Positions 1 to 64,000 of a DNA stretch of 64,000 bases are shown in pieces. The DNA comes from Emcibacteraceae bacterium (GTDB lineage Bacteria; Pseudomonadota; Alphaproteobacteria; Sphingomonadales; Emcibacteraceae). The translations under genes and the position numbers were made by a program. The stretch covers positions 372,001 to 436,000 of the forward strand of contig JAJFIR010000053.1 in assembly GCA_021774795.1 (NCBI GenBank), read 5' to 3'. Numbering within the stretch: the stretch's first letter is position 1; every line of letters starts with the position of its first letter. The notes below the pieces were generated by a model. That model ran no database searches. It worked only from the letters and a program-made list of their open reading frames with translations, and was not told the origin of the DNA.

Positions 1-286
1 TAAGCATCCAGACGGGGCTGTGTCCACCTTGTTTTATAATTTTTCGCATTGTGCCTACGGCACTTAATTTGCCGATACGACCTACCGCAAGTTCAGACAT
101 GATGAGCGGTACACCAAGTATTACAACAAATGCAATATAAACCAGCACAAATGCACCACCACCGTTTTCACCAGCTATATAAGGAAACCGCCAAAGGTTT
201 CCGAGGCCAACCGCGCACCCTACCGATGCCAGTAAGAAAGCAGAACGTGATGTCCAGGTCACTTTTTGTATTTGTGTGTCACTCAT
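1..286 (-). CDS. Sodium:neurotransmitter symporter (NSS/LeuT family), N-terminal part
   Basis: The first 95 residues of a Na+-coupled symporter are visible; the gene runs off the left edge of the window. The reading frame begins MSDTQIQKVTWTSR and continues into the family's TM1 signature (GLGNLWRFPYIAGENGGGAF), which in LeuT-type proteins carries the unwound segment that binds Na+ and substrate. A second hydrophobic segment and the conserved PLIMSELAVGR stretch follow. Family members import amino acids or related small amines across the inner membrane; the substrate cannot be told from this fragment. It is divergent from the sulfatase gene at 432, with a 145-base gap between them. Confidence 0.9.
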   Translation of the reverse strand, partial: MSDTQIQKVTWTSRSAFLLASVGCAVGLGNLWRFPYIAGENGGGAFVLVYIAFVVILGVPLIMSELAVGRIGKLSAVGTMRKIIKQGGHSPVWML

Positions 287-431
287 CGAAAACTACCCTA
301 TTTTACGCATTTTTGTTTTGTTATTATTAGAATGAAGCCTAGCGAGAATTTGGCCATAATTCAATGGTTCATTGCAATTTTGAGAAAAACGCATAATAAT
401 AAAAGAGGGGTGAAATACTAAAGGGTGCTTA

Positions 432-2114
432 ATGAATAAAATATTGGGATTTATAATAATCGTGTTTTTCGTAGTTGGATGCGGCGCAGATAACAGTACT
501 CAAACTGCTGCAAATGACAACGAAGACAATCCAACGGGAGCTGGTGATAACAGACCGAATATAATCCTTATTCTTGCAGATGATTTGGGTTATTCCGATG
601 TGGGCTCTTTCGGTAGTGAAATATCAACACCGAACCTTGATCAATTGGCGATGTCCGGTGTGCGAATGAGTAATTTATATGCCGCGGTCGCGTGTTCGCC
701 GACACGTACAATGTTGCTAGGCGGTGCCGACAGTCACCGTGCAGGAATGGGAACAATGTTTGGAGATCAGGCACCCAATCAGCAGGGACAACCGGGCTAC
801 GAAGGCTACATGAATTATGATGTGGTTTCCATAGCGTCCCTTTTGAAAGATGCAGATTACCATACTTATATGACTGGAAAATGGCATTTAGGTAACACTG
901 AAGAGTTATCCCCCAAAGCAAGGGGTTTTGAACAATCTTTTGCGCTGCTTCAGGGAGGAGCGGGTCATTTCGATGATACCACCATGATGATCGCATTTGA
1001 AAAAGCATGGTTTAGAGAAAATGGCAAACGTGCGGCACTTCCGGATAATTTTTTCTCCAGCGAATTTTATACAGACAAGATGATTGAATATATAAAATCA
1101 AACGTAGAAGATGAAAAACCATTCTTTGGTTATTTGGCGTACACGGCACCACATTGGCCGCTTCAAGCACCGGAAGAATATATCGATAAATATGCTGGCA
1201 AGTATGATGCAGGATATGAAGTGTTAAAGGAAAACCGTTTGAAGGCGATGGAAGATCTAGGTATCGTTATGCCGGGCGTTCAAATAACGCCGCCGACTTA
1301 CCCCGCTGAAGATAATTGGGACAATCTTAGCGGTGAGCAAAAAAGGATAAAAAACCGTGAAATGGAAATCTACGCCGCTATGGTGGACAATATGGATTTT
1401 CATATTGGCAGGCTTCTGGAATATTTGGAAAGTTCCGGACAAAAAGATAACACCATAATAATCTTTATGTCAGATAATGGTGCATCAGGGGCTCATCCCG
1501 GAAATGCTAGCGCCTTTCCACAAGAATGGATTAATGCAAATTTCGATAATTCATATGAAAATATGGGGAAAATAGGATCATATGTTCATTACGGTCCACA
1601 TTGGGCGGAAGCCAGCACCGCGCCATCTCGTCTTTATAAAGGTTTCCCCACCGAAGGCGGTATCAAAGTACCGGGTATTATTAATTTTGGTGACAAGCTG
1701 GATAATCTGAAAGGGCAATTTAGTGACCAATTCATGACTGTACTTGATTTCGCACCGACTTTTCTTGATCTCGCGGAAACGAAGCATCCGGGGCCTTCCT
1801 ATAAAGGACGCAATGTTTATCCCTATATTGGTACATCAATTATGCCTTATTTAACCGGAGAGAAACCATCCGTCCACAATGAAAATGATACGATGACATG
1901 GGAGCTTCATAACAGGATGGCCGTTCGAAAAGGAGCCTGGAAGCTGGTAAAAATTCCTGCCCCACGCGGAACAGGAGATTGGGAGTTGTTTAATTTAATT
2001 GATGACCCGGGCGAGACCAATGATTTAAGAAATCAAAACCCGGACAAACTGGTCGAAATGATCGCCGTCTGGCAGCAATATGTTGAAGACAACGGCGTTA
2101 TTATGCCGGAATGA
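432..2114 (+). CDS. Lipoprotein sulfatase (arylsulfatase family)
   Basis: A type I sulfatase of 560 residues that would hydrolyse a sulfate ester outside the cytoplasm. The N-terminus has a lipoprotein signal with lipobox VVGC (Cys17), so it is probably anchored in a membrane facing the periplasm. The metal-site aspartates are in ILADDLGYSD (residues 47-56). The core C-x-P-x-R motif CSPTR has Cys88, the residue that is converted to formylglycine in active sulfatases. GKWHLG and a C-terminal RKGAWKL segment are also typical. No maturase gene (FGE or anSME) is visible here. A close paralogue lies at 51333. The gene overlaps nothing and is convergent with xylA. An AAGGG sits just before the ATG. 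The sulfated substrate is unknown. Confidence 0.93.
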   Translation: MNKILGFIIIVFFVVGCGADNSTQTAANDNEDNPTGAGDNRPNIILILADDLGYSDVGSFGSEISTPNLDQLAMSGVRMSNLYAAVACSPTRTMLLGGADSHRAGMGTMFGDQAPNQQGQPGYEGYMNYDVVSIASLLKDADYHTYMTGKWHLGNTEELSPKARGFEQSFALLQGGAGHFDDTTMMIAFEKAWFRENGKRAALPDNFFSSEFYTDKMIEYIKSNVEDEKPFFGYLAYTAPHWPLQAPEEYIDKYAGKYDAGYEVLKENRLKAMEDLGIVMPGVQITPPTYPAEDNWDNLSGEQKRIKNREMEIYAAMVDNMDFHIGRLLEYLESSGQKDNTIIIFMSDNGASGAHPGNASAFPQEWINANFDNSYENMGKIGSYVHYGPHWAEASTAPSRLYKGFPTEGGIKVPGIINFGDKLDNLKGQFSDQFMTVLDFAPTFLDLAETKHPGPSYKGRNVYPYIGTSIMPYLTGEKPSVHNENDTMTWELHNRMAVRKGAWKLVKIPAPRGTGDWELFNLIDDPGETNDLRNQNPDKLVEMIAVWQQYVEDNGVIMPE

Positions 2115-2134
2115 CCAATTTGAAGATCAGTTAT

Positions 2135-3478
2135 CTATTTTGTGTTTAGCATATATTGATTGACCAGGTTTTCGTACCATTCCTGTTTGCCACTTGTACG
2201 GGTCGGTTCATCATATTCCACAGCCAAATCTCTTAAGTCCGTTAAATCTAACTTTCCAGTTTCAAAATCCGCGCCTTTGCCGCTATCAAAACTGCTGTAA
2301 CGGTTTGACTTATGGCCGGGTAGGCTGCTTTCATTTAAGATTCTATACGCGATTTCAAGGCCGCGAGCGAAGCTATCCATGCCGCCAATATGACCAATGA
2401 AAATATCTTCCATATCAACGGATTCTCTTCGCGTTTTTGCGTCAAAGTTAAGTCCGCCCGATGTAAAGCCGCCATCGGCGAGTACGACCATCATCGCTTG
2501 GACCGTATCATACATATCGGTTGGAAATTGATCCGTATCCCATCCATTTTGCGGATCACCGCGGTTAGCATCTATGCTCCCCAGTAGTCCGGCATCTGCA
2601 CCCATTTGCAAGTCGTGCGCGAAACTATGGCCCGCTAAAGTGGCATGATTGGCTTCGATATTAAGTTTAAAATCTTTATCCAGACCGTTATGTCGTAAAA
2701 ATCCGATAACGGTCTGGGCGTCAAAATCATATTGATGTTTTGTTGGCTCCATTGGTTTAGGCTCAATCAGAAAAGTACCTTTAAACCCGTTCGCGCGGCC
2801 ATAATCCCTCGCAGCACTTAAAAATTTTGCCATATGGTCGAGTTCTCTTTTGGTATCAGTATTGAGCAAACTCACATAACCTTCACGACCGCCCCAAAAT
2901 ACGTAATTTTCACCGCCCAGCTCAATTGTAGCGTCAATAGCCGATTTTACTTGTGCTGCGGCATGCGTTAACACTTTAAAATCGGGGTTTGTTGACGCAC
3001 CGTTCATATAGCGTGGATTGCTGAATACATTGGCCGTGCCCCAGAGCAGTTTCATTCCGGTGGTTTGCTGTCGTTCTTTGGCAAGCGTTACCATGGAGCC
3101 AAGAAACGCTTCACGTTCAAGTAGGTTATTTCCCTCAGGTGACATGTCTAGATCGTGGAAACAATAATAAGGAACGCCAACCTTAGTGAAAAATTCGAAC
3201 GCGGCATCCATACGTTGTCGCGCCCGGGTGAGCGGGTCGCCGGCGTTGTCCCATTCAAAGACTTGTGTTCCCGGACCGAAAGGATCACCACCTGTTCCGC
3301 AGAAAGTATGCCAATAGCATGCGGCAAATCTAAGATGATCTTTCATAGTTTTGTCGCCGATCATTTTATTTTCATCATAAAATTTGAAGGCGAGCGGGTT
3401 ATCTGACTGTGGTCCTTCATATTCTATTCTTGATACACTGCTAAAATATTCAGTTTCGCCGACGAAAATATTTGTCAT
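2135..3478 (-). CDS. xylA: Xylose isomerase
   Basis: Converts D-xylose to D-xylulose in the cytoplasm. The 447-residue length fits the longer class II xylose isomerases. Visible motifs are [11 protein letters not shown] with the catalytic His (about residue 108), the metal-ligand Glu in [14 protein letters not shown], the [17 protein letters not shown] segment, and [13 protein letters not shown] near the C-terminus. It lies 23 bases downstream of xylB on the same strand, so the two are probably one operon; together they feed xylose into the pentose phosphate pathway. No xylose transporter or XylR is present in the window. Confidence 0.97.
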
Positions 3479-3501
3479 TGTTTTATCCCGTTATTAATTG
3501 G

Positions 3502-5007
3502 CTATTTATATTGTGTTGCAATCAGTTTAATTAAAGACTGATATTGTTTATATATATTCTCATATTGTTTAACTGATACAGGATCAGGGGTATGTTGTTT
3601 TTCAAAATCCAGATCAAGATGTTCTTTAGTAATATTAATAATAGGTTCCGCTTTGCCAATATGTTTCTTATGTGCCCAAATTGCTTGAAGTGCTGCTCCG
3701 AAAGCGGCATTTTCTTCTTGCTTAATAATCCGAACAGGTAAATTTAAAATATCCGCACAAATTTGCCGCCATAAAGCACTTTTGCTTCCTCCGCCGGTCA
3801 GGGTGACCTCTGTGAAGGTCATGCCGCTACGTTTAAAAGCGTCAATTCCCGCTTTTAAATTAAAAATACCGGCCTCCATTGCGGACCTTAGCAAATGAGC
3901 TTTTGTGGTGTTTTGAGTGTCTAATCCAAAAATTGATCCTTTTGCATCGGGTAACGCAGGTGTTCGTTCGCCGTTATAAAAAGGTATGGTAATAACACCT
4001 TCCGAACCGGGTGGGATTTCCGACGCTAACTCTTCCATGCTGGTTAGATTAATATCCAGAAGATCACGCATTTGTTCCGTGGCCACCGTGCAGTTCATCG
4101 TACATAGAAGCGGCAGCCATCCACCCGTCGATGAACAAAATGCGGCAAGTTCACCATTTGGGTCTATCGCCGGTTCGTCGTGATAGGCAAATAAAGTGCC
4201 GGATGTTCCAAGGCTAGCCGTCAGCATTCCTTTTTCGACGTTACCGGTTCCAATCGCGGCCATCATATTATCGCCGCCACCGGAAGAGATAATTACCCCA
4301 ACATTTAACCCTAATTCCTTTGCGCGTGATTCATTTATTGTGCCTGCGATATCATCTGCGTTGATTAAGTTTGGAAGGCAGGGTGTCAGATCGCGGTCGT
4401 TATCCAAAGCGGATATCAGTTCTTTGCTCCAACATTTGTTTCTTACGTCCAAAAGCCCCGTTCCGGAAGCATCACCATATTCCATTGTTTTGTGGCCGGT
4501 TAAATAGAAATTCATATAATCATGAGGCAGTAAGATGGTGTGCATCTTCGCATATGCAACTGGATTATTTTTTTTTAGCCATCGAATTTTTGATGCGGTG
4601 TAACCGACCGCGATCGGGTTTCCGGCGGCGACTATACATTCTTCTGCGCCACTGACCGCGTTCATAATTTCATTGCACTCACGTCCGGTTGCTGTATCGC
4701 ACCATAATTTTACAGGTGCGAGTACATTTCCCTTTTTGTCGATTGGAACGAAGCCGTGTTGTTGCCCCGACACCCCAATGGCAATGACTGATTTCTTTAA
4801 ATCCGGATCGATGCGATTTAAACAACTATTGAAGCCGTCAATCCACCAGTCAGCATGTTGTTCGCGCGTTCCATCGTTTTTTGATGTTAGCTCGAACGGG
4901 TGAGATGTGGTGGAAACTATTTTGCGATTAACTGGATTATAAATGATAACTTTTATGCTTTGGGTGCCAAGATCAATTCCCATTACTGTGTCAGAAGAAA
5001 CGGTCAA
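3502..5007 (-). CDS. xylB: Xylulokinase (FGGY family)
   Basis: Phosphorylates D-xylulose with ATP to xylulose 5-phosphate. It has the FGGY-kinase phosphate-1 motif GIDLGTQSIKVI near the N-terminus, the substrate-region GQQHG and the C-terminal TGGGSKSALWRQI and AFGAALQA segments. At 501 residues it is the normal length. The longest frame begins at a TTG at 5007; an in-frame ATG lies at 4983 immediately before the first conserved motif, so the exact start is uncertain. It precedes xylA in the same direction and is 82 bases downstream of the UPF0178 gene. Confidence 0.95.
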   Translation of the reverse strand: MTVSSDTVMGIDLGTQSIKVIIYNPVNRKIVSTTSHPFELTSKNDGTREQHADWWIDGFNSCLNRIDPDLKKSVIAIGVSGQQHGFVPIDKKGNVLAPVKLWCDTATGRECNEIMNAVSGAEECIVAAGNPIAVGYTASKIRWLKKNNPVAYAKMHTILLPHDYMNFYLTGHKTMEYGDASGTGLLDVRNKCWSKELISALDNDRDLTPCLPNLINADDIAGTINESRAKELGLNVGVIISSGGGDNMMAAIGTGNVEKGMLTASLGTSGTLFAYHDEPAIDPNGELAAFCSSTGGWLPLLCTMNCTVATEQMRDLLDINLTSMEELASEIPPGSEGVITIPFYNGERTPALPDAKGSIFGLDTQNTTKAHLLRSAMEAGIFNLKAGIDAFKRSGMTFTEVTLTGGGSKSALWRQICADILNLPVRIIKQEENAAFGAALQAIWAHKKHIGKAEPIINITKEHLDLDFEKQHTPDPVSVKQYENIYKQYQSLIKLIATQYK

Positions 5008-5089
5008 TATACTGCCTAAATTATATGTTTTTATCGCTTTATAGCAACACTAGCATAGGGGTATTTCACTCTCAAGAAATGTTTCGGTT

Positions 5090-5551
5090 TTACCTTTTTA
5101 ATGTTGTTACAGCACTTTCTAATGATTGCAAAAAACGTGATCTATCAGCTTTGGTGAAACTAGGGTTATATCCTTTACTTTCACCCGTCTCTCTAAGATG
5201 TGCCTTTAATTCCCGCATGGCCAACGCATTGCCGATATTATCCGTGGAAAATGATTTTCCGGTAGGTCCAATTGCCGCGCCGCCCGCTTCAAGGCATCTT
5301 TTAGCAAGCGGTATATCTGCTGTGATTGCGATACCTTTTTTGCCTATATTCTCTGCAATCCAGTTATCTGCTTCATCAGCACCGGCTGAAACAACAATTT
5401 TTTTAACCAGCGGTCCTACTTCCATTCTCATCCATTGATTGCTAACAAGATAAACAGCAATGTTATGACGGTATGCTACTTTGAGCACTTCGTCTTTGAC
5501 CGGACAGGCATCGGCGTCCACGTAGATTGCTATATTTTCTTCTTCGTTCAT
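5090..5551 (-). CDS. UPF0178 / DUF188 family protein (YaiI/YqxD)
   Basis: A 153-residue cytoplasmic protein of the YaiI/YqxD family. The family hallmark is IYVDADACPVKDEV at the N-terminus, followed by VSAGADEADNWI and TADIPLAKRCLEAGG. The acidic clusters resemble PIN/NYN nuclease-like folds, and an RNase function has been suggested for the family, but no activity is established to my knowledge. It is upstream of xylB on the same strand; linkage to xylose metabolism is probably incidental. Recognition of the family is secure, function is not. Confidence 0.9.
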   Translation of the reverse strand: MNEEENIAIYVDADACPVKDEVLKVAYRHNIAVYLVSNQWMRMEVGPLVKKIVVSAGADEADNWIAENIGKKGIAITADIPLAKRCLEAGGAAIGPTGKSFSTDNIGNALAMRELKAHLRETGESKGYNPSFTKADRSRFLQSLESAVTTLKR

Positions 5552-5654
5552 TTATTTCTCACATTATCCAGCAATTTAGCTATTGAAGGTTATAACCGAT
5601 CAGCTTAAATTTTTAAATAAGCTTGAAATTAGATAAAAGATAAAATATATTATT

Positions 5655-5668
5655 GTTATTATAATAGC
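5655..5668. promoter_or_regulatory. Candidate MarR operator, site 1
   Basis: GTTATTATAATAGC, one base away from the perfect palindrome GTTATTATAATAAC seen at transcription starts throughout 5.6-33.8 kb. It ends 32 bases before the start of the MarR gene at 5701, which suggests autoregulation. Direct evidence is only the repeated sequence; the binding protein is inferred. Confidence 0.6.
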
Positions 5669-5700
5669 ATCATTTTTAAGTTTTGGATGGAAGTTATAAG

Positions 5701-6147
5701 ATGGCAGGTAATAAAGGCGTGGATAAAGGTGAGGAACAATCTGGTTTAGAGAACCAGGTTGGTCATTTGTTAAGAAGGGTATTTCATAACGCCCGAAATA
5801 GAATGCAAAAGAAAATATCTGATACTGGCCTCAGCCCCATGCAAACATCAGCATTAACTTCTCTTCGGAAAAAAGGGCCTACATCGCAAAATAAACTTGG
5901 TCGGCGAATAGGAATGGAACCTGGAAACGTGCATGGGCTTGTTGATAGGTTGCTAAAAAAAGGAATGATTACTTCCAAACATGTTGATGACGGTCCTGGT
6001 CTTCATATTTTAGACTTAACAGATGAAGGGTGTGCGGTTGTTGACAAGGTTATTCCCCTCGGCATTGAAGCGAACAAGGAAACCCTTGCCCCGCTTTCGC
6101 CAAAAGAACAAGAAAAATTCATCGAATATTTAAGGCGTCTTCTGTGA
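5701..6147 (+). CDS. MarR-family transcriptional regulator 1
   Basis: A 148-residue winged-helix regulator of the MarR type, expected to be a dimer released from DNA by an aromatic ligand. The helix-turn-helix and wing region runs from MQTSALTSLRKKGPTSQNKL through IGMEPGNVHGLVDRLLKKG to the wing around residues 90-105. An upstream in-frame ATG (5683) exists, but the ATG at 5701 has GGAAG seven bases upstream and is preferred. The recognition region is nearly identical to that of the regulator at 12189, so both probably read the same operator. It is followed by the LigB-type dioxygenase after a 73-base gap that holds another operator copy. The wing of this copy (HVDDGPGLH) differs from the usual DxRDxR pattern, which may weaken or alter DNA contact. 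Confidence 0.9.
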   Translation: MAGNKGVDKGEEQSGLENQVGHLLRRVFHNARNRMQKKISDTGLSPMQTSALTSLRKKGPTSQNKLGRRIGMEPGNVHGLVDRLLKKGMITSKHVDDGPGLHILDLTDEGCAVVDKVIPLGIEANKETLAPLSPKEQEKFIEYLRRLL

Positions 6148-6178
6148 TTTAATCCATATTGACTCTTATAACTCATCT

Positions 6179-6192
6179 GTTATGATAATAAC
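6179..6192. promoter_or_regulatory. Candidate MarR operator, site 2
   Basis: GTTATGATAATAAC, one mismatch to the palindromic consensus, 28 bases before the ATG of the LigB-type dioxygenase at 6221. It implies that the dioxygenase-aldolase-reductase unit has its own controlled promoter besides read-through from the MarR gene. Confidence 0.6.
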
Positions 6193-6220
6193 ATCATAAA
6201 CACTTCTAGGAAATTATGAA

Positions 6221-7234
6221 ATGGCAGAAATAGTTCTTGGTATGTGGACGTCTCACGGTCCTACATTGTCAACTACACCGGAACAATGGTTGATGCGGGT
6301 TAAGGCGGATAAGAATCGTCCTTTTCACCCATTTAGACTTAGGAATTATTCGTTTGAACAACTGAAAGAGTTGCGGCGGTCAGAAGACTTGGGCGCGCAA
6401 GCTTCATTGGAGGAACGTACAGCCCGCCATGCACGTTGTCAGAACGCAATAACGAAAATGGCTGATTTATGGGACGAAGTTAAACCGGATGTCGCTGTGA
6501 TAATGGGAAATGACCAGAAAGAAATTTTTAACGAAGATGTTATTCCGGCTTTTACTGTTTTTGCGGGTGAAACGCTGCACAATGAGCCAGCTAGTGCCGA
6601 ACAGATTCCCTTGATGGCACCGGGAATTCATGAAGCTGAAGACGGCCACAATCCCCCTCAATATACTGAATATCCCGGCCAACCGGAATTAGGCAAGCTT
6701 ATCATTGAAACCGCTACACGAGAATGTTTTGACGTCACACAAATGATGAAATTACCCAAGCACGAGAAACACTGGTCATCCGGTGTTGGGCATGCTTTTG
6801 GTTATATCTACCGGCAGGTTATGCGCGACAATGTAGTCCCAAATGTTCCGATAATCTCCAATACTTTTTTCCCGCCAAATCAGCCTACTGCGAAAAGATG
6901 CTTTGAATTTGGCCAGATGGTAGGGCGAGCCATTAAATCATGGGACAGTGATTTAAAGGTCGCGGTTTTTGGCTCCGGCGGTATGAGTCATTTTGTTATT
7001 GACGAAGACTTAGATCAACTTTTTATGAAAGCTCTTGCCAATAGAGATGCTAAAACTTTAACCAGTCTTGACGACGGGTATTTTCAAACTGGAACGTCTG
7101 AACTTAAAAACTGGATTGCAGCCGCGGGAATTTTGTTTGATACGGTGCTGGACGGTGGCGTGATCGATTATGTGCCTTGCTACCGCTCGGAAGCGGGAAC
7201 CGGGACTGCGAACGGGTTTGTGAGTTGGCAATAA
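6221..7234 (+). CDS. LigB-type extradiol ring-cleavage dioxygenase, copy 1
   Basis: A non-haem Fe(II) dioxygenase of the class III extradiol (LigB) family, 337 residues, expected to open a catecholic ring between a hydroxylated and an adjacent carbon. The first iron ligand matches LigB numbering (His12 in MWTSHGP), and the conserved GNDQKE, FFPPNQPTA and GSGGMSHFVIDE segments are present. No LigA (alpha-subunit) domain is attached or encoded nearby. It begins a unit with two RraA aldolases and a flavin reductase, and the hydratase LigJ is at 18994, so a gallate or protocatechuate 4,5-cleavage-like route is likely. A paralogue lies at 31779; both end in the same CYRSEAGTG-type tail. The exact substrate is unknown. 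Confidence 0.88.
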   Translation: MAEIVLGMWTSHGPTLSTTPEQWLMRVKADKNRPFHPFRLRNYSFEQLKELRRSEDLGAQASLEERTARHARCQNAITKMADLWDEVKPDVAVIMGNDQKEIFNEDVIPAFTVFAGETLHNEPASAEQIPLMAPGIHEAEDGHNPPQYTEYPGQPELGKLIIETATRECFDVTQMMKLPKHEKHWSSGVGHAFGYIYRQVMRDNVVPNVPIISNTFFPPNQPTAKRCFEFGQMVGRAIKSWDSDLKVAVFGSGGMSHFVIDEDLDQLFMKALANRDAKTLTSLDDGYFQTGTSELKNWIAAAGILFDTVLDGGVIDYVPCYRSEAGTGTANGFVSWQ

Positions 7235-7256
7235 ATAAATATAAGAGGAATAAAAT

Positions 7257-7907
7257 ATGGATCAAGCCGTAGAACGTGCATCCAGATTAGATACAGCAAC
7301 CATTAGTGACGCGCTGGATAAACTAGGTATTGAAGGGCAATGTCTAGGCATTAAGCCACGCGATCACGATTTTAGAATGGCGGGACGTGCCTATACCATA
7401 TTATATGGTCCGGCAGACGTTGTGCCGGGAACTGTTGGCGATTATATTGATGATCTTGAGCCCGGAGTAGTGGTTGTTCTTGATAATGGAGGAAGAGAGG
7501 ACGCAACAGTATGGGGCGATATATTAACCTATCTCGCGCATAAAAAAGGTGTCGCCGGAACAGTGATTGATGGTGCGTGCCGCGATGTTCACATGTGTCT
7601 AAAGCTTGGATATCCGATTTATAGCCGTAGTTATTCAATGCGTACTGGAAAAGATAGGGTTCAGGTGGATGCTACAAATGTTCCGGTGAATATCGGGAAT
7701 GCAAAAATACATCCCGGTGATATCCTGCGCGGCGATAGTGATGGTGTGATTGTTATTCCAAAAGAATATGAGGAAAAAGTGCTTGAAGCGGCGGAAGCCA
7801 TTGAAGCAGCCGAAGAAAAAATCAGGGCAGCACTGGAATCAGGAATGCGTCTTGATGAAGCACGCGTTGCAAATAAATATCATAGTTTGCAAACGCGGGA
7901 GGAATAG
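7257..7907 (+). CDS. RraA-family aldolase-like protein 1
   Basis: A 216-residue RraA-fold protein. Catabolic members (LigK/ProA type) are divalent-metal pyruvate aldolases that split 4-carboxy-4-hydroxy-2-oxoadipate or 4-hydroxy-4-methyl-2-oxoglutarate. Visible family features are TISDALDKLG at the N-terminus, VWGDILTYLAHKKGVAG, the substrate/metal motif VIDGACRDV, and the PGDILRGDSDGVIVIP segment. A good AGAGGAA precedes the ATG. It sits 22 bases after the dioxygenase and is followed at once by a second RraA gene. It is less like LigK in its C-terminus than its neighbour, so it may act on a different oxo-acid or have lost aldolase activity. Confidence 0.85.
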   Translation: MDQAVERASRLDTATISDALDKLGIEGQCLGIKPRDHDFRMAGRAYTILYGPADVVPGTVGDYIDDLEPGVVVVLDNGGREDATVWGDILTYLAHKKGVAGTVIDGACRDVHMCLKLGYPIYSRSYSMRTGKDRVQVDATNVPVNIGNAKIHPGDILRGDSDGVIVIPKEYEEKVLEAAEAIEAAEEKIRAALESGMRLDEARVANKYHSLQTREE

Positions 7908-7912
7908 TGCCA

Positions 7913-8527
7913 ATGAGACCTGATCCGAAACTAGTTGCGAAACTGGGCGAGTATGGAACGGCTACTATTCATGAAGCTGCCGGTCAAATCGGCGCGTTAC
8001 CCGGTAATATAAAACCGGTATCTTCCAATATGAAATTATGTGGTGTTGTTTACCCGCTGCATTGTCTGTCCAGAAGCAATATAAATCTGCACGAGGCAAT
8101 TTACAAAGCTGAAACAAGTGACGTGTTGGTTGCGAGTGTGGATAATTATGCACAAGCAGGATATTGGGGCGATATCCTGACGTGTGCCGCACAAGAAAGG
8201 GATCTTTCAGGTTTGGTAATTGATGCCTGTGTCCGTGATGCCGATGACATTGATGCGCTTGGATTTCCGGTTTTTGCCCGTGGGTTGAATATAACGGGGA
8301 CTGGAAAGGCACGGGGAGGTAGTATTGGAGAACCAATTATTATCGGTGATGTTGTCATAAATGCTGGTGATGTTATTGTAGGCGACCGGGACGGTGTAGT
8401 GGTAATTCCGGGAAATCGCGTTATCGACGTCATTGACGCTTCGCAAGAGCGTGAAGACAAAGAACAAGACGTTAGAAATCGCTTGAAACGCGGCGAAACA
8501 AGTATAAATATATATAAATTCCCATAA
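7913..8527 (+). CDS. RraA-family aldolase, LigK/HMG-CHA aldolase-like
   Basis: A 204-residue RraA-fold protein that resembles 4-carboxy-4-hydroxy-2-oxoadipate aldolase more than its two paralogues do: ATIHEAAGQIG at the N-terminus, GYWGDILTCAAQ, VIDACVRDADD with the conserved Arg-Asp pair, and a charged C-terminal helix ending in an INIYKFP-type tail. Such enzymes release pyruvate plus oxaloacetate (or a second pyruvate). The ATG at 7913 has GGGAGG at a good distance; an in-frame GTG at 7907 that overlaps the preceding stop is the alternative. The gene is presumably translated together with the RraA gene before it. Confidence 0.87.
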   Translation: MRPDPKLVAKLGEYGTATIHEAAGQIGALPGNIKPVSSNMKLCGVVYPLHCLSRSNINLHEAIYKAETSDVLVASVDNYAQAGYWGDILTCAAQERDLSGLVIDACVRDADDIDALGFPVFARGLNITGTGKARGGSIGEPIIIGDVVINAGDVIVGDRDGVVVIPGNRVIDVIDASQEREDKEQDVRNRLKRGETSINIYKFP

Positions 8528-8551
8528 AATTCGAATTTAGCAGGATAAAAA

Positions 8552-9487
8552 ATGAAGGCCAATATTGATGTGAGAGAGCTTCGCAATTGCTTTGGCAAGT
8601 TTGCGACCGGAATTACTGTAATCACGGCTGTGGCACCTGACGGTACAAAAATTGGCCTAACAGTTAATTCTTTTAGTTCATTAAGTTTGGATCCACCAAT
8701 GATTTTATGGAGCCTGGATAAAAAATCAAAAAACCTGATGGTTTTGGAAAACGCTTCACATTTTGCGGTAAATGTCCTTGCTTCCGACCAAATGGATATC
8801 TCCAATAATTTTGCTCGAACCAGTGATGAAAAATTTGAAGGTGTCGAGCTATCACCCAGTCAATGTGATTTGCCGCTTCTGAGCGGTTCCGTCGCACATC
8901 TGGAATGTAAAAAAGTTAATATGGTTGAAGGTGGTGATCATGTAATTTTTATCGGACAAGTTGAACATTTTGAAATTAGTAATAAAAAACCACTTCTATA
9001 TACGAATGGTCAATATACGGTTGCGGCGCGTCACCCTTTAACCAAACTCCCGGAGCCAGACGACGTTGAACAAAAACAACATCATTCCACCGACGATTTT
9101 ATCGTACCATTATTGCTAAGAAGCTATTGGGAAATATCTGATCCCTTTTATCAGGAGCTTCAGGGTGAAGGCATACCTGTTGCCCATGCCAGAATTTTAG
9201 TTCACCTGAGCCATGAAGCAGAACTAACCGCGCCGGAGTTGGCCGCAGCCATTCGAGTTGATATGGCGTCTGTTTCAATGTCGGTTAACTGGTTATGTGA
9301 TAATGGTCATTTAAATAAAACTGATGACGACAAGCTAATCATTTCCGAAAAAGGACTATCTCATCTCAATAATGTACAATCCAGAGCACAGCGTTTTGAG
9401 AACGAAGTCTTGGACGGATACAGCGATGACGATGTTGAGATGTTAAAAGGAATGTTGCGTAAATTAATTTACAGAAAAAACGTATAA
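8552..9487 (+). CDS. Flavin reductase with C-terminal MarR-like domain (HpaC/C1-type)
   Basis: A 311-residue two-domain protein. Residues 1 to about 165 are a flavin reductase domain (FGKFATGITVITAV, NSFSSLSLDPPMILWSL, HFAVNVL), which uses NAD(P)H to make FADH2 or FMNH2 for a partner monooxygenase. Residues from about 180 onward form a MarR-like winged helix (HARILVHLSHEAELTAPELA, VDMASVSMSVNWLCDNGHL). The same architecture is known in the C1 reductase of Acinetobacter baumannii 4-hydroxyphenylacetate hydroxylase, where the MarR-like tail is an aromatic-sensing autoinhibitory domain rather than a DNA-binding regulator. Two HpaB-type oxygenases (20026 and 27726) in this window are the obvious partners, and no other reductase is present. 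A strong terminator follows. Confidence 0.9.
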   Translation: MKANIDVRELRNCFGKFATGITVITAVAPDGTKIGLTVNSFSSLSLDPPMILWSLDKKSKNLMVLENASHFAVNVLASDQMDISNNFARTSDEKFEGVELSPSQCDLPLLSGSVAHLECKKVNMVEGGDHVIFIGQVEHFEISNKKPLLYTNGQYTVAARHPLTKLPEPDDVEQKQHHSTDDFIVPLLLRSYWEISDPFYQELQGEGIPVAHARILVHLSHEAELTAPELAAAIRVDMASVSMSVNWLCDNGHLNKTDDDKLIISEKGLSHLNNVQSRAQRFENEVLDGYSDDDVEMLKGMLRKLIYRKNV

Positions 9488-9517
9488 AAAAAGAGGCTTT
9501 GAAAGTCTCTTTTTTTT
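9488..9517 (+). terminator. Rho-independent terminator after the flavin reductase gene
   Basis: A nine-base-pair stem (one G-T pair) with a three-base loop is followed by an uninterrupted run of T. It begins directly after the reductase stop codon and ends the unit that starts at 5701 or 6221. The A-run on the other side could also help stop transcription of the convergent molybdoenzyme gene. Confidence 0.85.
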
Positions 9518-9534
9518 CTCTCACATAATTTTTA

Positions 9535-11937
9535 TTATTGCGTCAATACTTGCAACTTTTTATATGATTGTGCTTGCCCCGCATCAGCATTAATGATCAT
9601 ATCCGCAATTACCGGGGTTCGGTTAAAATAATGGCCGCTCATTGCGTCTGAAATAGCACCAACCAGCGCAGAAGCGGCGCAGCCCATCAACGGCTCACCA
9701 ATGCCTTTTGCACCCACGGGATTTTGCGGATCAGGCATGTCGACGGCTTGTGTTGTCATATCTGACGGCACATCAAGAATGGACGGTGGTTTGGCCTGAT
9801 AAAAGCCAACATTTGCCGGCAGGCCGTTTTGCGGGTCATAAACTGCTTTTTCCATACTGGCCATGCCAATGCCCATGACGGCACCACCACGAATTTGTTG
9901 ATCCAAACCTTGTGGATGAAGCACGGTACCGCAATCAGCCGTACCGACATAATCAAGTATTTCATGCTTGCCGGTCTCAAGATCAAGTTCGATCATCATA
10001 AAACCAGTGGCGAGCGCGGGAACAGTGCCGTGAAGGTCCATTTTATCTTTCGCGACACCAACCAGTCCGCGGCCCTGAAGCCCCATAACTGCACCTTTCG
10101 TTAGGGGAAAAATATCTTCCGGCATTTCATGGCCATCATATTTGCCGCCGAGTTCAACGGCTCTTTGGCCGATCTGCGCAAAAGTCATTATTTTTGTGGC
10201 GTCAGATTTGGAAAAAACCGTGTTATTAGCGAGATCGTAATCATCAGCGTTACCACCTAGATCCATGGCAGCAATTTCTTGTATTTTTAATTTGGCGTCA
10301 ATTGCCGCAGCATAGTTTGTGCGTGACGTAGTAAAAGATGTGTTGCTGCCGAATTGACCCAATACCCAAGGTAGATTTTTACTGCTATCGCCGTTTTCGA
10401 TCACGCAATTATCCCACGTTGCACCCAGAACTTCCGCAGCAACACGTGTGGTCGTGGCATATGAATATGTCCCAAGATTACCGACGCCGGAGTGAAGATG
10501 AAGTTTACCGTCCGGTTTAATTTGCAATAACCCGTCAAACCCACCGGCACCAGCCGAATGATAAGCTTGACCTATGCCAATGCCAACAACTTTTGAGCCG
10601 TTTCTTTCACCACTTCGTTTGATTTTATCAGCGTAATTAAATCTTTCCGCGCCCATTTTCAACGCTTCCGGTAGATAGGAGCTCGTAACGCCATGCTGAT
10701 CGCCGTCATATAGCGTATCGTGGTCAGGGGCATTTATTTGTCTTATGGCAAGTCGGTCGATGTTTAATTCTTTTGCTGCTCTATCAAGCAGAGGTTCAAC
10801 AATAACGGCCATCTGATTCTGACCCGGTCCACGCTGTGCACCGCAAGGAGGTCGGTTGGTCATTACTGGAATGCCGCGCCAACGCATTGATTGTGGTGTA
10901 TAAACAAGGGAGACAGCACCGCCTGCACTGGTCAAATCAGGGAAACCGGAATTCGGCCCATTTTGCTGCACGATATACAAATCTGCGGCGACAATGCGGC
11001 CGGTAGTATCGAATCCGAGCTTGATATTGCCTTGGAAGCCGGAACGAGCAGAGCCAAGATAATATTCTTCTGCCCGTGTAATACGGTGCATGCAAGGACG
11101 GCCCGTTTTCTTTGACATTATTGAAGGCAAAACCATCGTAGGATACGGGTTGCCTTTTGAACCAAAACCGCCGCCGCAAAATTCAGCTATATAAACAATA
11201 TCTTGAGCAGGAATGCCAAGAAGTCTTGACAGACCCGGCATCATGAAACTCTGACTTTGAGAAGAACCATGAAGGAAACATTTACCGTTCTGCCAATAGG
11301 AGAAAGCACTTCGCGGCTCCATACTATGGTGAGAATTACTTGCTGTTACAAAAGATTCTTCGATAACATAGGCTGCGCTGGCAAAACCTGCGTCAATATC
11401 ACCATATGCCCATTCTTTAGCCGGCTTGCCCATCGGTAATTTATCTTCGCCGGCGTCGGCAAAATCACGCGCGGTCCATTTAATTTTTTCGGTTTGAAAT
11501 CCACGAGTGGCGACGTTTATGTCGTCATGCGCATCTGGGCCTCCGGGATATAAGCTTACGAGAGGGTCCAATGTGAAGGGGAGTACTTCATATTCAACTG
11601 TTATTTTTTCCAAAGCATCTGCGGCAGTTTGTTCGTCAACAGCGGCGATGGCCAATATAGGTTGCCCGACATATTTGGGACTATTTGTTAAAATAGGATT
11701 GTTAGGGGCTTCGATTGGCGGCACATCGTCAGCGGTAAGGATATCAACGACACCGTCCATAGCCAGTGCTTCAGTGGCGTCGATGTTTGTGACATTAGCA
11801 TTTGGCATTGGGCTAAGGAGCATTTTAAGATACAACATACCTTCGGCTTTGAAATCTTCAGCATATTTTGCTTTACCTGTGATTTTAGCCCTTACATCTG
11901 GCGGCGTGAAGTTTTTACCGATTAGGTTATATGCCAT
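9535..11937 (-). CDS. Xanthine dehydrogenase-family molybdopterin-binding subunit
   Basis: An 800-residue large subunit of a molybdenum hydroxylase (CoxL/XdhB/aldehyde oxidase family), which hydroxylates aromatic or N-heteroaromatic carbon with water-derived oxygen. The N-terminal a/b hammerhead domain is seen in VRAKITGKAKYAEDF; cofactor-binding segments include FCGGGFGSKGN, RGPGQNQMAV and the catalytic Glu region VGAKGIGEPLMGCAAS near residue 750. There is no signal peptide. The [2Fe-2S] and FAD subunits that usually form one operon with it are absent from the whole window. The gene is divergent from the MarR gene at 12189 with one operator copy between them. Its substrate is unknown; an aromatic compound is implied by context. 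Confidence 0.9.
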   Translation of the reverse strand: MAYNLIGKNFTPPDVRAKITGKAKYAEDFKAEGMLYLKMLLSPMPNANVTNIDATEALAMDGVVDILTADDVPPIEAPNNPILTNSPKYVGQPILAIAAVDEQTAADALEKITVEYEVLPFTLDPLVSLYPGGPDAHDDINVATRGFQTEKIKWTARDFADAGEDKLPMGKPAKEWAYGDIDAGFASAAYVIEESFVTASNSHHSMEPRSAFSYWQNGKCFLHGSSQSQSFMMPGLSRLLGIPAQDIVYIAEFCGGGFGSKGNPYPTMVLPSIMSKKTGRPCMHRITRAEEYYLGSARSGFQGNIKLGFDTTGRIVAADLYIVQQNGPNSGFPDLTSAGGAVSLVYTPQSMRWRGIPVMTNRPPCGAQRGPGQNQMAVIVEPLLDRAAKELNIDRLAIRQINAPDHDTLYDGDQHGVTSSYLPEALKMGAERFNYADKIKRSGERNGSKVVGIGIGQAYHSAGAGGFDGLLQIKPDGKLHLHSGVGNLGTYSYATTTRVAAEVLGATWDNCVIENGDSSKNLPWVLGQFGSNTSFTTSRTNYAAAIDAKLKIQEIAAMDLGGNADDYDLANNTVFSKSDATKIMTFAQIGQRAVELGGKYDGHEMPEDIFPLTKGAVMGLQGRGLVGVAKDKMDLHGTVPALATGFMMIELDLETGKHEILDYVGTADCGTVLHPQGLDQQIRGGAVMGIGMASMEKAVYDPQNGLPANVGFYQAKPPSILDVPSDMTTQAVDMPDPQNPVGAKGIGEPLMGCAASALVGAISDAMSGHYFNRTPVIADMIINADAGQAQSYKKLQVLTQ

Positions 11938-12019
11938 TATGTTTCTCCCTGAATATGATCATTATTGAATTTAGGTAATATTTGACCTCTTTGCAATGGC
12001 AAAATTTGGGTACAATAAT

Positions 12020-12033
12020 GTTATTATAATAAT
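12020..12033. promoter_or_regulatory. Candidate MarR operator, site 3
   Basis: GTTATTATAATAAT, one mismatch to the consensus, in the gap between the divergent molybdoenzyme gene (start 11937) and the MarR gene (start 12189). It is 82 bases from the former, so it could control that gene, the regulator, or both. Confidence 0.6.
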
Positions 12034-12188
12034 TTAAGTTTTAGAAACTTTGCAATAAAATTTCGTAAATTGGATTAATATTTTGACTTTTATTTACTTA
12101 AGTCATGATTTTCATTATTTTAAATGCTATATAAAAATAAAATGCGTGGCTATTACTCACGACATTGTTAAAAAGGGACGTCAGAAGT

Positions 12189-12662
12189 ATGAGAAGTGGT
12201 TTAAAAAATAAAAACCCATTAGCAGCGTATGATGAAATTGATTTTTCCGAAAAAGATAAACTGGAACTTAATGCTGGTTATTTGTTGCGCCGCGCTTTCA
12301 AGCGGGCCCGTAAACATATGTTAGAGAGAATAAATGATCTTAATTTAACACCCATGCAGACGTCAGCACTTCACGCTTTGGTTGAAAATGGGCCTACTTC
12401 TCAAAACAAACTTGGGCGTTACATCGGAATGGAGCCAGGTAATGTACACGGGCTTGTGGAAAGATTAAGCAAGAAAGACCTTATTACCAGTCGACGCGAC
12501 GAACAAGATGCGCGCCACTATGTATTGGAATTAACGCCGCATGGTAAAAAAACTGCCAACGAAGTTATACCACTTCGCTATCTTGCCAGTGAGGATGTGC
12601 TCGCGCCTTTAAATAATAAAGAACGTGAAAGATTCTTGGAACTTCTGTTGAAACTAACCTAA
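12189..12662 (+). CDS. MarR-family transcriptional regulator 2
   Basis: A 157-residue MarR regulator and close paralogue of the one at 5701. Shared segments include LTPMQTSAL, GPTSQNKLGRYIGMEPGNVH and GLVERLSKKDLITS, that is, the whole recognition helix. Unlike the first copy it keeps a standard charged wing (SRRDEQDARHYVLELT). The ATG at 12189 is chosen over an upstream in-frame TTG at 12165. It is convergent with the maleylacetate reductase gene, with only four bases between them. As the copy with the intact wing it is the stronger candidate for the repressor that binds the GTTATTATAATAAC sites. Confidence 0.9.
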   Translation: MRSGLKNKNPLAAYDEIDFSEKDKLELNAGYLLRRAFKRARKHMLERINDLNLTPMQTSALHALVENGPTSQNKLGRYIGMEPGNVHGLVERLSKKDLITSRRDEQDARHYVLELTPHGKKTANEVIPLRYLASEDVLAPLNNKERERFLELLLKLT

Positions 12663-12666
12663 TTAT

Positions 12667-13728
12667 TTAGAAGGGCACCGGGCGTATTCCCTCATATGCT
12701 TGCTGAAGCATTTCTCTTACCGATTTAATATCAACTGGTTTAGGGTTATATGGCGTTGTTTGAACGGTTTCTTTTGCGGCGATATCCAAATCTTCCATCT
12801 TCATTCCTAGTTCTTTTAAGCTTTTTGGCACGTTAATTTCACTGGCAAAATCAAATATTCCGCCTGATGCACTTGTTGACCGCATTGCCCGTTTAATTTT
12901 TTCCATGGCTTGCGGTGCGGCTGTTTCATTATATGCAACTGCATAGGGTAGGACGACACTGTTAGACTCGCCGTGGGGAATACCGTGATGTCCGCCTAAA
13001 ACGTGACAAAGTTTATGATGAATGGCAATTCCCGCTAAGGTGACGCAATATCCGCTTAACATTCCGCCGTAAAGGACTTGTTCACGCGCCGTAAGGTCAG
13101 TCGGGTCTTTAATGCTGTCGCGTAGTCCGTTCGTTAAGTTGAGAATACCCTCTTCAGCAAATAGATCGGATATTGGACTGGTTGTTTGGGCATAAAGTGC
13201 TTCGACACAGTGTGCTAAACTATTCATACCGATTGTACCCGTATGATGAGCACTCATGGTCGTGGTAAGCACCGGATCGTAAATGGTAGTACTCGCAATA
13301 ACCTTTCGGTCACGGCCTGTTTTTTTATGATTGCCAATGAGCAAACCATAAATTGGTGTGCTTTCAGACCCGCAAGGTGTCGTAGCAACTACGATCAACG
13401 GTTTGTCAGTTCTAAGCGTTATAGCCTTGCCGATACCAATGGTTGAGCCACCGCCGACGGCAACCACGCAGTCTGCATTATGCTTTTTAAATAAATCAAG
13501 TGCGGCCATAGCCACATGTTCAGGACAGTGAGGTTCCGCACCGTCATATATCCCAACGCACATATCGCCAAGCCCATCGATAACATGGCCAATTCGTGCG
13601 ACCATACTTTTCGTACAAGCAATTAATACGCGTGAAGCCCCGAGCACTTTTACCTCATCTTTAAGTTTCAAAGCTGAATTTTTACCAAACACTGCTTTGT
13701 TAGGAACAGGGTCATATTCAAACTGCAT
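12667..13728 (-). CDS. Maleylacetate reductase (iron-containing alcohol dehydrogenase family)
   Basis: A 353-residue enzyme that would reduce maleylacetate to 3-oxoadipate with NAD(P)H. The N-terminal pattern FEYDPVPNKAVFGKNSA, the nucleotide-binding AVGGGSTIGIGKAI, ATTPCGSESTPIYGL and the HHKLCHVLGGHHGIPHGE segment fit maleylacetate reductases rather than general alcohol dehydrogenases. Maleylacetate arises from hydroxyquinol, chlorocatechol or resorcinol degradation; no intradiol hydroxyquinol dioxygenase is in the window, so its supplier is unclear. Its product 3-oxoadipate could enter PcaIJF encoded at 37392-41283. It is divergent from the RraA gene at 13838 with an operator between them. 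Confidence 0.88.
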   Translation of the reverse strand: MQFEYDPVPNKAVFGKNSALKLKDEVKVLGASRVLIACTKSMVARIGHVIDGLGDMCVGIYDGAEPHCPEHVAMAALDLFKKHNADCVVAVGGGSTIGIGKAITLRTDKPLIVVATTPCGSESTPIYGLLIGNHKKTGRDRKVIASTTIYDPVLTTTMSAHHTGTIGMNSLAHCVEALYAQTTSPISDLFAEEGILNLTNGLRDSIKDPTDLTAREQVLYGGMLSGYCVTLAGIAIHHKLCHVLGGHHGIPHGESNSVVLPYAVAYNETAAPQAMEKIKRAMRSTSASGGIFDFASEINVPKSLKELGMKMEDLDIAAKETVQTTPYNPKPVDIKSVREMLQQAYEGIRPVPF

Positions 13729-13767
13729 TACTTCACTCCCATGCTTGACAGCGGTTTTTTAATTAGT

Positions 13768-13781
13768 ATTATTATAATAAC
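13768..13781. promoter_or_regulatory. Candidate MarR operator, site 4
   Basis: ATTATTATAATAAC, one mismatch to the consensus, centred between the divergent starts of the maleylacetate reductase gene (39 bases away) and the RraA-3/hydroxylase unit (56 bases away). It could repress both directions. Confidence 0.6.
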
Positions 13782-13837
13782 ATTAAGAAAGCAAGTTTGC
13801 TTTTGTAATAATTACGATTTCTAGTCTGGATTTGAAA

Positions 13838-14503
13838 ATGAATGATGAACTTCTTAACCGCCTTAAATCAATCGATAGCTGCGCGGTTTCAGATGCTATG
13901 GACAGTTTTGGTTTGCCGGGTGAAGTGACCGGACTAAACAACCAGACAACGAAAGACAAAATTGTCGGCAGAGTTCTAACTGTTAAGCTCAGCACAGAAA
14001 AACCGGTAGGTGGAAGTGTTAAGCATTTATGTTCCGGGGCCATCGAGTGTGGATCCGCAGGAAATGTCATTGTTATCGAGCAACGTACTGGTATTGATGC
14101 AGCGGGTTGGGGTGGCGTGCTATCCAATGCTGCTCAACATAATGGTATTGAAGGTGTAATTGTCGAAGGTCCCGCCCGTGATATTGATGAAGCGGCTGGT
14201 CTTGGCTTTACTGTTTATGCTCGCGGTCATACGGCGAGAACGGCGCGCGGCAGAATATTTGAGCAATCTTTTAATACTGAAATTCAGGTTGGTGACGTAC
14301 GTGTTAATGAAGGCGACGTGGTTATTGCGGATGGCAGTGCCGTGGTGTTTATACCGAAGGATAAGGCAGAAGACGTTGTTAAAATTGCTGAACGGATTGT
14401 TGCGAAAGAACAATTAATGACTGAAGCCGTAAGAAGCGGCACGCCGGTAGGAACAGTCATGGGTTCCAATTACGAAAATATGCTTGATGAAATGGGTAAG
14501 TAA
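13838..14503 (+). CDS. RraA-family aldolase-like protein 3
   Basis: A 221-residue RraA-fold protein, third copy in the cluster. It shows SCAVSDAMDSFGLPG, DAAGWGGVLSNAAQHNGIEG, VEGPARDIDEA and the NEGDVVIADGSAVVFIP segment. The Arg-Asp pair that binds substrate and metal in catabolic members is present. The ATG at 13838 is preferred; a TTG lies two codons upstream. It is two bases from the following FAD hydroxylase gene, so the pair is one operon. The substrate is probably a hydroxy-oxo acid, but members of this fold also include RNase E inhibitors, so activity is not certain. Confidence 0.84.
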   Translation: MNDELLNRLKSIDSCAVSDAMDSFGLPGEVTGLNNQTTKDKIVGRVLTVKLSTEKPVGGSVKHLCSGAIECGSAGNVIVIEQRTGIDAAGWGGVLSNAAQHNGIEGVIVEGPARDIDEAAGLGFTVYARGHTARTARGRIFEQSFNTEIQVGDVRVNEGDVVIADGSAVVFIPKDKAEDVVKIAERIVAKEQLMTEAVRSGTPVGTVMGSNYENMLDEMGK

Positions 14504-14505
14504 AA

Positions 14506-15693
14506 ATGGACAAGTCTAAGAAAATCATCATAGCGGGGGCGGGTATAGGTGGCCTTGCGGCTGCGGCATGTTTGTTACAGGAAGGGTACCATGTTCGCGT
14601 GTATGAGCAAGCACCGGAACTCGGTGAGATTGGTGCCGGTATTCAGTGCAGTGCTAATGCGGTTAAAGTATTACATCATCTGGGACTTGCGGATCGGTTG
14701 GCGGAAGTATCGGTAAAACCAAAATCATTTGAATTTAGACTCTATGACACAGGCGAGGTGCTGCACAAGGTGCCACTTGCGGAAACACATGAAAAAAATC
14801 ATGGTGCCCCTTACTATCATATTCATAGGAGTGATATTCATAAAATCCTTGCCGACAGAGTACTTGAACTCGACCCGGATTCAGTGGTGTTAAACTCTAC
14901 GGCCATCGGTTTTGAGGAAGACAACAATAGTGTTTCCTTGAAATTAAGTGACGGATCAAAAATTATAGGTGATATCTTAGTTGGCGCTGACGGTATAAAA
15001 TCTGCAATACGTGACCAGATTATTGGTGAAACACCACCTGATTTTACCGGACAAGTTGCGTGGCGAGCGACAGTGCCTGTTGAAAAATTACCAAAAGAAT
15101 TTATGGATAAAATTGTTGCCATCTGGTGTGGCCCAAAGAAACACGCAGTGGTTTATTATCTTAGGTCTGGTAAAGTTCTGAATTTTGTAGCTTGCGTGGA
15201 AAATGCAACATGGAAAGATGAATCGTGGACAGTGAAAGCCGATTGGCAGGAACTTAAAGATGATTTTGTCGGTTGGAACGACGAAATACAAATCATTATT
15301 GATAATATAGATAAGGACCAATGTTACCGTTGGGCGATGAATAACAGGAAGCCGATTTATAACTGGCGAACTGATAAAGCGGTCGTAATGGGTGATGCGG
15401 CGCACCCTACTTTACCTTATATGGCGTCAGGCGCGGTTATGGCCATCGAAGACGCTGCTGTACTTATGCGGTCGATAAACGCCAGTGATGATGTTGCTGA
15501 AGCTCTTGATATGTTCCAAAGAAACCGTGTCGACCGCACAGCGCGGATCGTTACGGAATCGACCGAACACGGTGATCTGTACCATCTTTCGAACCGTCAG
15601 GAATTTGAAGAAGGGTTTGGTAAAAAGAATATCGCAAAAGAACGAGGTGAGTGGTTATATTCTTATGATCCGCTCGCTGTGCCTCTCATTTAA
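14506..15693 (+). CDS. FAD-dependent aromatic monooxygenase (salicylate/6-hydroxynicotinate hydroxylase type)
   Basis: A 395-residue single-component flavoprotein hydroxylase. The dinucleotide-binding GAGIGG is at residues 11-16, the DG motif in VGADGIKSAIRDQ near residue 165, and the FAD ribityl-binding GDAAHPTLPYMASGA near residue 300. These fit salicylate 1- or 5-hydroxylases, 3-hydroxybenzoate 6-hydroxylase and 6-hydroxynicotinate 3-monooxygenase. Because a gentisate dioxygenase is encoded at 21505, an activity that makes gentisate (from salicylate or 3-hydroxybenzoate) is attractive. The 3' end overlaps the convergent MFS gene by four bases. Confidence 0.9.
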   Translation: MDKSKKIIIAGAGIGGLAAAACLLQEGYHVRVYEQAPELGEIGAGIQCSANAVKVLHHLGLADRLAEVSVKPKSFEFRLYDTGEVLHKVPLAETHEKNHGAPYYHIHRSDIHKILADRVLELDPDSVVLNSTAIGFEEDNNSVSLKLSDGSKIIGDILVGADGIKSAIRDQIIGETPPDFTGQVAWRATVPVEKLPKEFMDKIVAIWCGPKKHAVVYYLRSGKVLNFVACVENATWKDESWTVKADWQELKDDFVGWNDEIQIIIDNIDKDQCYRWAMNNRKPIYNWRTDKAVVMGDAAHPTLPYMASGAVMAIEDAAVLMRSINASDDVAEALDMFQRNRVDRTARIVTESTEHGDLYHLSNRQEFEEGFGKKNIAKERGEWLYSYDPLAVPLI

Positions 15694-16976
15694 GCTATAT
15701 CAGGTTGCTCTTTTAACCATTCCCGATAAGCTGGTCGCACAAACGCAAGCGAAATTGTGGCTATAATTGCCATTAAGATACATAGATAAAAAGCGTTATC
15801 GTAACTTCCGGTGCTGTCATATATTCTGCCAATCACATAAGGTCCAAGCGCAAAGCCGGTGGATAAAATCATCGTCATGGTGCCAATGGTTCGCGGCAAC
15901 AAAGCCGGGCCATAAGCCTGACGGCAAAGATACGGAACATCGACAATGGTACCGCCATGAGAGAGCCCACGTGCCACACAAAATGCCAATAATGTTTCAA
16001 AACCACCGACCGGGAAAGCTAATAAAACGCCAATTCCAATGGCAATGTAGCAGATCATCACGCCTTTTATGGCTAGCTTATCAAATATCCAGCCAAAGCA
16101 TACTTTGCCAAATATGCTGATGGTAAATATTAAGCTAAAGGCATATCTTGCCATATCGCGGCCAAGTCCTGCTTCTTTATCAATATATTCCACAGTATGC
16201 TGAAGTAGCCCCTGATCGACAAAGCCAATAAGGAAGACACCAATGGCCATGGCGATAAATGTTTTGCCTTTTATTATACTTGCGAAATCTTTAAACATGG
16301 CGGGCATGTCGATTTTAATTTTGGCGGGATCAGCTTTAAGACTATCCGTTTTTAGCCCCATATCTTCAGGATGCTCACGAGCGATGGTTAAGAATAGCGG
16401 TAAGGATATGAACCATATACCTGAGCTCAATATAGCAACGGCGGCACGCCAGCCATAATTAATAATAAGTGGTTCCATCACAAAAGTAAGAAGTGAGCCC
16501 GCAGTGGAGCCGCCAATTAGAGCAATGCCAAGGGCAAGTCCCACTCGCCCTTCGAACCAGCGCGAAACGATAACTTTTACACATATAACCAAACTGATAG
16601 AACCAATACCGAGCAAGACCCCAATTACAGTAAGGTGCCAGAGTTCCGATATAAAAATAAAACCGATCATTGTGAGGCCAACAATTATACTACTTAAAAA
16701 TGCAGTGAGTTTGACACCGAAACGTTGGATAAATTCACCGATAAAAAAAGCAGCAACCGCGCCAGACGTGAATTTGGCACTTGCCAGGATAACGACGTCC
16801 CCGCGTGTCCATCCAAATTGTTCGGTCATAGGTCCGTAAAGCAGAGGAAGCATTACGGTCGGGACGCCAAAGATAAACAAGTGGCAAATAAATGACGCTA
16901 CGACGATCATCCATCCGTAATAGAATAGGGCGGGGCGGTCATTACCGGAAAAATAGGTTTGTATAAGGTTCACCAA
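15690..16976 (-). CDS. MFS transporter 1
   Basis: A 428-residue integral membrane carrier with about twelve hydrophobic segments, of the monocarboxylate/oxalate-formate type branch of the major facilitator superfamily. The loop 2-3 region (FIQRFGVKLTAFLS) and loop 8-9 region (GKVCFGWIFDKLAIKG) fit MFS signatures. It is eight bases downstream of the HD-domain gene on the same strand and related in sequence to the carrier at 25073 (shared AHGG/SHGG-xxVDVP segment). It probably imports an aromatic acid or related carboxylate used by the cluster. Confidence 0.88.
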   Translation of the reverse strand: MVNLIQTYFSGNDRPALFYYGWMIVVASFICHLFIFGVPTVMLPLLYGPMTEQFGWTRGDVVILASAKFTSGAVAAFFIGEFIQRFGVKLTAFLSSIIVGLTMIGFIFISELWHLTVIGVLLGIGSISLVICVKVIVSRWFEGRVGLALGIALIGGSTAGSLLTFVMEPLIINYGWRAAVAILSSGIWFISLPLFLTIAREHPEDMGLKTDSLKADPAKIKIDMPAMFKDFASIIKGKTFIAMAIGVFLIGFVDQGLLQHTVEYIDKEAGLGRDMARYAFSLIFTISIFGKVCFGWIFDKLAIKGVMICYIAIGIGVLLAFPVGGFETLLAFCVARGLSHGGTIVDVPYLCRQAYGPALLPRTIGTMTMILSTGFALGPYVIGRIYDSTGSYDNAFYLCILMAIIATISLAFVRPAYREWLKEQPDIA

Positions 16977-16983
16977 CAGACCT

Positions 16984-17772
16984 TTACAGGAAATTATTCG
17001 GGAAAATCATAGAACGCCACATATGGGCTGACGGGCTATTATCATATCCGAGACCTTCTTCAGGCTGTTTAAAATGGCGGCCAATGATGTCTTCGAAATC
17101 TTCAATTTCAACACTTACATTTGGATCAAACGAATAAACATCATTGATGGTGATTTGTCGCGCCGTCATATACCATTTATGGTTTTTGGCATATGCAGCA
17201 TCATTTGCCACATAATCAGCAGGTACGAAATCTTCACCAAAATAACGAATATAAGCTTCCGGATACGCATACCCCACTTCTTCATCGGCATAAAACCGAA
17301 GTGATTGATGATATTTTATCGCCCATGTTATTTCTTCAGTGACATAGGGCGCGACAAGTTGCGAACCCCAATACCCGTGGTCGGATCTGATTAGTCCACC
17401 AACTGAAATGTCGTGAAGCAAACATGCCAATACTGTTGTTTCCGGTAAACCATTTAGTTTTGCCAACCGCGCGCTTTGAAGCATATGTTGAACTGATCCG
17501 AAACGTTTTTTATAAAATTCAATTAAGGTAGGCTTATCGGACATGCGGGGTAAACGGGGGTCATGTCCCATCATAAAAAATTTATCTCTTTTTCGACCAC
17601 GCTCGATTGGTTTTTGATCAATACCGTATGTCGTGCATAAACCAGGCTTTACAACAATAGAATCAAGTTCCTGCGCCATTGCATGTTCAAGAGCATCGGC
17701 CTTATCACCCGCTGACATGGCTGCGAATGCGGCAGCACCGCCAACAGATGCAATAAATTTTCTTCTATCCAT
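16984..17772 (-). CDS. Exported HD-domain protein 1 (candidate diiron oxygenase)
   Basis: A 262-residue protein starting MDRRKFIASVGG, a twin-arginine-like export signal followed by an Ala-rich stretch. Past it are an HD domain with His96, His120-Asp121, His132, His155 and Asp211. This H...HD...H...H...D spacing is that of the HD-domain mixed-valent diiron oxygenases (myo-inositol oxygenase, PhnZ, TmpB) rather than plain phosphohydrolases. It is the downstream member of a tandem pair; the copy at 17825 shares the signal, all ligands and the C-terminal PEEGLGYDNSP-to-PNNFL tail. MFS transporter 1 follows after eight bases. The metal assignment and substrate are inference. Confidence 0.8.
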   Translation of the reverse strand: MDRRKFIASVGGAAAFAAMSAGDKADALEHAMAQELDSIVVKPGLCTTYGIDQKPIERGRKRDKFFMMGHDPRLPRMSDKPTLIEFYKKRFGSVQHMLQSARLAKLNGLPETTVLACLLHDISVGGLIRSDHGYWGSQLVAPYVTEEITWAIKYHQSLRFYADEEVGYAYPEAYIRYFGEDFVPADYVANDAAYAKNHKWYMTARQITINDVYSFDPNVSVEIEDFEDIIGRHFKQPEEGLGYDNSPSAHMWRSMIFPNNFL

Positions 17773-17824
17773 TAAATCTTCCTATTTTCCTATAATTCTT
17801 TCTTCAATTTATCTATTATTTACT

Positions 17825-18610
17825 TTAAAGGAAATTATTTGGAAAAATAACCGTCCGCCACATATGGGCTGTGGGGCTGTTATCATATCCTAACCCTTCT
17901 TCAGGCTGCTTAAAATTACGACCTATAATATCAATGAACATGTCCAGTGAAACAACAGCATTTGGATCAAAAGAATAGACATCGTTTATGCATATTTGTC
18001 GTGCCGTCATATACCATTTATGATTTTTTGCATATTCCGCAGCCTCGTGAATATAAGGCTCGGGGCTAAAATCTTCACCAAAATATCGGATGTAGGCTTC
18101 AGGATAAGAATATCCCACTTCTTCGTCGGCAAAATACCTTAATGCCTGATGATGTCTAATCGCCCACGAGACTTCTTCGTCGACATATGGCTCTAGAAGC
18201 TGCGCGCCCCAATAACCATGATCAGACCTCATTACAGTAGCACCACCAATATCATGTAATAAACAAGCAAGGACGGTTTTTTCCGGCAGGCCTGCTTTAA
18301 GGGCTAGTGCACCACTTTGCAAAAGATGATTTGCGGGAGCAAAACGTTTTTCAAAAAATTCTATCAGAGTTGGTTTGTCGGACATAAGTGGCAGACGCGG
18401 ATCGTGTCCCATCATAAATTTTGCCCCCTCTTTTGCTTTAGGAGCGTTCATTGGTTCTTTGCCGTATGTGGTGCAGATACCGGGTCTGACAATTCGCGCG
18501 TCTAGCTCCTCTGTCATTGCATATTCAAGGGCATCGGCCTTTTCCATGGAGCTCATTGCTGCAAGTGCGCTAGCACCGCCGACCGAAGCAATAAATTTTC
18601 TTCTATCCAT
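17825..18610 (-). CDS. Exported HD-domain protein 2 (candidate diiron oxygenase)
   Basis: A 261-residue paralogue of the protein at 16984, first gene of the HD-HD-MFS unit. It also begins MDRRKFIASVGG, and carries His95, His119-Asp120, His131, His154 and Asp210 in the same positions. The two differ mainly around residues 20-65 between the signal and the HD core. An operator copy lies 34 bases upstream of the ATG, so the unit should belong to the aromatic regulon. Two near-identical exported enzymes in tandem suggest either a heterodimer or two related substrates. Phosphohydrolase activity remains the alternative. Confidence 0.8.
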   Translation of the reverse strand: MDRRKFIASVGGASALAAMSSMEKADALEYAMTEELDARIVRPGICTTYGKEPMNAPKAKEGAKFMMGHDPRLPLMSDKPTLIEFFEKRFAPANHLLQSGALALKAGLPEKTVLACLLHDIGGATVMRSDHGYWGAQLLEPYVDEEVSWAIRHHQALRYFADEEVGYSYPEAYIRYFGEDFSPEPYIHEAAEYAKNHKWYMTARQICINDVYSFDPNAVVSLDMFIDIIGRNFKQPEEGLGYDNSPTAHMWRTVIFPNNFL

Positions 18611-18644
18611 TTTAACTCCCTATATTTTTATAATCGCATTAGCT

Positions 18645-18658
18645 ATTATTATAATAAC
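18645..18658. promoter_or_regulatory. Candidate MarR operator, site 5
   Basis: ATTATTATAATAAC, one mismatch to the consensus and identical to site 4. It is 34 bases upstream of the first HD-domain gene. Confidence 0.6.
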
Positions 18659-18910
18659 AAATAAAATAATCAAATACAATATTTTTATTATTTGTAAAAA
18701 CAATAAAAATAAGACAATCAGGAAATAATATTTTCTTTTTGACCTTTAAGATTAATCATGTGAAATTTGTGTTTCAGTCATTATTACCGTTATAATACAA
18801 ATGGTTAATATATAAGGTAATTATTGGAACTTCTTCTGAGGCCTCCCGATGTAGTATGTTTCAGACAACTATTTAATTTTTAAACTGCTTGACTCACTCT
18901 TTTATTTATT

Positions 18911-18924
18911 GCTATTACAATAAC
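18911..18924. promoter_or_regulatory. Candidate MarR operator, site 6
   Basis: GCTATTACAATAAC, two mismatches to the consensus, 69 bases upstream of the LigJ-type hydratase that opens the gentisate operon. Confidence 0.5.
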
Positions 18925-18993
18925 AGTTGCCGAGTTACTCGGGCCGCAATTGATATACGGTGATATTTTAATAAGTTGAGAGAAGGATCAGGG

Positions 18994-19998
18994 ATGATTA
19001 TTGATTGTCATGCGCATGTGAGTGCACCAGCAAAACTTTGGGCATATAAAGCAACATTGCTTGCGCATCGAGGTTCGCATGGTCGCGGAAAAGTGATTAT
19101 TTCGGACGACGAATTGGTAGAAGCTCTGCACACACCGCATATGGGAAAGTTTGGCCATTTACCATACTTGAAGGAAAATGGAACGGACCGTCAATGTATC
19201 TCGCCACGTCCTTTTCAAATGATGCATTCGGAAAGCCCAGCCAAAATTGTTGACTGGCTACATGAAGAAGTGAATAATGTTATTTATCGTCAAACTCAAA
19301 TGTACCCCGATGTTTTTATCGGCGTCGCGGGTCTTCCTCAAGTAGCGGGACGGCCAATAGAAAATGTATTACCTGAATTAAATCGCTGTGTGACAGAGCT
19401 TGGTTTTAAAGGATGTCTTTTAAACCCTGATCCTTATGAAAATAGTGGAACGGAAGCACCGGGACTTGGTGATAAATATTGGTATCCGCTCTATGAAAAG
19501 CTATGTGAACTTGATGTACCCGCCCACATTCATAGCTCCGGTTCACGTTCGGAACGTACACCTTATTCACTTCATTTTATAAACGAAGAAACAATTGCTG
19601 TTCAAAGTTTGCTTAAATCTAGTGTTTTTGATGATTTCCCTGGTTTAAAAATTATTTGTTCGCACGGTGGCGGCGCTATCCCTTATCAAATGGGTAGATT
19701 TGATTCAGGTTCTATGCGCGGTAAAGGGGAGCGGTTTAGAGCAAAAATTAAAAAGCTTTATTATGATACGGTTCTTTATTCGGAAGCGGCACTTGAATTG
19801 TTGATTAAAGAACTTGGTCCAGAACGTCTCATTTTTGGTGCGGAGTGTCCGGGGGTTGGTTCCGCGCATAATCCTGATACGGGCCGGCCGTTTGACGACA
19901 TAAAGCCATATATTGACGGTTTTGACTGGGTTAGCGATGAAGACCGTCAAACCATTTATTCCGGTAACGCGATCAAGGTATTTAACTTAGATATGTAA
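18994..19998 (+). CDS. 4-Oxalomesaconate hydratase-like amidohydrolase (LigJ type)
   Basis: A 334-residue amidohydrolase-fold enzyme. Most relatives (ACMSD type) end their metal site with Asp; this one has His6-x-His8, His178 and Glu284 (in FGAECPG), the ligand set known for LigJ, which hydrates 4-oxalomesaconate to 4-carboxy-4-hydroxy-2-oxoadipate in the protocatechuate/gallate 4,5-cleavage route. The NPDP, SHGGG and FDDIKPYID segments also fit. The ATG at 18994 follows AGAAGGA at six bases; an upstream TTG start is less likely. Together with LigB-type dioxygenases and LigK-like aldolases it completes a cleavage-hydration-aldol sequence, although it is in the operon with gentisate genes. Substrate exactness is inferred. 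Confidence 0.82.
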   Translation: MIIDCHAHVSAPAKLWAYKATLLAHRGSHGRGKVIISDDELVEALHTPHMGKFGHLPYLKENGTDRQCISPRPFQMMHSESPAKIVDWLHEEVNNVIYRQTQMYPDVFIGVAGLPQVAGRPIENVLPELNRCVTELGFKGCLLNPDPYENSGTEAPGLGDKYWYPLYEKLCELDVPAHIHSSGSRSERTPYSLHFINEETIAVQSLLKSSVFDDFPGLKIICSHGGGAIPYQMGRFDSGSMRGKGERFRAKIKKLYYDTVLYSEAALELLIKELGPERLIFGAECPGVGSAHNPDTGRPFDDIKPYIDGFDWVSDEDRQTIYSGNAIKVFNLDM

Positions 19999-20025
19999 GC
20001 ATAAGCACATTTTAGGATTACAGCA

Positions 20026-21501
20026 ATGGTAGCACATAGTTTCGAAGATAAGCTGAACATGACCGCTGGCAAAGGCCACGGCATTATGACGGGCGATGAA
20101 TATATTGAAAGTTTACGTGATGGTCGTGAAGTTTGGGTAAAGGGCGAAAAAGTAGATGATGTGACAACGCATCCTGCATTTGAGCGGGTGATCAAAGAAA
20201 TGGCCCGGATTTATCAAAAACAACATGAGGCGGACACGCAAGATAAAATGTCTTTCGTAAACGAAGACGGCGTGCGTGTTTCATATAGCTATTCGCTACC
20301 AAAGACCTATGAAGATATGATGCGTCGCCGTGCAAATACAACCATTTGGGCCGAAGAAAGCCTTGGTATGTTTGGACGTTTTCCGGATTTTTGCGCGTCA
20401 ATTATTGTTGGCATGTACGATGCTCGTGACGAGCTCGCAAAATCGGACCCACGTTTTAAAACCAATATCGAGAATTATCTTAAATACGCCAGCGAGAATG
20501 ATTTATCATTATCACATGGATTGCATGATCCTGCGATGGATAAAACAAAACGCCCAAAGGAAGACCCGGATCGTTGTGTTCGTATCGTCGAAGAACGTGA
20601 AGACGGTATCGTCGTTCGTGGCGCGCGTTTCGTGACGCTTGGGCCGCTTACCGATGAAGTTGTAATCGCTCCAACGCAGTCATTGAAAGAGGACGAAGGC
20701 GAATTTGCGCTTTGGTTTGCTATGCCTGTATGTGCGCCGGGAATGAAACAAATTTGTCGTGAGCCCTACACCATAAACCGCGACCCGCGCGATCATATGT
20801 TGTCAACGCGGTTCGACGAGCAGGATGTTGTGCTTATTTTTGACGATGTTTTTGTGCCGTGGGAGCGTGTATTTCTCGCAAATGATCCGGCCGCTGCCAA
20901 TAAGTTATTTAGAACGCGGGCGATGAAATGGGCGGCGCATTGCAGTGTGCTGCAATTGATCGTGCGAATGGAACTTATGGTCGGAATTGGTCATTTGATG
21001 GCTGAAACCGAAGGTAAGGGCGCGCGTCAGCTGGTGAATATGGAAATGGGTGAGCTTGTCACCTATAAAGAAATTTTCCGCTCGATTATTACGACCGCAG
21101 AAATCGAAGGCGGTTTAACGCCGGGTGGTCACTTTGCAATTAAACCTTCACCACACTTGCGCGCTTTCATCGGTCTTATATCTGAACGTTTGGTAAGCAT
21201 TCTCGAGCATGTAACAACAAGTTCACCTTTATTTGTGCCAAGCGCGGAAGATATGGATCAAGCAGAATTAAGACCACTTATCGATCGTTACTGGGTCGGT
21301 AAAGGAGCGTCGGCAGATTACAGACAACGTTTGAGCAAGTTAACCTGGGAACTTACCGGTGACAGCTTTGGCGGCAGGCAGCAACTTTATGAAAGGCTGC
21401 ATTCGGGATCACCGGAAAATGTTATTGCCAGTGTTTATAAAATGTATGATAAAACAGCAGCAATTGGTTTTGTAAATGCTGCGCTGGATTACGAAGGTTA
21501 A
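20026..21501 (+). CDS. HpaB-type FADH2-dependent aromatic monooxygenase, copy 1
   Basis: A 491-residue oxygenase of the 4-hydroxyphenylacetate 3-hydroxylase family, which also includes halophenol 4-monooxygenases such as TftD and HadA. Family segments are GYxxSLRDGREVW near the start, KYASENDLSLSHGLHDP, RGARFVTLGPLTDE, the flavin loop region LIFDDVFVPWERVFL and TGDSFGGRQQLYERLHSG near the C-terminus. It needs reduced flavin, most likely from the reductase at 8552. It is directly followed by gentisate dioxygenase (three bases apart), so it may make gentisate or a substituted hydroquinone acid. A paralogue is at 27726. Confidence 0.92.
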   Translation: MVAHSFEDKLNMTAGKGHGIMTGDEYIESLRDGREVWVKGEKVDDVTTHPAFERVIKEMARIYQKQHEADTQDKMSFVNEDGVRVSYSYSLPKTYEDMMRRRANTTIWAEESLGMFGRFPDFCASIIVGMYDARDELAKSDPRFKTNIENYLKYASENDLSLSHGLHDPAMDKTKRPKEDPDRCVRIVEEREDGIVVRGARFVTLGPLTDEVVIAPTQSLKEDEGEFALWFAMPVCAPGMKQICREPYTINRDPRDHMLSTRFDEQDVVLIFDDVFVPWERVFLANDPAAANKLFRTRAMKWAAHCSVLQLIVRMELMVGIGHLMAETEGKGARQLVNMEMGELVTYKEIFRSIITTAEIEGGLTPGGHFAIKPSPHLRAFIGLISERLVSILEHVTTSSPLFVPSAEDMDQAELRPLIDRYWVGKGASADYRQRLSKLTWELTGDSFGGRQQLYERLHSGSPENVIASVYKMYDKTAAIGFVNAALDYEG

Positions 21502-21504
21502 GGA

Positions 21505-22551
21505 ATGGAAATGGTTGATAAGGAAAACGCTAAGAAGTTACCGGAATATAGCGACAAAATATTGGCCGACAACCTTGTTCCCTTATGGGACGTGCTCGGA
21601 AAACTTGTTACGCCGGAACCCAAAAGCCCTTGTCAGCCAACGATGTGGAAATATTCGGCCGTGAGGCCAGTTCTTCTGGAAGCAGGAAGCCTTTTAACGG
21701 CGAAAGAAGCGGAACGCCGCGTTCTTATACTTGAAAATCCTGGCATGCCCGGGGAAAGTAAAATCACTACTTCTTTGTATGCTGGTATTCAATTGATAAT
21801 GCCTGGGGAAATTGCGCCCGCTCACAAGCATTCACAGTCCGCTTTCAGATTTATTGTTGAAGGTGAAGGGGCCTATACTGCGGTTGAGGGCGAAAAATCA
21901 TACATGAGTAAAGGTGATTTAATATTAACACCTAATGGCCGGTGGCATGATCACGGAAACGAATCTGAGGAGCCGACATTTTGGCTGGATGGGCTGGATA
22001 TTCCAATAGTTCAATTTTTTGACGCGTCATTTATGGAACACCATTCAGAAGATACACACCCACACGTAATTGATGACGGCGACAGTGTTGCCCGCTACGG
22101 AAGCGGGCTTATGCCGGTTGATTTTGAACCGACTTCGTTGACATCTCCTGTGATGAAATATCCCTATAAACGTACGAAGCAGGCTTTGGATAAAATGAAA
22201 CAATCGGATGAATGGGATCCCTGTCATGGTCTCAGGTTAATGTATGTTAACCCGGTTGATGGAAAGTCGGCGATGCCAACGATGGGTGCGTTTATGCAAC
22301 TTTTACCAAAAGGCTTTGAAACGTCATCATATCGCTCGACAGACGCAATGGTATTCTCAGTAGTGGAAGGAAGTGGTAAGACGCAAATTGGTGATAAAGT
22401 TTTTGAATGGGGGCCGAATGATATATTTGTTGTTCCCAGTTGGCATCATCACCAGCATTTTGCAGATGATGAAAGTGTGCTGTTCAGCTATTCTGACCGC
22501 CCGGTTCAGCAAGCATTGGGATTATGGCGCGAAGATCGTGGAAATAGATAA
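21505..22551 (+). CDS. Gentisate 1,2-dioxygenase (bicupin)
   Basis: A 348-residue bicupin Fe(II) dioxygenase that opens gentisate to maleylpyruvate. The first cupin has the metal ligands in PAHKHSQSAFRFIVEGEG (His107, His109) with the later histidines His148/His150 in GRWHDHGNE; the second cupin (VVEGSGKTQIG, PSWHHHQHF) is retained. Length and motif order match gentisate dioxygenases. The next genes encode fumarylpyruvate hydrolase and maleylpyruvate isomerase, so the complete lower gentisate route is present. Action on a substituted (for example halogenated) gentisate is possible. Confidence 0.93.
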   Translation: MEMVDKENAKKLPEYSDKILADNLVPLWDVLGKLVTPEPKSPCQPTMWKYSAVRPVLLEAGSLLTAKEAERRVLILENPGMPGESKITTSLYAGIQLIMPGEIAPAHKHSQSAFRFIVEGEGAYTAVEGEKSYMSKGDLILTPNGRWHDHGNESEEPTFWLDGLDIPIVQFFDASFMEHHSEDTHPHVIDDGDSVARYGSGLMPVDFEPTSLTSPVMKYPYKRTKQALDKMKQSDEWDPCHGLRLMYVNPVDGKSAMPTMGAFMQLLPKGFETSSYRSTDAMVFSVVEGSGKTQIGDKVFEWGPNDIFVVPSWHHHQHFADDESVLFSYSDRPVQQALGLWREDRGNR

Positions 22552-22591
22552 GTAAAAATCGAAAAAATAAATTAATCAGGAGTTATAAGTT

Positions 22592-23278
22592 ATGGGTTTT
22601 GTTATTGATACCCCGGAAGTTGCAAGTGTTGCCGTTCATGGTAGCGAAGACCGTTTTCCCGTGCGACGCATTTTTTGTGTTGGACGAAATTATGCTGCTC
22701 ATGCCCGGGAAATGGGTCATGACCCTGATCGCGAAGTACCGTTTTATTTCACAAAACCAAGTGATGCGGTTGTTGATAACGGCGTAGATGTACCTTACCC
22801 GTCCATAACTGAAAATTTCCATTATGAAGCGGAACTTGTAGCGGCCATTGGTAAGACATGTACTAACGTAAGTGTAGAAAATGCACTTGATCATGTTTAT
22901 GGTTACGCAGTTGGTAACGACTTAACCCGTCGTGACCTTCAAGGCGATTCTAAGAAGAAAGGACGCCCTTGGGATACGGGTAAAGCATTTGATCATTCTG
23001 CGCCGTGCGCTGAAATTCATTTGACTGCTGACGTTCCTGATGTTGAGAGTGCTCGTATTTGGCTAACTGTTAATGATGAAATTAAGCAAGACAGCAATGT
23101 TAATATGTTGATCTGGTCTGTGGCGGAAGTGATTGCAAACCTTTCAACGCTCTTTACGTTAGAGCCGGGTGATCTGATTTATACAGGTACGCCAGAAGGC
23201 GTTGGTCCGGTTGTTAAAGGCGACGTGATTAAAATTGGTATTGACGGATTAACAGAATTGGAAACAAAAATTGTCTGA
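22592..23278 (+). CDS. Fumarylpyruvate hydrolase (FAH family)
   Basis: A 228-residue fumarylacetoacetate hydrolase-family enzyme that would cleave fumarylpyruvate to fumarate and pyruvate. Segments RIFCVGRNYAAHAREMG, FTKPSDAV, metal-binding HYEAELVAAIGK and the C-terminal LIYTGTPEGVGPV are typical of the NagK-like branch. AGGAG precedes the ATG. Its stop lies inside the start of the downstream isomerase gene (eight-base overlap), which implies translational coupling. It acts as the last step of the gentisate pathway here. Confidence 0.93.
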   Translation: MGFVIDTPEVASVAVHGSEDRFPVRRIFCVGRNYAAHAREMGHDPDREVPFYFTKPSDAVVDNGVDVPYPSITENFHYEAELVAAIGKTCTNVSVENALDHVYGYAVGNDLTRRDLQGDSKKKGRPWDTGKAFDHSAPCAEIHLTADVPDVESARIWLTVNDEIKQDSNVNMLIWSVAEVIANLSTLFTLEPGDLIYTGTPEGVGPVVKGDVIKIGIDGLTELETKIV

Positions 23279-23918
23279 TTTGATTTTACATGGGTTTTGG
23301 CGTAGTTCTGCATCCTACCGTGTGCGGATAGCTCTTAATTTAAAGGGTATAGATTATATTCAGCAAAATTATCTATTGGGTAAAAAAGAACATAAGTCGG
23401 AAGAGTTTCTTACTAAAAATCCACAAGGATTGGTGCCGGCACTGGAAATAGACGGCACCGTCATCACACAGTCTTTGACGATCATCGAATATCTGGATCA
23501 TCTTAAGGAAGAAAATAGATTGTTGCCGCTTGATCCGCTAGAGCGAGCAAGGGTTCAATCGATAGCCTACGCTATAGCTTGTGAAATTCATCCGTTAAAT
23601 AATCTGCGTATTTTGCAATATTTAAAAAATGACTTGGGCCATGATCAGGCCGAAGTTGACACATGGTATCGCCATTGGGTCAATGAAGAATTTACAGCAC
23701 TTGAGAAAAAGCTTTCGAGCGAAAGTGAAACTGGTGTGTTCTGTCACGGTGACGCACCAGGATTTGCCGATACGTTTCTCATCCCGCAAATATATAATGC
23801 ACAGCGTTTTGAATGTGATTTATCAGGTTTTCCAACACTGATGCGCATAAATGAGGCATGTTTAAATATGGAGGAATTTGCGGATGCAGTTCCCGAAAAT
23901 CAGCCGGATGCGCTATAG
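23271..23918 (+). CDS. Maleylpyruvate/maleylacetoacetate isomerase (zeta-class GST)
   Basis: A 215-residue glutathione S-transferase-fold isomerase that converts maleylpyruvate to fumarylpyruvate. The active-site segment SSASYRVRIALNLKG near residue 11, NPQGLVPALEIDG and ITQSLTIIEYLD are hallmarks of the zeta class. The start is a TTG at 23271 that overlaps the previous gene by eight bases. The gene order dioxygenase-hydrolase-isomerase matches known gentisate operons. Zeta GSTs can also remove halogen from alpha-halo acids, which matters given the dehalogenase-like gene that follows. Confidence 0.92.
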   Translation: MSDLILHGFWRSSASYRVRIALNLKGIDYIQQNYLLGKKEHKSEEFLTKNPQGLVPALEIDGTVITQSLTIIEYLDHLKEENRLLPLDPLERARVQSIAYAIACEIHPLNNLRILQYLKNDLGHDQAEVDTWYRHWVNEEFTALEKKLSSESETGVFCHGDAPGFADTFLIPQIYNAQRFECDLSGFPTLMRINEACLNMEEFADAVPENQPDAL

Positions 23919-23934
23919 CCGATAGGACATTACT

Positions 23935-24975
23935 ATGGGAAAAGTCGAAATTGATAAATCAAGAAGGATTGTTCGCCGTATGAACGGTAATAACCCGTTT
24001 TCGCCTTTATTCATGGAACGCATGACTCCAAAAGCAAAATGGTACTTTTTTATGCGCACCAAAGTAATGTCTGCGATGCGTGATGCAGAAGTTAACCCTC
24101 GGGCTCTTGAGACCCGTGATCAATGGGTTGATAGTGACGCTATTAAAGACCTAACCAAAGATTTGGGCGCAGATATTGTCGGTATCGCCAAATACACACC
24201 TAGTATTATGTATCAGGATGTAAAAATTAAGGATCATAAATCTGTAATTATATTCGGCATGCCGATGAAATATGACCTTATGGTTGATATTGGTGCTGAA
24301 TCGCAGGAAGAAGTCCATAGGGTCTATTTTGAACTTGATGAAATAGGCGTCCGGTTGTCACAGCGGATTGGTGCGATGGGGTTTGAAGCTCGCACGCACC
24401 CCAATGCGGGGGATTTTCCTCTTCCCGCATATGGGTATCTCGCCGGACTCGGTGAAGTAGCCAAACATGGTTGCCTCGTATCACCGGAACTAGGCAGTTC
24501 ATTCAGATTATCTGCGGTTTCAACCGATATGCCGCTTCAGGTAGACGGGCCCGAAGATTATGGCATGGATGAATTATGCACTAAATGCGGTATATGCGAA
24601 CGATTTTGCCCGGGCCAGGCCATACTGCCGGAAAAAAGGGAAGTTGCTGGTGTCACGCGGTGGCACGTGGATAGCGATAAGTGTCAGCCTTATTTCTCGC
24701 GCCTTTATGGATGTAAAATCTGCCTTTCTGTTTGTCCGTTGACGGCCCGCGCACCGGACTTGCGATCAAATTATAAAGAAATGTCAAAATCGATCAAGCA
24801 AGCCAAGAATGCGGATGGGATGATGAAAATGATCGATGATAAAGACAGTTTGAATACAGAAGGATTTGACAACATACCTTATGATCCAAATGATTTTGGC
24901 GGCAAATATATTAAAGAAGCCCGTGATACGCGCGATGATAAAGACAGTCCTATTATTTTTGATGAGCAAGAATAA
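23935..24975 (+). CDS. Reductive dehalogenase-like Fe-S protein (RdhA/QueG superfamily)
   Basis: A 346-residue protein of the corrinoid-binding epoxyqueuosine reductase/reductive dehalogenase superfamily. It has two [4Fe-4S] motifs: Cys215, 218, 221 and 225 (CTKCGICERFCP) and Cys250, 260, 263 and 267 (last three in CKICLSVCP). The segment AGLGEVAKHGCLVSPELG resembles dehalogenases more than QueG, whose equivalent is usually GLGWIGKNG. There is no Tat signal, no membrane anchor gene and no fused reductase module, so it would be a soluble cytoplasmic enzyme dependent on an outside electron donor. It is 16 bases after the isomerase in the gentisate operon, suggesting reductive removal of a ring substituent. 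Dehalogenation is inferred, not shown. Confidence 0.78.
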   Translation: MGKVEIDKSRRIVRRMNGNNPFSPLFMERMTPKAKWYFFMRTKVMSAMRDAEVNPRALETRDQWVDSDAIKDLTKDLGADIVGIAKYTPSIMYQDVKIKDHKSVIIFGMPMKYDLMVDIGAESQEEVHRVYFELDEIGVRLSQRIGAMGFEARTHPNAGDFPLPAYGYLAGLGEVAKHGCLVSPELGSSFRLSAVSTDMPLQVDGPEDYGMDELCTKCGICERFCPGQAILPEKREVAGVTRWHVDSDKCQPYFSRLYGCKICLSVCPLTARAPDLRSNYKEMSKSIKQAKNADGMMKMIDDKDSLNTEGFDNIPYDPNDFGGKYIKEARDTRDDKDSPIIFDEQE

Positions 24976-24992
24976 CCGAAAAAATTAATGTT

Positions 24993-25006
24993 ATTATTAT
25001 AATGAA
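24993..25006. promoter_or_regulatory. Weak candidate MarR operator, site 7
   Basis: ATTATTATAATGAA, three mismatches to the consensus, 66 bases before the MFS 2 gene. It is the poorest of the ten sites and is listed because of its position at the start of a unit. Confidence 0.3.
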
Positions 25007-25072
25007 TATTGGCTATCAAATTACGTAGTCATGTGTTACTTTATAACCCGTTAAGTGTGAGGGAGAGGCAAA

Positions 25073-26374
25073 TTGGCGATAGTGCGAAATGGTAATGAGG
25101 GAATGCAGGATATTAAAGATAATTGGCAGGTTATTTTGGCTGCGGGTTTATGTTTATTTTTCATGTTTGGTGTGCCTACGTTTATGTTCCCATGGATTTA
25201 CCGGGAAGTAATCGCCGAATTTGAATGGAGCCGCGCGCAAGCGACTGATGTTATTTCTGTTAAGTTTCTCGTAGGTGCTATGTGCGCTATATTAATTGGT
25301 TGGGCGGTCGATCGTTTTGGTCCCCGCAAAATGACGATCCTGGCTTGTGTTATTGGGGGCATTGCTATGTCTTCCTTTATGCTCCTTAAACCAGAAGGTG
25401 TTGGCGTATTCTCTGCCCGAACATTCTATCTAATTTTGGGAGGTTGCCTAGGTCTTTCTTCGCTTGGGATTATGATTTCGACCAAAACGCTGCTTGGGCG
25501 AATGTTTGAAGGCAATATGGGAACGGCTCTTGGAATGGCACTGGTAGGCACCAGTTTGGCGGGTGCTGCGACACCTTTTTTGTTTGGTTTTTTAAAAGAC
25601 GCGTATGGTTGGCGCGAGGCAATAGCCATACTAAGTGGCGGCATATGGTTTGTTGCTCTGCCTTTTTATATTTTCTCCGTTAAGGATGATGATGGCGGTG
25701 ACATGGAACAAAAAACGGCGACCCACACACCCAAAATACCGGATGATGCCGTTAGTTTAAGTGATTTCTTTGCTGGAAAGAATTTCTGGCTCATCGTTAT
25801 TGGCCTTCCTTTGATTGCCATGGTCGACATGGGAGTAGCGCAGCATTATGTGCTTTATATGAGCGACGACCTTGGGCTTGATATTAACATGGTGCGCACT
25901 GGTGGTACGATAATGGCGATTATTGCAGCCGCAGCAAAGGTTATATTCGGAAGGATTTATGATAAGACATCAACCAAGGGGATTGCCTTTACTTATATTT
26001 TATTAGGGTTTGCAGTCCTGTTGCTTTTTCCTGTAGAGGGTTTTATTTCCATGATGATCTGTTTGGCTATCAAAGGTACAGCGCACGGAGGACTGGTTGT
26101 TGATGTACCTGTTGCCACAAAACATTGCTACGGTGCTTGGGGAATTGGCAAGAAAATATCAATTTTTACAATGATATATGGATTTGGACTGTCTGGCGGT
26201 CCGCGTATGATGGGTATGATTCACGACACATATGGCAGTTATTCGTACGGATTCATAACACTTATTATTCTTGCAGTCATTGCGGCAATATTAATGTATT
26301 TTGTCAAACCTGATTATTGGTTGAAAAGTCAAAAAACTGCAATCATTGAGAAAGCAGAACCGGCAAAAATTTAA
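25073..26374 (+). CDS. MFS transporter 2
   Basis: A 433-residue carrier with about twelve membrane segments, related to the carrier at 15690. MFS signatures are WAVDRFGPRKMTIL (loop 2-3) and GRIYDKTSTKG (loop 8-9). The start is a TTG at 25073 preceded by GAGGGAGAGG, a strong ribosome site; an ATG ten codons later has its purine run too close. It lies 97 bases after the dehalogenase-like gene and probably imports the aromatic acid handled by that operon. The 3' end overlaps the convergent MATE gene by four bases. Confidence 0.88.
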   Translation: MAIVRNGNEGMQDIKDNWQVILAAGLCLFFMFGVPTFMFPWIYREVIAEFEWSRAQATDVISVKFLVGAMCAILIGWAVDRFGPRKMTILACVIGGIAMSSFMLLKPEGVGVFSARTFYLILGGCLGLSSLGIMISTKTLLGRMFEGNMGTALGMALVGTSLAGAATPFLFGFLKDAYGWREAIAILSGGIWFVALPFYIFSVKDDDGGDMEQKTATHTPKIPDDAVSLSDFFAGKNFWLIVIGLPLIAMVDMGVAQHYVLYMSDDLGLDINMVRTGGTIMAIIAAAAKVIFGRIYDKTSTKGIAFTYILLGFAVLLLFPVEGFISMMICLAIKGTAHGGLVVDVPVATKHCYGAWGIGKKISIFTMIYGFGLSGGPRMMGMIHDTYGSYSYGFITLIILAVIAAILMYFVKPDYWLKSQKTAIIEKAEPAKI

Positions 26375-27651
26375 AGACGGTTTAATATTCTTCTGTGCAA
26401 GAAATATGCAATAAATGAAACCAAGATATTAGACGCACAAATCGCTCCAAATATTCCAACTAATCCCCAATTTGCGCCCGCATATATGGCAAAGGGAATT
26501 TGAAATAATATGGCGCGGGTAAAAGAAATGCCTGTACCGGGCAGGGGGCGTCCCATTCCGTTAAGGCCTGCGGTAATATTGCGAACCAATCCAAAAAAAC
26601 CATAACTAATCGGAACTATGTAAAGATAGTTTGTCGCGATTTCAACAACCTCCGGCGTGTCGTTAAAAAAGCTTGCCATCGCTTCAGCCAGTAGCGCAAT
26701 TATAAGTGCCAAAAAAAGGCCCCATGTAATACAGAAATAGGCGCAATATTTCGCTGCAAGCTTCATGCGGCCATATTTCTCAGCACCGATATTTTGTCCC
26801 ATAAAGGGCGCAATAGCCGCTGCAAGTGCAAAGAATGTAATTCGGCAAGCCGCTTCAACATTATTCGCAATAGTAAAAGCCGCGACCGCGTTGGTTCCAT
26901 AAGTGGCGACCATTGCCGTAATCGCGCCAGTTGCCAGTGGTGTAATTAAATTGGTGAATGTGGCTGGCACCGCAACATGCAAAATTGTTTTACAGTTGGA
27001 TATGAAGCTGCTTAATATTTTTCGACTGAAATTAAAAAGATCAAATTCGTATTTCAGATAATAGAATGCGGAAATTAAAGTGATTAACCTTGTGAGCAAC
27101 GTGGCTATGGCGGCCCCCTGCAAACCCATTGCCGGAATAAAATAAAATCCCATGATTAATATTGGATCAAGAATAGCATTTAAAATTGATGCGTAGATCA
27201 TAATCCTGCTTTGAAGTCCGGTGCGGCCCATTGCCCTGATTTGTCCAAGGCAGACCATAGGAACAATGATCAGAAAAATGCTCGGCCACCAGACAATCAT
27301 ATATTGCCAGATCAACACCAGATCACTTTCTGTTGCGCCAAGCAAGGTAAATAACTGATCATTAAAACTTAGCCCGATGATTGTCAGAGTAACGGAAATC
27401 AAAAATGATAAAAGTATACTGTTGCTGGCAATATTGCGGATGAAGTCCGGTTCACCTTTACCAAGTGCGCGTGAAAGCACCGATGAAGTGCCCATGCTCA
27501 TACCGACTGATGCAGATATAATCCCCATCACGATCGGGTTTATAAACCCCATCGCTGCCAATTGCGGCGCACCAAGTTGCCCGATAAAATAAGTATCAAC
27601 GATATTAAAGGCCATTGTCGCGGCAATGCCGCCAACCATTGGCCACGCCAT
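26371..27651 (-). CDS. MATE-family efflux protein
   Basis: A multidrug and toxic compound extrusion transporter, twelve predicted membrane segments, exporting a cation or aromatic compound in exchange for Na+ or H+. From the ATG at 27651 it is 426 residues, but this start has no ribosome site and cuts off a conserved-looking N-terminus: the same frame stays open for 25 more codons and reads DLTTGPVGRHLFN just before the ATG, as in full-length relatives. No ATG, GTG or TTG lies in that extension. An ATT at 27726, seven bases after AAGGGG and overlapping the upstream stop, would give 451 residues. The gene follows the second HpaB gene and is likely co-transcribed with it. Confidence 0.88.
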   Translation of the reverse strand: MAWPMVGGIAATMAFNIVDTYFIGQLGAPQLAAMGFINPIVMGIISASVGMSMGTSSVLSRALGKGEPDFIRNIASNSILLSFLISVTLTIIGLSFNDQLFTLLGATESDLVLIWQYMIVWWPSIFLIIVPMVCLGQIRAMGRTGLQSRIMIYASILNAILDPILIMGFYFIPAMGLQGAAIATLLTRLITLISAFYYLKYEFDLFNFSRKILSSFISNCKTILHVAVPATFTNLITPLATGAITAMVATYGTNAVAAFTIANNVEAACRITFFALAAAIAPFMGQNIGAEKYGRMKLAAKYCAYFCITWGLFLALIIALLAEAMASFFNDTPEVVEIATNYLYIVPISYGFFGLVRNITAGLNGMGRPLPGTGISFTRAILFQIPFAIYAGANWGLVGIFGAICASNILVSFIAYFLHRRILNRL

Positions 27652-27725
27652 GTTAAATAAATGGCGTCCAACGGGACCTGTGGTTAAATCAACATGTTTA
27701 TTCTGCTTTTTTGCAGCTAGCGTAA

Positions 27726-29231
27726 TTAATATTCCCCTTCAAGCGCAAGAAAGTCTGAAATAAGTTTTCTGGCATGACTTAAGTCGGTGTTACGCCAAGC
27801 ATTTGCGACCATGACATTTGGATCACCGGAATGCAAGCGTTCATACATTTGCTGGCGTGACCCAAAACCGTCGCCAGTCAAATCCCAGGCAAACTTGCAA
27901 AGCTTGTGTCGATCAAGCGGGGAACTTTCATGACCGCGCATATATACATCAAGATATTCCTTGATTTCCGGGTTTTTCCAATCATCAGCGGTTGGAAGAA
28001 ATATTAATGAACTTGTTCCAATATGTTCAACTAGTTCGATGAAACGTTCAGATACCATCGTCGTGAACGCGCGCCGCTCAGGTGCTTTGGCCGGTTTATA
28101 ATTACCGGCGGCTGTCTTTGATGCTTTTAACATTGATAGCTCAAAACTTGATTTTATTGCTCCCGTGTAAGTGCACATTTCACCTAACTTGGCAACGACT
28201 TCGGGTCGTTTGATAATTCCGGAAGTGGTAGCGAGCATTTCTGCAATTGCGCAAAGAATTTCCATGCGTAATACAGAAAGTGACCCACCGGCAAAACTCG
28301 CCCAGGTCATTACACCGCTTCTGAATAATTGATTGGCTTTTAATGGTTCACGATACAGAAAAACTCTTTCCCATGGGATAAAGACATCGTCAAAAACAAT
28401 TAAACTGTCCACTTCGTCGTACACAGCAGACGCCGGATGATCAATAGGATCCCGACCACCGTACGACTCCCGGGCAATTTGGCTAAGACCCGGTGCGTCA
28501 CAAGGAACAGTGAACCACATTGCATATTCTTTTTCTTCAGGTTTAAATCCATAAGTCGGGCAAATCATAATTTCGTTCGAAAATAATCCGAATGTATTAA
28601 AACGTGCCCCTCTGACGATAATGCCGTCATCACGTTCTTTCATGACGCGAACACAGCGGTCGGGGTCTTCAGGCGGGCGGAGTGATTTATCCATGCACGG
28701 ATCATGGAGGCCGTGTGATAAGCATAAATCATTTTGACGAGCGTATTTTAAATAAGACGTGGCATTTTCAGCAAGTTTGGGACTTAATTTTTCAAGCTCG
28801 AACCTCAAATCGTAAATGCCAACAGTCATACCAGCGACGAAATCTGGTAGGCGACCGAGCATACCCATCGCATCGTTAACCCAGATTTCCGTATTACCAC
28901 GTCGGCCTGCCAGCACTTCCTGCGTATCAGGAGCGGCGTACGAATATGAACAACGCACACCATCTTCATCAACGAAGCTCATGGTATCCTGATATTTGGG
29001 GTCATGTTGCTTGTCGTACGTTTCGGCAATTTTTTTTGCCATATTGCAAAAAGCAGGGTGGGTCGTTACGTCTTTTACGCGCTCACCTTTATAATATATA
29101 ACCCGTCCATCACGGAGACTTTCCAGAAAATCGGCACCGCTTTTTATGCCCTTACCTTTTACATCTTTGTAAGAGGGCATTTCTTCTGCCCGCTCGGTAA
29201 CTGGCTTATCCAAGGTGGTTTTAATATCCAT
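27726..29231 (-). CDS. HpaB-type FADH2-dependent aromatic monooxygenase, copy 2
   Basis: A 501-residue oxygenase of the same family as the product at 20026, with matching segments LESLRDGRVIYYKGERVKDV, ARQNDLCLSHGLHDP, IVRGARFNTFG, IVFDDVFIPWERVFL and LTGDGFGSRQQMYERLHSG. It hydroxylates (and may dehalogenate) a phenolic ring using reduced flavin supplied in trans. The ATG at 29231 is preferred since GGAG lies six bases upstream; the ATG two codons earlier touches that element. It heads a two-gene unit with the MATE exporter and has an operator copy 66 bases upstream. The substrate is unknown and probably differs from that of copy 1. Confidence 0.92.
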   Translation of the reverse strand: MDIKTTLDKPVTERAEEMPSYKDVKGKGIKSGADFLESLRDGRVIYYKGERVKDVTTHPAFCNMAKKIAETYDKQHDPKYQDTMSFVDEDGVRCSYSYAAPDTQEVLAGRRGNTEIWVNDAMGMLGRLPDFVAGMTVGIYDLRFELEKLSPKLAENATSYLKYARQNDLCLSHGLHDPCMDKSLRPPEDPDRCVRVMKERDDGIIVRGARFNTFGLFSNEIMICPTYGFKPEEKEYAMWFTVPCDAPGLSQIARESYGGRDPIDHPASAVYDEVDSLIVFDDVFIPWERVFLYREPLKANQLFRSGVMTWASFAGGSLSVLRMEILCAIAEMLATTSGIIKRPEVVAKLGEMCTYTGAIKSSFELSMLKASKTAAGNYKPAKAPERRAFTTMVSERFIELVEHIGTSSLIFLPTADDWKNPEIKEYLDVYMRGHESSPLDRHKLCKFAWDLTGDGFGSRQQMYERLHSGDPNVMVANAWRNTDLSHARKLISDFLALEGEY

Positions 29232-29297
29232 GATCATCTCCGTTAATTAGTATGGAAATAACTTACAGATCTTTAAGGAAATGATCAAGAAAATACT

Positions 29298-29311
29298 GTT
29301 ATTTTAATAAC
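29298..29311. promoter_or_regulatory. Candidate MarR operator, site 8
   Basis: GTTATTTTAATAAC, a palindrome apart from its centre and one mismatch to the consensus, 66 bases upstream of the second HpaB gene and 12 bases after the stop of the UbiD gene. Confidence 0.55.
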
Positions 29312-29323
29312 ACTATATTAGCG

Positions 29324-30772
29324 TTAAATTTTATCCAAAATATGCTTGAATTTCTTTTGAACCTTTTTCATTTGTACTTCCGTGCAGCGTGCGACAGGCG
29401 GGAATTCATCGATCCATGAAAAGGGTCTGCATGCATCAACAATGGCACGTGAATTGGTTTTTTGTCCTTTGGGAATGCGTGGATCAAGTGGGCCGCTCCA
29501 TGCGTCCCTGATGAAATCAATGCTTGTTGCGGGGTCACATCTTGTACTTAACGCCCAAAGAACTTCAAACATGTTTGTCGGATCAATGTCTTCATCAACA
29601 ACAATTGTCCAGCGCCCCATATAACTTGCAGACTGGCAGTTGGCGGCCATCATGGCGGCTTGTTTTGCGTGACCGCCGTATGCCTGCTTTAACGAAATTA
29701 CGTTAAACATACGTGCGCCGCCGGCTTCATGGCACCAAACGCCCTGAACGCCATTTAAGCCTGCTTTTTCGATTTCGTCCCAGATCATACCTGATTTCAT
29801 CACGCATTTACAGAACGAGAAATCAGAAGGGGGCATCATCGGGCTGGCAATGGTCATTATCGGTTTTGTTCGGTGATATACTCGTTCCACTTTCATTGTC
29901 GGTTCATTGCTTACTTCACTCGCATAATATCCGGTGAATTCACCAAACGGGCCTTCTGGTAAAGTCTTATCAGGGTACATGGCGCCTTCTAATACAATTT
30001 CACTATGTGATGGTATGGGAAGGCCGTAAAGTTCACTTTTTACGGTTTCGAACGGAATGCCGCGATGGCCGCCAGCCCATGCAAATTCGGAAAGGCCGTA
30101 CTTAATTTCATTACCGGAAGCTAAGAACAACAAAGGATCGTGACCAATACTGATGAGTACAGGACACGGTTTTCCTTGCGCCCAATATTTTTCGCGAATT
30201 TGACGCCCTTGTTTACCCGGTGACATCCAAAGGCCGACAGTGTTTTTATTATGAAGCATTGATCGGTACGTACCGATGTTGGTCCAATCATCTCCCGGGT
30301 CATGCATGATCACAAGATCGTCGGTTCCGATGTACCGACCGCCATCAAGTTCATGCAAAAAAGGAACAGGAAATTTATATAAATCAACATCATCATCGCG
30401 GTCTATATTTTCCATAATCGGGCCATCGTCTACTTCAACTGCCGGGATAGGCGCATATCCTTTCATGCGCTCACGATATGATTTAACCACATCCATAGGA
30501 CATTCTGGAACCGGAAACCCAAGCGTTATTGCCAAGCGCTTTGACGAATTGGTAAGTCCGGAAACAACCGTTTGACCATCATCAAAACCGGGAACGTCGG
30601 TGAATTGAATGGCCGGGGGGTTATCCGCATTTTTGTGATAAACCGCTTCCATCAATGTGCCCATTTCAAGGTCCCAATCGGCGCCCGGGATTTTAAGAAG
30701 TTCACCTGATTTTTCTACTCTTGCAATGAGTTCTCGTAAGTCTTTATGGGGTGCATCATATTCGTTATACAT
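29324..30772 (-). CDS. UbiD-family decarboxylase
   Basis: A 482-residue decarboxylase of the UbiD type, which uses prenylated FMN to remove (or add) a carboxyl group on an aromatic or unsaturated acid. Segments DLRELIARVEKSGELLKI, PFGEFTGYYA with a catalytic Glu, and ARMFNVISLKQAYGGHAKQA are typical. A prenyltransferase UbiX, needed to make the cofactor, is not in the window and may be elsewhere. It is the last gene of a four-gene unit with a LigB dioxygenase, an amidohydrolase and a solute-binding-fold protein, so it is likely to act before or after ring hydroxylation in the same route. Confidence 0.92.
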   Translation of the reverse strand: MYNEYDAPHKDLRELIARVEKSGELLKIPGADWDLEMGTLMEAVYHKNADNPPAIQFTDVPGFDDGQTVVSGLTNSSKRLAITLGFPVPECPMDVVKSYRERMKGYAPIPAVEVDDGPIMENIDRDDDVDLYKFPVPFLHELDGGRYIGTDDLVIMHDPGDDWTNIGTYRSMLHNKNTVGLWMSPGKQGRQIREKYWAQGKPCPVLISIGHDPLLFLASGNEIKYGLSEFAWAGGHRGIPFETVKSELYGLPIPSHSEIVLEGAMYPDKTLPEGPFGEFTGYYASEVSNEPTMKVERVYHRTKPIMTIASPMMPPSDFSFCKCVMKSGMIWDEIEKAGLNGVQGVWCHEAGGARMFNVISLKQAYGGHAKQAAMMAANCQSASYMGRWTIVVDEDIDPTNMFEVLWALSTRCDPATSIDFIRDAWSGPLDPRIPKGQKTNSRAIVDACRPFSWIDEFPPVARCTEVQMKKVQKKFKHILDKI

Positions 30773-30787
30773 TGATGGTTCCTTATT

Positions 30788-31762
30788 TCATTGTATGCCG
30801 AGAATTTTGGCAGCATTACCGCCGAGCATGCCCGTAATTTCATCTTCGGTCAAATCCAGATCACGGATGTTTTGAATATATTCTGCGACTGTTCCGCCGT
30901 CGGTTGTGAAATTATATGGATAATCAGTACCAAATAATATTCGGTCAGGTCGAATGGTCGTAAGCGCACAATTAACGGCGTTCATTCCGCCTTCAAATCC
31001 GGCCATATCAAAATATAATGTATCAAATAATTTGCGGAAATTTTCTTTATAAGGGGGTCCAAATGGTGGCTCTCCACCACAATCAGTCCAGAAATTTTCT
31101 CCTCTGACATCGATATATCGCTCCACTCTCTCGAGGGTTGATGCAATGCCGCCACCTAAATGCGCAATAGCAAAAGTCAGGTCAGGAAATTCTGTTAGCA
31201 CACCCCCTAAAATCAAGCGAAGTGTATTAAGGGCGACATCGGCTTCGCGGGTGAATGATATATTTAAATTATAATCCGCGTCATACGCATAATATCCTTT
31301 GGGTACGCCGCTTACATGAATAAATATCGGCAGTTTGTACTCGTTCATTTTTTTGTAAAATGGCCAGAGTTTGCGGCTATCGAGCATTTCACCGGAATTT
31401 TGCGGGCTAATAATCACACCATCAAACCCAAACTTATTAAGTCCTCTATCCAGTTCGGCTGATGCTCCTTCTTCGAGCGGCAGGCAAGGCGATAAATAAA
31501 ATAATTTATCAGGATAATTTTGTTTTAGTTCGCCGTAATAATCATTGCACATGGTGCATTGTTTGACGGAAATTGGCGAAGATGAAATGACGCATATATC
31601 GATGCCCGAACCGTTCATATATTCAAGGTGCTTATCTACATCATAGACTTCTTTTTTTAAATGAATTGCCACTTTACCATTGCGCAAGACCACATCACCA
31701 TTTCCGCCCCTGCCGTCATAAACGGCTTTTGGTGACATATGATGCTGCCAGTCTATTATCAT
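30788..31762 (-). CDS. Amidohydrolase family 2 protein (ACMSD/resorcylate decarboxylase type)
   Basis: A 324-residue metal-dependent enzyme of the ACMSD superfamily; relatives include non-oxidative aromatic acid decarboxylases and ring-cleavage product hydrolases. The usual N-terminal H-x-H is here Q6-x-H8 (in MIIDWQHHMSP), while the later histidines (IHVSG, AHLGGG) and the metal Asp (FGTDYPYN) are kept. Some decarboxylases of this fold have Glu in place of the first His; Gln is unusual. Located between UbiD and LigB 2 in one unit with short gaps (15 and 16 bases). Substrate unknown. Confidence 0.85.
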   Translation of the reverse strand: MIIDWQHHMSPKAVYDGRGGNGDVVLRNGKVAIHLKKEVYDVDKHLEYMNGSGIDICVISSSPISVKQCTMCNDYYGELKQNYPDKLFYLSPCLPLEEGASAELDRGLNKFGFDGVIISPQNSGEMLDSRKLWPFYKKMNEYKLPIFIHVSGVPKGYYAYDADYNLNISFTREADVALNTLRLILGGVLTEFPDLTFAIAHLGGGIASTLERVERYIDVRGENFWTDCGGEPPFGPPYKENFRKLFDTLYFDMAGFEGGMNAVNCALTTIRPDRILFGTDYPYNFTTDGGTVAEYIQNIRDLDLTEDEITGMLGGNAAKILGIQ

Positions 31763-31778
31763 GAGCTTGTTCCCAACA

Positions 31779-32786
31779 TTATTTCCAAGTCATAAAACCC
31801 ATCGCGTTGCCGGTTCCTGCTTCTGATCGGTAACAGGGTATATAATCAAGCATGTTAATTTTAAGGCAGCCTGATTTTATAATTGCTGCGGTGGTGATCC
31901 AGTTTTTTATCTCTGATGTTCCTGACCGGAAATAGCTTTCCGACAAGCTCGCCAGTTTTTCCATATCGAGGATTTTTAAAGCGTCTATCACTATGCCATC
32001 AAATTCTTCATCAATAACAAAATGACTTAAACCGCCGGAGCCGCAAACGGCGACCCGATAATTTTTATCATAATTCAAAACGGCTTTACCTATCGCTTCA
32101 CCAAGTGCGACACAGCGTGCCGCAGTCGGTTGATTTGGCGGGTAAAAGGTATTCAGGCAAACATGTACCGCTGGAATTGGCATTTGCATAAGGCGGCGGT
32201 ATACAAATCCGTATGCGTGTGACATGCCGCGTTTTCCGTTCGGGCCATCTGGTAATGATTTCATGGTCGCAATATCAAAATTGTCAGCGGTTAAAGATGA
32301 GATTATATGAGTTGAAAGATCAGCGTCTATTGGATAGCTGGTGTTTTCACGCGCGGAACTTCCCCGCGCAGCGACAGCAATACCCGGCGGCAGTTTAGCC
32401 AGTCTCTCGGGTGGGATAGCCATATGATCTACAGTATCACCATAAAGCATGCTGATCGCAGGCGTGTTGTTTTCATTAAAGACTTCCTTTTGATCGTTTC
32501 CGATAATGATTAAAATATCCGGATCGACCTGTTCAAGATTGGCTTTTAATTGTTCGATTGATTTTTGGCATTGCTCATGGCGCTGAGTGCGCACAGGTAA
32601 AGAAGACTGATGATCAAGGTTTTCGTCTTTTCGAAGCTCAACAAGTTGATCATAGACATAAGAGTTCTCTTTAAATTCCAGTGAAGGGTTCTTCTTGTCG
32701 GCTTCAACTCGTAAATGCCATTTGTCAGGTGGTGTTGAGAGAAGTGGACTATGTGAAGTGCCAAACCCGTAAACTATTTGAGCCAT
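31779..32786 (-). CDS. LigB-type extradiol ring-cleavage dioxygenase, copy 2
   Basis: A 335-residue class III extradiol dioxygenase, paralogue of the enzyme at 6221. It keeps His12 (GTSHSPLLS), GNDQKEVFN, TFYPPNQPTA, GSGGLSHFVIDEEFD and the YIPCYRSEAGTGNAMGF tail. The central region (residues 110-170) is the most different, which may reflect another substrate. It stands between the amidohydrolase and the solute-binding-fold gene. Since two such enzymes are kept in the regulon they probably open different ring compounds. Confidence 0.87.
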   Translation of the reverse strand: MAQIVYGFGTSHSPLLSTPPDKWHLRVEADKKNPSLEFKENSYVYDQLVELRKDENLDHQSSLPVRTQRHEQCQKSIEQLKANLEQVDPDILIIIGNDQKEVFNENNTPAISMLYGDTVDHMAIPPERLAKLPPGIAVAARGSSARENTSYPIDADLSTHIISSLTADNFDIATMKSLPDGPNGKRGMSHAYGFVYRRLMQMPIPAVHVCLNTFYPPNQPTAARCVALGEAIGKAVLNYDKNYRVAVCGSGGLSHFVIDEEFDGIVIDALKILDMEKLASLSESYFRSGTSEIKNWITTAAIIKSGCLKINMLDYIPCYRSEAGTGNAMGFMTWK

Positions 32787-32806
32787 ATCATTCCTTGTTT
32801 TGCGTT

Positions 32807-33685
32807 TTATTGAATGGTCGATTCTTCATAGCTAGCGTGACCACCTTTATCCGTATCAAAAATTGGTCTTTCATCAACCCACTTTTGCGTATTGTCGTAT
32901 ATTTCTCTGCTATAAGGAAGAAAAACGATCCGCTCTCCCGGTCCGAAGCTTCTGGTGTCCATTATTTTTTGAAATCTTTCCGGAAAATCCTGCTCAAAAT
33001 AATGAGTGTATAAATCGTGTCTAAGATCTATATCTGCCTGTGCTCTGGCTAGTGCGCGGTAATATTTATCTAAATCTTCTTCTGTTGCATCGTCCTGCGC
33101 CATAGCCGCGATCATGAATGTCGTATCTATAATTTTTCTGTAACCGAGTTGCTCCGCTAAATACATTGGTGCGCCAAAAAGTGTGGCGGCCGGTATCTGG
33201 CCGTCTAACAATAATTCAATTCGTTGAAAAAGCATGCCACCGAAATGAAGATTTATATCAGAACCGTCCATATAGGGCTCCAGCGCCTGGATGGTGGCAT
33301 AATGGCTACCGGATTGATAACCGACCGTAATTTTTATCCCTTTTAAATCTTCTGGCGTTTTAACATCAGAATCTTTAGGTACAAAAATACCGGCGGGTGT
33401 TACTGAATATGCTTTAGCATATAATTTTCCGTGTCCGGCAGCGGCGGCCTTATTTACCGTCCAATGACACGCTGAACTTACGTCGCATGTCCTTCCTTGT
33501 TCGAATGACTGGTAAGCACCGCTGATTTTATCTTTCGGTAAATCTTCCGCTGATTTTATGCTTAATTTTGCCATTCGGTCTTTCTTGATGAAGCTGTAAT
33601 CAAGTCCTTCATCTTCGAAATATCCTTTTTCCTCTGCGACCCATTCCTGAAGCCGCATATGAGGGCCAATAACCAATTTACTCAT
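32807..33685 (-). CDS. Signal-less solute-binding-fold protein (NMT1/SsuA-like; possible decarboxylase)
   Basis: A 292-residue protein with the type 2 periplasmic binding protein fold: VAEEKGYFEDEGLDYSFI near the start, a VTPAGIFVPKDSDVKTPEDL hinge region and KITVGYQSGSHY. It starts directly at the mature fold with no signal peptide (AGGGA precedes the ATG), and no ABC permease or ATPase lies nearby, so it should be cytoplasmic. 4,5-Dihydroxyphthalate decarboxylase is a known catabolic enzyme with this fold, which makes an enzyme role plausible next to LigB, amidohydrolase and UbiD genes. A cytoplasmic sensor is the alternative. It is the first gene of its unit and has operator copies upstream. 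Confidence 0.8.
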   Translation of the reverse strand: MSKLVIGPHMRLQEWVAEEKGYFEDEGLDYSFIKKDRMAKLSIKSAEDLPKDKISGAYQSFEQGRTCDVSSACHWTVNKAAAAGHGKLYAKAYSVTPAGIFVPKDSDVKTPEDLKGIKITVGYQSGSHYATIQALEPYMDGSDINLHFGGMLFQRIELLLDGQIPAATLFGAPMYLAEQLGYRKIIDTTFMIAAMAQDDATEEDLDKYYRALARAQADIDLRHDLYTHYFEQDFPERFQKIMDTRSFGPGERIVFLPYSREIYDNTQKWVDERPIFDTDKGGHASYEESTIQ

Positions 33686-33721
33686 AGCCTGATCCCTAAT
33701 TTATTATTCTTGCTTAATAGT

Positions 33722-33735
33722 GTTATTATCATAAC
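33722..33735. promoter_or_regulatory. Candidate MarR operator, site 9
   Basis: GTTATTATCATAAC, one mismatch to the consensus, 36 bases upstream of the solute-binding-fold gene that heads the LigB2-UbiD unit. Confidence 0.6.
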
Positions 33736-33755
33736 TAATAAGGTTTAAGTCAAGT

Positions 33756-33769
33756 GTTATTATAATAAT
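33756..33769. promoter_or_regulatory. Candidate MarR operator, site 10
   Basis: GTTATTATAATAAT, one mismatch to the consensus, 34 bases centre-to-centre from site 9. It lies 25 bases before the short rightward frame at 33795, so it may once have controlled a gene in that direction. Confidence 0.55.
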
Positions 33770-33794
33770 ACTGTTGTGGATAAAAGGATAGGAA

Positions 33795-33926
33795 GTGAAG
33801 CAAAATTCATCATTTACAGTAAGTATTTTAATGATGATGTCCTATTCGCCTGTATTCGCGCAAGAATCTCAGTTTACTGATATTTCAAAGCAAACCGTTA
33901 AATTCAATTCCCTTTATTTTATGTAA
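33795..33926 (+). pseudogene. Signal-peptide remnant of an exported protein (43 codons)
   Basis: A GTG-initiated frame of 43 codons with AGGA a few bases upstream. Its first 22 residues look like an export signal: a short polar start (MKQNSS), a hydrophobic core (SILMMM) and a cleavage-site-like PVFA-QES. The frame then ends after 20 further residues, eight bases short of the convergent PEP-hydrolase-like gene. An operator copy precedes it. The simplest reading is the 5' stub of a deleted outer-membrane receptor or periplasmic protein; a genuine tiny secreted peptide cannot be ruled out. Confidence 0.45.
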
Positions 33927-33933
33927 GGAAACT

Positions 33934-34764
33934 TTATGCAAGGGGAAGTTTTTTAAATGCCTCTACCTGGCGTGTGATAGCCCGTTCGGTTGGCAATCTT
34001 TCGATGCTAGATGCACCGAAGAAACCATTAATGCCGGGCATCCGTGAAAGAGCTTCTGCTACTGCATCTGGCTCGTCCAATGGGCCGCCATGACAAATAA
34101 CGATAATATCTTTATTTATGCTGCGTCCTGCTTCAGCAATTTTCATCACTTTTTCAATTGTTTCATCCAAACTATATGCAACAGCAGCGCCGATGCTACC
34201 TGCGGTCGTTAATCCGACATGGGCCACCAATTGGTCTGCACCGGCTTTTGCCATATCAATTGCTTCTTGCTCAGTAAATACATATGGAGACGTAAATAAA
34301 TCGATTTCATGAGCCAGACGGATCATTTCAACCTCTTTATCAAATCCCATTCCTGTACCTTCAAGATTGTCCCTAAAATTTCCATCAATAAGGCCAACTG
34401 TAGGGAAATTCTGCACACCTGAAAACCCCGCTTCTTTTAGCTGTCTAAGAAACACGAGCATCAAACGAAAGGGGTCCGTGCCGCATACTCCCGCCAAAAC
34501 CGGTATGTCATTTACTACGGGCAGAACTTCAGCCGCCATTTCCATAACGATGCCATTGGCATCACCAAAGGGCATATATCCTGAAAGCGAACCACGGCCA
34601 GCCATACGGTAACGACCCGAATTATAGATAATCAACAAATCTGCGCCACCGGCCTCTGCAAATTTTGCCGAAATACCGGTTCCTGCACCACAGCCTACAA
34701 TAGGGATGCCCTGCGAAATTTGCTTATGCAATCTTTCCAGCATTTCTTTGCGTGATAAAGCCAT
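33934..34764 (-). CDS. Phosphoenolpyruvate hydrolase-like TIM-barrel protein
   Basis: A 276-residue protein of the family annotated as PEP hydrolase-like or TIM-barrel signal transduction protein (PF09370). Recognisable segments are GIPIVGCGAGTGISAKFAEA, YNSGRYRMAGRGSLSG, PVLAGVCGTDPFR and HVGLTTAGSIGA. Relatives often occur with, or fused to, a Tm-1-like (UPF0261) partner, which is absent here. It lies between the LigB2-UbiD unit and a LysR gene, without an obvious operator of the repeated type upstream. The chemical function in bacteria is not firmly known; a C-C lyase or hydrolase acting on a small keto acid is possible. Confidence 0.82.
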   Translation of the reverse strand: MALSRKEMLERLHKQISQGIPIVGCGAGTGISAKFAEAGGADLLIIYNSGRYRMAGRGSLSGYMPFGDANGIVMEMAAEVLPVVNDIPVLAGVCGTDPFRLMLVFLRQLKEAGFSGVQNFPTVGLIDGNFRDNLEGTGMGFDKEVEMIRLAHEIDLFTSPYVFTEQEAIDMAKAGADQLVAHVGLTTAGSIGAAVAYSLDETIEKVMKIAEAGRSINKDIIVICHGGPLDEPDAVAEALSRMPGINGFFGASSIERLPTERAITRQVEAFKKLPLA

Positions 34765-34888
34765 TATGGTTCCTCTTATTTATAAATTTCTTATAGAAAA
34801 TGTCATATATTAAAATACTATCTTCGGCAATAGCGACATCGGCGTTAAATTTTTGACCTGTTAAAGTTTATACTGTTGTACGATCAGC

Positions 34889-35785
34889 CTATTGCTCATC
34901 CAATGTTTGCGAAGTAAGCCATTCTTTTAAAGCATTCACAGGTGAGTAATTTACATGGGATTTTGGGGTCATCAAGTAATATCCTGCACTGTTTTCAAGA
35001 GGCAGATCTATTAAGATTTCGAGTTCACCTCGTTCTAATTCAGATTGAATAAGAAAATGAGGAAGCATAGCAACGCCGAGGCCTGCGACTGCGGCTTGGG
35101 TCAACATAGAAAACTGCTCTAGTACCATACCCTTGTCTGTCGGTGGAGCAAGATTGTTTTGGGTAAACCATTCTTTCCACGCGTTAGGTCTTGTTTCCAG
35201 ATGAAGTAGTGGCACGTTTGTTAGTTCTGTTGCTTTTCTTGTTACATGCTCACCAATCAGTAATGGGGACGCCACAGGGACGGCTTCTTCAGACATAAGA
35301 AACGTTCCTTCTGTATCTGGCCAGTCAGGATAGCCGAAATGAATGGCCGCATGCAGATTTTCGTTATTAAAATCGAAAGCTGATAGTTTACTGGTAAAAT
35401 TTACAGTGACCTGAGGATTTTTCTTAAGAAAGTCGGGAAATCTGGGCATTAACCAACGCATGCCAAATGTAGGAAGGATCGCCAAATTTAAGGTCTTGCC
35501 TTGCGTATCGCTCATCGCGTTGAGGGAGGCATTTCTTACAGTTCTAAGTGCTACAGATACTTCTTTAGCGTAAACCTCGCCAGTTTCGGTGAGCTTGATC
35601 GATTTTTTTATTCTTTTAAAAAGAGCCACGCCCAACTGATTTTCAAGAGCACTAACCTGCCTGCTAATCGCTCCTTGAGTTAAGTTTAATTCCTGCGCGG
35701 CGGCAGTAAAACTACCGTTTCGCGTGGCGGCATCAAAAGCCAATAACATACTGGTGCTGGGGATGAGGCGTCTTTGGCCGAGCAA
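34889..35785 (-). CDS. LysR-family transcriptional regulator (GcvA-like), divergent from the aminomutase operon
   Basis: A 298-residue LysR regulator. The N-terminal helix-turn-helix is in LLAFDAATRNGSFTAAAQEL through LTQGAISRQVSALENQLGV; the effector domain follows from about residue 90. The start appears to be a TTG at 35785; a later in-frame ATG (in SMLLAF) would cut off little. It is transcribed away from the KamA operon, and the 174-base gap has a 14-base inverted repeat (35800-35912), the usual arrangement for a LysR protein controlling its divergent neighbour. The effector is expected to be a substrate or intermediate of the amino acid route. Confidence 0.92.
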   Translation of the reverse strand: MLGQRRLIPSTSMLLAFDAATRNGSFTAAAQELNLTQGAISRQVSALENQLGVALFKRIKKSIKLTETGEVYAKEVSVALRTVRNASLNAMSDTQGKTLNLAILPTFGMRWLMPRFPDFLKKNPQVTVNFTSKLSAFDFNNENLHAAIHFGYPDWPDTEGTFLMSEEAVPVASPLLIGEHVTRKATELTNVPLLHLETRPNAWKEWFTQNNLAPPTDKGMVLEQFSMLTQAAVAGLGVAMLPHFLIQSELERGELEILIDLPLENSAGYYLMTPKSHVNYSPVNALKEWLTSQTLDEQ

Positions 35786-35799
35786 TTTATTTCCAATTC

Positions 35800-35912
35800 A
35801 TTACCAAAACTCATTAATTTGTGAATAAGAATGAGTTGTTTTACTGGGTATATTTATATATTTTAAGGGAAATTTGAAAATAATGCAATATTTTAAGGTG
35901 AGTTTTGGTAAT
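35800..35912. promoter_or_regulatory. Inverted-repeat control region between lysR and the aminomutase operon
   Basis: ATTACCAAAACTCA at 35800-35813 is repeated as its exact reverse complement, TGAGTTTTGGTAAT, at 35899-35912. A shorter inverted element AATGAGTT (35830-35837) pairs with AACTCATT (35809-35816). The pattern of separated dyads fits binding of a LysR tetramer with DNA bending over the promoters of both divergent genes. Confidence 0.6.
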
Positions 35913-35959
35913 AATTATTCTCAAGAACTATTAAATTTTAGCCATTGAAGGGCAATATT

Positions 35960-37372
35960 ATGAACGTACAAAAGCCGATTAGAAAGAAATACGAACCAAG
36001 TGACTGCGAAAGTGAATTTCTGGCGAAAGTTGAAAACGCCAAATATGACCGACAAATAGTTGCGGGTCTTCAAAAATTTATTGATGGCAAAGTCGATGAT
36101 GATATGAAAGATTTTTATAGCCGAGAAGAGATAGATGCTATTTCAGCGTTAAAAGGCACGAACCGTGATCTTGAAGCGCGAATGCCGGTTAAAATCACCC
36201 GTCATTATTTCGACCGTGCTCGTCATAGTGCACCAATTAGAACGTTGATCAAAGCCAGCCCGAATGAAACGTTTGACCTTGATGGTTCGGAAGACCCAGG
36301 GAAACAAATGAGCTATAGTCCTGTTGAAGGACTTATTCATAAATATGAGCTTGGCTTGATTTATGTGGCGTCTACTTGTTCCGCTCATTGTAGGTTCTGC
36401 TACCGCGAAGAGCTTATAGCGAAAAAAGAGATTGTTCGTGAAGATGGTTCTATCCAGGCCAAAGGCCTTGCTCAAATCGCTGAACTAACTGAATATATTC
36501 GCGAACATAATGAAATCGTTGAAGCAAACGGTGGCCATCATCCGGAAACGGGCCGCGAAAGACTTCGTGAGATTCTTATGTCCGGTGGTGATCCAATGGT
36601 TCTTGCCAATAAGGGTATAGCGTCATGGTGGGCTGCCCTGTCTGAAGCCGGCATCGAAAGTATTCGTTTGGGTACTAAGGAACTTGCGTTTTTTCCGGAC
36701 CGTTTTGATGATAGTTTCTTTAAAATGGTTGATGATTTTCATGAAGCATATCCGGAAACAAAAATTCGTTTCATGATTCACTTTAATCACCCGGATGAGT
36801 TTTTAGAAAAAGACGAAGACGGTAACTTTATTGATCTACCGGGCGGTGGCCTTAAATGGGTGGCCAGCACAAAACGCGCGGTTGCGCAATTTGGTAAACG
36901 CAACTGGATCACCGTTGATAATCAATCGCCGATTATTAAAAATATTAATAACGATTCTGATGCGCTGCGTATTATGCAACGTGAACTACGCCGCAACAAA
37001 GTTGAAAATCATTATTTCTTTTGCGGCCGTGATATTGTTGGCCATAAAGCCTTTAACGTTTCGATTGAAGAAGCGTGGAATATTCTCAATACTTCGCAAC
37101 GCGGTCTTTCCGGTGTAGAAGCACATGCACGTTTATCCATTACCCATTATTACGGTAAAACAGAAGTAGTCGCCGTAACCAATGAGCCAATGGAAGGGGT
37201 GAAAGGCGGTGAAAATGGTGTGGTTATCTTTAAACTTCTTCGTTCCGCAGAAGATGCACCAAAAAAAGGACATACCGCGATTGTTGGCCGTAACCCGGAT
37301 GCGATTTGGTTTGACGGATATAAAGATCGTGTGATTTATGATGAAGCAGGTTTATTCAGTATCAAAGCTTAA
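35960..37372 (+). CDS. KamA-type radical SAM/PLP 2,3-aminomutase
   Basis: A 470-residue member of the lysine 2,3-aminomutase family, which moves an alpha-amino group to the beta carbon using S-adenosylmethionine, a [4Fe-4S] cluster and PLP. The radical SAM cysteines are Cys140, Cys144 and Cys147 (CSAHCRFC). LMSGGDPM and the HFNHPDE segment match KamA. The PLP lysine is probably Lys400 in HYYGKTEV. The protein has inserts relative to clostridial lysine aminomutase, so lysine specificity cannot be assumed. The ATG at 35960 follows AAGGG; an upstream TTG is less likely. It heads an operon with CoA-transferase, aminotransferase and thiolase genes, which suggests a catabolic, not biosynthetic, role. 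2-Aminoadipate, glutamate or lysine are candidate substrates. Confidence 0.88.
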   Translation: MNVQKPIRKKYEPSDCESEFLAKVENAKYDRQIVAGLQKFIDGKVDDDMKDFYSREEIDAISALKGTNRDLEARMPVKITRHYFDRARHSAPIRTLIKASPNETFDLDGSEDPGKQMSYSPVEGLIHKYELGLIYVASTCSAHCRFCYREELIAKKEIVREDGSIQAKGLAQIAELTEYIREHNEIVEANGGHHPETGRERLREILMSGGDPMVLANKGIASWWAALSEAGIESIRLGTKELAFFPDRFDDSFFKMVDDFHEAYPETKIRFMIHFNHPDEFLEKDEDGNFIDLPGGGLKWVASTKRAVAQFGKRNWITVDNQSPIIKNINNDSDALRIMQRELRRNKVENHYFFCGRDIVGHKAFNVSIEEAWNILNTSQRGLSGVEAHARLSITHYYGKTEVVAVTNEPMEGVKGGENGVVIFKLLRSAEDAPKKGHTAIVGRNPDAIWFDGYKDRVIYDEAGLFSIKA

Positions 37373-37391
37373 ATCATAAGGATCCAAATTT

Positions 37392-38102
37392 ATGATCAAT
37401 AAAAAAGTGAACTCTGTTCATGATGCGGTGGCAAATATTAAAGATGGTGCCACCGTCATGATTGGCGGGTTCGGTGAGGCGGGAAGCCCTATCGAACTTA
37501 TTCATGCGCTGATCGATCATGGCGCAAAGGGCCTAACCGTTGTTAATAATAATACGGGCTCCGGGCATGTCGGTTTAGCGGCCCTTATCGAGAACAAACG
37601 TGTTGCTAAAATGATTTGTTCTTTTCCTCGAACGGCAAATTCAACGGTTTTCCCAGAGCTTTATAAAAAAGGCGAACTTGAACTTGAACTTGTCCCGCAA
37701 GGAACACTAGCTGAACGCATTCGTGCCGGTGGCGCAGGTGTGCCGGCGTTTTATACGGCGACATCTGTTGGAACATCGCTTGCTGACGGAAAAGAAATGC
37801 GCAATATTGATGGCCGTGATTATGTGCTTGAATATGGCTTAAAAGCGGACTTTGCGCTGATTAAGTGTTTGAAAGCGGATCGTTACGGCAACCTTGTTTA
37901 TAATAAAACAGCCCGAAATTTTGCGCCAATTATGGCGATGGCGGCGGATACAACTATCGTACAAACGAAACAGTTTGTTGAAGCGGGTGATATCGATCCG
38001 GAAGCTGTTGTCACCCCCGGTATCTTTGTTGATCAGATAATCACGGTTGCTAATCCCTTACTCGAATCTGAACTTGTTAATGCCGGGGAGGTGTACCCAT
38101 GA
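37392..38102 (+). CDS. pcaI: 3-Oxoadipate CoA-transferase subunit A
   Basis: The 236-residue alpha subunit of a succinyl-CoA:3-oxoacid CoA-transferase. Segments MIGGFGEAGSPIELI, CSFPRTANSTVF, VPQGTLAERIRAGGAG and KTARNFAPIMAMAA follow the PcaI pattern closely (as against ScoA/AtoD), so 3-oxoadipate is the likely acceptor. It overlaps subunit B by four bases (ATGA), giving coupled translation. In this operon it would activate the keto acid made by the aminomutase and aminotransferase; it could also take 3-oxoadipate from maleylacetate reductase. Confidence 0.9.
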   Translation: MINKKVNSVHDAVANIKDGATVMIGGFGEAGSPIELIHALIDHGAKGLTVVNNNTGSGHVGLAALIENKRVAKMICSFPRTANSTVFPELYKKGELELELVPQGTLAERIRAGGAGVPAFYTATSVGTSLADGKEMRNIDGRDYVLEYGLKADFALIKCLKADRYGNLVYNKTARNFAPIMAMAADTTIVQTKQFVEAGDIDPEAVVTPGIFVDQIITVANPLLESELVNAGEVYP

Positions 38103-38752
38103 GCGACGCTGATCAAATTGGTTGGAACCGTGAGCAAATGGCCGAACGCGCGGCGCAAGATATCCCCAATGGTGCTTACGTAAATTTAGGTATTGGCATT
38201 CCTGAAAAAGTAGTTCGTTATGTGCCGGATGGCCGCGAGGTTATATATCATACGGAAAATGGCTTGCTTGGCATGGGCGATGCGCCAGAAGAAGGACAAG
38301 AAGACCCGGAGCTAATTAATGCCGGTAAGAAATTGGTTACCACCATACAGGGTGCTGCTTATTTTCACCATGCAGATAGCTTTTCAATGATCCGCGGCAG
38401 TCATATTGATATATGCGTACTCGGTGCCATGCAGGTTGCTGAAAATGGTGATCTTGCCAATTGGTCAACGGGTAATCCTGATGCGATTCCGGCCGTTGGT
38501 GGAGCGATGGATTTGGTTGCAGGTGTCAAAACCATAAATGTAATTACGCAACATTGCACGAACAAAGGATATCCAAAACTTGTATCCGAATGCACATTTC
38601 CTTTAACTGGAGCGGGTGTTGTAAGCCGCATTTATACTGATCTAGCAGTGATCGATGTGGCGCCGGAGGGATTTAAGCTCGTTGAACTGGCACCCGGCGT
38701 TGATTTCGACTATGTGCAGGAAAGAACCGGCTGCAACCTTATTGCGGCATAA
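38099..38752 (+). CDS. pcaJ: 3-Oxoadipate CoA-transferase subunit B
   Basis: The 217-residue beta subunit. It contains the catalytic glutamate in TENGLLGMG, NLGIGIPEKVV near the start, the FHHADSFSMIRG segment and SECTFPLTGAGVVSRIYTDLAV, all as in PcaJ. With subunit A it transfers CoA from succinyl-CoA to a 3-oxo acid. Fourteen bases separate its stop from the aminotransferase start. Confidence 0.9.
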   Translation: MSDADQIGWNREQMAERAAQDIPNGAYVNLGIGIPEKVVRYVPDGREVIYHTENGLLGMGDAPEEGQEDPELINAGKKLVTTIQGAAYFHHADSFSMIRGSHIDICVLGAMQVAENGDLANWSTGNPDAIPAVGGAMDLVAGVKTINVITQHCTNKGYPKLVSECTFPLTGAGVVSRIYTDLAVIDVAPEGFKLVELAPGVDFDYVQERTGCNLIAA

Positions 38753-38765
38753 AAGGATTAATAAC

Positions 38766-40073
38766 ATGTCTAGAAGTTCAGAATTATATGAACGTGGTCT
38801 TAAAGTTATGCCGGGTGGTTGCAGCCGAAACACGATATTGCGTAAGCCCCATCCATTATATGTGGAAAAGGGCGAAGGATGTTATGTAACAGACATCGAA
38901 GGTGTGAAGCGTGTCGATTTTGCCAATAACATGTGTTCGCTTATTCACGGTCACGCACACCCGCAAGTCACGGCAGTGGTGAGCGAACAACTTGCCAAAG
39001 GAACTGCGTTTACGATCGGCACCGAAATAGAAGTTGAATTTGCGGAACATATTGTTAATCGCAGTCCCGGTTTTGAAAAAATGCGATTTGTGAATTCAGG
39101 CACAGAGGCGGTGATGAGCTGCGTAAAAGCGTCGCGTGCATTCACGGGTCGATCAAAAATAGCCAAAGTCGAAGGGGCTTACCATGGTCTTTACGATTAT
39201 GCAGAAGTTAGCCAAACGTCAAAACCTGAAAATTGGGGTGACGCTGATAATCCAAATAGTGTGCCTGTTGCTTACGGTACACCAAAAGCAGCACTTGAAG
39301 ATGTTGTGATTATTCCTTTTAACCAACCAGAACACGCTCTTAAAATTTTGGAAGAAAATGCGGATGATATTGCCTGCGTTCTTCTTGATGTGATGCCGCA
39401 CCGCGTGGGATTGATCACAGCTGATGATGCGTTTATCCAAACCATTTATAATTGGACACGCAAAAATCAAAGTCTTCTTGTTTTTGATGAAGTAATTACG
39501 TTCCGTTCGCGCTACGGCGGTGCACAAGAATGGTATGAGGGCATTACCCCTGACTTAACCGCGATGGGTAAGATGATTGGTGGAGGTTTTCCGGTTGGGG
39601 CTCTTGCGGGTCGCGCCGATGTAATGGATGTTATGGACCCGTTAGCGAGTAAGGTACTTTTCCCGCATTCAGGGACGTTTTCTGCTAATCCGATTACAAT
39701 GGCCGCTGGTCTTGTTTCTATGAAGATGTTTGATAATAATGCCGTTCTTCGGCTTAATAAACTCGCGGATTATGCCCGTAATTCAATCAAAGAAGCAATA
39801 AAATTAGCTGATGTTCCGGCATGCGTAACGGGTGCAGGTTCAATGTTTCGTATTCATATGAAAGAGACGCCACCGATAAGTTACCGCGATGGTTTTGTAA
39901 CGCTCGAGCAATCCGCGCTGACAAAAACGTTGTTGGATCATTTGTTAGATGATGGCATTATGATGATCAATACTTGTTCCGGTGTGCTGTCAACTGTTAT
40001 GGCAGAAAAAGAAATTGATCGTTTGACAAATGCTGTTTTGAACGGTTTAAAGAAAATGAAAAATCAATTTTAG
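38766..40073 (+). CDS. Class III PLP aminotransferase (beta-amino acid/GSA-aminotransferase-like)
   Basis: A 435-residue fold-type I PLP enzyme of the glutamate-1-semialdehyde/beta-phenylalanine aminotransferase group. Visible are VNSGTEAVMSCVKASRA (residues 109-125), the PLP-nitrogen Asp241 in LLVFDEVITFRS, Lys269 in AMGKMIGGGFPVGA, and SGTFSANPITMAAG. The ATG at 38766 is preferred: a longer frame exists upstream but only inside pcaJ. Its place between CoA-transferase and thiolase genes, after a 2,3-aminomutase, argues for a transaminase that converts a beta-amino acid to a beta-keto acid, as beta-phenylalanine aminotransferase does. It is not likely to be HemL, which has a different context. 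Confidence 0.85.
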   Translation: MSRSSELYERGLKVMPGGCSRNTILRKPHPLYVEKGEGCYVTDIEGVKRVDFANNMCSLIHGHAHPQVTAVVSEQLAKGTAFTIGTEIEVEFAEHIVNRSPGFEKMRFVNSGTEAVMSCVKASRAFTGRSKIAKVEGAYHGLYDYAEVSQTSKPENWGDADNPNSVPVAYGTPKAALEDVVIIPFNQPEHALKILEENADDIACVLLDVMPHRVGLITADDAFIQTIYNWTRKNQSLLVFDEVITFRSRYGGAQEWYEGITPDLTAMGKMIGGGFPVGALAGRADVMDVMDPLASKVLFPHSGTFSANPITMAAGLVSMKMFDNNAVLRLNKLADYARNSIKEAIKLADVPACVTGAGSMFRIHMKETPPISYRDGFVTLEQSALTKTLLDHLLDDGIMMINTCSGVLSTVMAEKEIDRLTNAVLNGLKKMKNQF

Positions 40074-40083
40074 AGGTTAAAAT

Positions 40084-41283
40084 ATGAAAGACGTTTTTAT
40101 TTGTGATGCAATACGTACACCCATCGGCCGTTATGGAGGTGGACTTGCGGCGGTACGTGCAGATGATCTTGGTGCTGTTCCGATTGTAGCATTGATGGAA
40201 AGAAATAAAAATGTCGACTGGGCCGCTGTAAACGATTTAACATATGGCTGTGCGAACCAGGCGGGGGAAGATAACCGAAATGTGGGCCGCATGTCTGCGC
40301 TTCTTGCAGGATTACCGCAAGAAGTGGCCGCATCGACAGTAAACCGTCTGTGTGGTTCAGGACTTAATGCCATTGGTATATCTGCAAATGCGATTATGGT
40401 TGGTGAAGCAGAACTCTGCGTAGCAGGCGGTGTTGAAAGTATGTCGCGCGCGCCATTTGTTGTTGGTAAGTCGAATAATGCTTATGACCGCGGCCAGAAG
40501 ATGTACGACACGACAATGGGGTGGCGTTTTATCAATAAAAAACTCGAAAAAGAATATGGTACTGATACTATGCCGCAAACTGCTGAAAATCTGGCCGAAG
40601 AATTAAATATCAGCCGTGAAGATCAGGATAAGTTTGCTTATTGGAGCCAGAATAAGGCATCCGCTGCAATAGAAGCAGGGTACACGGCGAATGAAATAAC
40701 TGCGGTAACAGTGCCGCAGAGACGTATGGACGCTATTATCATTGATAAAGATGAACATCCACGTCAAACAAACCTGGGCAAAATGGCTACGCTTCGGCCT
40801 ATATTCGAAGGTGGAACCATTACGGCAGGAAATGCGTCGGGTATAAATGATGGTGCGGCAGCAACGCTTATTGCTTCAGAGAGTGCAGCGACAAAACATG
40901 GACTTGCACCGCGCGCCCGAATTCTGGGTATGGCGGTTGCCGGCGTACCGCCACGTACGATGGGGATTGGACCGGTTCCTGCCACTCAAAAGCTCCTTGC
41001 CCGACTTAATTTTTCGCTAGATGATATTGATGTTCTGGAACTGAACGAAGCTTTCGCGTCGCAGGTTCTTGCATGTACTCGCATGTTGAATATCGCAGAT
41101 GATGATCCACGTATTAATCCACAAGGTGGTGCCATAGCGTTCGGTCATCCCCTAGGAATGAGTGGAGCGCGGCTTATCACAACAGCGGTTAATCAGCTGG
41201 AACGTACAAACAAAAAACGCGCCCTTTGCACAATGTGTGTTGGTGTCGGTCAGGGTATTGCTATGGTGATTGAAAGAGTTTAA
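40084..41283 (+). CDS. pcaF: 3-Oxoadipyl-CoA thiolase
   Basis: A 399-residue type I thiolase. The nucleophile is Cys90 ([10 protein letters not shown]), the second-site His355 in [10 protein letters not shown] and Cys385 in [39 protein letters not shown] and ESMSRAPFV with the TMGWRFIN segment follow PcaF rather than acetoacetyl-CoA thiolases. It would split 3-oxoadipyl-CoA into succinyl-CoA and acetyl-CoA and is the last gene of the operon. Confidence 0.9.
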
Positions 41284-41373
41284 GCTTTACAAATGAAGTG
41301 TTGAAAACTAAACCGCTAAAAATATACATCAAATAGCCCTCGCATTCAAGTTTTGCCGTATGTTGCTATAAGG

Positions 41374-41422
41374 TTAATCTTTATAAAGAGATTAAATATT
41401 GGACATAGCGAAAATGCTATGT
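41374..41422. promoter_or_regulatory. Two palindromes upstream of the RND efflux operon
   Basis: TTAATCT (41374-41380) is mirrored by AGATTAA (41389-41395), and ACATAGC (41403-41409) by GCTATGT (41416-41422). Both lie within 95 bases of the membrane fusion protein gene, where a TetR- or MarR-type repressor site is common. No regulator gene for this pump is adjacent. The second could instead form a hairpin in the leader RNA. Confidence 0.4.
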
Positions 41423-41464
41423 TAAAGAATGTATTCACTGAAAACATTGACCTATTAAATAATA

Positions 41465-42616
41465 ATGAAAAAGAAAGATATTGTTTTGTCAAAGCCTATC
41501 TTAATATTCGCCTTGATAATAGTGGCTGCGGCTGCTTCAGCTTGGTATTATATGTCAGGAAGTCCTGCAACTGATGCTCAAATGGGGCAACGGCCTCCTG
41601 CTGGTGTTACGGTTCTGACTTTGAAGTCGGAAATAATAACAAGGGAAGAAGTGTTGCCCGGACGAATAGCGGCATTAAGGCAAGCGGAAATTCGCCCGCA
41701 AGTTGATGGCATTATCACGACACGTCTGTTTGAAGAAGGCTCATTTGTTACACAAGGTCAACCTCTCTATCAAATTGATGACACGCCCTATAATGCTGCT
41801 CTTAATAGTAGAAAAGCGGATTTAAAAAGTGCTGAAGCCGATTTAAAAGCAAAAACGGCACGTGAAGCCCGTTTTCAAGAATTGATAAAAACCAATGCGG
41901 TCAGTGGGCAGGCATATGACGATGTCATTGCTGAACTTGATCAAGCAGAGGCATCAGTCGCGATTGCCAAAGCGGCGGTTGAGGTGGCTGAAGTTGATCT
42001 CGGATATACCAGAGTTTACGCGCCGATAGCCGGGCGCATTGGTAAATCGTCAGTAACTGAAGGCGCATTGGTTACCAGTAATCAATCGGACAGTTTAGCT
42101 GTTATTACGCAATTGGATCCTGTTTTTGTTGATGTTAGCCAACCTGGTGTTGATGCGATGCGCTTACGCACGGAGCTATCGACCAGAGATAATATTCCCG
42201 TAACGGTTATTTTTGACAGGGACGCAAATATTACGCACCCTGAAGTTGGGACACTAAAGTTTTCGGATGTCGTCGTGGATGAAACAACGGGTTCTGTTGG
42301 ACTGCGGGCTCTTATCCCAAATCCACAGCAAACCTTATTACCAGGATTATTTGTTCATGCCCGGATTGATTTAGGTGAACAAGACACTGTTTTGGTTCCG
42401 CAGCGTGCCGCGATTAGAAACGCATCCGGCGGATTGACCGTTTGGACGGTCGACGAAAATAACACAGTTAATATGCGGCCTATTACCGTTAGTGGGCCTT
42501 ATAATGACCAATGGGTGGTGAGTAGTGGCGTTGAGGTTGGCGAAGTAATTGTTATGGAAGGGTTTCAAAAGATAGGCCCCGGTGCAACTGTGGTACCGTC
42601 CGCTTGGACGCCGTAA
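41465..42616 (+). CDS. RND efflux membrane fusion protein (AcrA/MexA type)
   Basis: A 383-residue periplasmic adaptor. An N-terminal hydrophobic segment (PILIFALIIVAAAASAWYY) anchors or exports it. The lipoyl half-motifs are in AALRQAEIRPQVDGIITTRL and RVYAPIAGRIGKSSVTEGALV, with a coiled-coil hairpin of about 70 residues between them, then the beta-barrel domain. It links the inner-membrane pump encoded next to an outer-membrane channel; no TolC-type gene is present here, so a shared channel is likely. Confidence 0.93.
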   Translation: MKKKDIVLSKPILIFALIIVAAAASAWYYMSGSPATDAQMGQRPPAGVTVLTLKSEIITREEVLPGRIAALRQAEIRPQVDGIITTRLFEEGSFVTQGQPLYQIDDTPYNAALNSRKADLKSAEADLKAKTAREARFQELIKTNAVSGQAYDDVIAELDQAEASVAIAKAAVEVAEVDLGYTRVYAPIAGRIGKSSVTEGALVTSNQSDSLAVITQLDPVFVDVSQPGVDAMRLRTELSTRDNIPVTVIFDRDANITHPEVGTLKFSDVVVDETTGSVGLRALIPNPQQTLLPGLFVHARIDLGEQDTVLVPQRAAIRNASGGLTVWTVDENNTVNMRPITVSGPYNDQWVVSSGVEVGEVIVMEGFQKIGPGATVVPSAWTP

Positions 42617-42669
42617 CTGTAATAAAACTGGTAAAATATTAAAACGCTTTCGCGTAATAGGATAGGATT

Positions 42670-45600
42670 ATGGCACGATTTTTTATTGAACGTCCCGTTT
42701 TTGCATGGGTTATCGCCCTTGTAGTTATGTTAGGTGGTATTTTGTCCATTCGTGGATTACCAATTGAATTATATCCTGCGGTCGCACCGCCAACAATTTC
42801 AATTACGGCTTTTTATCCAGGGGCATCGGCAGAAACCGTTGAAAACGCTGTTACTCAGGTTATTGAACAACGTTTGGTCGGTATTGATAATTTACGTTAT
42901 TTTACGTCCAACAGTTTGGATGGGTCTGCGGTTATTACTTTAACATTTGAGCCGGAAGCCGACCCTGATATTGCGCAAGTCCAAACCCAAAATAAAGCGC
43001 AAGGCGCGCTAACCCAATTACCGCAAGAAGTTCAAGCACTTGGTCTATCTGTTAAGAAAGCAACTAGAAACTTTTTAATTGTTGTCGGACTATATTCTGA
43101 CGATGAAAATATTACTCAAACAGAAATTGGCGATATAGCCGTTTCGACATTTCAGGACCAACTGTCGCGGATTAACGGCGTTGGGAGCACACAGGTTTTT
43201 GGCGCGCAACATGCGATGCGTATCTGGCTTAATCCCGATAAACTGCTTAGTTATAACCTTACACCCATTGAAGTGCAAAACGCCATCCAAGTTCAAAATA
43301 CCGATATTTCAGCAGGTCAGGTTGGTTCATTGCCCGCTATTTCCGGGCAACAATTAAACGCCACCATAACGGCACAATCACGTCTGCAAACCGTCGAAGA
43401 CTTTGGGCGCATCATTCTACGGATAAATACAGATGGATCGCAAGTTCGGCTGAGTGATGTCGCGCGTCTTGAACTTGGTACAGAAAATTATACGGTAATA
43501 GTGCGCTATAAACGCCAGCCAGCCGCCGGCATAGCCGTAAGTCTTTCTCCGGGGGCAAATGCGCTGGAAACCGCGCAATTGGTAAAGAAACGCGTCGGTG
43601 AACTTTCAGAATTTTTGCCGGATGGGGTAAATTATATGTACCCCTATGACACTGCGCCATATATAGAACTGTCAATAAAATCAGTTGTCATAACGTTGCT
43701 TGAAGCTGTGGGGCTTGTCTTCGTCGTAATGTACTTATTCCTGCAAAATTTCCGTGCAACTTTAATTCCTACAATCGCGGTCCCCATAGTTTTGCTTGGT
43801 ACTTTTGGTATTTTGTCAATTTTCGGATTTTCAATCAATACGTTGACCATGTTCGCGATGGTGCTTGCCATTGGATTGCTGGTGGATGATGCGATTGTGG
43901 TGGTTGAGAATGTCGAACGCATTATGAGTGAAGAAGGCTTGTCGCCAAAAGAAGCCACCAAGAAATCCATGGATCAAATTACAAGTGCCCTTATCGGTAT
44001 TGCGATGGTGCTGTCCACGGTATTTATTCCGATGGCATTTTTCAGCGGTTCCGCAGGTGTTATTTATAGGCAATTTTCAATTACGATTATCGCTGCGATG
44101 TCGCTATCTGTTTTTGTAGCACTTATTCTTTCCCCCTCGCTATGTGTGACTTTCTTGAAAAATGATCAGGATGGCGAACGCCGTTCAACAACAGGTTTCT
44201 TTGGGGCGTTCAATAGAGGTTTTAATAAAGTCCGCATATTTTATCAGGAAAGCACAACATATATGGCGCGGCGAATATCACGGTTTTTGATGATTTATGG
44301 GGTCTTAGCGGCCGGTTTAATTTATATATTCTCAACCCTTCCGACGTCGTTTCTTCCCAACGAAGATCAGGGAATGATGTTTATGTTGGTCAATACGCCA
44401 CCGGGAGCAACAGCAGAAAGAACCTTGGAGAGTATTGCCGAAATTGAAGATTACTTCCTTGAAGGTCAGGCAGAAAATGTTGAACATCTGTTTACGATAA
44501 CCGGGTTTAGTTTTGCCGGACAAGCTCAAAATAATGGTATGGGTTTTATTGGTCTTAAAGATTGGTCAGAACGGACAAGGCCGGATCAAAGTGTTTTCTC
44601 AATCTTTGGTCAAGCTATGGGAGCATTATCTCAAGTTAAAGATGCTATGGCATTTGCATTTTTCCCACCGCCAATTCAGGAGCTTGGAAATGCGTCTGGA
44701 TTTGATTTTCATATTGTGGACCGGGCGGGTCTTGGCCACGCTACTTTAATGAATGCGCGAAATCAGCTGCTCGGCGCAGCAAGCCAAAATCCGAATTTAT
44801 TCGGCGTCAGGCCGAATGGTCTGAACGATGTGCCACAATTAAAAGTTGATATTGACAGCGAAAAAGCGTCGGCGCTTGGTCTATCTTTAAGTGATATTAA
44901 CAGGACGCTTCAAATTGCCTGGGGTTCTAGTTATGTGAATGATTTCCTTGATAAAGGTAGAATTAAACGTGTTTATATTCAGGCAGATGCCCAGTTTAGA
45001 ATGAAGCCGGAAGATTTAAACCAATGGTATGTTCGAAATGATCGAGGTGAAATGGTGCCGTTTAATAATTTCTCAGTAACAAAATGGGAAAACGGATCAC
45101 CCAAGTTGGAACGTTTCAATGGCATCGCTTCGATCAATATCGCAGGATCACCAGCACCGGGTGTGAGTTCCGGCCTTGCTATGGACGAAGTCGATGCAAT
45201 TGTCGCTACATTGCCGGAGGGAATTGGAATTGAATGGTCCGGTCTTTCATATGAAGAGCGCCTAACGGGCGCACAGGCTCCCTCTTTATATGCCATATCC
45301 GTTCTAATTGTTTTCCTCTGCCTTGCCGCTTTATATGAAAGCTGGGCGGTGCCACTGGCGGTTATGCTTGTAGTGCCACTTGGTGTGCTCGGTGCAGTGA
45401 TTGCTACGAAAATATTTGGCATGGCAAATGACGTGTATTTCCAGGTGGCATTGCTAACGACCGTGGGACTCGCGTCTAAGAATGCAATTCTGATTGTTGA
45501 ATTTGCCAAGGAAATGAACGAGCAGGGAATGAACTTGATGGAGGCAACAGCTTTGGCCGCGCGACGACGATTCCGCCCTATCATCATGACATCTATGGCA

Positions 45601-45810
45601 TTTGTGCTTGGCGTTACGCCTCTCGCAATTGCTACGGGGGCCGGTTCGGGTAGTCAAAATGCGATCGGTATCGCCGTGATGGGCGGTATGTTGGCGGCTA
45701 CGTTCCTGGCTATTTTCTTTGTCCCAATGTTTTATATTGCCGTTGAGAAACTATTTCACGGAAGAGGTAAAAGCATCGGAACAGACGCCGCCAAAGAACC
45801 TGCGGAATAG
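42670..45810 (+). CDS. RND multidrug efflux pump (AcrB/MexB, HAE-1 family)
   Basis: A 1046-residue proton-driven pump of normal length. It starts MARFFIERPVFAWVIALVVML as usual for HAE-1 proteins, has the proton-relay aspartates in LLVDDAIVVVENVER (TM4), and two large periplasmic loops. GAQHAMRIWLNPDKL and the C-terminal LTTVGLASKNAILIVEFAKE are typical. It follows the fusion protein gene by 53 bases. Substrates may include solvents, aromatic compounds or antibiotics. A small hairpin separates it from the convergent LysR gene. Confidence 0.95.
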   Translation: MARFFIERPVFAWVIALVVMLGGILSIRGLPIELYPAVAPPTISITAFYPGASAETVENAVTQVIEQRLVGIDNLRYFTSNSLDGSAVITLTFEPEADPDIAQVQTQNKAQGALTQLPQEVQALGLSVKKATRNFLIVVGLYSDDENITQTEIGDIAVSTFQDQLSRINGVGSTQVFGAQHAMRIWLNPDKLLSYNLTPIEVQNAIQVQNTDISAGQVGSLPAISGQQLNATITAQSRLQTVEDFGRIILRINTDGSQVRLSDVARLELGTENYTVIVRYKRQPAAGIAVSLSPGANALETAQLVKKRVGELSEFLPDGVNYMYPYDTAPYIELSIKSVVITLLEAVGLVFVVMYLFLQNFRATLIPTIAVPIVLLGTFGILSIFGFSINTLTMFAMVLAIGLLVDDAIVVVENVERIMSEEGLSPKEATKKSMDQITSALIGIAMVLSTVFIPMAFFSGSAGVIYRQFSITIIAAMSLSVFVALILSPSLCVTFLKNDQDGERRSTTGFFGAFNRGFNKVRIFYQESTTYMARRISRFLMIYGVLAAGLIYIFSTLPTSFLPNEDQGMMFMLVNTPPGATAERTLESIAEIEDYFLEGQAENVEHLFTITGFSFAGQAQNNGMGFIGLKDWSERTRPDQSVFSIFGQAMGALSQVKDAMAFAFFPPPIQELGNASGFDFHIVDRAGLGHATLMNARNQLLGAASQNPNLFGVRPNGLNDVPQLKVDIDSEKASALGLSLSDINRTLQIAWGSSYVNDFLDKGRIKRVYIQADAQFRMKPEDLNQWYVRNDRGEMVPFNNFSVTKWENGSPKLERFNGIASINIAGSPAPGVSSGLAMDEVDAIVATLPEGIGIEWSGLSYEERLTGAQAPSLYAISVLIVFLCLAALYESWAVPLAVMLVVPLGVLGAVIATKIFGMANDVYFQVALLTTVGLASKNAILIVEFAKEMNEQGMNLMEATALAARRRFRPIIMTSMAFVLGVTPLAIATGAGSGSQNAIGIAVMGGMLAATFLAIFFVPMFYIAVEKLFHGRGKSIGTDAAKEPAE

Positions 45811-45817
45811 AGATCAT

Positions 45818-45833
45818 AATCTGGAAACAGATT
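45818..45833. terminator. Possible hairpin terminator between the RND pump and lysR
   Basis: AATCTG-GAAA-CAGATT forms a six-base-pair stem with a GAAA loop, placed between two convergent stop codons. The T-run is poor on both sides, so it may be only a weak or bidirectional stop. Confidence 0.4.
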
Positions 45834-45835
45834 AA

Positions 45836-46771
45836 CTATTTCTGAAGTTCTTTGGATACTTTGGTCAATGTTTCTATGAAATAGTTTAATGTAGGCGAGA
45901 TGACAGCGTCTGCTCTTATGGTTATCCCTACTGGACTTATAGCGCTTTCAAGAGTTACTGGCAGGCGGATCAGGTCGGAATAACTTTTTGCGACTTGATA
46001 GGGCATGGTTGCTATCATATTTGTTTTTAACAGCAGTTTATGATTGGTCAAAATTGAAATCGATTCAATAGCATCGGCGGGTGGCTCATGCCCTGCATTT
46101 CGAAATTCAAATTCAATTTGACGTCTAAGCGATGTTTGCGCCAACGGTAATATCCATTCTTGATCCCTTATATCATCGAATGTGAGTGCTTTTTTCTTTG
46201 TTAGCGGATGTCCTTCCCGAGCGACCACGGCAATTGGTTCGTTATAAAGAATGCGCTGCTTAAGATCTTCTCTTTCCCTATATTCAGGCAGTCGCCCGAT
46301 AACAATATCAAGCTCACCATTTCTAAGCGCGGGCATAAGTTTATCATTGGTTCCTTCTACAACGGTAACGTAAATCGTTGGTCGTTCCTTTTTTAACAAC
46401 AGTAAGCATTGTGGTATTAGCGTTGGTGATGCAGCGAGCAGCGTCCCGATTTTAATTCGCCCAGTTACACCTTGTTTTAAGGATGTAACTTCTTCGCTGA
46501 CATGTTGAACTTGCGATAGTATAGCCTTCGCGTGTTTAATAACAACATCGCCGTAAGCTGTCGGCGTCACGCCTCTGGACGACCTTTTAAAGAGCTCAAC
46601 TTCAAACATTTCTTCAAGATCACGAATATATTTAGTCGCTGCCGGCTGCGCCATATTAAGTTGTTTTGAAGCACGTAGAATATTTTTCTGCTCGTTTACC
46701 GCAGCAAGCAACTTCAATTGCTTGAATTTTAATCGGGATATAAGATGATATTCCAAACGCGACGACGACAT
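45836..46771 (-). CDS. LysR-family regulator divergent from the 3-hydroxyanthranilate operon
   Basis: A 311-residue LysR regulator. The DNA-binding domain is in LKLLAAVNEQKNILRASKQL and MAQPAATKYIRDLEEMFEV; the effector domain starts near residue 105 (GRIKIGTLLAASPTLIP). The shape is that of the GbpR/PcaQ-like branch used for aromatic and sugar catabolism. It is transcribed away from the aldehyde dehydrogenase gene at 46896 and probably activates that operon in response to an aromatic intermediate. Confidence 0.92.
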   Translation of the reverse strand: MSSSRLEYHLISRLKFKQLKLLAAVNEQKNILRASKQLNMAQPAATKYIRDLEEMFEVELFKRSSRGVTPTAYGDVVIKHAKAILSQVQHVSEEVTSLKQGVTGRIKIGTLLAASPTLIPQCLLLLKKERPTIYVTVVEGTNDKLMPALRNGELDIVIGRLPEYREREDLKQRILYNEPIAVVAREGHPLTKKKALTFDDIRDQEWILPLAQTSLRRQIEFEFRNAGHEPPADAIESISILTNHKLLLKTNMIATMPYQVAKSYSDLIRLPVTLESAISPVGITIRADAVISPTLNYFIETLTKVSKELQK

Positions 46772-46793
46772 TCAATATCCTGGAGTAAAAATG

Positions 46794-46846
46794 TGTTATA
46801 TAAATTTTGTTATAGTAGCATACAATATTATTATTTTTATGTTATA
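46794..46846. promoter_or_regulatory. TGTTATA direct repeats in the lysR-aldehyde dehydrogenase gap
   Basis: TGTTATA occurs at 46794, 46808 and 46840, all in the 124-base gap between the divergent LysR gene and the 3-hydroxyanthranilate operon. Repeat spacing of 14 and 32 bases could fit protein binding on one helix face, but the area is AT-rich, so this is weak. Confidence 0.3.
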
Positions 46847-46895
46847 TCAAGTTAACTTATGATGCTTTTATATTTGCAGCATATGGAGCCAGTAA

Positions 46896-48362
46896 TTGAC
46901 AAAAAATTTGGGAAAAGTTTTAAGAAATTATGTTGATGGTGAGTTTGTCATAAGCAACCATAGTTTTAATAATATTAATCCGGTGAATGGTCAGATGGTG
47001 TGCAGGGTATCTGAAGCGGATAAGGACATTGTAGACCGTGCCGTAAAGTCAGCAAGAAAAGCACTCCACGGCGAATGGGGGAATATGGATGTATCGGAGC
47101 GGTGTAAAATACTTAACGCTCTGGCGGATGAAATTGAAAGACGTTTTGATGATTTTGTCGCTGCGGAAGTTGCCGATACGGGCAAGTCCTATTCTCAAGT
47201 GAAGAATATTGATATACCGAGGGGTGCCGCAAACTTTCGGGTGTTTGCTGATCTCATAAAGACAAGACCACCACAATCATTTGAAATGGATACGGCAGAT
47301 GGGAAAAGCGCGACAAGTTATGTTGTTAATAAACCTATCGGCGTGGTTGCTGTGGTGTCACCGTGGAACTTGCCATTACTTTTGATGACCTGGAAAGTCG
47401 CACCGGCACTGGCGTCGGGCAATACTGTTGTGGTTAAACCTTCTGAAGAAACACCTTCGACGGCAACGTTGCTTGCGGAAGTAATGCAAAATGTCGGGGT
47501 TCCAAAAGGCATATATAACCTTGTTCATGGCTTTGGCCCCAATTCGGCAGGTGAGTTCCTGGTGGGCCATGAAGATGTCGATTGCGTTACTTTTACGGGT
47601 GAGTCAAAAACAGGAACCGCGATTATGCAAAGTGCGGCACGAGACTTAAAACCTGTATCGTTTGAGCTTGGTGGTAAAAACGCAGCCATTATTTTTGCTG
47701 ATGCAGATTTCGATGCCGCAATAGCTGGTACTGTTCGATCTGTATTCACCAATTGTGGGCAGGTATGTCTTTGTTCTGAAAGAGTTTATGTTGAGCGACC
47801 GATATTTGATAAATTCGTAGCCGCGTTAAAAGAAAGAGCCGAGGAAATTAAAATTGGCAGACCGCAAGACGGATCAGATATGGGACCTTTAATTTCCACT
47901 AAACATCGCAAAAAAGTACTTTCGTATTTTTCTCTGGCACTCGAAGAAGGGGCGTCCTTAATAACAGGTGGTAAAGTGCCGGAATTTGGTGATGAGCGTG
48001 ATAATGGTTCTTTTATTGAACCGACAATTTGGACGGGTTTACCTGAAGATGCACGCTGCATTAAAGAAGAAATTTTTGGACCTGTTTGTCATATTGCACC
48101 ATTTGATAGAGAAGAAGAAGTAGTTGGTTATGCCAACGATACCAACTACGGTCTCGCCGCGGCAATTTGGACAAAAGATAGCTCAAAAGCTGATCGTGTA
48201 GGACGTCAGATGGAGGTGGGTATTTGTTGGATAAATGACTGGTTCCTGCGTGATTTAAGAACACCATTTGGCGGCGTAAAACTTTCAGGTATCGGCAGGG
48301 AAGGCGGCATGCATAGCCTTGATTTCTATTCTGAGCCTCTAACTATTTGTGTAAAGCATTAG
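46896..48362 (+). CDS. 2-Aminomuconate/2-hydroxymuconate semialdehyde dehydrogenase
   Basis: A 488-residue NAD-dependent aldehyde dehydrogenase. VSPWNLPLLLMTWKVAPAL, the catalytic-base region SFELGGKNAA (Glu257) and NCGQVCLCSER with Cys291 are visible, and the PFGGVKLSGIGREGG tail fits the AmnC/PraB/DmpC branch. It would oxidise 2-aminomuconate 6-semialdehyde, the decarboxylated ring-cleavage product of 3-hydroxyanthranilate. The start is a TTG at 46896 with GGAG eight bases upstream. It heads the operon with deaminase, dioxygenase and decarboxylase genes. Confidence 0.9.
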   Translation: MTKNLGKVLRNYVDGEFVISNHSFNNINPVNGQMVCRVSEADKDIVDRAVKSARKALHGEWGNMDVSERCKILNALADEIERRFDDFVAAEVADTGKSYSQVKNIDIPRGAANFRVFADLIKTRPPQSFEMDTADGKSATSYVVNKPIGVVAVVSPWNLPLLLMTWKVAPALASGNTVVVKPSEETPSTATLLAEVMQNVGVPKGIYNLVHGFGPNSAGEFLVGHEDVDCVTFTGESKTGTAIMQSAARDLKPVSFELGGKNAAIIFADADFDAAIAGTVRSVFTNCGQVCLCSERVYVERPIFDKFVAALKERAEEIKIGRPQDGSDMGPLISTKHRKKVLSYFSLALEEGASLITGGKVPEFGDERDNGSFIEPTIWTGLPEDARCIKEEIFGPVCHIAPFDREEEVVGYANDTNYGLAAAIWTKDSSKADRVGRQMEVGICWINDWFLRDLRTPFGGVKLSGIGREGGMHSLDFYSEPLTICVKH

Positions 48363-48370
48363 GAATTAGA

Positions 48371-48799
48371 ATGAGTAAAAACAGCGAAGTTATTGACGGA
48401 AAAGCCAGACCTCTTGGTGCTTATCCACATTTTAAAAGAGCGGGTGATTTTATATTCATTTCCGGCACCAGTTCAAGAAGAGCCGACAATAGTTTTGATG
48501 GTGTAACGGTCAGTGAAACCGGTAAGGTCACACTTGATATAAAAGCGCAAACTCACGCTGTCATTAAGAATATTGAGCAAACTTTGATCGCCGCAGGGGC
48601 CGGGTTGGCAGATCTTGTAGAAATAAGTACTTTTCTGATCAATATGGACGATTTCAAGGGATATAACGAAGTGTACGGCACTTATTTTGATCACACTGGC
48701 CCTGCGAGGACAACGGTTGCTGCAAAAGAACTGCCACATCCAAATTTACTGATAGAAATAAAAGCAATAGCGTTTGCACCTAAAACGGAGGAAAGATAA
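48371..48799 (+). CDS. 2-Aminomuconate deaminase (RidA/YjgF family)
   Basis: A 142-residue RidA-fold protein. FKRAGDFIFISGTSSRR, the VIKNIEQTLIAAGA helix, and the TGPARTTVAAKELPHPNL segment with the conserved Arg match the 2-aminomuconate deaminases of 2-nitrobenzoate and 3-hydroxyanthranilate pathways. It releases ammonia from 2-aminomuconate to give 4-oxalocrotonate (2-hydroxymuconate). The ATG at 48371 is used with AGGA upstream. Its last base overlaps the start of the dioxygenase gene. Confidence 0.85.
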   Translation: MSKNSEVIDGKARPLGAYPHFKRAGDFIFISGTSSRRADNSFDGVTVSETGKVTLDIKAQTHAVIKNIEQTLIAAGAGLADLVEISTFLINMDDFKGYNEVYGTYFDHTGPARTTVAAKELPHPNLLIEIKAIAFAPKTEER

Positions 48800-49353
48800 T
48801 GACCGTCTTCAAACATTCCAGACCATTTAATATTAATAAATGGATTAAAGAGAACCGAGAAAAGTTGAGACCACCTGTCGCAAATAAGATGGTTTTTGAA
48901 GATACGAATATGATTGTGATGGTTATTGGTGGTGGTAATACAAGGGTTGATTTTCATGATGATCCCACAGAGGAATTCTTCTATCAGTTAAAAGGTGATA
49001 TGTTATTGAAAGTTTGGGAAGACGGCGACGTTATAGATGTGGTTATCCGAGAAGGAGATGTCTATATGCTACCGCCTCATGTAAGGCATTCACCGCAACG
49101 ACCTGACCCAGGTTCCATTGGCCTTGTTGTTGAGGGAGCCAGAGGACCACAGGATTTTGATGGCTTCGAATGGTTTTGTTTTAAGTGTAACCATTTGCTT
49201 CACCGCGTAGAGGTTAAAGTTAATAACATTGTGGATGACCTTCCGCCACTTTTTGATGCCTATCATGAAAATATAGAGGCAAGAACCTGCGCGAATTGCG
49301 GCGAAATACATACGGGTAAAGGCAAGCCCCACGAAGGATGGGTGCAGTTATAA
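48799..49353 (+). CDS. nbaC: 3-Hydroxyanthranilate 3,4-dioxygenase
   Basis: A 184-residue cupin Fe(II) dioxygenase that opens 3-hydroxyanthranilate to 2-amino-3-carboxymuconate semialdehyde. Iron ligands correspond to His53, Glu59 and His97 (in DFHDDPTEEFFYQLKGDM and PPHVRHSPQRP). The bacterial rubredoxin-like second metal site is intact: Cys127-x-x-Cys130 and Cys164-x-x-Cys167. Start and stop couple it tightly to its neighbours. Confidence 0.96.
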   Translation: MTVFKHSRPFNINKWIKENREKLRPPVANKMVFEDTNMIVMVIGGGNTRVDFHDDPTEEFFYQLKGDMLLKVWEDGDVIDVVIREGDVYMLPPHVRHSPQRPDPGSIGLVVEGARGPQDFDGFEWFCFKCNHLLHRVEVKVNNIVDDLPPLFDAYHENIEARTCANCGEIHTGKGKPHEGWVQL

Positions 49354-49354
49354 G

Positions 49355-50350
49355 ATGAAGACTATTGATATTCATTCACATTTTTATCCAAATAACATCA
49401 AGAATTTAGATAGTAGATTTGGAGAAGGTATCTGGCCCGGATTTAGGAACGTATCTAAAACCAAAGGCATGATCACATATGATGGTGAGGATTATCGTCC
49501 AATTTATGATGCATGCTGGAATCCGGCGAGACGCATCGAGGAAATGGATCAATACTCTGTTGATGTTCAAATCATGTGCGCGACACCAATTTTATTTGCC
49601 TATGTAAAACCCGGTAATCAAGCATCAGAATGCGCTGCGCTTATTAACGACACTGCGCTTGAAATGTGTTTTCATAATTCAGATCGTCTTAAAGCGATGT
49701 GTCAAGTTCCGCTTCAAGATATTGACCTTGCTTGTAAAGAAGTCAGCCGTGCCATGAAGAGCGGCCATGTAGCCGTTCAGATCGGTAATCATGTTAAAGA
49801 CAAAAACCTGGACGATGAAGGACTGATTACCTTCTTGCAGCACTGCGCCGATATTGGTGCCCCGGTGCTCGTTCATCCTTGGGATATGATGGCACCGGAA
49901 CGGATGCCAAAATATATGCTTCAGTGGCTTGTAGCAATGCCCGCTGAAACGCAACTCTCAATATTATCTCTTATATTGTCGGGTGGGTTTGAAAGATTAC
50001 CCAGAAAGTTAAAACTATGCTTTGCCCACGGTGGTGGCAGTTTTGCCTATCTTATGGGGCGTGTGGATAATGCATGGAAAGAACGCGATATTGTTCGCAA
50101 AGATTGCCCAAATCTTCCGTCATCATATATGGACCGCTTTTATGTGGACAGTGCCGTCTTTAGTGAAGATGCGCTTGATTTGCTTGTGAAATGTAGCGGA
50201 GCAGAGCGGGTCATGTTTGGCACTGATTACCCCTTTCCACTTGGTGAAATTGATATGGGTGCGCTGGTGCGGGGCCATAATAATCTTACTGATAGTCAAA
50301 AATCTGCTATTTTAGGTGACAATGCTGCCGGGTTTTTTAATATTGACTAA
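49355..50350 (+). CDS. nbaD: 2-Amino-3-carboxymuconate-6-semialdehyde decarboxylase (ACMSD)
   Basis: A 331-residue Zn-dependent amidohydrolase-fold decarboxylase. The metal motif is His7-x-His9 (DIHSHFYP), then LVHPWDMM, FAHGGGSFAYLMGR with a His, and FGTDYPFPLG with the metal Asp. Context with 3-hydroxyanthranilate dioxygenase makes the ACMSD assignment firm. It diverts the ring-cleavage product from quinolinate to 2-aminomuconate semialdehyde. Confidence 0.94.
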   Translation: MKTIDIHSHFYPNNIKNLDSRFGEGIWPGFRNVSKTKGMITYDGEDYRPIYDACWNPARRIEEMDQYSVDVQIMCATPILFAYVKPGNQASECAALINDTALEMCFHNSDRLKAMCQVPLQDIDLACKEVSRAMKSGHVAVQIGNHVKDKNLDDEGLITFLQHCADIGAPVLVHPWDMMAPERMPKYMLQWLVAMPAETQLSILSLILSGGFERLPRKLKLCFAHGGGSFAYLMGRVDNAWKERDIVRKDCPNLPSSYMDRFYVDSAVFSEDALDLLVKCSGAERVMFGTDYPFPLGEIDMGALVRGHNNLTDSQKSAILGDNAAGFFNID

Positions 50351-50363
50351 AGCTAACCGTTAA

Positions 50364-51314
50364 ATGATTGGACAATTAATGAGTTTCGAGTTTGTTATAC
50401 CAGAAATAGTTGACCCTGATGGCGTTGATGGTTCCCCTCATCCAAGACGTGTTGATCCGCTTGGGGAGAAAGACCGGCAAGAAAAAGTCGTCGAGACCGA
50501 AGGTGAGCCTATCACGGATTTTCAAGGAAACAGTAACCCTTATATTGATTATGAAAGTGTTGATCTTCTTCTTAGTCTCCAACATCCCCGCTCAGAAGGA
50601 TATGATGAAATGTGTTTCATTATTATGGGGCAAGCGAAAGAACTTCTGTTTAAATCATTATATTTTGAACTTTATAATTTGCAGCTTCGCATCAAGGAAG
50701 ATGACTTGCCCAATGCTTTTGTCATCATGGATCGTTGCAAAAAAATTATAAAATTAATTGTCAATGTCTGGGAAGTTTTATCGACCATAAGAACGGAAGG
50801 GTTTAATAGTTTTCGCGATTATCTTAACGTTGCTTCGGGGCAGCTTTCTTTCATGTATCGCCATATTGAATTTATACTTGGAAATAAAAATCAGAAAATG
50901 TGTGATGCTCATAGCAACGTGCCTCACGTTTATCCGGCAATCCTCAAAAATTTCTCGTCCCCCAGTATATATGATGATGTGATTAAACTGCTTCATAGAA
51001 ATGGTTATGAAGTGGCCCCGGAATGTCTGGATCGTGACTGGACAGAAAAATATAAAATTCATGAAACAGTTGAGCAAGCATGGCTCAAAGTATATGCTGA
51101 TCCAACCCCGGAAAATCAACTTTATATGCTGGGTGAGGGGTTAACTGAAATTGCTGATCTGGTATCTCAATATAGATGGCGCCACTTCGTATCGGTTGAA
51201 AGAATTTTAGGGTTTAAACCGGGGACAGGTGGTTCAGCGGGCGTCGGTTGGCTGCGTCATGCCGTCGATCACAGGTTTTTTCCAGAACTATGGTCAATCC
51301 GCACGGAGTTATAA
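50364..51314 (+). CDS. Tryptophan 2,3-dioxygenase family haem protein, distal His replaced
   Basis: A 316-residue member of the TDO family. The proximal haem ligand is His274 (WRHFVSVERILG), the substrate-carboxylate Arg is Arg166 (YRHIEFILGN), and the GTGGSAGVGWL segment is kept. The distal histidine that stands in FIIQHQ of usual TDOs (His55 in Xanthomonas) is Gly89 here (FIIMGQAKELL). Distal-His variants of TDO keep partial activity, so tryptophan cleavage is possible, but a different indole substrate or reaction should be considered. It ends the 3-hydroxyanthranilate operon; kynurenine formamidase, kynurenine monooxygenase and kynureninase are not in the window. The start could be 50364 or the ATG at 50379. 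Confidence 0.85.
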   Translation: MIGQLMSFEFVIPEIVDPDGVDGSPHPRRVDPLGEKDRQEKVVETEGEPITDFQGNSNPYIDYESVDLLLSLQHPRSEGYDEMCFIIMGQAKELLFKSLYFELYNLQLRIKEDDLPNAFVIMDRCKKIIKLIVNVWEVLSTIRTEGFNSFRDYLNVASGQLSFMYRHIEFILGNKNQKMCDAHSNVPHVYPAILKNFSSPSIYDDVIKLLHRNGYEVAPECLDRDWTEKYKIHETVEQAWLKVYADPTPENQLYMLGEGLTEIADLVSQYRWRHFVSVERILGFKPGTGGSAGVGWLRHAVDHRFFPELWSIRTEL

Positions 51315-51332
51315 TTTCTAAAGGCATAACAC

Positions 51333-52994
51333 ATGAGAAATATTTTAGGTTTAATAGTTGCACTATCTTTTTTAACTGGTTGTGAAGATACAGCAGAGAA
51401 TGTGGAAACACCAGACAGGCCTAATATTCTTCTTATTGTTGCAGATGACCTTGGTTATACGGATATTGGTGCTTACGGCGGTGAAATACGTACACCTAAT
51501 CTCAATGAATTGGCGGATAATGGCTTATTGCTAACAAATTTTTATTCTGCCCCGACATGTTCACCTACGCGCGCTATGCTGCTTTCCGGTACCGACCATC
51601 ACCTTGCAGGACTGGGAACAATGGCGGGTGAATGGGATACCAATCAAGTAGGACAACGGGGATATGAAACTTACCTAAATCATGATGTGGTTTCGGTATC
51701 CAGTATATTGCAGGAAAGTGGTTATAATACCTATATGGCAGGGAAATGGCATTTGGGTGCCGCTCCCGAATTGCAACCGCAAAGCAGAGGATTTGATAAA
51801 TCATTTTCACTGATGCAGGGTGGTGCTAGCCATTTTGACGACCGGTCCGGCCTGGTTAACGGTATGAGTATCGATTATGTTGAGAACGGCGAAGCAGCGG
51901 TTTTGCCCGAAGATTTTTTTTCCTCGAATAATTATACCGATAAAATGATAGGCTATATAGAAGAAGAGCGTGAAGATGGTAGTCCATTTTTCGCTTACCT
52001 TGCTTACACGGCTCCCCATTGGCCGCTGCAAGTGCCAGACGAAGATCTGGATCTCTATAAAGGGCAGTATGACGTTGGCTATGAGCAGATACGGGAAGAA
52101 CGCATCTCAAAGCTAAAAAGCCTCGGTATTTTTAGTGATGAAGCCCTAATCAATATGACACCGCCCTATATCTCGGCATGGGATCAGTTGACCCTTGAAC
52201 AACAAAGAATAGAAGCGCGGAAAATGGAAATATTTGCTGCTATGGTCGAAAATTTGGACCGCAATATCGGTCGGGTAATTGCTTACCTGAAAGAAACGGA
52301 CCAGTATGACAATACATTCATAATGTTTATGTCAGATAATGGTGCCGAAGGAAATGACGTCGGTACGTTAGGGACAAATGAAGAATGGATTCCCGCAACA
52401 TTTGATAATAGTCTTGAAAATATGGGCAAGGTAAATTCCTATATTCACTATGGTGCGCAGTGGGCGCATGTTGGCGTGGGGCCATTTCACGAGTATAAAT
52501 CGTTTGTTTCAGAAGGCGGCATTAAAGTGCCTTCCATAATTCGCTATGGTGATTTATCTTATAAAGGGGTTATCGATCCCGCGCTAATGACTGTGAAGGA
52601 TATTGCCCCAACATTGCTGGAGCTCGCAGATGCGCAGCACCCCGGTAGCACTTATAAAGGTAGAGATGTTTACCCAATTACCGGTAAATCAATATTGCCT
52701 CATTTGCGAAATCAAGCAGTAAGTGTTTATGGCCCCGAAGATGTAAATGGATGGGAACTTTTTGGCCGGCAGGCCGTTCGTCAAGGCGCATGGAAAATGG
52801 TTAAACAAGCACCGCCATACGGAAATGGCGAATGGCAGCTTTATAACCTGGATGATGATCCGGCTGAGATGAATGATCTTGCTGCTCAAAATCCAGATAA
52901 GATAGCAACTCTGGAGGTTTTATGGGCAGACTATATCGCCAATAATAATATTATTCTGCCAATTAATGGTGAAAACCCATACGCATTGCCGTAG
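51333..52994 (+). CDS. Lipoprotein sulfatase, paralogue of the one at 432
   Basis: A 553-residue type I sulfatase. Lipobox LTGC has Cys17; metal aspartates are in IVADDLGYTD; the formylglycine cysteine is Cys76 in APTCSPTRAMLLSG; GKWHLG and SDNGAEG follow. It is similar to the product at 432 over its whole length, including the RQGAWKMVK and LYNLDDDP segments, so the two arose by duplication. It starts 18 bases after the TDO-family gene and may be co-transcribed with it, which raises the thought of a sulfated aromatic (for example indoxyl- or hydroxykynurenine-type) substrate; this is speculative. Confidence 0.92.
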   Translation: MRNILGLIVALSFLTGCEDTAENVETPDRPNILLIVADDLGYTDIGAYGGEIRTPNLNELADNGLLLTNFYSAPTCSPTRAMLLSGTDHHLAGLGTMAGEWDTNQVGQRGYETYLNHDVVSVSSILQESGYNTYMAGKWHLGAAPELQPQSRGFDKSFSLMQGGASHFDDRSGLVNGMSIDYVENGEAAVLPEDFFSSNNYTDKMIGYIEEEREDGSPFFAYLAYTAPHWPLQVPDEDLDLYKGQYDVGYEQIREERISKLKSLGIFSDEALINMTPPYISAWDQLTLEQQRIEARKMEIFAAMVENLDRNIGRVIAYLKETDQYDNTFIMFMSDNGAEGNDVGTLGTNEEWIPATFDNSLENMGKVNSYIHYGAQWAHVGVGPFHEYKSFVSEGGIKVPSIIRYGDLSYKGVIDPALMTVKDIAPTLLELADAQHPGSTYKGRDVYPITGKSILPHLRNQAVSVYGPEDVNGWELFGRQAVRQGAWKMVKQAPPYGNGEWQLYNLDDDPAEMNDLAAQNPDKIATLEVLWADYIANNNIILPINGENPYALP

Positions 52995-52997
52995 CCA

Positions 52998-54701
52998 TTA
53001 CTGCCAGGATTTTATCAGCTCGTCGTAACTCACTGTAATAGGATCAGGTTTTTCATTAGCGATTTTAGCTTTTGGCGCGCCGGATTGGGCCAGCCAATAT
53101 TCCGCATCGCTTTCTTCGTTAAGCTTCGGGCCAAATTCACCTTGTACACCAGCCCGTTCCAGACGTCTTAGCAACCTATCTTGGGCAAAACACAAAGCAT
53201 CAAGCGCTTCTTGTGCCGTTTTTTCGCCTGAAGAAGCGTCACCAATATTCTGCCACCATAATTGTGCAAGTTTTGGGTAATCCGGGATATTTGTGCCTGT
53301 TGGTGACCACTGTACACGGGCTGGCGAACGGTAAAATTCCACCAACCCACCCAGTTTCGAGGCACGATCAGTAAAGGATGGATGGTTTATTGAGCTTTCA
53401 CGAATGAATGTAAGGCCTAAATGGGATTTTTTTACATCAACTGTTTTGGACGTAACAAATTGCGCATAGAGCCACGCAGCTTTCGCCCGGTCATCAGGAG
53501 TGGATTTCATCAACGTCCATGAACCGGCATCTTGATAGCCGATTTTAGTGCCGGGTTGCCAATAAGCACCGTGGGGAGATGGTGCCATACGCCATTTGGG
53601 TGTTCCATCGTCATTGACCACAGGAATATTGTTCTTAACCATATCGGGTGTAAATGTCGTGTACCAGAAAATTTGCTGCGCGATATTTCCTTGGGCCGGA
53701 ACGGGACCCGCTTCCGAAAATACCATTCCTGCGGCAGCGGGCGGTGCATATTTCTTTAACCAATCCACATATTTTTGAAGCGCATAAACCGCCGCCGGGC
53801 TGTTGGTTGCGCCGCCGCGCGCCATGCACGATCCGGTTGGTTGTGAATTTTCATTGACGCGCATGCCCCATTCATCCACGGGCAGGCCGTTAGGCTCTCC
53901 TTTATCACCCATACCGGCCATAGACATCCATGCATCGGTAAACCGCCAGCCAAGGGACGGATCTTTTTTTCCGTAATCCATATGACCGTACACTTTTTCA
54001 CCGTCAATTTCCCGACCTGTGAAAAATTCTGCGATGTCTTCATAAGCAGACCAGTTTACCGGAACCCCAAGATCATATCCGTATCTGGCTTTAAAGTCGG
54101 ACATGTTTTTTTCCTCGGTAAACCAGTCGTATCTAAACCAATACAGATTGGCGAATTGCTGATCAGGCAGCTGATATAGCTTACCGTCGGGTCCTGTCGT
54201 GAACGAAGTACCAATAAAATCTTCAAGGTCTAGTTCCGGGTTTGTGACATCCTTACCAACACCAGTCATCCAATCGGTAAGGTTGCGGGCTTGTTGATAA
54301 CGCCAATGAGTGCCGATAAGATCTGAATCGTTAATATAAGCATCATAAATATTTTCACCGGATTGCATCTGGGTCTGAAGTTTTTCGACGACATCCCCTT
54401 CACCAATTAGATCATGTGTGACTTTTATACCCGTGAGTTCCGTAAAAGCAGCAGCAAGGGTTTTACTTTCATATTCGTGGGTGGCAATTGTTTCAGAAAC
54501 AACCTTTATTTCCATTCCTTTAAAAGGTTCCGCCGCTTTGATGAACCAGTTGATTTCACTTTTTTGTTGATCTTTTGACAATGAAGAAGGTTGGAACTCG
54601 GCGATCCATTTATCGGCAGTTGCATCGTCAGCCAACACGCTCGCACCGGATAACATCAATAGTGTTAATATTCCTGTGCTGATTTTAAGACCATATTTCA
54701 T
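52998..54701 (-). CDS. ABC transporter substrate-binding protein (GlpV-like)
   Basis: A 567-residue periplasmic binding protein with a signal peptide (ILTLLMLSGASVLADD). The length, GMEIKVVSETIATHEYESKT and the WMTGVGKD region fit the large solute-binding proteins of the rhizobial GlpSTPQUV glycerol importer. The ATG at 54701 is chosen since GGAG lies six bases upstream. It is the last gene of a six-gene unit encoding two ATPases, two permeases and a small membrane protein. Glycerol is the likely ligand by family; no glycerol kinase or dehydrogenase gene is near, so a related polyol remains possible. Confidence 0.88.
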   Translation of the reverse strand: MKYGLKISTGILTLLMLSGASVLADDATADKWIAEFQPSSLSKDQQKSEINWFIKAAEPFKGMEIKVVSETIATHEYESKTLAAAFTELTGIKVTHDLIGEGDVVEKLQTQMQSGENIYDAYINDSDLIGTHWRYQQARNLTDWMTGVGKDVTNPELDLEDFIGTSFTTGPDGKLYQLPDQQFANLYWFRYDWFTEEKNMSDFKARYGYDLGVPVNWSAYEDIAEFFTGREIDGEKVYGHMDYGKKDPSLGWRFTDAWMSMAGMGDKGEPNGLPVDEWGMRVNENSQPTGSCMARGGATNSPAAVYALQKYVDWLKKYAPPAAAGMVFSEAGPVPAQGNIAQQIFWYTTFTPDMVKNNIPVVNDDGTPKWRMAPSPHGAYWQPGTKIGYQDAGSWTLMKSTPDDRAKAAWLYAQFVTSKTVDVKKSHLGLTFIRESSINHPSFTDRASKLGGLVEFYRSPARVQWSPTGTNIPDYPKLAQLWWQNIGDASSGEKTAQEALDALCFAQDRLLRRLERAGVQGEFGPKLNEESDAEYWLAQSGAPKAKIANEKPDPITVSYDELIKSWQ

Positions 54702-54724
54702 TTCATTCTCCAAAAAATACTCAT

Positions 54725-55003
54725 TTAAACCCATTTAAAAACCGATGCTGCATATCCTAAACATACAGCAAGCGCGCCCCAAACTGGTGCGCCGAAAAAT
54801 GCGAGCCAAGCAAGACATATAAAAGCGGAACCAAGCAGGCTGATAAATAGCCTGTCTCCGGGTGTAGTCTCTATTCTGAGAATACCCACTCTCGGTGCTT
54901 GTGGTGCTTTTATGCTCCATATGATCATAATAACAATCATGAAGGCAATTGATACAAAGAATATCATTGTTGGCGTTGTCCAACCCATCCATGATAAATC
55001 CAT
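54725..55003 (-). CDS. DUF2160 small membrane protein (GlpU-like)
   Basis: A 92-residue protein with three hydrophobic segments (TPTMIFFVSIAFMIVIMIIW; GDRLFISLLGSAFICLAWLA; PVWGALAVCLGYAAS). The start at 55003 (MDLSWMGWTTPTM) has GGGAG seven bases upstream; a longer frame begins inside the permease gene. Proteins of this family occur in glycerol-type ABC operons between the permease and binding-protein genes, as here. Its role in transport is not known. Confidence 0.85.
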   Translation of the reverse strand: MDLSWMGWTTPTMIFFVSIAFMIVIMIIWSIKAPQAPRVGILRIETTPGDRLFISLLGSAFICLAWLAFFGAPVWGALAVCLGYAASVFKWV

Positions 55004-55016
55004 TTGGTTGCTCCCT

Positions 55017-55823
55017 CTATACCCGGCCCAGGGCAAAGCCCTTGGCGATATGATTGCGTACGAAATAGATGACCAAAGCACCTGGTACGATTGTTAAAAC
55101 TCCCGCCGCGGCAAGAACGCCCCAATCAAGTCCTGATGCCGATACGGTGCGTGTCATGGTTGCGGCGATTGATTTGGCATCTACAGACGTCAGCGTACGG
55201 CTTAATAGTAATTCAACCCAAGAAAACATAAAGCAGAAGAACGCCGCAACACCGATACCGGAAGCAATCAGCGGCATAAATATTTTTCTAAAGAAAGTAA
55301 AAAATCCGTAGCCATCGATATATGCTGTTTCGTCTATTTCTTTTGGTACGCTTCGCATAAACCCTTCTAAAATCCAAACGGCGAGCGGTACATTGAATAG
55401 TGTATGGGCGAGTGCTACTGCTATATGAGTGTCAAACAGGCCGACGCTTGAATATAGTTGAAAGAATGGTAGGGCAAAAACCGCAGGAGGAGCCATTCTG
55501 TTGGTAAGTAGCCAGAAAAATAAATGTTTATCACCCATAAATCTATAGCGACTGAAGGCATAGGCTGCTGGTAGCGCGACGCTGAGGGAAATAACCGTAT
55601 TCATAACAACATAGGTGATTGAATTTAAATAACCGCCGTACCAGCTTGGATCAGTGAAGATTACAATGTAATTGTCAAATGTTAGTTCGTTAGGCCAAAG
55701 TGAAAATGTATTTAATATTTCCTGATTGGTCTTCAAGCTCATATTAATCAACCAGTAAATAGGCAGCATTAAAAACAGAATATACAAGATCATTACAAGA
55801 GCGGATGTATTAATTTTCATCAT
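55017..55823 (-). CDS. ABC transporter permease (GlpQ-like)
   Basis: A 268-residue inner-membrane permease with six hydrophobic segments and the EAA loop ETAYIDGYGFFTFFRKIFMP that contacts the ATPase. It belongs to the MalG-type carbohydrate/polyol permeases. It overlaps the upstream permease gene by four bases and precedes the DUF2160 gene by 13. Confidence 0.92.
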   Translation of the reverse strand: MMKINTSALVMILYILFLMLPIYWLINMSLKTNQEILNTFSLWPNELTFDNYIVIFTDPSWYGGYLNSITYVVMNTVISLSVALPAAYAFSRYRFMGDKHLFFWLLTNRMAPPAVFALPFFQLYSSVGLFDTHIAVALAHTLFNVPLAVWILEGFMRSVPKEIDETAYIDGYGFFTFFRKIFMPLIASGIGVAAFFCFMFSWVELLLSRTLTSVDAKSIAATMTRTVSASGLDWGVLAAAGVLTIVPGALVIYFVRNHIAKGFALGRV

Positions 55824-56692
55824 CCGTTCCCTTTATCTGAATTGATCATTACCGTATAAAACACCCACGAAATTAATAATATAACCAGAAAATAAATTAA
55901 TGAGAACGCGGCGGCCGGACCGAGGTCAAATTGACCAATGGCCATTTTGACTAAATCAATTGACAGAAGTGTAGTTGCATTTCCCGGTCCACCCCCCGTT
56001 ACGACAAACGGTTCGGTATAAATCATGAAACTATCCATAAAACGCAGCAGGATAGCAATTAATAAAACCCCTTTCATTTTTGGAAGTTCGATATAACGAA
56101 AAACGTTCCACCGACTTGCCTGATCAATCTTGGCTGCTTGATAATAATCATCGGGAATAGATTTTAAACCCGCGTAACTGAGCAAAACCACGAGCGATGT
56201 CCAATGCCAGACATCCATGATAATAATAGTAAACCATGCAGCGGTAGCATCCTGCGTGTAATTATAATTTATGCCAATATAATCAAGGGTGTATCCCAGT
56301 AATCCGATATCAACGCGTCCGAAAATTTGCCAGATTGTCCCGACGACATTCCATGGAATGAGTAACGGTAATGCGACAAGAACCAGGCAGAGCGAGGTCC
56401 AAAGTCCGCTTTTCTTTGGCATGTTCAGGGCTACGAAAATACCAAGCGGTATTTCAATTGTCATGATGATGAGGGTGAAGATGATCTGTCGGCGCAAAGC
56501 GTCGTGCATCCGCTCGGAATGTAATATTTCTTCAAACCATTCAAGCCCTACCCAGAAAAATTCGTTATTTCCAAATGTGTCCTGAACAGAATAGTTTACG
56601 ACCGTCATTAGCGGGATTATTGCGGAAAAAGCCACCAATAATAAAACCGGCAACACCATGAACCACGCTTTTTGATTTTGTGTTTTTTTCAT
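55820..56692 (-). CDS. ABC transporter permease (GlpP-like)
   Basis: A 290-residue MalF-type permease with six membrane segments. The EAA loop is in YYQAAKIDQASRWNVFRYIE. A Pro-rich first segment (AWFMVLPVLLLVAFSAIIP) is typical. It overlaps both neighbours by four bases, so the transporter is translated as a coupled set. Confidence 0.92.
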   Translation of the reverse strand: MKKTQNQKAWFMVLPVLLLVAFSAIIPLMTVVNYSVQDTFGNNEFFWVGLEWFEEILHSERMHDALRRQIIFTLIIMTIEIPLGIFVALNMPKKSGLWTSLCLVLVALPLLIPWNVVGTIWQIFGRVDIGLLGYTLDYIGINYNYTQDATAAWFTIIIMDVWHWTSLVVLLSYAGLKSIPDDYYQAAKIDQASRWNVFRYIELPKMKGVLLIAILLRFMDSFMIYTEPFVVTGGGPGNATTLLSIDLVKMAIGQFDLGPAAAFSLIYFLVILLISWVFYTVMINSDKGNG

Positions 56693-57759
56693 TGTTCTAC
56701 CAACCAGTCATCAGCATAAATATTAAGACGAGTTTTATCAAAAGCCACATATCTCATATTCGCGGAAATTTCCGTATCTTCACTGGAAATTATATTGATG
56801 TCGTGGTCTTGGTGACTGGCTCGTATAATCTTATGGTGGCCAACATCTTCTACGCGGTTGATCTTAATCGGAAGGTTTGTTGGATCACTGGAAAGTGAAA
56901 TAAATTCCGGGCGGATCCCTAATTCAATTTTACCGTCGATTTTCGCATATTCAGTATTCAATTTTACGTCATGACCATTGATGTTGGCTCTATCACCTTG
57001 AACGCTTGCTGGCAAAATATTCATTCCCGGCGAGCCGATAAAATAGCCGACAAAAGTATGCGCAGGTTTTTCAAATAGTTCTGTAGGTGTTCCAATTTGA
57101 ACAACCTCACCTTCCGACATGACAACAACTTTATCTGCAAAGGTTAATGCTTCCGTTTGGTCATGTGTAACATATATCATTGTATGGCCCAGTTGACGGT
57201 GAAGACTTTTTAATTGTGTACGTAATTTCCATTTCATGTGAGGATCAATTACGGTAAGCGGTTCATCAAATAAAACGGCATTAACGTCTTCGCGGACCAA
57301 ACCACGGCCAAGGCTTATTTTCTGTTTGATATCAGCGGTTAAATTCATTGCTTTTTTATCCAAGATATCTTCAATTTCTATCATACGCGCAACATCACTG
57401 ACGCGCTGGTCAATATAATCCGTTGTTAATTCTCTGTTTTTAAGTGGAAACGCTAAATTATCCCGAACTGTCATAGTATCGTATACAACGGGAAACTGAA
57501 AAATTTGCGCAATATTTCGCTCAGTCGTGCCTTTATTTGTTACATCTTTATCATCAAATAAAACTTGTCCTGACGAGGGTGTTAACAGGCCCGAAATTAT
57601 ATTGAGTAAAGTGGTTTTGCCGCATCCAGAAGGTCCCAAAAGTGCATAAGCTGCGCCGTCATCCCAAACATGATTAAGGGTTTTTAATGCATAATCTGAT
57701 TGTGATTTTGGATTTTTTGTGTAGCTGTGAGCCAGGTTTGAAAGAGTAATTTTTGCCAT
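56689..57759 (-). CDS. ABC transporter ATP-binding protein with degenerate signature (GlpT-like)
   Basis: A 356-residue ATPase with a normal Walker A (GPSGCGKTT) and Walker B (AVLFDEPL) plus a C-terminal TOBE-like regulatory domain (GIRPEFISLS). The ABC signature, normally LSGGQ, is TADIKQKIS, although the following GRGLVRE helix is kept. It likely pairs with the ATPase encoded at 57762 to make an asymmetric nucleotide-binding dimer with one standard and one altered site. Relatives in rhizobial glycerol transporters appear to share this change. Confidence 0.9.
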   Translation of the reverse strand: MAKITLSNLAHSYTKNPKSQSDYALKTLNHVWDDGAAYALLGPSGCGKTTLLNIISGLLTPSSGQVLFDDKDVTNKGTTERNIAQIFQFPVVYDTMTVRDNLAFPLKNRELTTDYIDQRVSDVARMIEIEDILDKKAMNLTADIKQKISLGRGLVREDVNAVLFDEPLTVIDPHMKWKLRTQLKSLHRQLGHTMIYVTHDQTEALTFADKVVVMSEGEVVQIGTPTELFEKPAHTFVGYFIGSPGMNILPASVQGDRANINGHDVKLNTEYAKIDGKIELGIRPEFISLSSDPTNLPIKINRVEDVGHHKIIRASHQDHDINIISSEDTEISANMRYVAFDKTRLNIYADDWLVEQ

Positions 57760-57761
57760 AC

Positions 57762-58850
57762 TTACGCCCTTTCACTATAAGGGGCTGTTAGAACCAGATC
57801 ACCTTCGTGCCCGAATGTATATATATGAGAAGGATCAAGAAAAACGGACACTTGCTCGCCAAGTTTCAAATCGTGTATTCCATGCATCAAACCTACCCAG
57901 GACTGTTCTTCATGTTGCATATGAAGGTAAGTTTCTGATCCGGTAATTTCAGTAATGTTTAATGTTGCTTTAAATTCTATGGCTTGTTCGCTGCTGCGTG
58001 TTAGTTCCAGATGATTTGGTCTAAATCCCGCAATATAGTCGCCATTTGACAGATTCGACATTTCATTAGTTGGCAATAATTGCAAACCATTGCCAAGTGT
58101 TATTTTTCCATTTCTTTTTTGAAGTCTGGTGAAATTCATCGGAGGATCAGAAAAAATATTAGCAGTTGTTGCGTTTATGGGATGGCGGTACACCGAAGGT
58201 GTTTTACCGTATTGCGTTATTCTTCCTTTGGATAAGGTTGCTGTATTACCGCCAAGCAGTAACGCTTCTTCCGGTTCGGTCGTTGCATAAACAAAAATTG
58301 AGCCGGACCGGGCGAAAATCTTTGGTATTTCGGCCCGTAATTCTTCACGGAGTTTATAATCCAGATTAGCCAGTGGCTCATCGAGCAGCACTAATCCTGA
58401 TCCTTTTACGAGCGCGCGGGCCAGAGCACATCTTTGTTGTTGACCGCCAGAAAGTTCAAGAGGCTTTCGGTTAAGAAAATTTGACAATTTCATAAGTTCA
58501 GCGGCGTTTTTAACTTCATTGTCGATTTCTTTTTCGGCTATGTTTAAAAGACGCAGCGGGGACGCGATATTCTCATAAACGCTTAAAGATGGATAGTTGA
58601 TGAACTGTTGATAAACCATAGCGATATCACGGTTTTGAACACGTCGGCCGGTGACATCTTCGCCGTTCCAGATAATCCGCCCGGAACTGGGCTTATCCAA
58701 ACCAGCCATGAGACGCATAAATGTTGTTTTTCCGGAAAGAGTTGGGCCAAGCAGCACATTCATCGTTGCGTTTTCTAAAGTCAGACTTGTTTGATAAATA
58801 TGTTGCTGTCCTTCGACTTTCAGCTCGATATTTGCAAGTTCTAACGACAC
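57762..58850 (-). CDS. ABC transporter ATP-binding protein (GlpS-like)
   Basis: A 362-residue ATPase with Walker A (GPTLSGKTT), intact signature LSGGQQQRCALARAL, Walker B (LVLLDEPLANLD) and a C-terminal regulatory domain (GFRPNHLEL). The GTG start at 58850 follows AGGAG at six bases. It is the first gene of the importer unit and lies nine bases after the PLP enzyme gene, so that gene may share the promoter. Confidence 0.92.
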   Translation of the reverse strand: MSLELANIELKVEGQQHIYQTSLTLENATMNVLLGPTLSGKTTFMRLMAGLDKPSSGRIIWNGEDVTGRRVQNRDIAMVYQQFINYPSLSVYENIASPLRLLNIAEKEIDNEVKNAAELMKLSNFLNRKPLELSGGQQQRCALARALVKGSGLVLLDEPLANLDYKLREELRAEIPKIFARSGSIFVYATTEPEEALLLGGNTATLSKGRITQYGKTPSVYRHPINATTANIFSDPPMNFTRLQKRNGKITLGNGLQLLPTNEMSNLSNGDYIAGFRPNHLELTRSSEQAIEFKATLNITEITGSETYLHMQHEEQSWVGLMHGIHDLKLGEQVSVFLDPSHIYTFGHEGDLVLTAPYSERA

Positions 58851-58859
58851 CCGTTTCTC

Positions 58860-60050
58860 CTAAATCTTCGCCAGGGCTTGGCTAAAGTCGTCAATAATAT
58901 CTTCAATATCTTCGATGCCGACCGAACAGCGTACTAAACTTTCCGGAATGCCCAATTTTTGCCTCTGGTTTTCTGTAAGTTCCACATGGCTTGTCGTTCG
59001 TGGCGGCCCTACGATGGTTTCCACACCACCAAGATGCGCTGCGCGGTGGGCAAAACGTAGGTTGGGTAAAATTTTACGAACATCATAGAATCCACCTTTC
59101 AAAGAAAAACTGAGCATGCCACTAAAGCCCTTCATTTGGCTTTTTGCCACTTCGTGGCCTGCGTCTCCTTCAAGGCCGGGATAAAAAACGTCTTCAACAT
59201 TTTTATGATTTGATAAATACTCCGCCAATGCCATGGCGTTGTCATTTTGTTTTTCTATTCTTAGCTTGAGGGTTTTTAACCCCCTAAGAAGAAGATATGC
59301 AGAATTCGCATCCAACGTTGCGCCATTGATCTCCCGGAAGGAATATACTTTCTTTACCAGATCAGAACGCCCACAAATAACACCGCCCATGGCATCGGAA
59401 TGGCCGCCAATAAATTTGGTCGCACTATGAACCACTAAGTCAGTGCCAAGTGCGATAGGGTTTTGATTAATAGGCGTTGCAAATGTGCTATCGACCATCA
59501 CGACAGCATTCTGTTTTTTTCCTGCTTTAATTAGGCGTTTTAAATCCAGAACTTTCATCGTTGGGTTCGTGGGAGTTTCAAGATATAAAAGATCGCAGCC
59601 TTTATTGATTTCAGCTTCGATTTCATCGGCATCATTTGTTTCGCACATTTTTACGTCGATGCCAAAACGTGGCAAATGTTCTAAGAAAACAATGCTAGTA
59701 CCACCGTAAGTATCTTTAACCGTTACAACACGTTCACCCGGTGAAAGCAGGGCAAATAGTGTGTTGCTAATTGCTGCCATCCCTGTTGAAAAACTGGTCG
59801 CGGCTTCAGCACTTTCCAATATGCGCATTTTTTCTTCAAATACTTGAACGGTAGGATTGGTATTACGGCTATAGATATGACCTTCACGTTTTCCCGTAGC
59901 TACTTCAAACCATTCGTCAAGGTCATCGTGATTATAGGATACGCTGTTTACAATTGGGACCTGTGCGGCGCCTTCGAAATAAGTTTCTCCTTCACCAGCC
60001 CATACTGCTTTAGTTCCCTGTTTAACTTTTCCCCAGTCCTTATTTGCCAT
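58860..60050 (-). CDS. Cystathionine gamma-synthase/methionine gamma-lyase family PLP enzyme
   Basis: A 396-residue Cys/Met-metabolism PLP enzyme. HIYSRNTNPTVQVFEEKM, FSTGMAAISNTLFAL, VDSTFATPINQNPIALG, the PLP lysine in HSATKFIGGHSDAMGG and the RCSVGIEDIEDIIDD tail are all present. Family members either make cystathionine, or eliminate from methionine, homocysteine or cystathionine; sequence alone does not separate these. The second of two nearby ATGs (60050) is better spaced from AGGA. It is transcribed into the ABC importer genes and diverges from the isochorismatase gene. Confidence 0.9.
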   Translation of the reverse strand: MANKDWGKVKQGTKAVWAGEGETYFEGAAQVPIVNSVSYNHDDLDEWFEVATGKREGHIYSRNTNPTVQVFEEKMRILESAEAATSFSTGMAAISNTLFALLSPGERVVTVKDTYGGTSIVFLEHLPRFGIDVKMCETNDADEIEAEINKGCDLLYLETPTNPTMKVLDLKRLIKAGKKQNAVVMVDSTFATPINQNPIALGTDLVVHSATKFIGGHSDAMGGVICGRSDLVKKVYSFREINGATLDANSAYLLLRGLKTLKLRIEKQNDNAMALAEYLSNHKNVEDVFYPGLEGDAGHEVAKSQMKGFSGMLSFSLKGGFYDVRKILPNLRFAHRAAHLGGVETIVGPPRTTSHVELTENQRQKLGIPESLVRCSVGIEDIEDIIDDFSQALAKI

Positions 60051-60149
60051 ATTCATGGTCCTTTATTAACTTTTGACATTTGTTTTTAATCCTTTTCACA
60101 ATAACTTGAAAGATATATCGTTCAGGAGGGGCAAAATTGGACCGTAAAA

Positions 60150-60851
60150 ATGCATAAAGTTAAAATATTACCTCATACCAAAGAAGCCGCAACATATAGA
60201 CGTGGTGGAAACAGATACGCATTCCCGAGCATCGATCCGTCGAGAACGGCGCTTCTGGTAATTGATATGCAGAATTATTTTATGGAACCGGGAATGCCAG
60301 CGGAAGTTCCTGTGGCGCGTGAAATAGTTCCGAATATTAATAAAATAGCTGGCACGTTGAGAGCTATAGGCGGAACTGTAGTATGGGTCGTTACAACATT
60401 TGATGATCAAATTTTCGAAGATTGGTCGGTATTAAAAAATTTATTTTCGCCGCAAAAATGTCAAGCCATGATCGATAATCTTTGTGAAGGCGCAATAGGA
60501 CATGACCTATGGCCAGATCTTATTGTTGAAGAAGATGATTGGGCAGTAGAAAAGAACCGATTTAGTGCTTTTATTCATGGCTCAAGTGATTTAGAAGAAC
60601 GGCTTAAAGAAAATAATATCGATACACTAATAATTACAGGTACATTGACAGACGTATGCTGCGAAACCTCAGCACGTGACGCTATGATGCGCAATTTTAA
60701 AACCATCATGATTACAGACGCAAACGCAGCAGCATGCGACGAAGATCATAATAATGCGCTTAATGCCGTGGCACGGTTATTCGTAGATGTTATGTCCACA
60801 GATGAAATGCATGACCGGCTTATACATCACGGGAATGAAATGAATGAGTGA
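60150..60851 (+). CDS. Isochorismatase-family cysteine hydrolase
   Basis: A 233-residue hydrolase of the isochorismatase/N-carbamoylsarcosine amidase/ureidoacrylate amidase group. The catalytic triad is Asp39 (LLVIDMQNYF), Lys135 (VEKNRFSAF) and Cys170 (GTLTDVCCETSA). It should cleave an amide or enol ether. AGGAGGGG lies 18 bases before the ATG, too far for normal use, and serves better a six-codon TTG frame (60137-60157) that overlaps the start. It is the first gene of a unit with a solute-binding-fold protein and an aromatic amino acid permease, suggesting an amide derived from an aromatic amino acid; this is inference. Confidence 0.87.
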   Translation: MHKVKILPHTKEAATYRRGGNRYAFPSIDPSRTALLVIDMQNYFMEPGMPAEVPVAREIVPNINKIAGTLRAIGGTVVWVVTTFDDQIFEDWSVLKNLFSPQKCQAMIDNLCEGAIGHDLWPDLIVEEDDWAVEKNRFSAFIHGSSDLEERLKENNIDTLIITGTLTDVCCETSARDAMMRNFKTIMITDANAAACDEDHNNALNAVARLFVDVMSTDEMHDRLIHHGNEMNE

Positions 60852-61506
60852 TAAGAAGATCATTAAAATTGGTTTTAATCCCGACTTTGCCCCCTTCAGT
60901 TACGCAATTGATGGTAAGCCAAACGGTATTCTTGTTGACCGTGTAAGAAGTATATTCGAAAAACCTAATATACCATTTGAATTTATCCCTGTCGAGCTAA
61001 CAAAACTAACAGAAAGCCTTTTAGCTGGTCACGTCGATATATTGCTGGCGATGGCAAAGACGGAGCAAAGAATGAAAGACTTTTCCTTTTCTAAACCGAT
61101 TATTATTACTGGTGGTGGATGGTTTAGTTTAACAAAAACGCCTCCTTTATTGGATGGCGAGGTACCAAAATCAGTAGTTACTCCTTCCTTTGGACCGCTG
61201 GTTGCGCAAATTGAAGCATTGTTTCCGGACATTAATCTAAAAACGACGGAAAATTATGATACTGCGTTGAGGACAGTTTTAAACGGTGAGGCACATGCGG
61301 CGGCACTTAACTGGCATGTGGGAAGAATGATGTGCGATGAAAAATATCCCTCGCTTTTTCGTGATCCAAAAGCACCGTTCAATAATATTCCACTTTCTAT
61401 GGTCACGAGCATTAAAGACCCATATAGTATTATTGAAAGATTAATACCCTATATATCGGATGATTGGGCATTTGATCCACAACACTATAAAGAAAGAATT
61501 TTATGA
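60844..61506 (+). CDS. Signal-less solute-binding-fold protein (SBP family 3)
   Basis: A 220-residue protein with the amino-acid-binding (SBP_bac_3) fold: KIGFNPDFAPFSYAIDGKPN at the N-terminus, DILLAMAKTEQRMKDFSFSKP, and a short second lobe. The start overlaps the hydrolase gene by eight bases and there is no room for a signal peptide, so the protein is cytoplasmic. No ABC components are adjacent; instead a single-protein permease follows with a four-base overlap. A cytoplasmic ligand sensor, chaperone for the permease, or an enzyme (as for cyclohexadienyl dehydratase of this fold) are options. Confidence 0.8.
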   Translation: MSDKKIIKIGFNPDFAPFSYAIDGKPNGILVDRVRSIFEKPNIPFEFIPVELTKLTESLLAGHVDILLAMAKTEQRMKDFSFSKPIIITGGGWFSLTKTPPLLDGEVPKSVVTPSFGPLVAQIEALFPDINLKTTENYDTALRTVLNGEAHAAALNWHVGRMMCDEKYPSLFRDPKAPFNNIPLSMVTSIKDPYSIIERLIPYISDDWAFDPQHYKERIL

Positions 61507-62735
61507 CCGATGAAGCAGTAGTAAAACCACCATCTATATTTGCGGGAATTGCTATTATCGCTGGCACAGCCATTGGTGCCGGCATGTTTTCACTTCCCAT
61601 TGCTTCATCAGGAATGTGGTTTAGCTGGTCTATGGTGGTGTTGATATTGAGCTGGTTTTGTTTGTTTAATTCAGGATTGATGGTTTTGGAAACCAATCTG
61701 AATTTTCCAAGAGGCTCAAGCTACGATACATTTGTAAAAAACACGTTGGGTAACGGATGGAATCATTTTAGCGGCCTGACCATGTCATTTGCGCTTTATG
61801 TCCTCGCGTATGCGTATATCAGCGGCGGTGGATCCATCGTGCGCCATACTTTGGAAGTTTCTATCGGTGTTAGTTTACCTCAAACAGTATCGGGACTTCT
61901 TTTTGCGGTTGGGATCGCATTTGTTGTTTGGTGTAGCACCGCACTTGTTGGTCGGTTAAACGCTATTTTTGTCGGTGGTATGATCATCACTTTCGTAATG
62001 TCGGTTGGTGATCTGACGACAAGAATACAGCTTCCCATTTTATTTGATAATGATGCAAGCTATATACCTTTTATATTGGCGGCAGTACCTTATTATCTCG
62101 CATCGTTTGGTTTTCACGCTACTGTTCCGAGCGTTATGAAATATTATGGCCCTGATCCGGTGCGAATTCGCCAATGCATACTTTATGGTTCACTTATTAC
62201 GCTTGTGGTATATGGCCTTTTGCTAATGGTCACCCAAGGTAATATTACCCGGGAAGATTTTAAGCCGATCATTGAAAGTGGTGGAAATATTGGTGATTTG
62301 GTAGCCGCCCTTAGTCTTGTTGCGGATAGCAATACCCTGTCCACACTTCTGAATATATTTGCTAATTTGGCTGTGGTCTCTTCTTTCTTGGGGGCGGGCA
62401 TCGGTCTATTTGATTTTATCGCTGATAAATTTAAATTCGATGATACGGGCAGCGGGCGGTTTAAAACAGCACTTGTTACATTTGTGCCGCCAACAATTGG
62501 CGGGGTCTTTTTTCCAAACGGCTTTATCTATGCTATCGGCCTTGTTGGTTTATGCGGCATTGTAATGACAAGCATTATTCCCGCACTTTGTGCGAAAGCA
62601 AGCCGGAAAAAATATGGAAACACACAATACCGTGTTTGGGGTGGTGACGGTTTGATATACTTTACGTTATTTTATGCGGTTGTTCTTGTTTCCTGTTATT
62701 TTTTGGCGGCCGCTAAATTACTGCCGGTTTACTGA
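61503..62735 (+). CDS. Aromatic amino acid permease (HAAAP family, TyrP/Mtr-like)
   Basis: A 410-residue secondary transporter with eleven or so membrane segments. IIAGTAIGAGMFSLPIASSG near the start and the AYISGGGSIV and YLASFGFHATVPSVMKYYG segments are family hallmarks. It would import tryptophan or tyrosine with protons. It is the third gene of its unit (four-base overlap with the gene before). With the kynurenine-type genes at 46896-51314 it suggests that the cell lives on aromatic amino acids. Convergent with the rhamnose mutarotase gene, one base apart. Confidence 0.92.
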   Translation: MTDEAVVKPPSIFAGIAIIAGTAIGAGMFSLPIASSGMWFSWSMVVLILSWFCLFNSGLMVLETNLNFPRGSSYDTFVKNTLGNGWNHFSGLTMSFALYVLAYAYISGGGSIVRHTLEVSIGVSLPQTVSGLLFAVGIAFVVWCSTALVGRLNAIFVGGMIITFVMSVGDLTTRIQLPILFDNDASYIPFILAAVPYYLASFGFHATVPSVMKYYGPDPVRIRQCILYGSLITLVVYGLLLMVTQGNITREDFKPIIESGGNIGDLVAALSLVADSNTLSTLLNIFANLAVVSSFLGAGIGLFDFIADKFKFDDTGSGRFKTALVTFVPPTIGGVFFPNGFIYAIGLVGLCGIVMTSIIPALCAKASRKKYGNTQYRVWGGDGLIYFTLFYAVVLVSCYFLAAAKLLPVY

Positions 62736-62736
62736 C

Positions 62737-63069
62737 TTATTTCATATAAAACATTGGCTTCAGTGCCGTTGATAACGGTTCATTATCGGTGTTTGTCTCC
62801 ATAATGTCGGCCATAAACTTCCACCATTTTTGCATTAGGGGATTATGAGGTAATAATTTAATCTGGTTATTTTTAGACGCACGATAAGAGCCGAGCAGAA
62901 TATTGGTTTCTTCATCCAGAAAAATAGAATAATCAGAAATACCAGCTTCACTGAGTAATGTTTTTAATTCCGGCCAGATTTCATCGTGTCGGGTCTTATA
63001 TTCATGCTTTTTTCCGGGCAATAAATGCATTTTGAAAGCGATAATTTCTTTTTCTAATTCATTATCCAC
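62737..63069 (-). CDS. rhaM: L-Rhamnose mutarotase
   Basis: A 110-residue protein of the RhaM/DUF718 family that interconverts alpha- and beta-L-rhamnopyranose. AFKMHLLPGKKHEYKTRHDE with the catalytic His, ISDYSIFLDEETN, and MQKWWKFMADIM are characteristic. The GTG start at 63069 has AGGAG seven bases upstream. It follows the DeoR regulator on the same strand, marking the end of what is probably a rhamnose operon that continues beyond the window. Confidence 0.92.
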   Translation of the reverse strand: MDNELEKEIIAFKMHLLPGKKHEYKTRHDEIWPELKTLLSEAGISDYSIFLDEETNILLGSYRASKNNQIKLLPHNPLMQKWWKFMADIMETNTDNEPLSTALKPMFYMK

Positions 63070-63096
63070 TATATGCTCCTCATATAACTATTAAGT

Positions 63097-63915
63097 TTAA
63101 ACAGTTATGACACCGATGGCGTTATCGCTCAGCATATCATATGCGTGCTGCGATATTTTGTCGTCGGTCACAACCTTATCAATGCGGTCAAGTCCACATA
63201 CGGATAAACTCCCTTTGGCTTCAAATTTAGTGCTATCAGCAAGAACTATCACCTCCTCCGCCCGGTTGATTAAGTCTTGTTCGTAGTGGACAAGTAACGG
63301 GTCAGTTTGTAGTAACCCTTGGTGTGTAACCGCTTGTGCGCCAAGGAATATTTTGGTGGCGGAAAATTTGCTTATGATGCTGTCACCATAAGGATTTAAT
63401 ATGACTTTTTGTTCCTGGAAAACTTCACCACCTGTGATCATGATTCTGATATCCGGTGTGCCAAAAAGTGCATTCATTATCGAAACGGATGTGGTCAAGA
63501 CGGTCAGTCTTCGTTCTTTTATCTCCAAAGCAAGTTGCAGGGTTGTCGTTCCGCCGTCTATTATTATGGCTTCATCATTATCCAGCAGCGTTGCCGCATA
63601 GGCACCAATAGCTCTTTTCGCATCAACGTTGGTGACTGAGCTGTTAAGATGATCCGCTTGACCATGCAGGCTGTGGTAATGCGAATTACCGCTTTTTATT
63701 GATATTGCGCCGCCGCGTACTCTTTGAAGTTCACCTATATCGTTTAACTTGGTTAAATCACGGCGGATAGTTGCCTGTGATACATTTAACGAGCCTGAAA
63801 GACATTCAATCGACGTCACCGTATTTTTGTTTAGAAGCGATAAAATCCTGCTCCACCGATCATGGATAAATAATTTATCCTCTTCTTCACGGTTATCGGC
63901 AGTTTCGTTTGTCAT
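63097..63915 (-). CDS. DeoR-family transcriptional regulator
   Basis: A 272-residue DeoR repressor. The helix-turn-helix is in VSQATIRRDLTKLNDIGELQ near residues 45-65, and the sugar-phosphate isomerase-like effector domain has DGGTTTLQLA and TGGEVF. The ATG at 63915 is one base after the stop of the preceding frame; a TTG at 63924 is the alternative start. With rhaM next to it, control of rhamnose or another deoxysugar pathway is likely. Confidence 0.92.
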   Translation of the reverse strand: MTNETADNREEEDKLFIHDRWSRILSLLNKNTVTSIECLSGSLNVSQATIRRDLTKLNDIGELQRVRGGAISIKSGNSHYHSLHGQADHLNSSVTNVDAKRAIGAYAATLLDNDEAIIIDGGTTTLQLALEIKERRLTVLTTSVSIMNALFGTPDIRIMITGGEVFQEQKVILNPYGDSIISKFSATKIFLGAQAVTHQGLLQTDPLLVHYEQDLINRAEEVIVLADSTKFEAKGSLSVCGLDRIDKVVTDDKISQHAYDMLSDNAIGVITV

Positions 63916-63916
63916 A

Positions 63917-64000
63917 TTAGACAATCCCGGAACCGGATGAGGTAATAGCAGGTCTGTTCGTGGCTAAACCATTTCTATAATCAAACGCCCTGTAACAACC
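63917..64000 (-). CDS. C-terminal end of an unidentified gene
   Basis: An open frame of 27 codons enters from the right edge and stops one base before the DeoR ATG, ending in TSSGSGIV. The tight junction with the regulator gene suggests the end of a real gene in the same (rhamnose) operon. It is too short to assign a family. Confidence 0.4.
   Translation of the reverse strand, partial: GCYRAFDYRNGLATNRPAITSSGSGIV

Follow-up and report, generated by a model that had tools for sequence, protein, structure and literature searches.

The question raised by this locus is how a radical SAM aminomutase-like protein, an aminotransferase, and enzymes of 3-oxoadipate cleavage could work together in one pathway. 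In the window, the whole stretch of 64,000 nucleotides analyzed here from contig JAJFIR010000053.1 of an Emcibacteraceae bacterium, five adjacent genes on the same (+) strand occupy positions 35960–41283. They encode, in order, the KamA-like radical SAM protein KamL (35960..37372, 470 aa), a PcaI-type CoA-transferase subunit A (37392..38102), a PcaJ-type CoA-transferase subunit B (38099..38752), a class III PLP aminotransferase (38766..40073), and the 3-oxoadipyl-CoA thiolase PcaF (40084..41283). PcaI and PcaJ overlap by 4 bases and the remaining intergenic gaps measure 10–19 bases, a spacing as in an operon; coordinates, strand, and spacing all bear out the original prediction of a single five-gene operon. 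Promoter-like and terminator-like sites in the window showed no excess over the chance number. A LysR-type regulator gene (34889..35785, − strand), whose closest model is GcvA (259.8 bits, below the cut-off of 288), is divergent from the operon. The window also holds many aromatic and kynurenine genes, with a tryptophan/3-hydroxyanthranilate cluster at 46896–51314.

Comparison with curated models upheld the predicted identities of the four partner proteins, each of which has a model above cut-off. The transferase subunits pass the subfamily models pcaI_scoA (TIGR02429, 354.5 bits, cut-off 128.5) and pcaJ_scoB (TIGR02428, 296.8 bits, cut-off 243.55), which also cover acetoacetate-type enzymes, and we propose that they form a 3-oxoadipate CoA-transferase. 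PcaI shares 65% identity with its counterparts in two pcaIJF operons versus 45% with the ScoAB-like paralogue of its own genome, while PcaJ is barely closer to the PcaJ of pca operons (56%) than to the corresponding paralogue in its own genome (53%). PcaJ has an ENG motif, which we take to carry the catalytic Glu. PcaF passes the equivalog model TIGR02430 (655.8 bits, cut-off 597); its first PDB match is an unspecified thiolase and the second to fourth are beta-ketoadipyl-CoA thiolases, and the genome's remaining thiolase matches share 36–51% identity with PcaF. In the window's genome, no further PcaI exceeds 49% identity and no further thiolase exceeds 51%. The aminotransferase matches PF00202 (209.2 bits, cut-off 30.5) and is near GSAM and ForI; it does not pass TIGR00713, the model of the glutamate-1-semialdehyde aminomutase HemL (320.6 bits, cut-off 527.3), and is a candidate 3-aminoadipate aminotransferase.

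Taken together, the operon is probably a catabolic module that finishes lysine breakdown via 3-aminoadipate and 3-oxoadipate, a reading in which we infer all reactions and their direction from the genes. Lysine would be converted to L-2-aminoadipate by genes elsewhere, through a lysine 6-dehydrogenase-like or saccharopine-pathway-like enzyme and then a 2-aminoadipate-semialdehyde dehydrogenase. KamL, as a radical SAM/PLP enzyme, would transfer the C2 amino group to C3, forming 3-aminoadipate, which the class III aminotransferase would convert to 3-oxoadipate. PcaIJ would then form 3-oxoadipyl-CoA with succinyl-CoA as the donor, and PcaF would yield succinyl-CoA and acetyl-CoA. This reaction order, with 2-aminoadipate as the input, had been predicted originally, and genes and neighbors support it: dehydrogenase links in the relative G017 and in Tistrella, the CoA-transferase of a Mesorhizobium plasmid, and an Arg in place of a substrate-binding Asp. 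What is observed comprises the genes, their conservation, and the ties they show with a lysine-pathway gene and with enzymes of the 3-oxoadipate type, to which the fold of KamL adds a prediction.

Analysis of KamL indicated a distant relative of lysine 2,3-aminomutase (KAM). Its scores are below the cut-offs of all six KamA-family models matched, including TIGR03820 (lysine 2,3-aminomutase, 74.1 bits, cut-off 525.4), TIGR00238 (KamA family radical SAM protein, 91.2 bits, cut-off 199.2), and TIGR04368 (glutamate 2,3-aminomutase, 88.1 bits, cut-off 650), and a Pfam search with KamL at 1e-3 gave no match. The name KamA for the first gene was rejected because the protein is only a distant KamA relative that fails every curated model. 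The best match of the predicted structure is lysine 2,3-aminomutase (2a5h; Z 30.2, 318 aligned residues, 3.5 Å, 21% identity), with RlmN second at Z 13.0. Hence, of the predicted KamA-type 2,3-aminomutase, the KamA-like fold was retained as a structural prediction and the family membership was not. KamL combines this predicted radical SAM aminomutase-like fold with an invariant CxxxCxxC cluster motif (C140/C144/C147), and R149, R357, and K400 are invariant in 12/12 aligned KamL proteins. R149 lies at the position of KAM R134, and K400, in a GK motif, lies at the inferred place of the PLP lysine of KAM. Despite these likenesses, KamL differs from KAM in its low identity, at the position of Asp293, and in the stretch where Asp330 would fall; we take both Asp residues to bind the side-chain amine of lysine.

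KAM Asp293 aligns with KamL Arg357, in an ungapped HMMER stretch that alone scores only 2.7 bits and with which MAFFT agrees. There is no Asp in KamL A390–K400, where KAM Asp330 would fall; the counterpart, of uncertain placement, is near H396 by MAFFT or S393 when counting back from Lys400, neither of which is acidic. Because the Arg also occurs in paralogues of KamL and in further KamA-like proteins with no assigned substrate, Arg357 would argue against lysine more than for aminoadipate, and it was rejected as proof of an aminoadipate substrate. An inspection of active-site residues for a distal carboxylate or amine, as suggested earlier, showed the replacement of Asp293 by Arg; residues alone do not separate 2-aminoadipate from glutamate. 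Glutamate 2,3-aminomutase, which is related to KamA and acts on a dicarboxylic amino acid, has a Lys at the Asp293 position, and KamL is far below the cut-off of its model. Elsewhere in the assembly, a KamA-like gene (L008) has Asp at the two positions; the contig carrying it is possibly contaminating DNA.

The five-gene set is not a chance array, because its partners recur at many of 26 KamL loci from other genomes (a 26% relative, L047, was left out of the tally). PcaI and/or PcaJ orthologues share the locus with KamL in 18/26 cases, the aminotransferase in 18/26, the LysR regulator in 17/26, and PcaF in 10/26; in L044 and L046 the sequence stops within or at KamL, and the region downstream of KamL is not visible there. 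Four loci (L030, L031, L032, and L035) have KamL with none of the four partner enzymes, and two Chloroflexi loci (L040 and L041) have KamL and the aminotransferase alone, without CoA-transferase or thiolase. Unlinking of the set in relatives, named beforehand as evidence against the pathway, was therefore seen at some loci, and the linkage held in most. Among 40 relatives, KamL gave 20 matches at 1e-3, and dropping G029 (33%) and G030 (29%) left 18 KamL relatives and 22 others. An aminotransferase orthologue is present in 15/18 of the former versus 0/22 of the latter, a 39% paralogue in G038 not being counted; the KamL genomes without it are G017, G018, and G019. At 1e-60, KamL was detected in 6/385 genomes of the window's class, where only G334 (71%) is close besides the window's own genome, and G277, G344, G348, and G359 carry paralogues that are 43–46% identical and have other neighborhoods. 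At 1e-100, it was detected in 2/396 genomes of the class of the Chloroflexi genome G040, both known already.

On a plasmid of Mesorhizobium sp. 113-3-3, KamL (69%, deposited as 'hypothetical protein') is followed by the ferredoxin FdxA, the aminotransferase (61%), and next a CoA-transferase belonging to the glutaconate-CoA-transferase family, which is a family other than that of PcaIJ, yet with weak cross-family matches. The beta subunit of this CoA-transferase is 80.7% identical to the one preceding pcaF in a Chelatococcus pca operon (protocatechuate/3-oxoadipate), and relatives are also found in pca settings in Methylocella and Phyllobacterium. Thus, two transferase families from 3-oxoadipate operons are both found with the same KamL-aminotransferase pair.

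The links to lysine-to-2-aminoadipate genes were analyzed with the L-piperidine-6-carboxylate dehydrogenase model NF050084 (cut-off 730), used for 2-aminoadipate-semialdehyde (piperideine-6-carboxylate) dehydrogenase, an enzyme that presumably oxidizes toward 2-aminoadipate. In G017, KamL is solitary, and PcaI-PcaJ (71/72% identical to those of the window) lies directly before a same-strand dehydrogenase (827.5 bits). On Tistrella mobilis pTM2, PcaIJ (67/70% identical) and the dehydrogenase (797.8 bits) are on opposite strands with three annotated genes between them. The suggested search for the gene set beside lysine-to-aminoadipate genes thus showed PcaIJ next to the dehydrogenase in one case and near it in the other. 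The window's genome has a passing dehydrogenase elsewhere (786.0 bits), along with a saccharopine-dehydrogenase-fold protein that no curated model names and whose best PDB match is PH1688, which we take to be a lysine dehydrogenase. NF050084 was passed in 10/11 KamL genomes searched; the KamL genome G041 fails, and the KamL-free G014 passes too. Putative first-step lysine genes occur in 17/18 KamL genomes versus 15/22 others, a weak co-occurrence (p 0.054, phylogeny ignored). The dehydrogenase precedes a succinate-glutarate CoA-transferase-like gene in G019 (504 bits, cut-off 750) and follows an acyl-CoA dehydrogenase in G040, for which the glutaryl-CoA dehydrogenase model is the fourth-best (213.8 bits, cut-off 470); a glutaryl route may be in use in both genomes.

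Four other explanations were weighed. It is unlikely that the set is a loose one, in which PcaIJF finishes aromatics and KamL with the aminotransferase acts separately, e.g., in making or recycling a beta-amino acid. The Chloroflexi pairs, the four partnerless KamL loci, the lack of a second close PcaI or thiolase in the genome, and the aromatic and kynurenine genes of the window, including the cluster at 46896–51314, would fit such a division, but PcaI and/or PcaJ stay with KamL at most loci, PcaIJ adjoins the 2-aminoadipate dehydrogenase in G017, and in Mesorhizobium the same position is taken by a transferase from a different family. Glutamate as the substrate, which would lead through 3-aminoglutarate and 3-oxoglutarate to malonyl-CoA and acetyl-CoA, is quite improbable. 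A positive residue for Asp293 suits any dicarboxylic amino acid and a glutamate-specific KamA relative is known; however, KamL scores poorly against TIGR04368, PcaF and the 3-oxoadipate-type CoA-transferases of two families indicate a C6 acid, and the same G017 link points to 2-aminoadipate. To our knowledge, glutamate, with its established metabolism, needs no route of this kind.

A start from lysine itself, named as an alternative in the original prediction, was made very unlikely by the Arg at the Asp293 position. Here, KamL would form beta-lysine, in keeping with its predicted fold, followed by transamination and cleavage, perhaps after N-acetylation, as in the breakdown of beta-lysine by a Pseudomonas. 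Against it, the Arg is present in all 12 aligned KamL proteins, A390–K400 has no Asp, no acetyltransferase is among the five genes, PcaIJ and PcaF are dicarboxylate enzymes, and L008, on a possibly contaminant contig, has both Asp residues. Least credible is a reverse, biosynthetic use from succinyl-CoA and acetyl-CoA through 3-oxoadipate and 3-aminoadipate to 2-aminoadipate: every step is reversible in principle, but condensation by thiolase is uphill, and the linked dehydrogenase presumably runs toward 2-aminoadipate.

The preferred reading, breakdown of 2-aminoadipate via 3-aminoadipate, was compared with known systems. Clostridial lysine fermentation (KamA, KamDE, Kdd, Kce) also opens with a radical SAM enzyme moving the amino group of a C6 amino acid, but the proposed substrate of the operon differs, and no KamDE, Kdd, or Kce type is among the five genes. 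The last two steps and their enzyme families are the same as in the lower beta-ketoadipate pathway, whereas 3-oxoadipate would derive from an amino acid rather than from protocatechuate or catechol. The glutaryl-CoA route likewise starts from 2-aminoadipate and loses carbon as CO2, while the proposed route would retain all six carbons. The HglS route also finishes 2-aminoadipate, but uses 2-oxoadipate, which is converted to D-2-hydroxyglutarate. HglS was not found in 18/18 KamL relatives or in 20/22 others; it was found in G027 (701.8 bits, cut-off 550), where it lies upstream of saccharopine-pathway-like genes and the dehydrogenase, and in G039, both without KamL; its absence was rejected as a test of the KamL route, since a gene found in just 2/40 genomes says little when absent. 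The bacterial routes known to us finish 2-aminoadipate via 2-oxoadipate, through glutaryl-CoA or HglS, as partly described in PMC5653290 and PMC7286885, and the title of PMC7645780 connects alphaproteobacterial biotin synthesis with lysine catabolism. Among the papers listed in our literature search, none gives a route through 3-aminoadipate. The novelty is a combination of enzyme types already known.

On balance, we favor a final branch of lysine catabolism that appears undescribed, in which a new radical SAM subfamily, 2-aminoadipate 2,3-aminomutase, would feed amino-acid carbon into the beta-ketoadipate pathway. The pair of aminomutase and aminotransferase would have moved across phyla and reached a conjugative plasmid of rhizobia, and two different families of 3-oxoadipate CoA-transferase would have been recruited to it. 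If true, this carbon-3 route would follow a different logic from the 2-oxoadipate routes and join amino-acid and aromatic catabolism; radical SAM aminomutases would gain one more substrate, and the 'hypothetical protein' of Mesorhizobium would gain a name and a testable function.

The window carries a five-gene operon on the + strand, at the positions assigned in the original prediction. It consists of KamL (35960-37372), a KamA-like radical SAM protein, PcaI (37392-38102), PcaJ (38099-38752), an aminotransferase of class III (38766-40073), and PcaF (40084-41283), adjacent genes being 10-19 bases apart or overlapping by 4 bases. PcaI and PcaJ pass their NCBIfam models, as does PcaF, which scores 655.8 bits against the equivalog model for 3-oxoadipyl-CoA thiolase (cut-off 597). 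A LysR-type regulator gene, with GcvA as its nearest model, is divergent from the operon (34889-35785). PcaI shares 65% identity with pca-operon PcaI versus 45% with the genome's paralogue, while the gap is small for PcaJ (56% versus 53%). The nearest PDB matches of the aminotransferase are 6k8h and ForI, followed by glutamate-1-semialdehyde aminomutases, with beta-transaminases further down. In the proposed route, KamL would convert 2-aminoadipate to 3-aminoadipate, the aminotransferase would convert this to 3-oxoadipate, PcaIJ would form 3-oxoadipyl-CoA, and PcaF would yield succinyl-CoA and acetyl-CoA. The last two steps are suggested by the enzyme families of PcaIJ and PcaF, while we infer the first two from gene order, linkage, and residues.

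Analysis of KamL indicated that the KamA label originally given to the first gene does not hold. KamL scores 74-92 bits against the six KamA-family models (cut-offs 199-650) and has no Pfam match at 1e-3, which rules out KamL being KamA; it is also not among the ten PF04055 radical SAM matches of its genome. The AlphaFold model of KamL (pLDDT 80.6, pTM 0.82) matches lysine 2,3-aminomutase (KAM, PDB 2a5h) with Z 30.2 over 318 residues, with RlmN next (13.0), and the Foldseek comparison with KAM gives E 1e-17. Residues C140, C144, C147, R149, R357, and K400 are conserved in all 12 aligned KamL proteins. In a profile alignment, KAM residues 253-313 fall ungapped on KamL and place Asp293 on Arg357, the stretch alone being weak (2.7 bits). 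MAFFT gives the same placement in an alignment including L008, a KamA-like protein with Asp at both the Asp293 and Asp330 positions. These two Asp residues hold the lysine side chain in KAM, and glutamate 2,3-aminomutase carries other residues there. The change from Asp293 to Arg357 argues against lysine as the KamL substrate and for one with a distal carboxylate; Arg357 is not specific, because other KamA-like proteins also carry Arg at this position.

Other KamA-like and KamL-like genes were also observed. L008, with lysine-type residues, lies on contig C14 of the window's genome beside spermidine-synthase-like and ATP-grasp-like genes (by eye), and this contig may be a contaminant in the assembly. 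Other alphaproteobacteria have KamL paralogues (43-46% identity, 513-547 residues; L113-L116, from G359, G277, G348, and G344) on short loci with unrelated neighbourhoods; the two scanned fall below all six KamA-family cut-offs. On Rhizobium leguminosarum pRLN3 (L144), a KamA-like gene is flanked by a pair of similar genes whose annotation is biotin-carboxylase family (ATP-grasp). Many other rhizobial plasmids also carry KamA-like genes, the neighbours given here being those of the pRLN3 record alone.

To survey the gene set, the species collection was scanned once, non-exhaustively, by short peptide patterns, giving 27 loci, of which 26 (L021-L046) carry KamL at 64-93% identity and L047 a 26% relative. 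Among the 26, including L044 and L046 without room downstream of KamL, the locus also holds PcaI and/or PcaJ in 18, the aminotransferase in 18, PcaF in 10, and LysR in 17. The order in L042, titled 'uncultured bacterium', is KamL-PcaI-PcaJ-aminotransferase. PcaIJ and the aminotransferase are convergent with KamL on the opposite strand in L033, L034, L036, and L045, as is PcaIJ without the aminotransferase in L037. KamL is present in 18 of 40 relatives (two weak matches left out), and an aminotransferase orthologue (58% or more) accompanies it in 15 of these 18, versus 0 of the 22 without KamL (Fisher p 2e-8, shared ancestry ignored; a 39% paralogue in one of the 22 was not counted).

Links to lysine breakdown and to 3-oxoadipate operons were found elsewhere. 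In relative G017, KamL stands alone (L031, L101). At L110:6465-9403 of this genome, PcaI and PcaJ, with 71% and 72% identity to their counterparts in the window, precede a dehydrogenase of 500 residues encoded in the same direction, which reaches 827.5 bits on the L-piperidine-6-carboxylate dehydrogenase model (cut-off 730). Enzymes of this type convert 2-aminoadipate semialdehyde to 2-aminoadipate. On Tistrella mobilis plasmid pTM2, a dehydrogenase that also passes this model (797.8 bits) and PcaIJ (67%, 70%) are encoded on opposite strands; three genes separate them, for a short DUF1338 protein, a GcvA regulator, and one further product, and an aminotransferase gene belongs to the same cluster (L124:12427-20219). 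The only record with KamL at 60% identity or above is from Mesorhizobium, so pTM2 carries no such KamL. In Mesorhizobium, plasmid MesoLj113b2 of strain 113-3-3 carries KamL (69%), which was deposited as a 'hypothetical protein', then the ferredoxin FdxA, the aminotransferase at 61%, and CoA-transferase alpha (apparently interrupted) and beta subunits. A radical SAM enzyme needs electrons, which FdxA could supply. The beta subunit, whose best match is glutaconate CoA-transferase, shares 80.7% identity with one encoded directly 5' of pcaF in Chelatococcus, whose pca operon has an alpha-beta pair between pcaG and pcaF, as in Methylocella; in Phyllobacterium such a pair precedes pcaF, a few genes away from pcaDCH. 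CoA-transferases of two families, each occurring in 3-oxoadipate operons, thus adjoin the same KamL-aminotransferase pair.

The window's genome itself passes the dehydrogenase model (786.0 bits), as do 10 of the 11 KamL genomes searched (G041 does not) and one of two KamL-free genomes (G014, not G020). It also encodes a saccharopine-dehydrogenase-fold protein adjoining an Lrp-like gene, with its best PDB match to PH1688, which we take to be lysine dehydrogenase. Other genus members have in its place a gene pair, presumably lysine-ketoglutarate reductase and saccharopine dehydrogenase (the second also by PF16653). Either first-step gene type is found in 17 of 18 KamL relatives versus 15 of 22 without KamL (p 0.054), the sole KamL exception being a genome 53% complete. 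In the window, a tryptophan/3-hydroxyanthranilate cluster (46896-51314) comprises an aldehyde dehydrogenase that passes the 2-hydroxymuconic semialdehyde model, 3-hydroxyanthranilate 3,4-dioxygenase and, by eye, RidA-like, ACMSD-like amidohydrolase, and tryptophan-2,3-dioxygenase-like proteins (the G001 counterpart of the last reaches 297 of the 391 bits required by its model); a similar cluster in G001 adjoins the reductase-saccharopine pair. Numerous aromatic-degradation-like genes (6221-8527 and 17825-35785; translations read by eye) include LigB-like, UbiD-like, 4-hydroxyphenylacetate 3-monooxygenase-like, and amidohydrolase genes, some as two diverged copies.

Several observations do not fit a 2-aminoadipate module: KamL lacks all four partner enzymes on L030, L031, L032, and L035, has the aminotransferase as sole partner on Chloroflexi L040 and L041, and occurs without an aminotransferase orthologue in G017, G018, and G019. 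A glutaryl route may be in use in G019 and Chloroflexi G040, as their neighbour genes suggest: in G019 a succinate-glutarate CoA-transferase-like gene lies 3' of the dehydrogenase, scoring 504 bits, below the cut-off of 750, and in G040 an acyl-CoA dehydrogenase gene precedes the dehydrogenase, with glutaryl-CoA dehydrogenase only its fourth-best model (213.8 bits, cut-off 470). KamL-free G027 clusters HglS (701.8 bits, cut-off 550) with a flavin-linked-looking oxidase, the reductase-saccharopine pair, and the dehydrogenase, resembling the HglS way of finishing lysine (PMC7286885); HglS was found in none of the 18 KamL relatives, nor in 20 of the 22 without KamL.

According to PMC5653290, nearly all MetaCyc lysine pathways end at glutaryl-CoA. 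None of the papers listed by searches of a library without most subscription journals gives a 3-aminoadipate route, and the word 3-aminoadipate itself appears nowhere in that library; a 'beta-aminoadipic' match was a reference title on a beta-lactam precursor. The route from 2-aminoadipate, the main interpretation of the original prediction, is the best supported reading, and it now has independent connections both to a gene of lysine breakdown and to operons for 3-oxoadipate. What would be new is how known kinds of enzyme are combined, with a new radical SAM subfamily, KamL, at the head.
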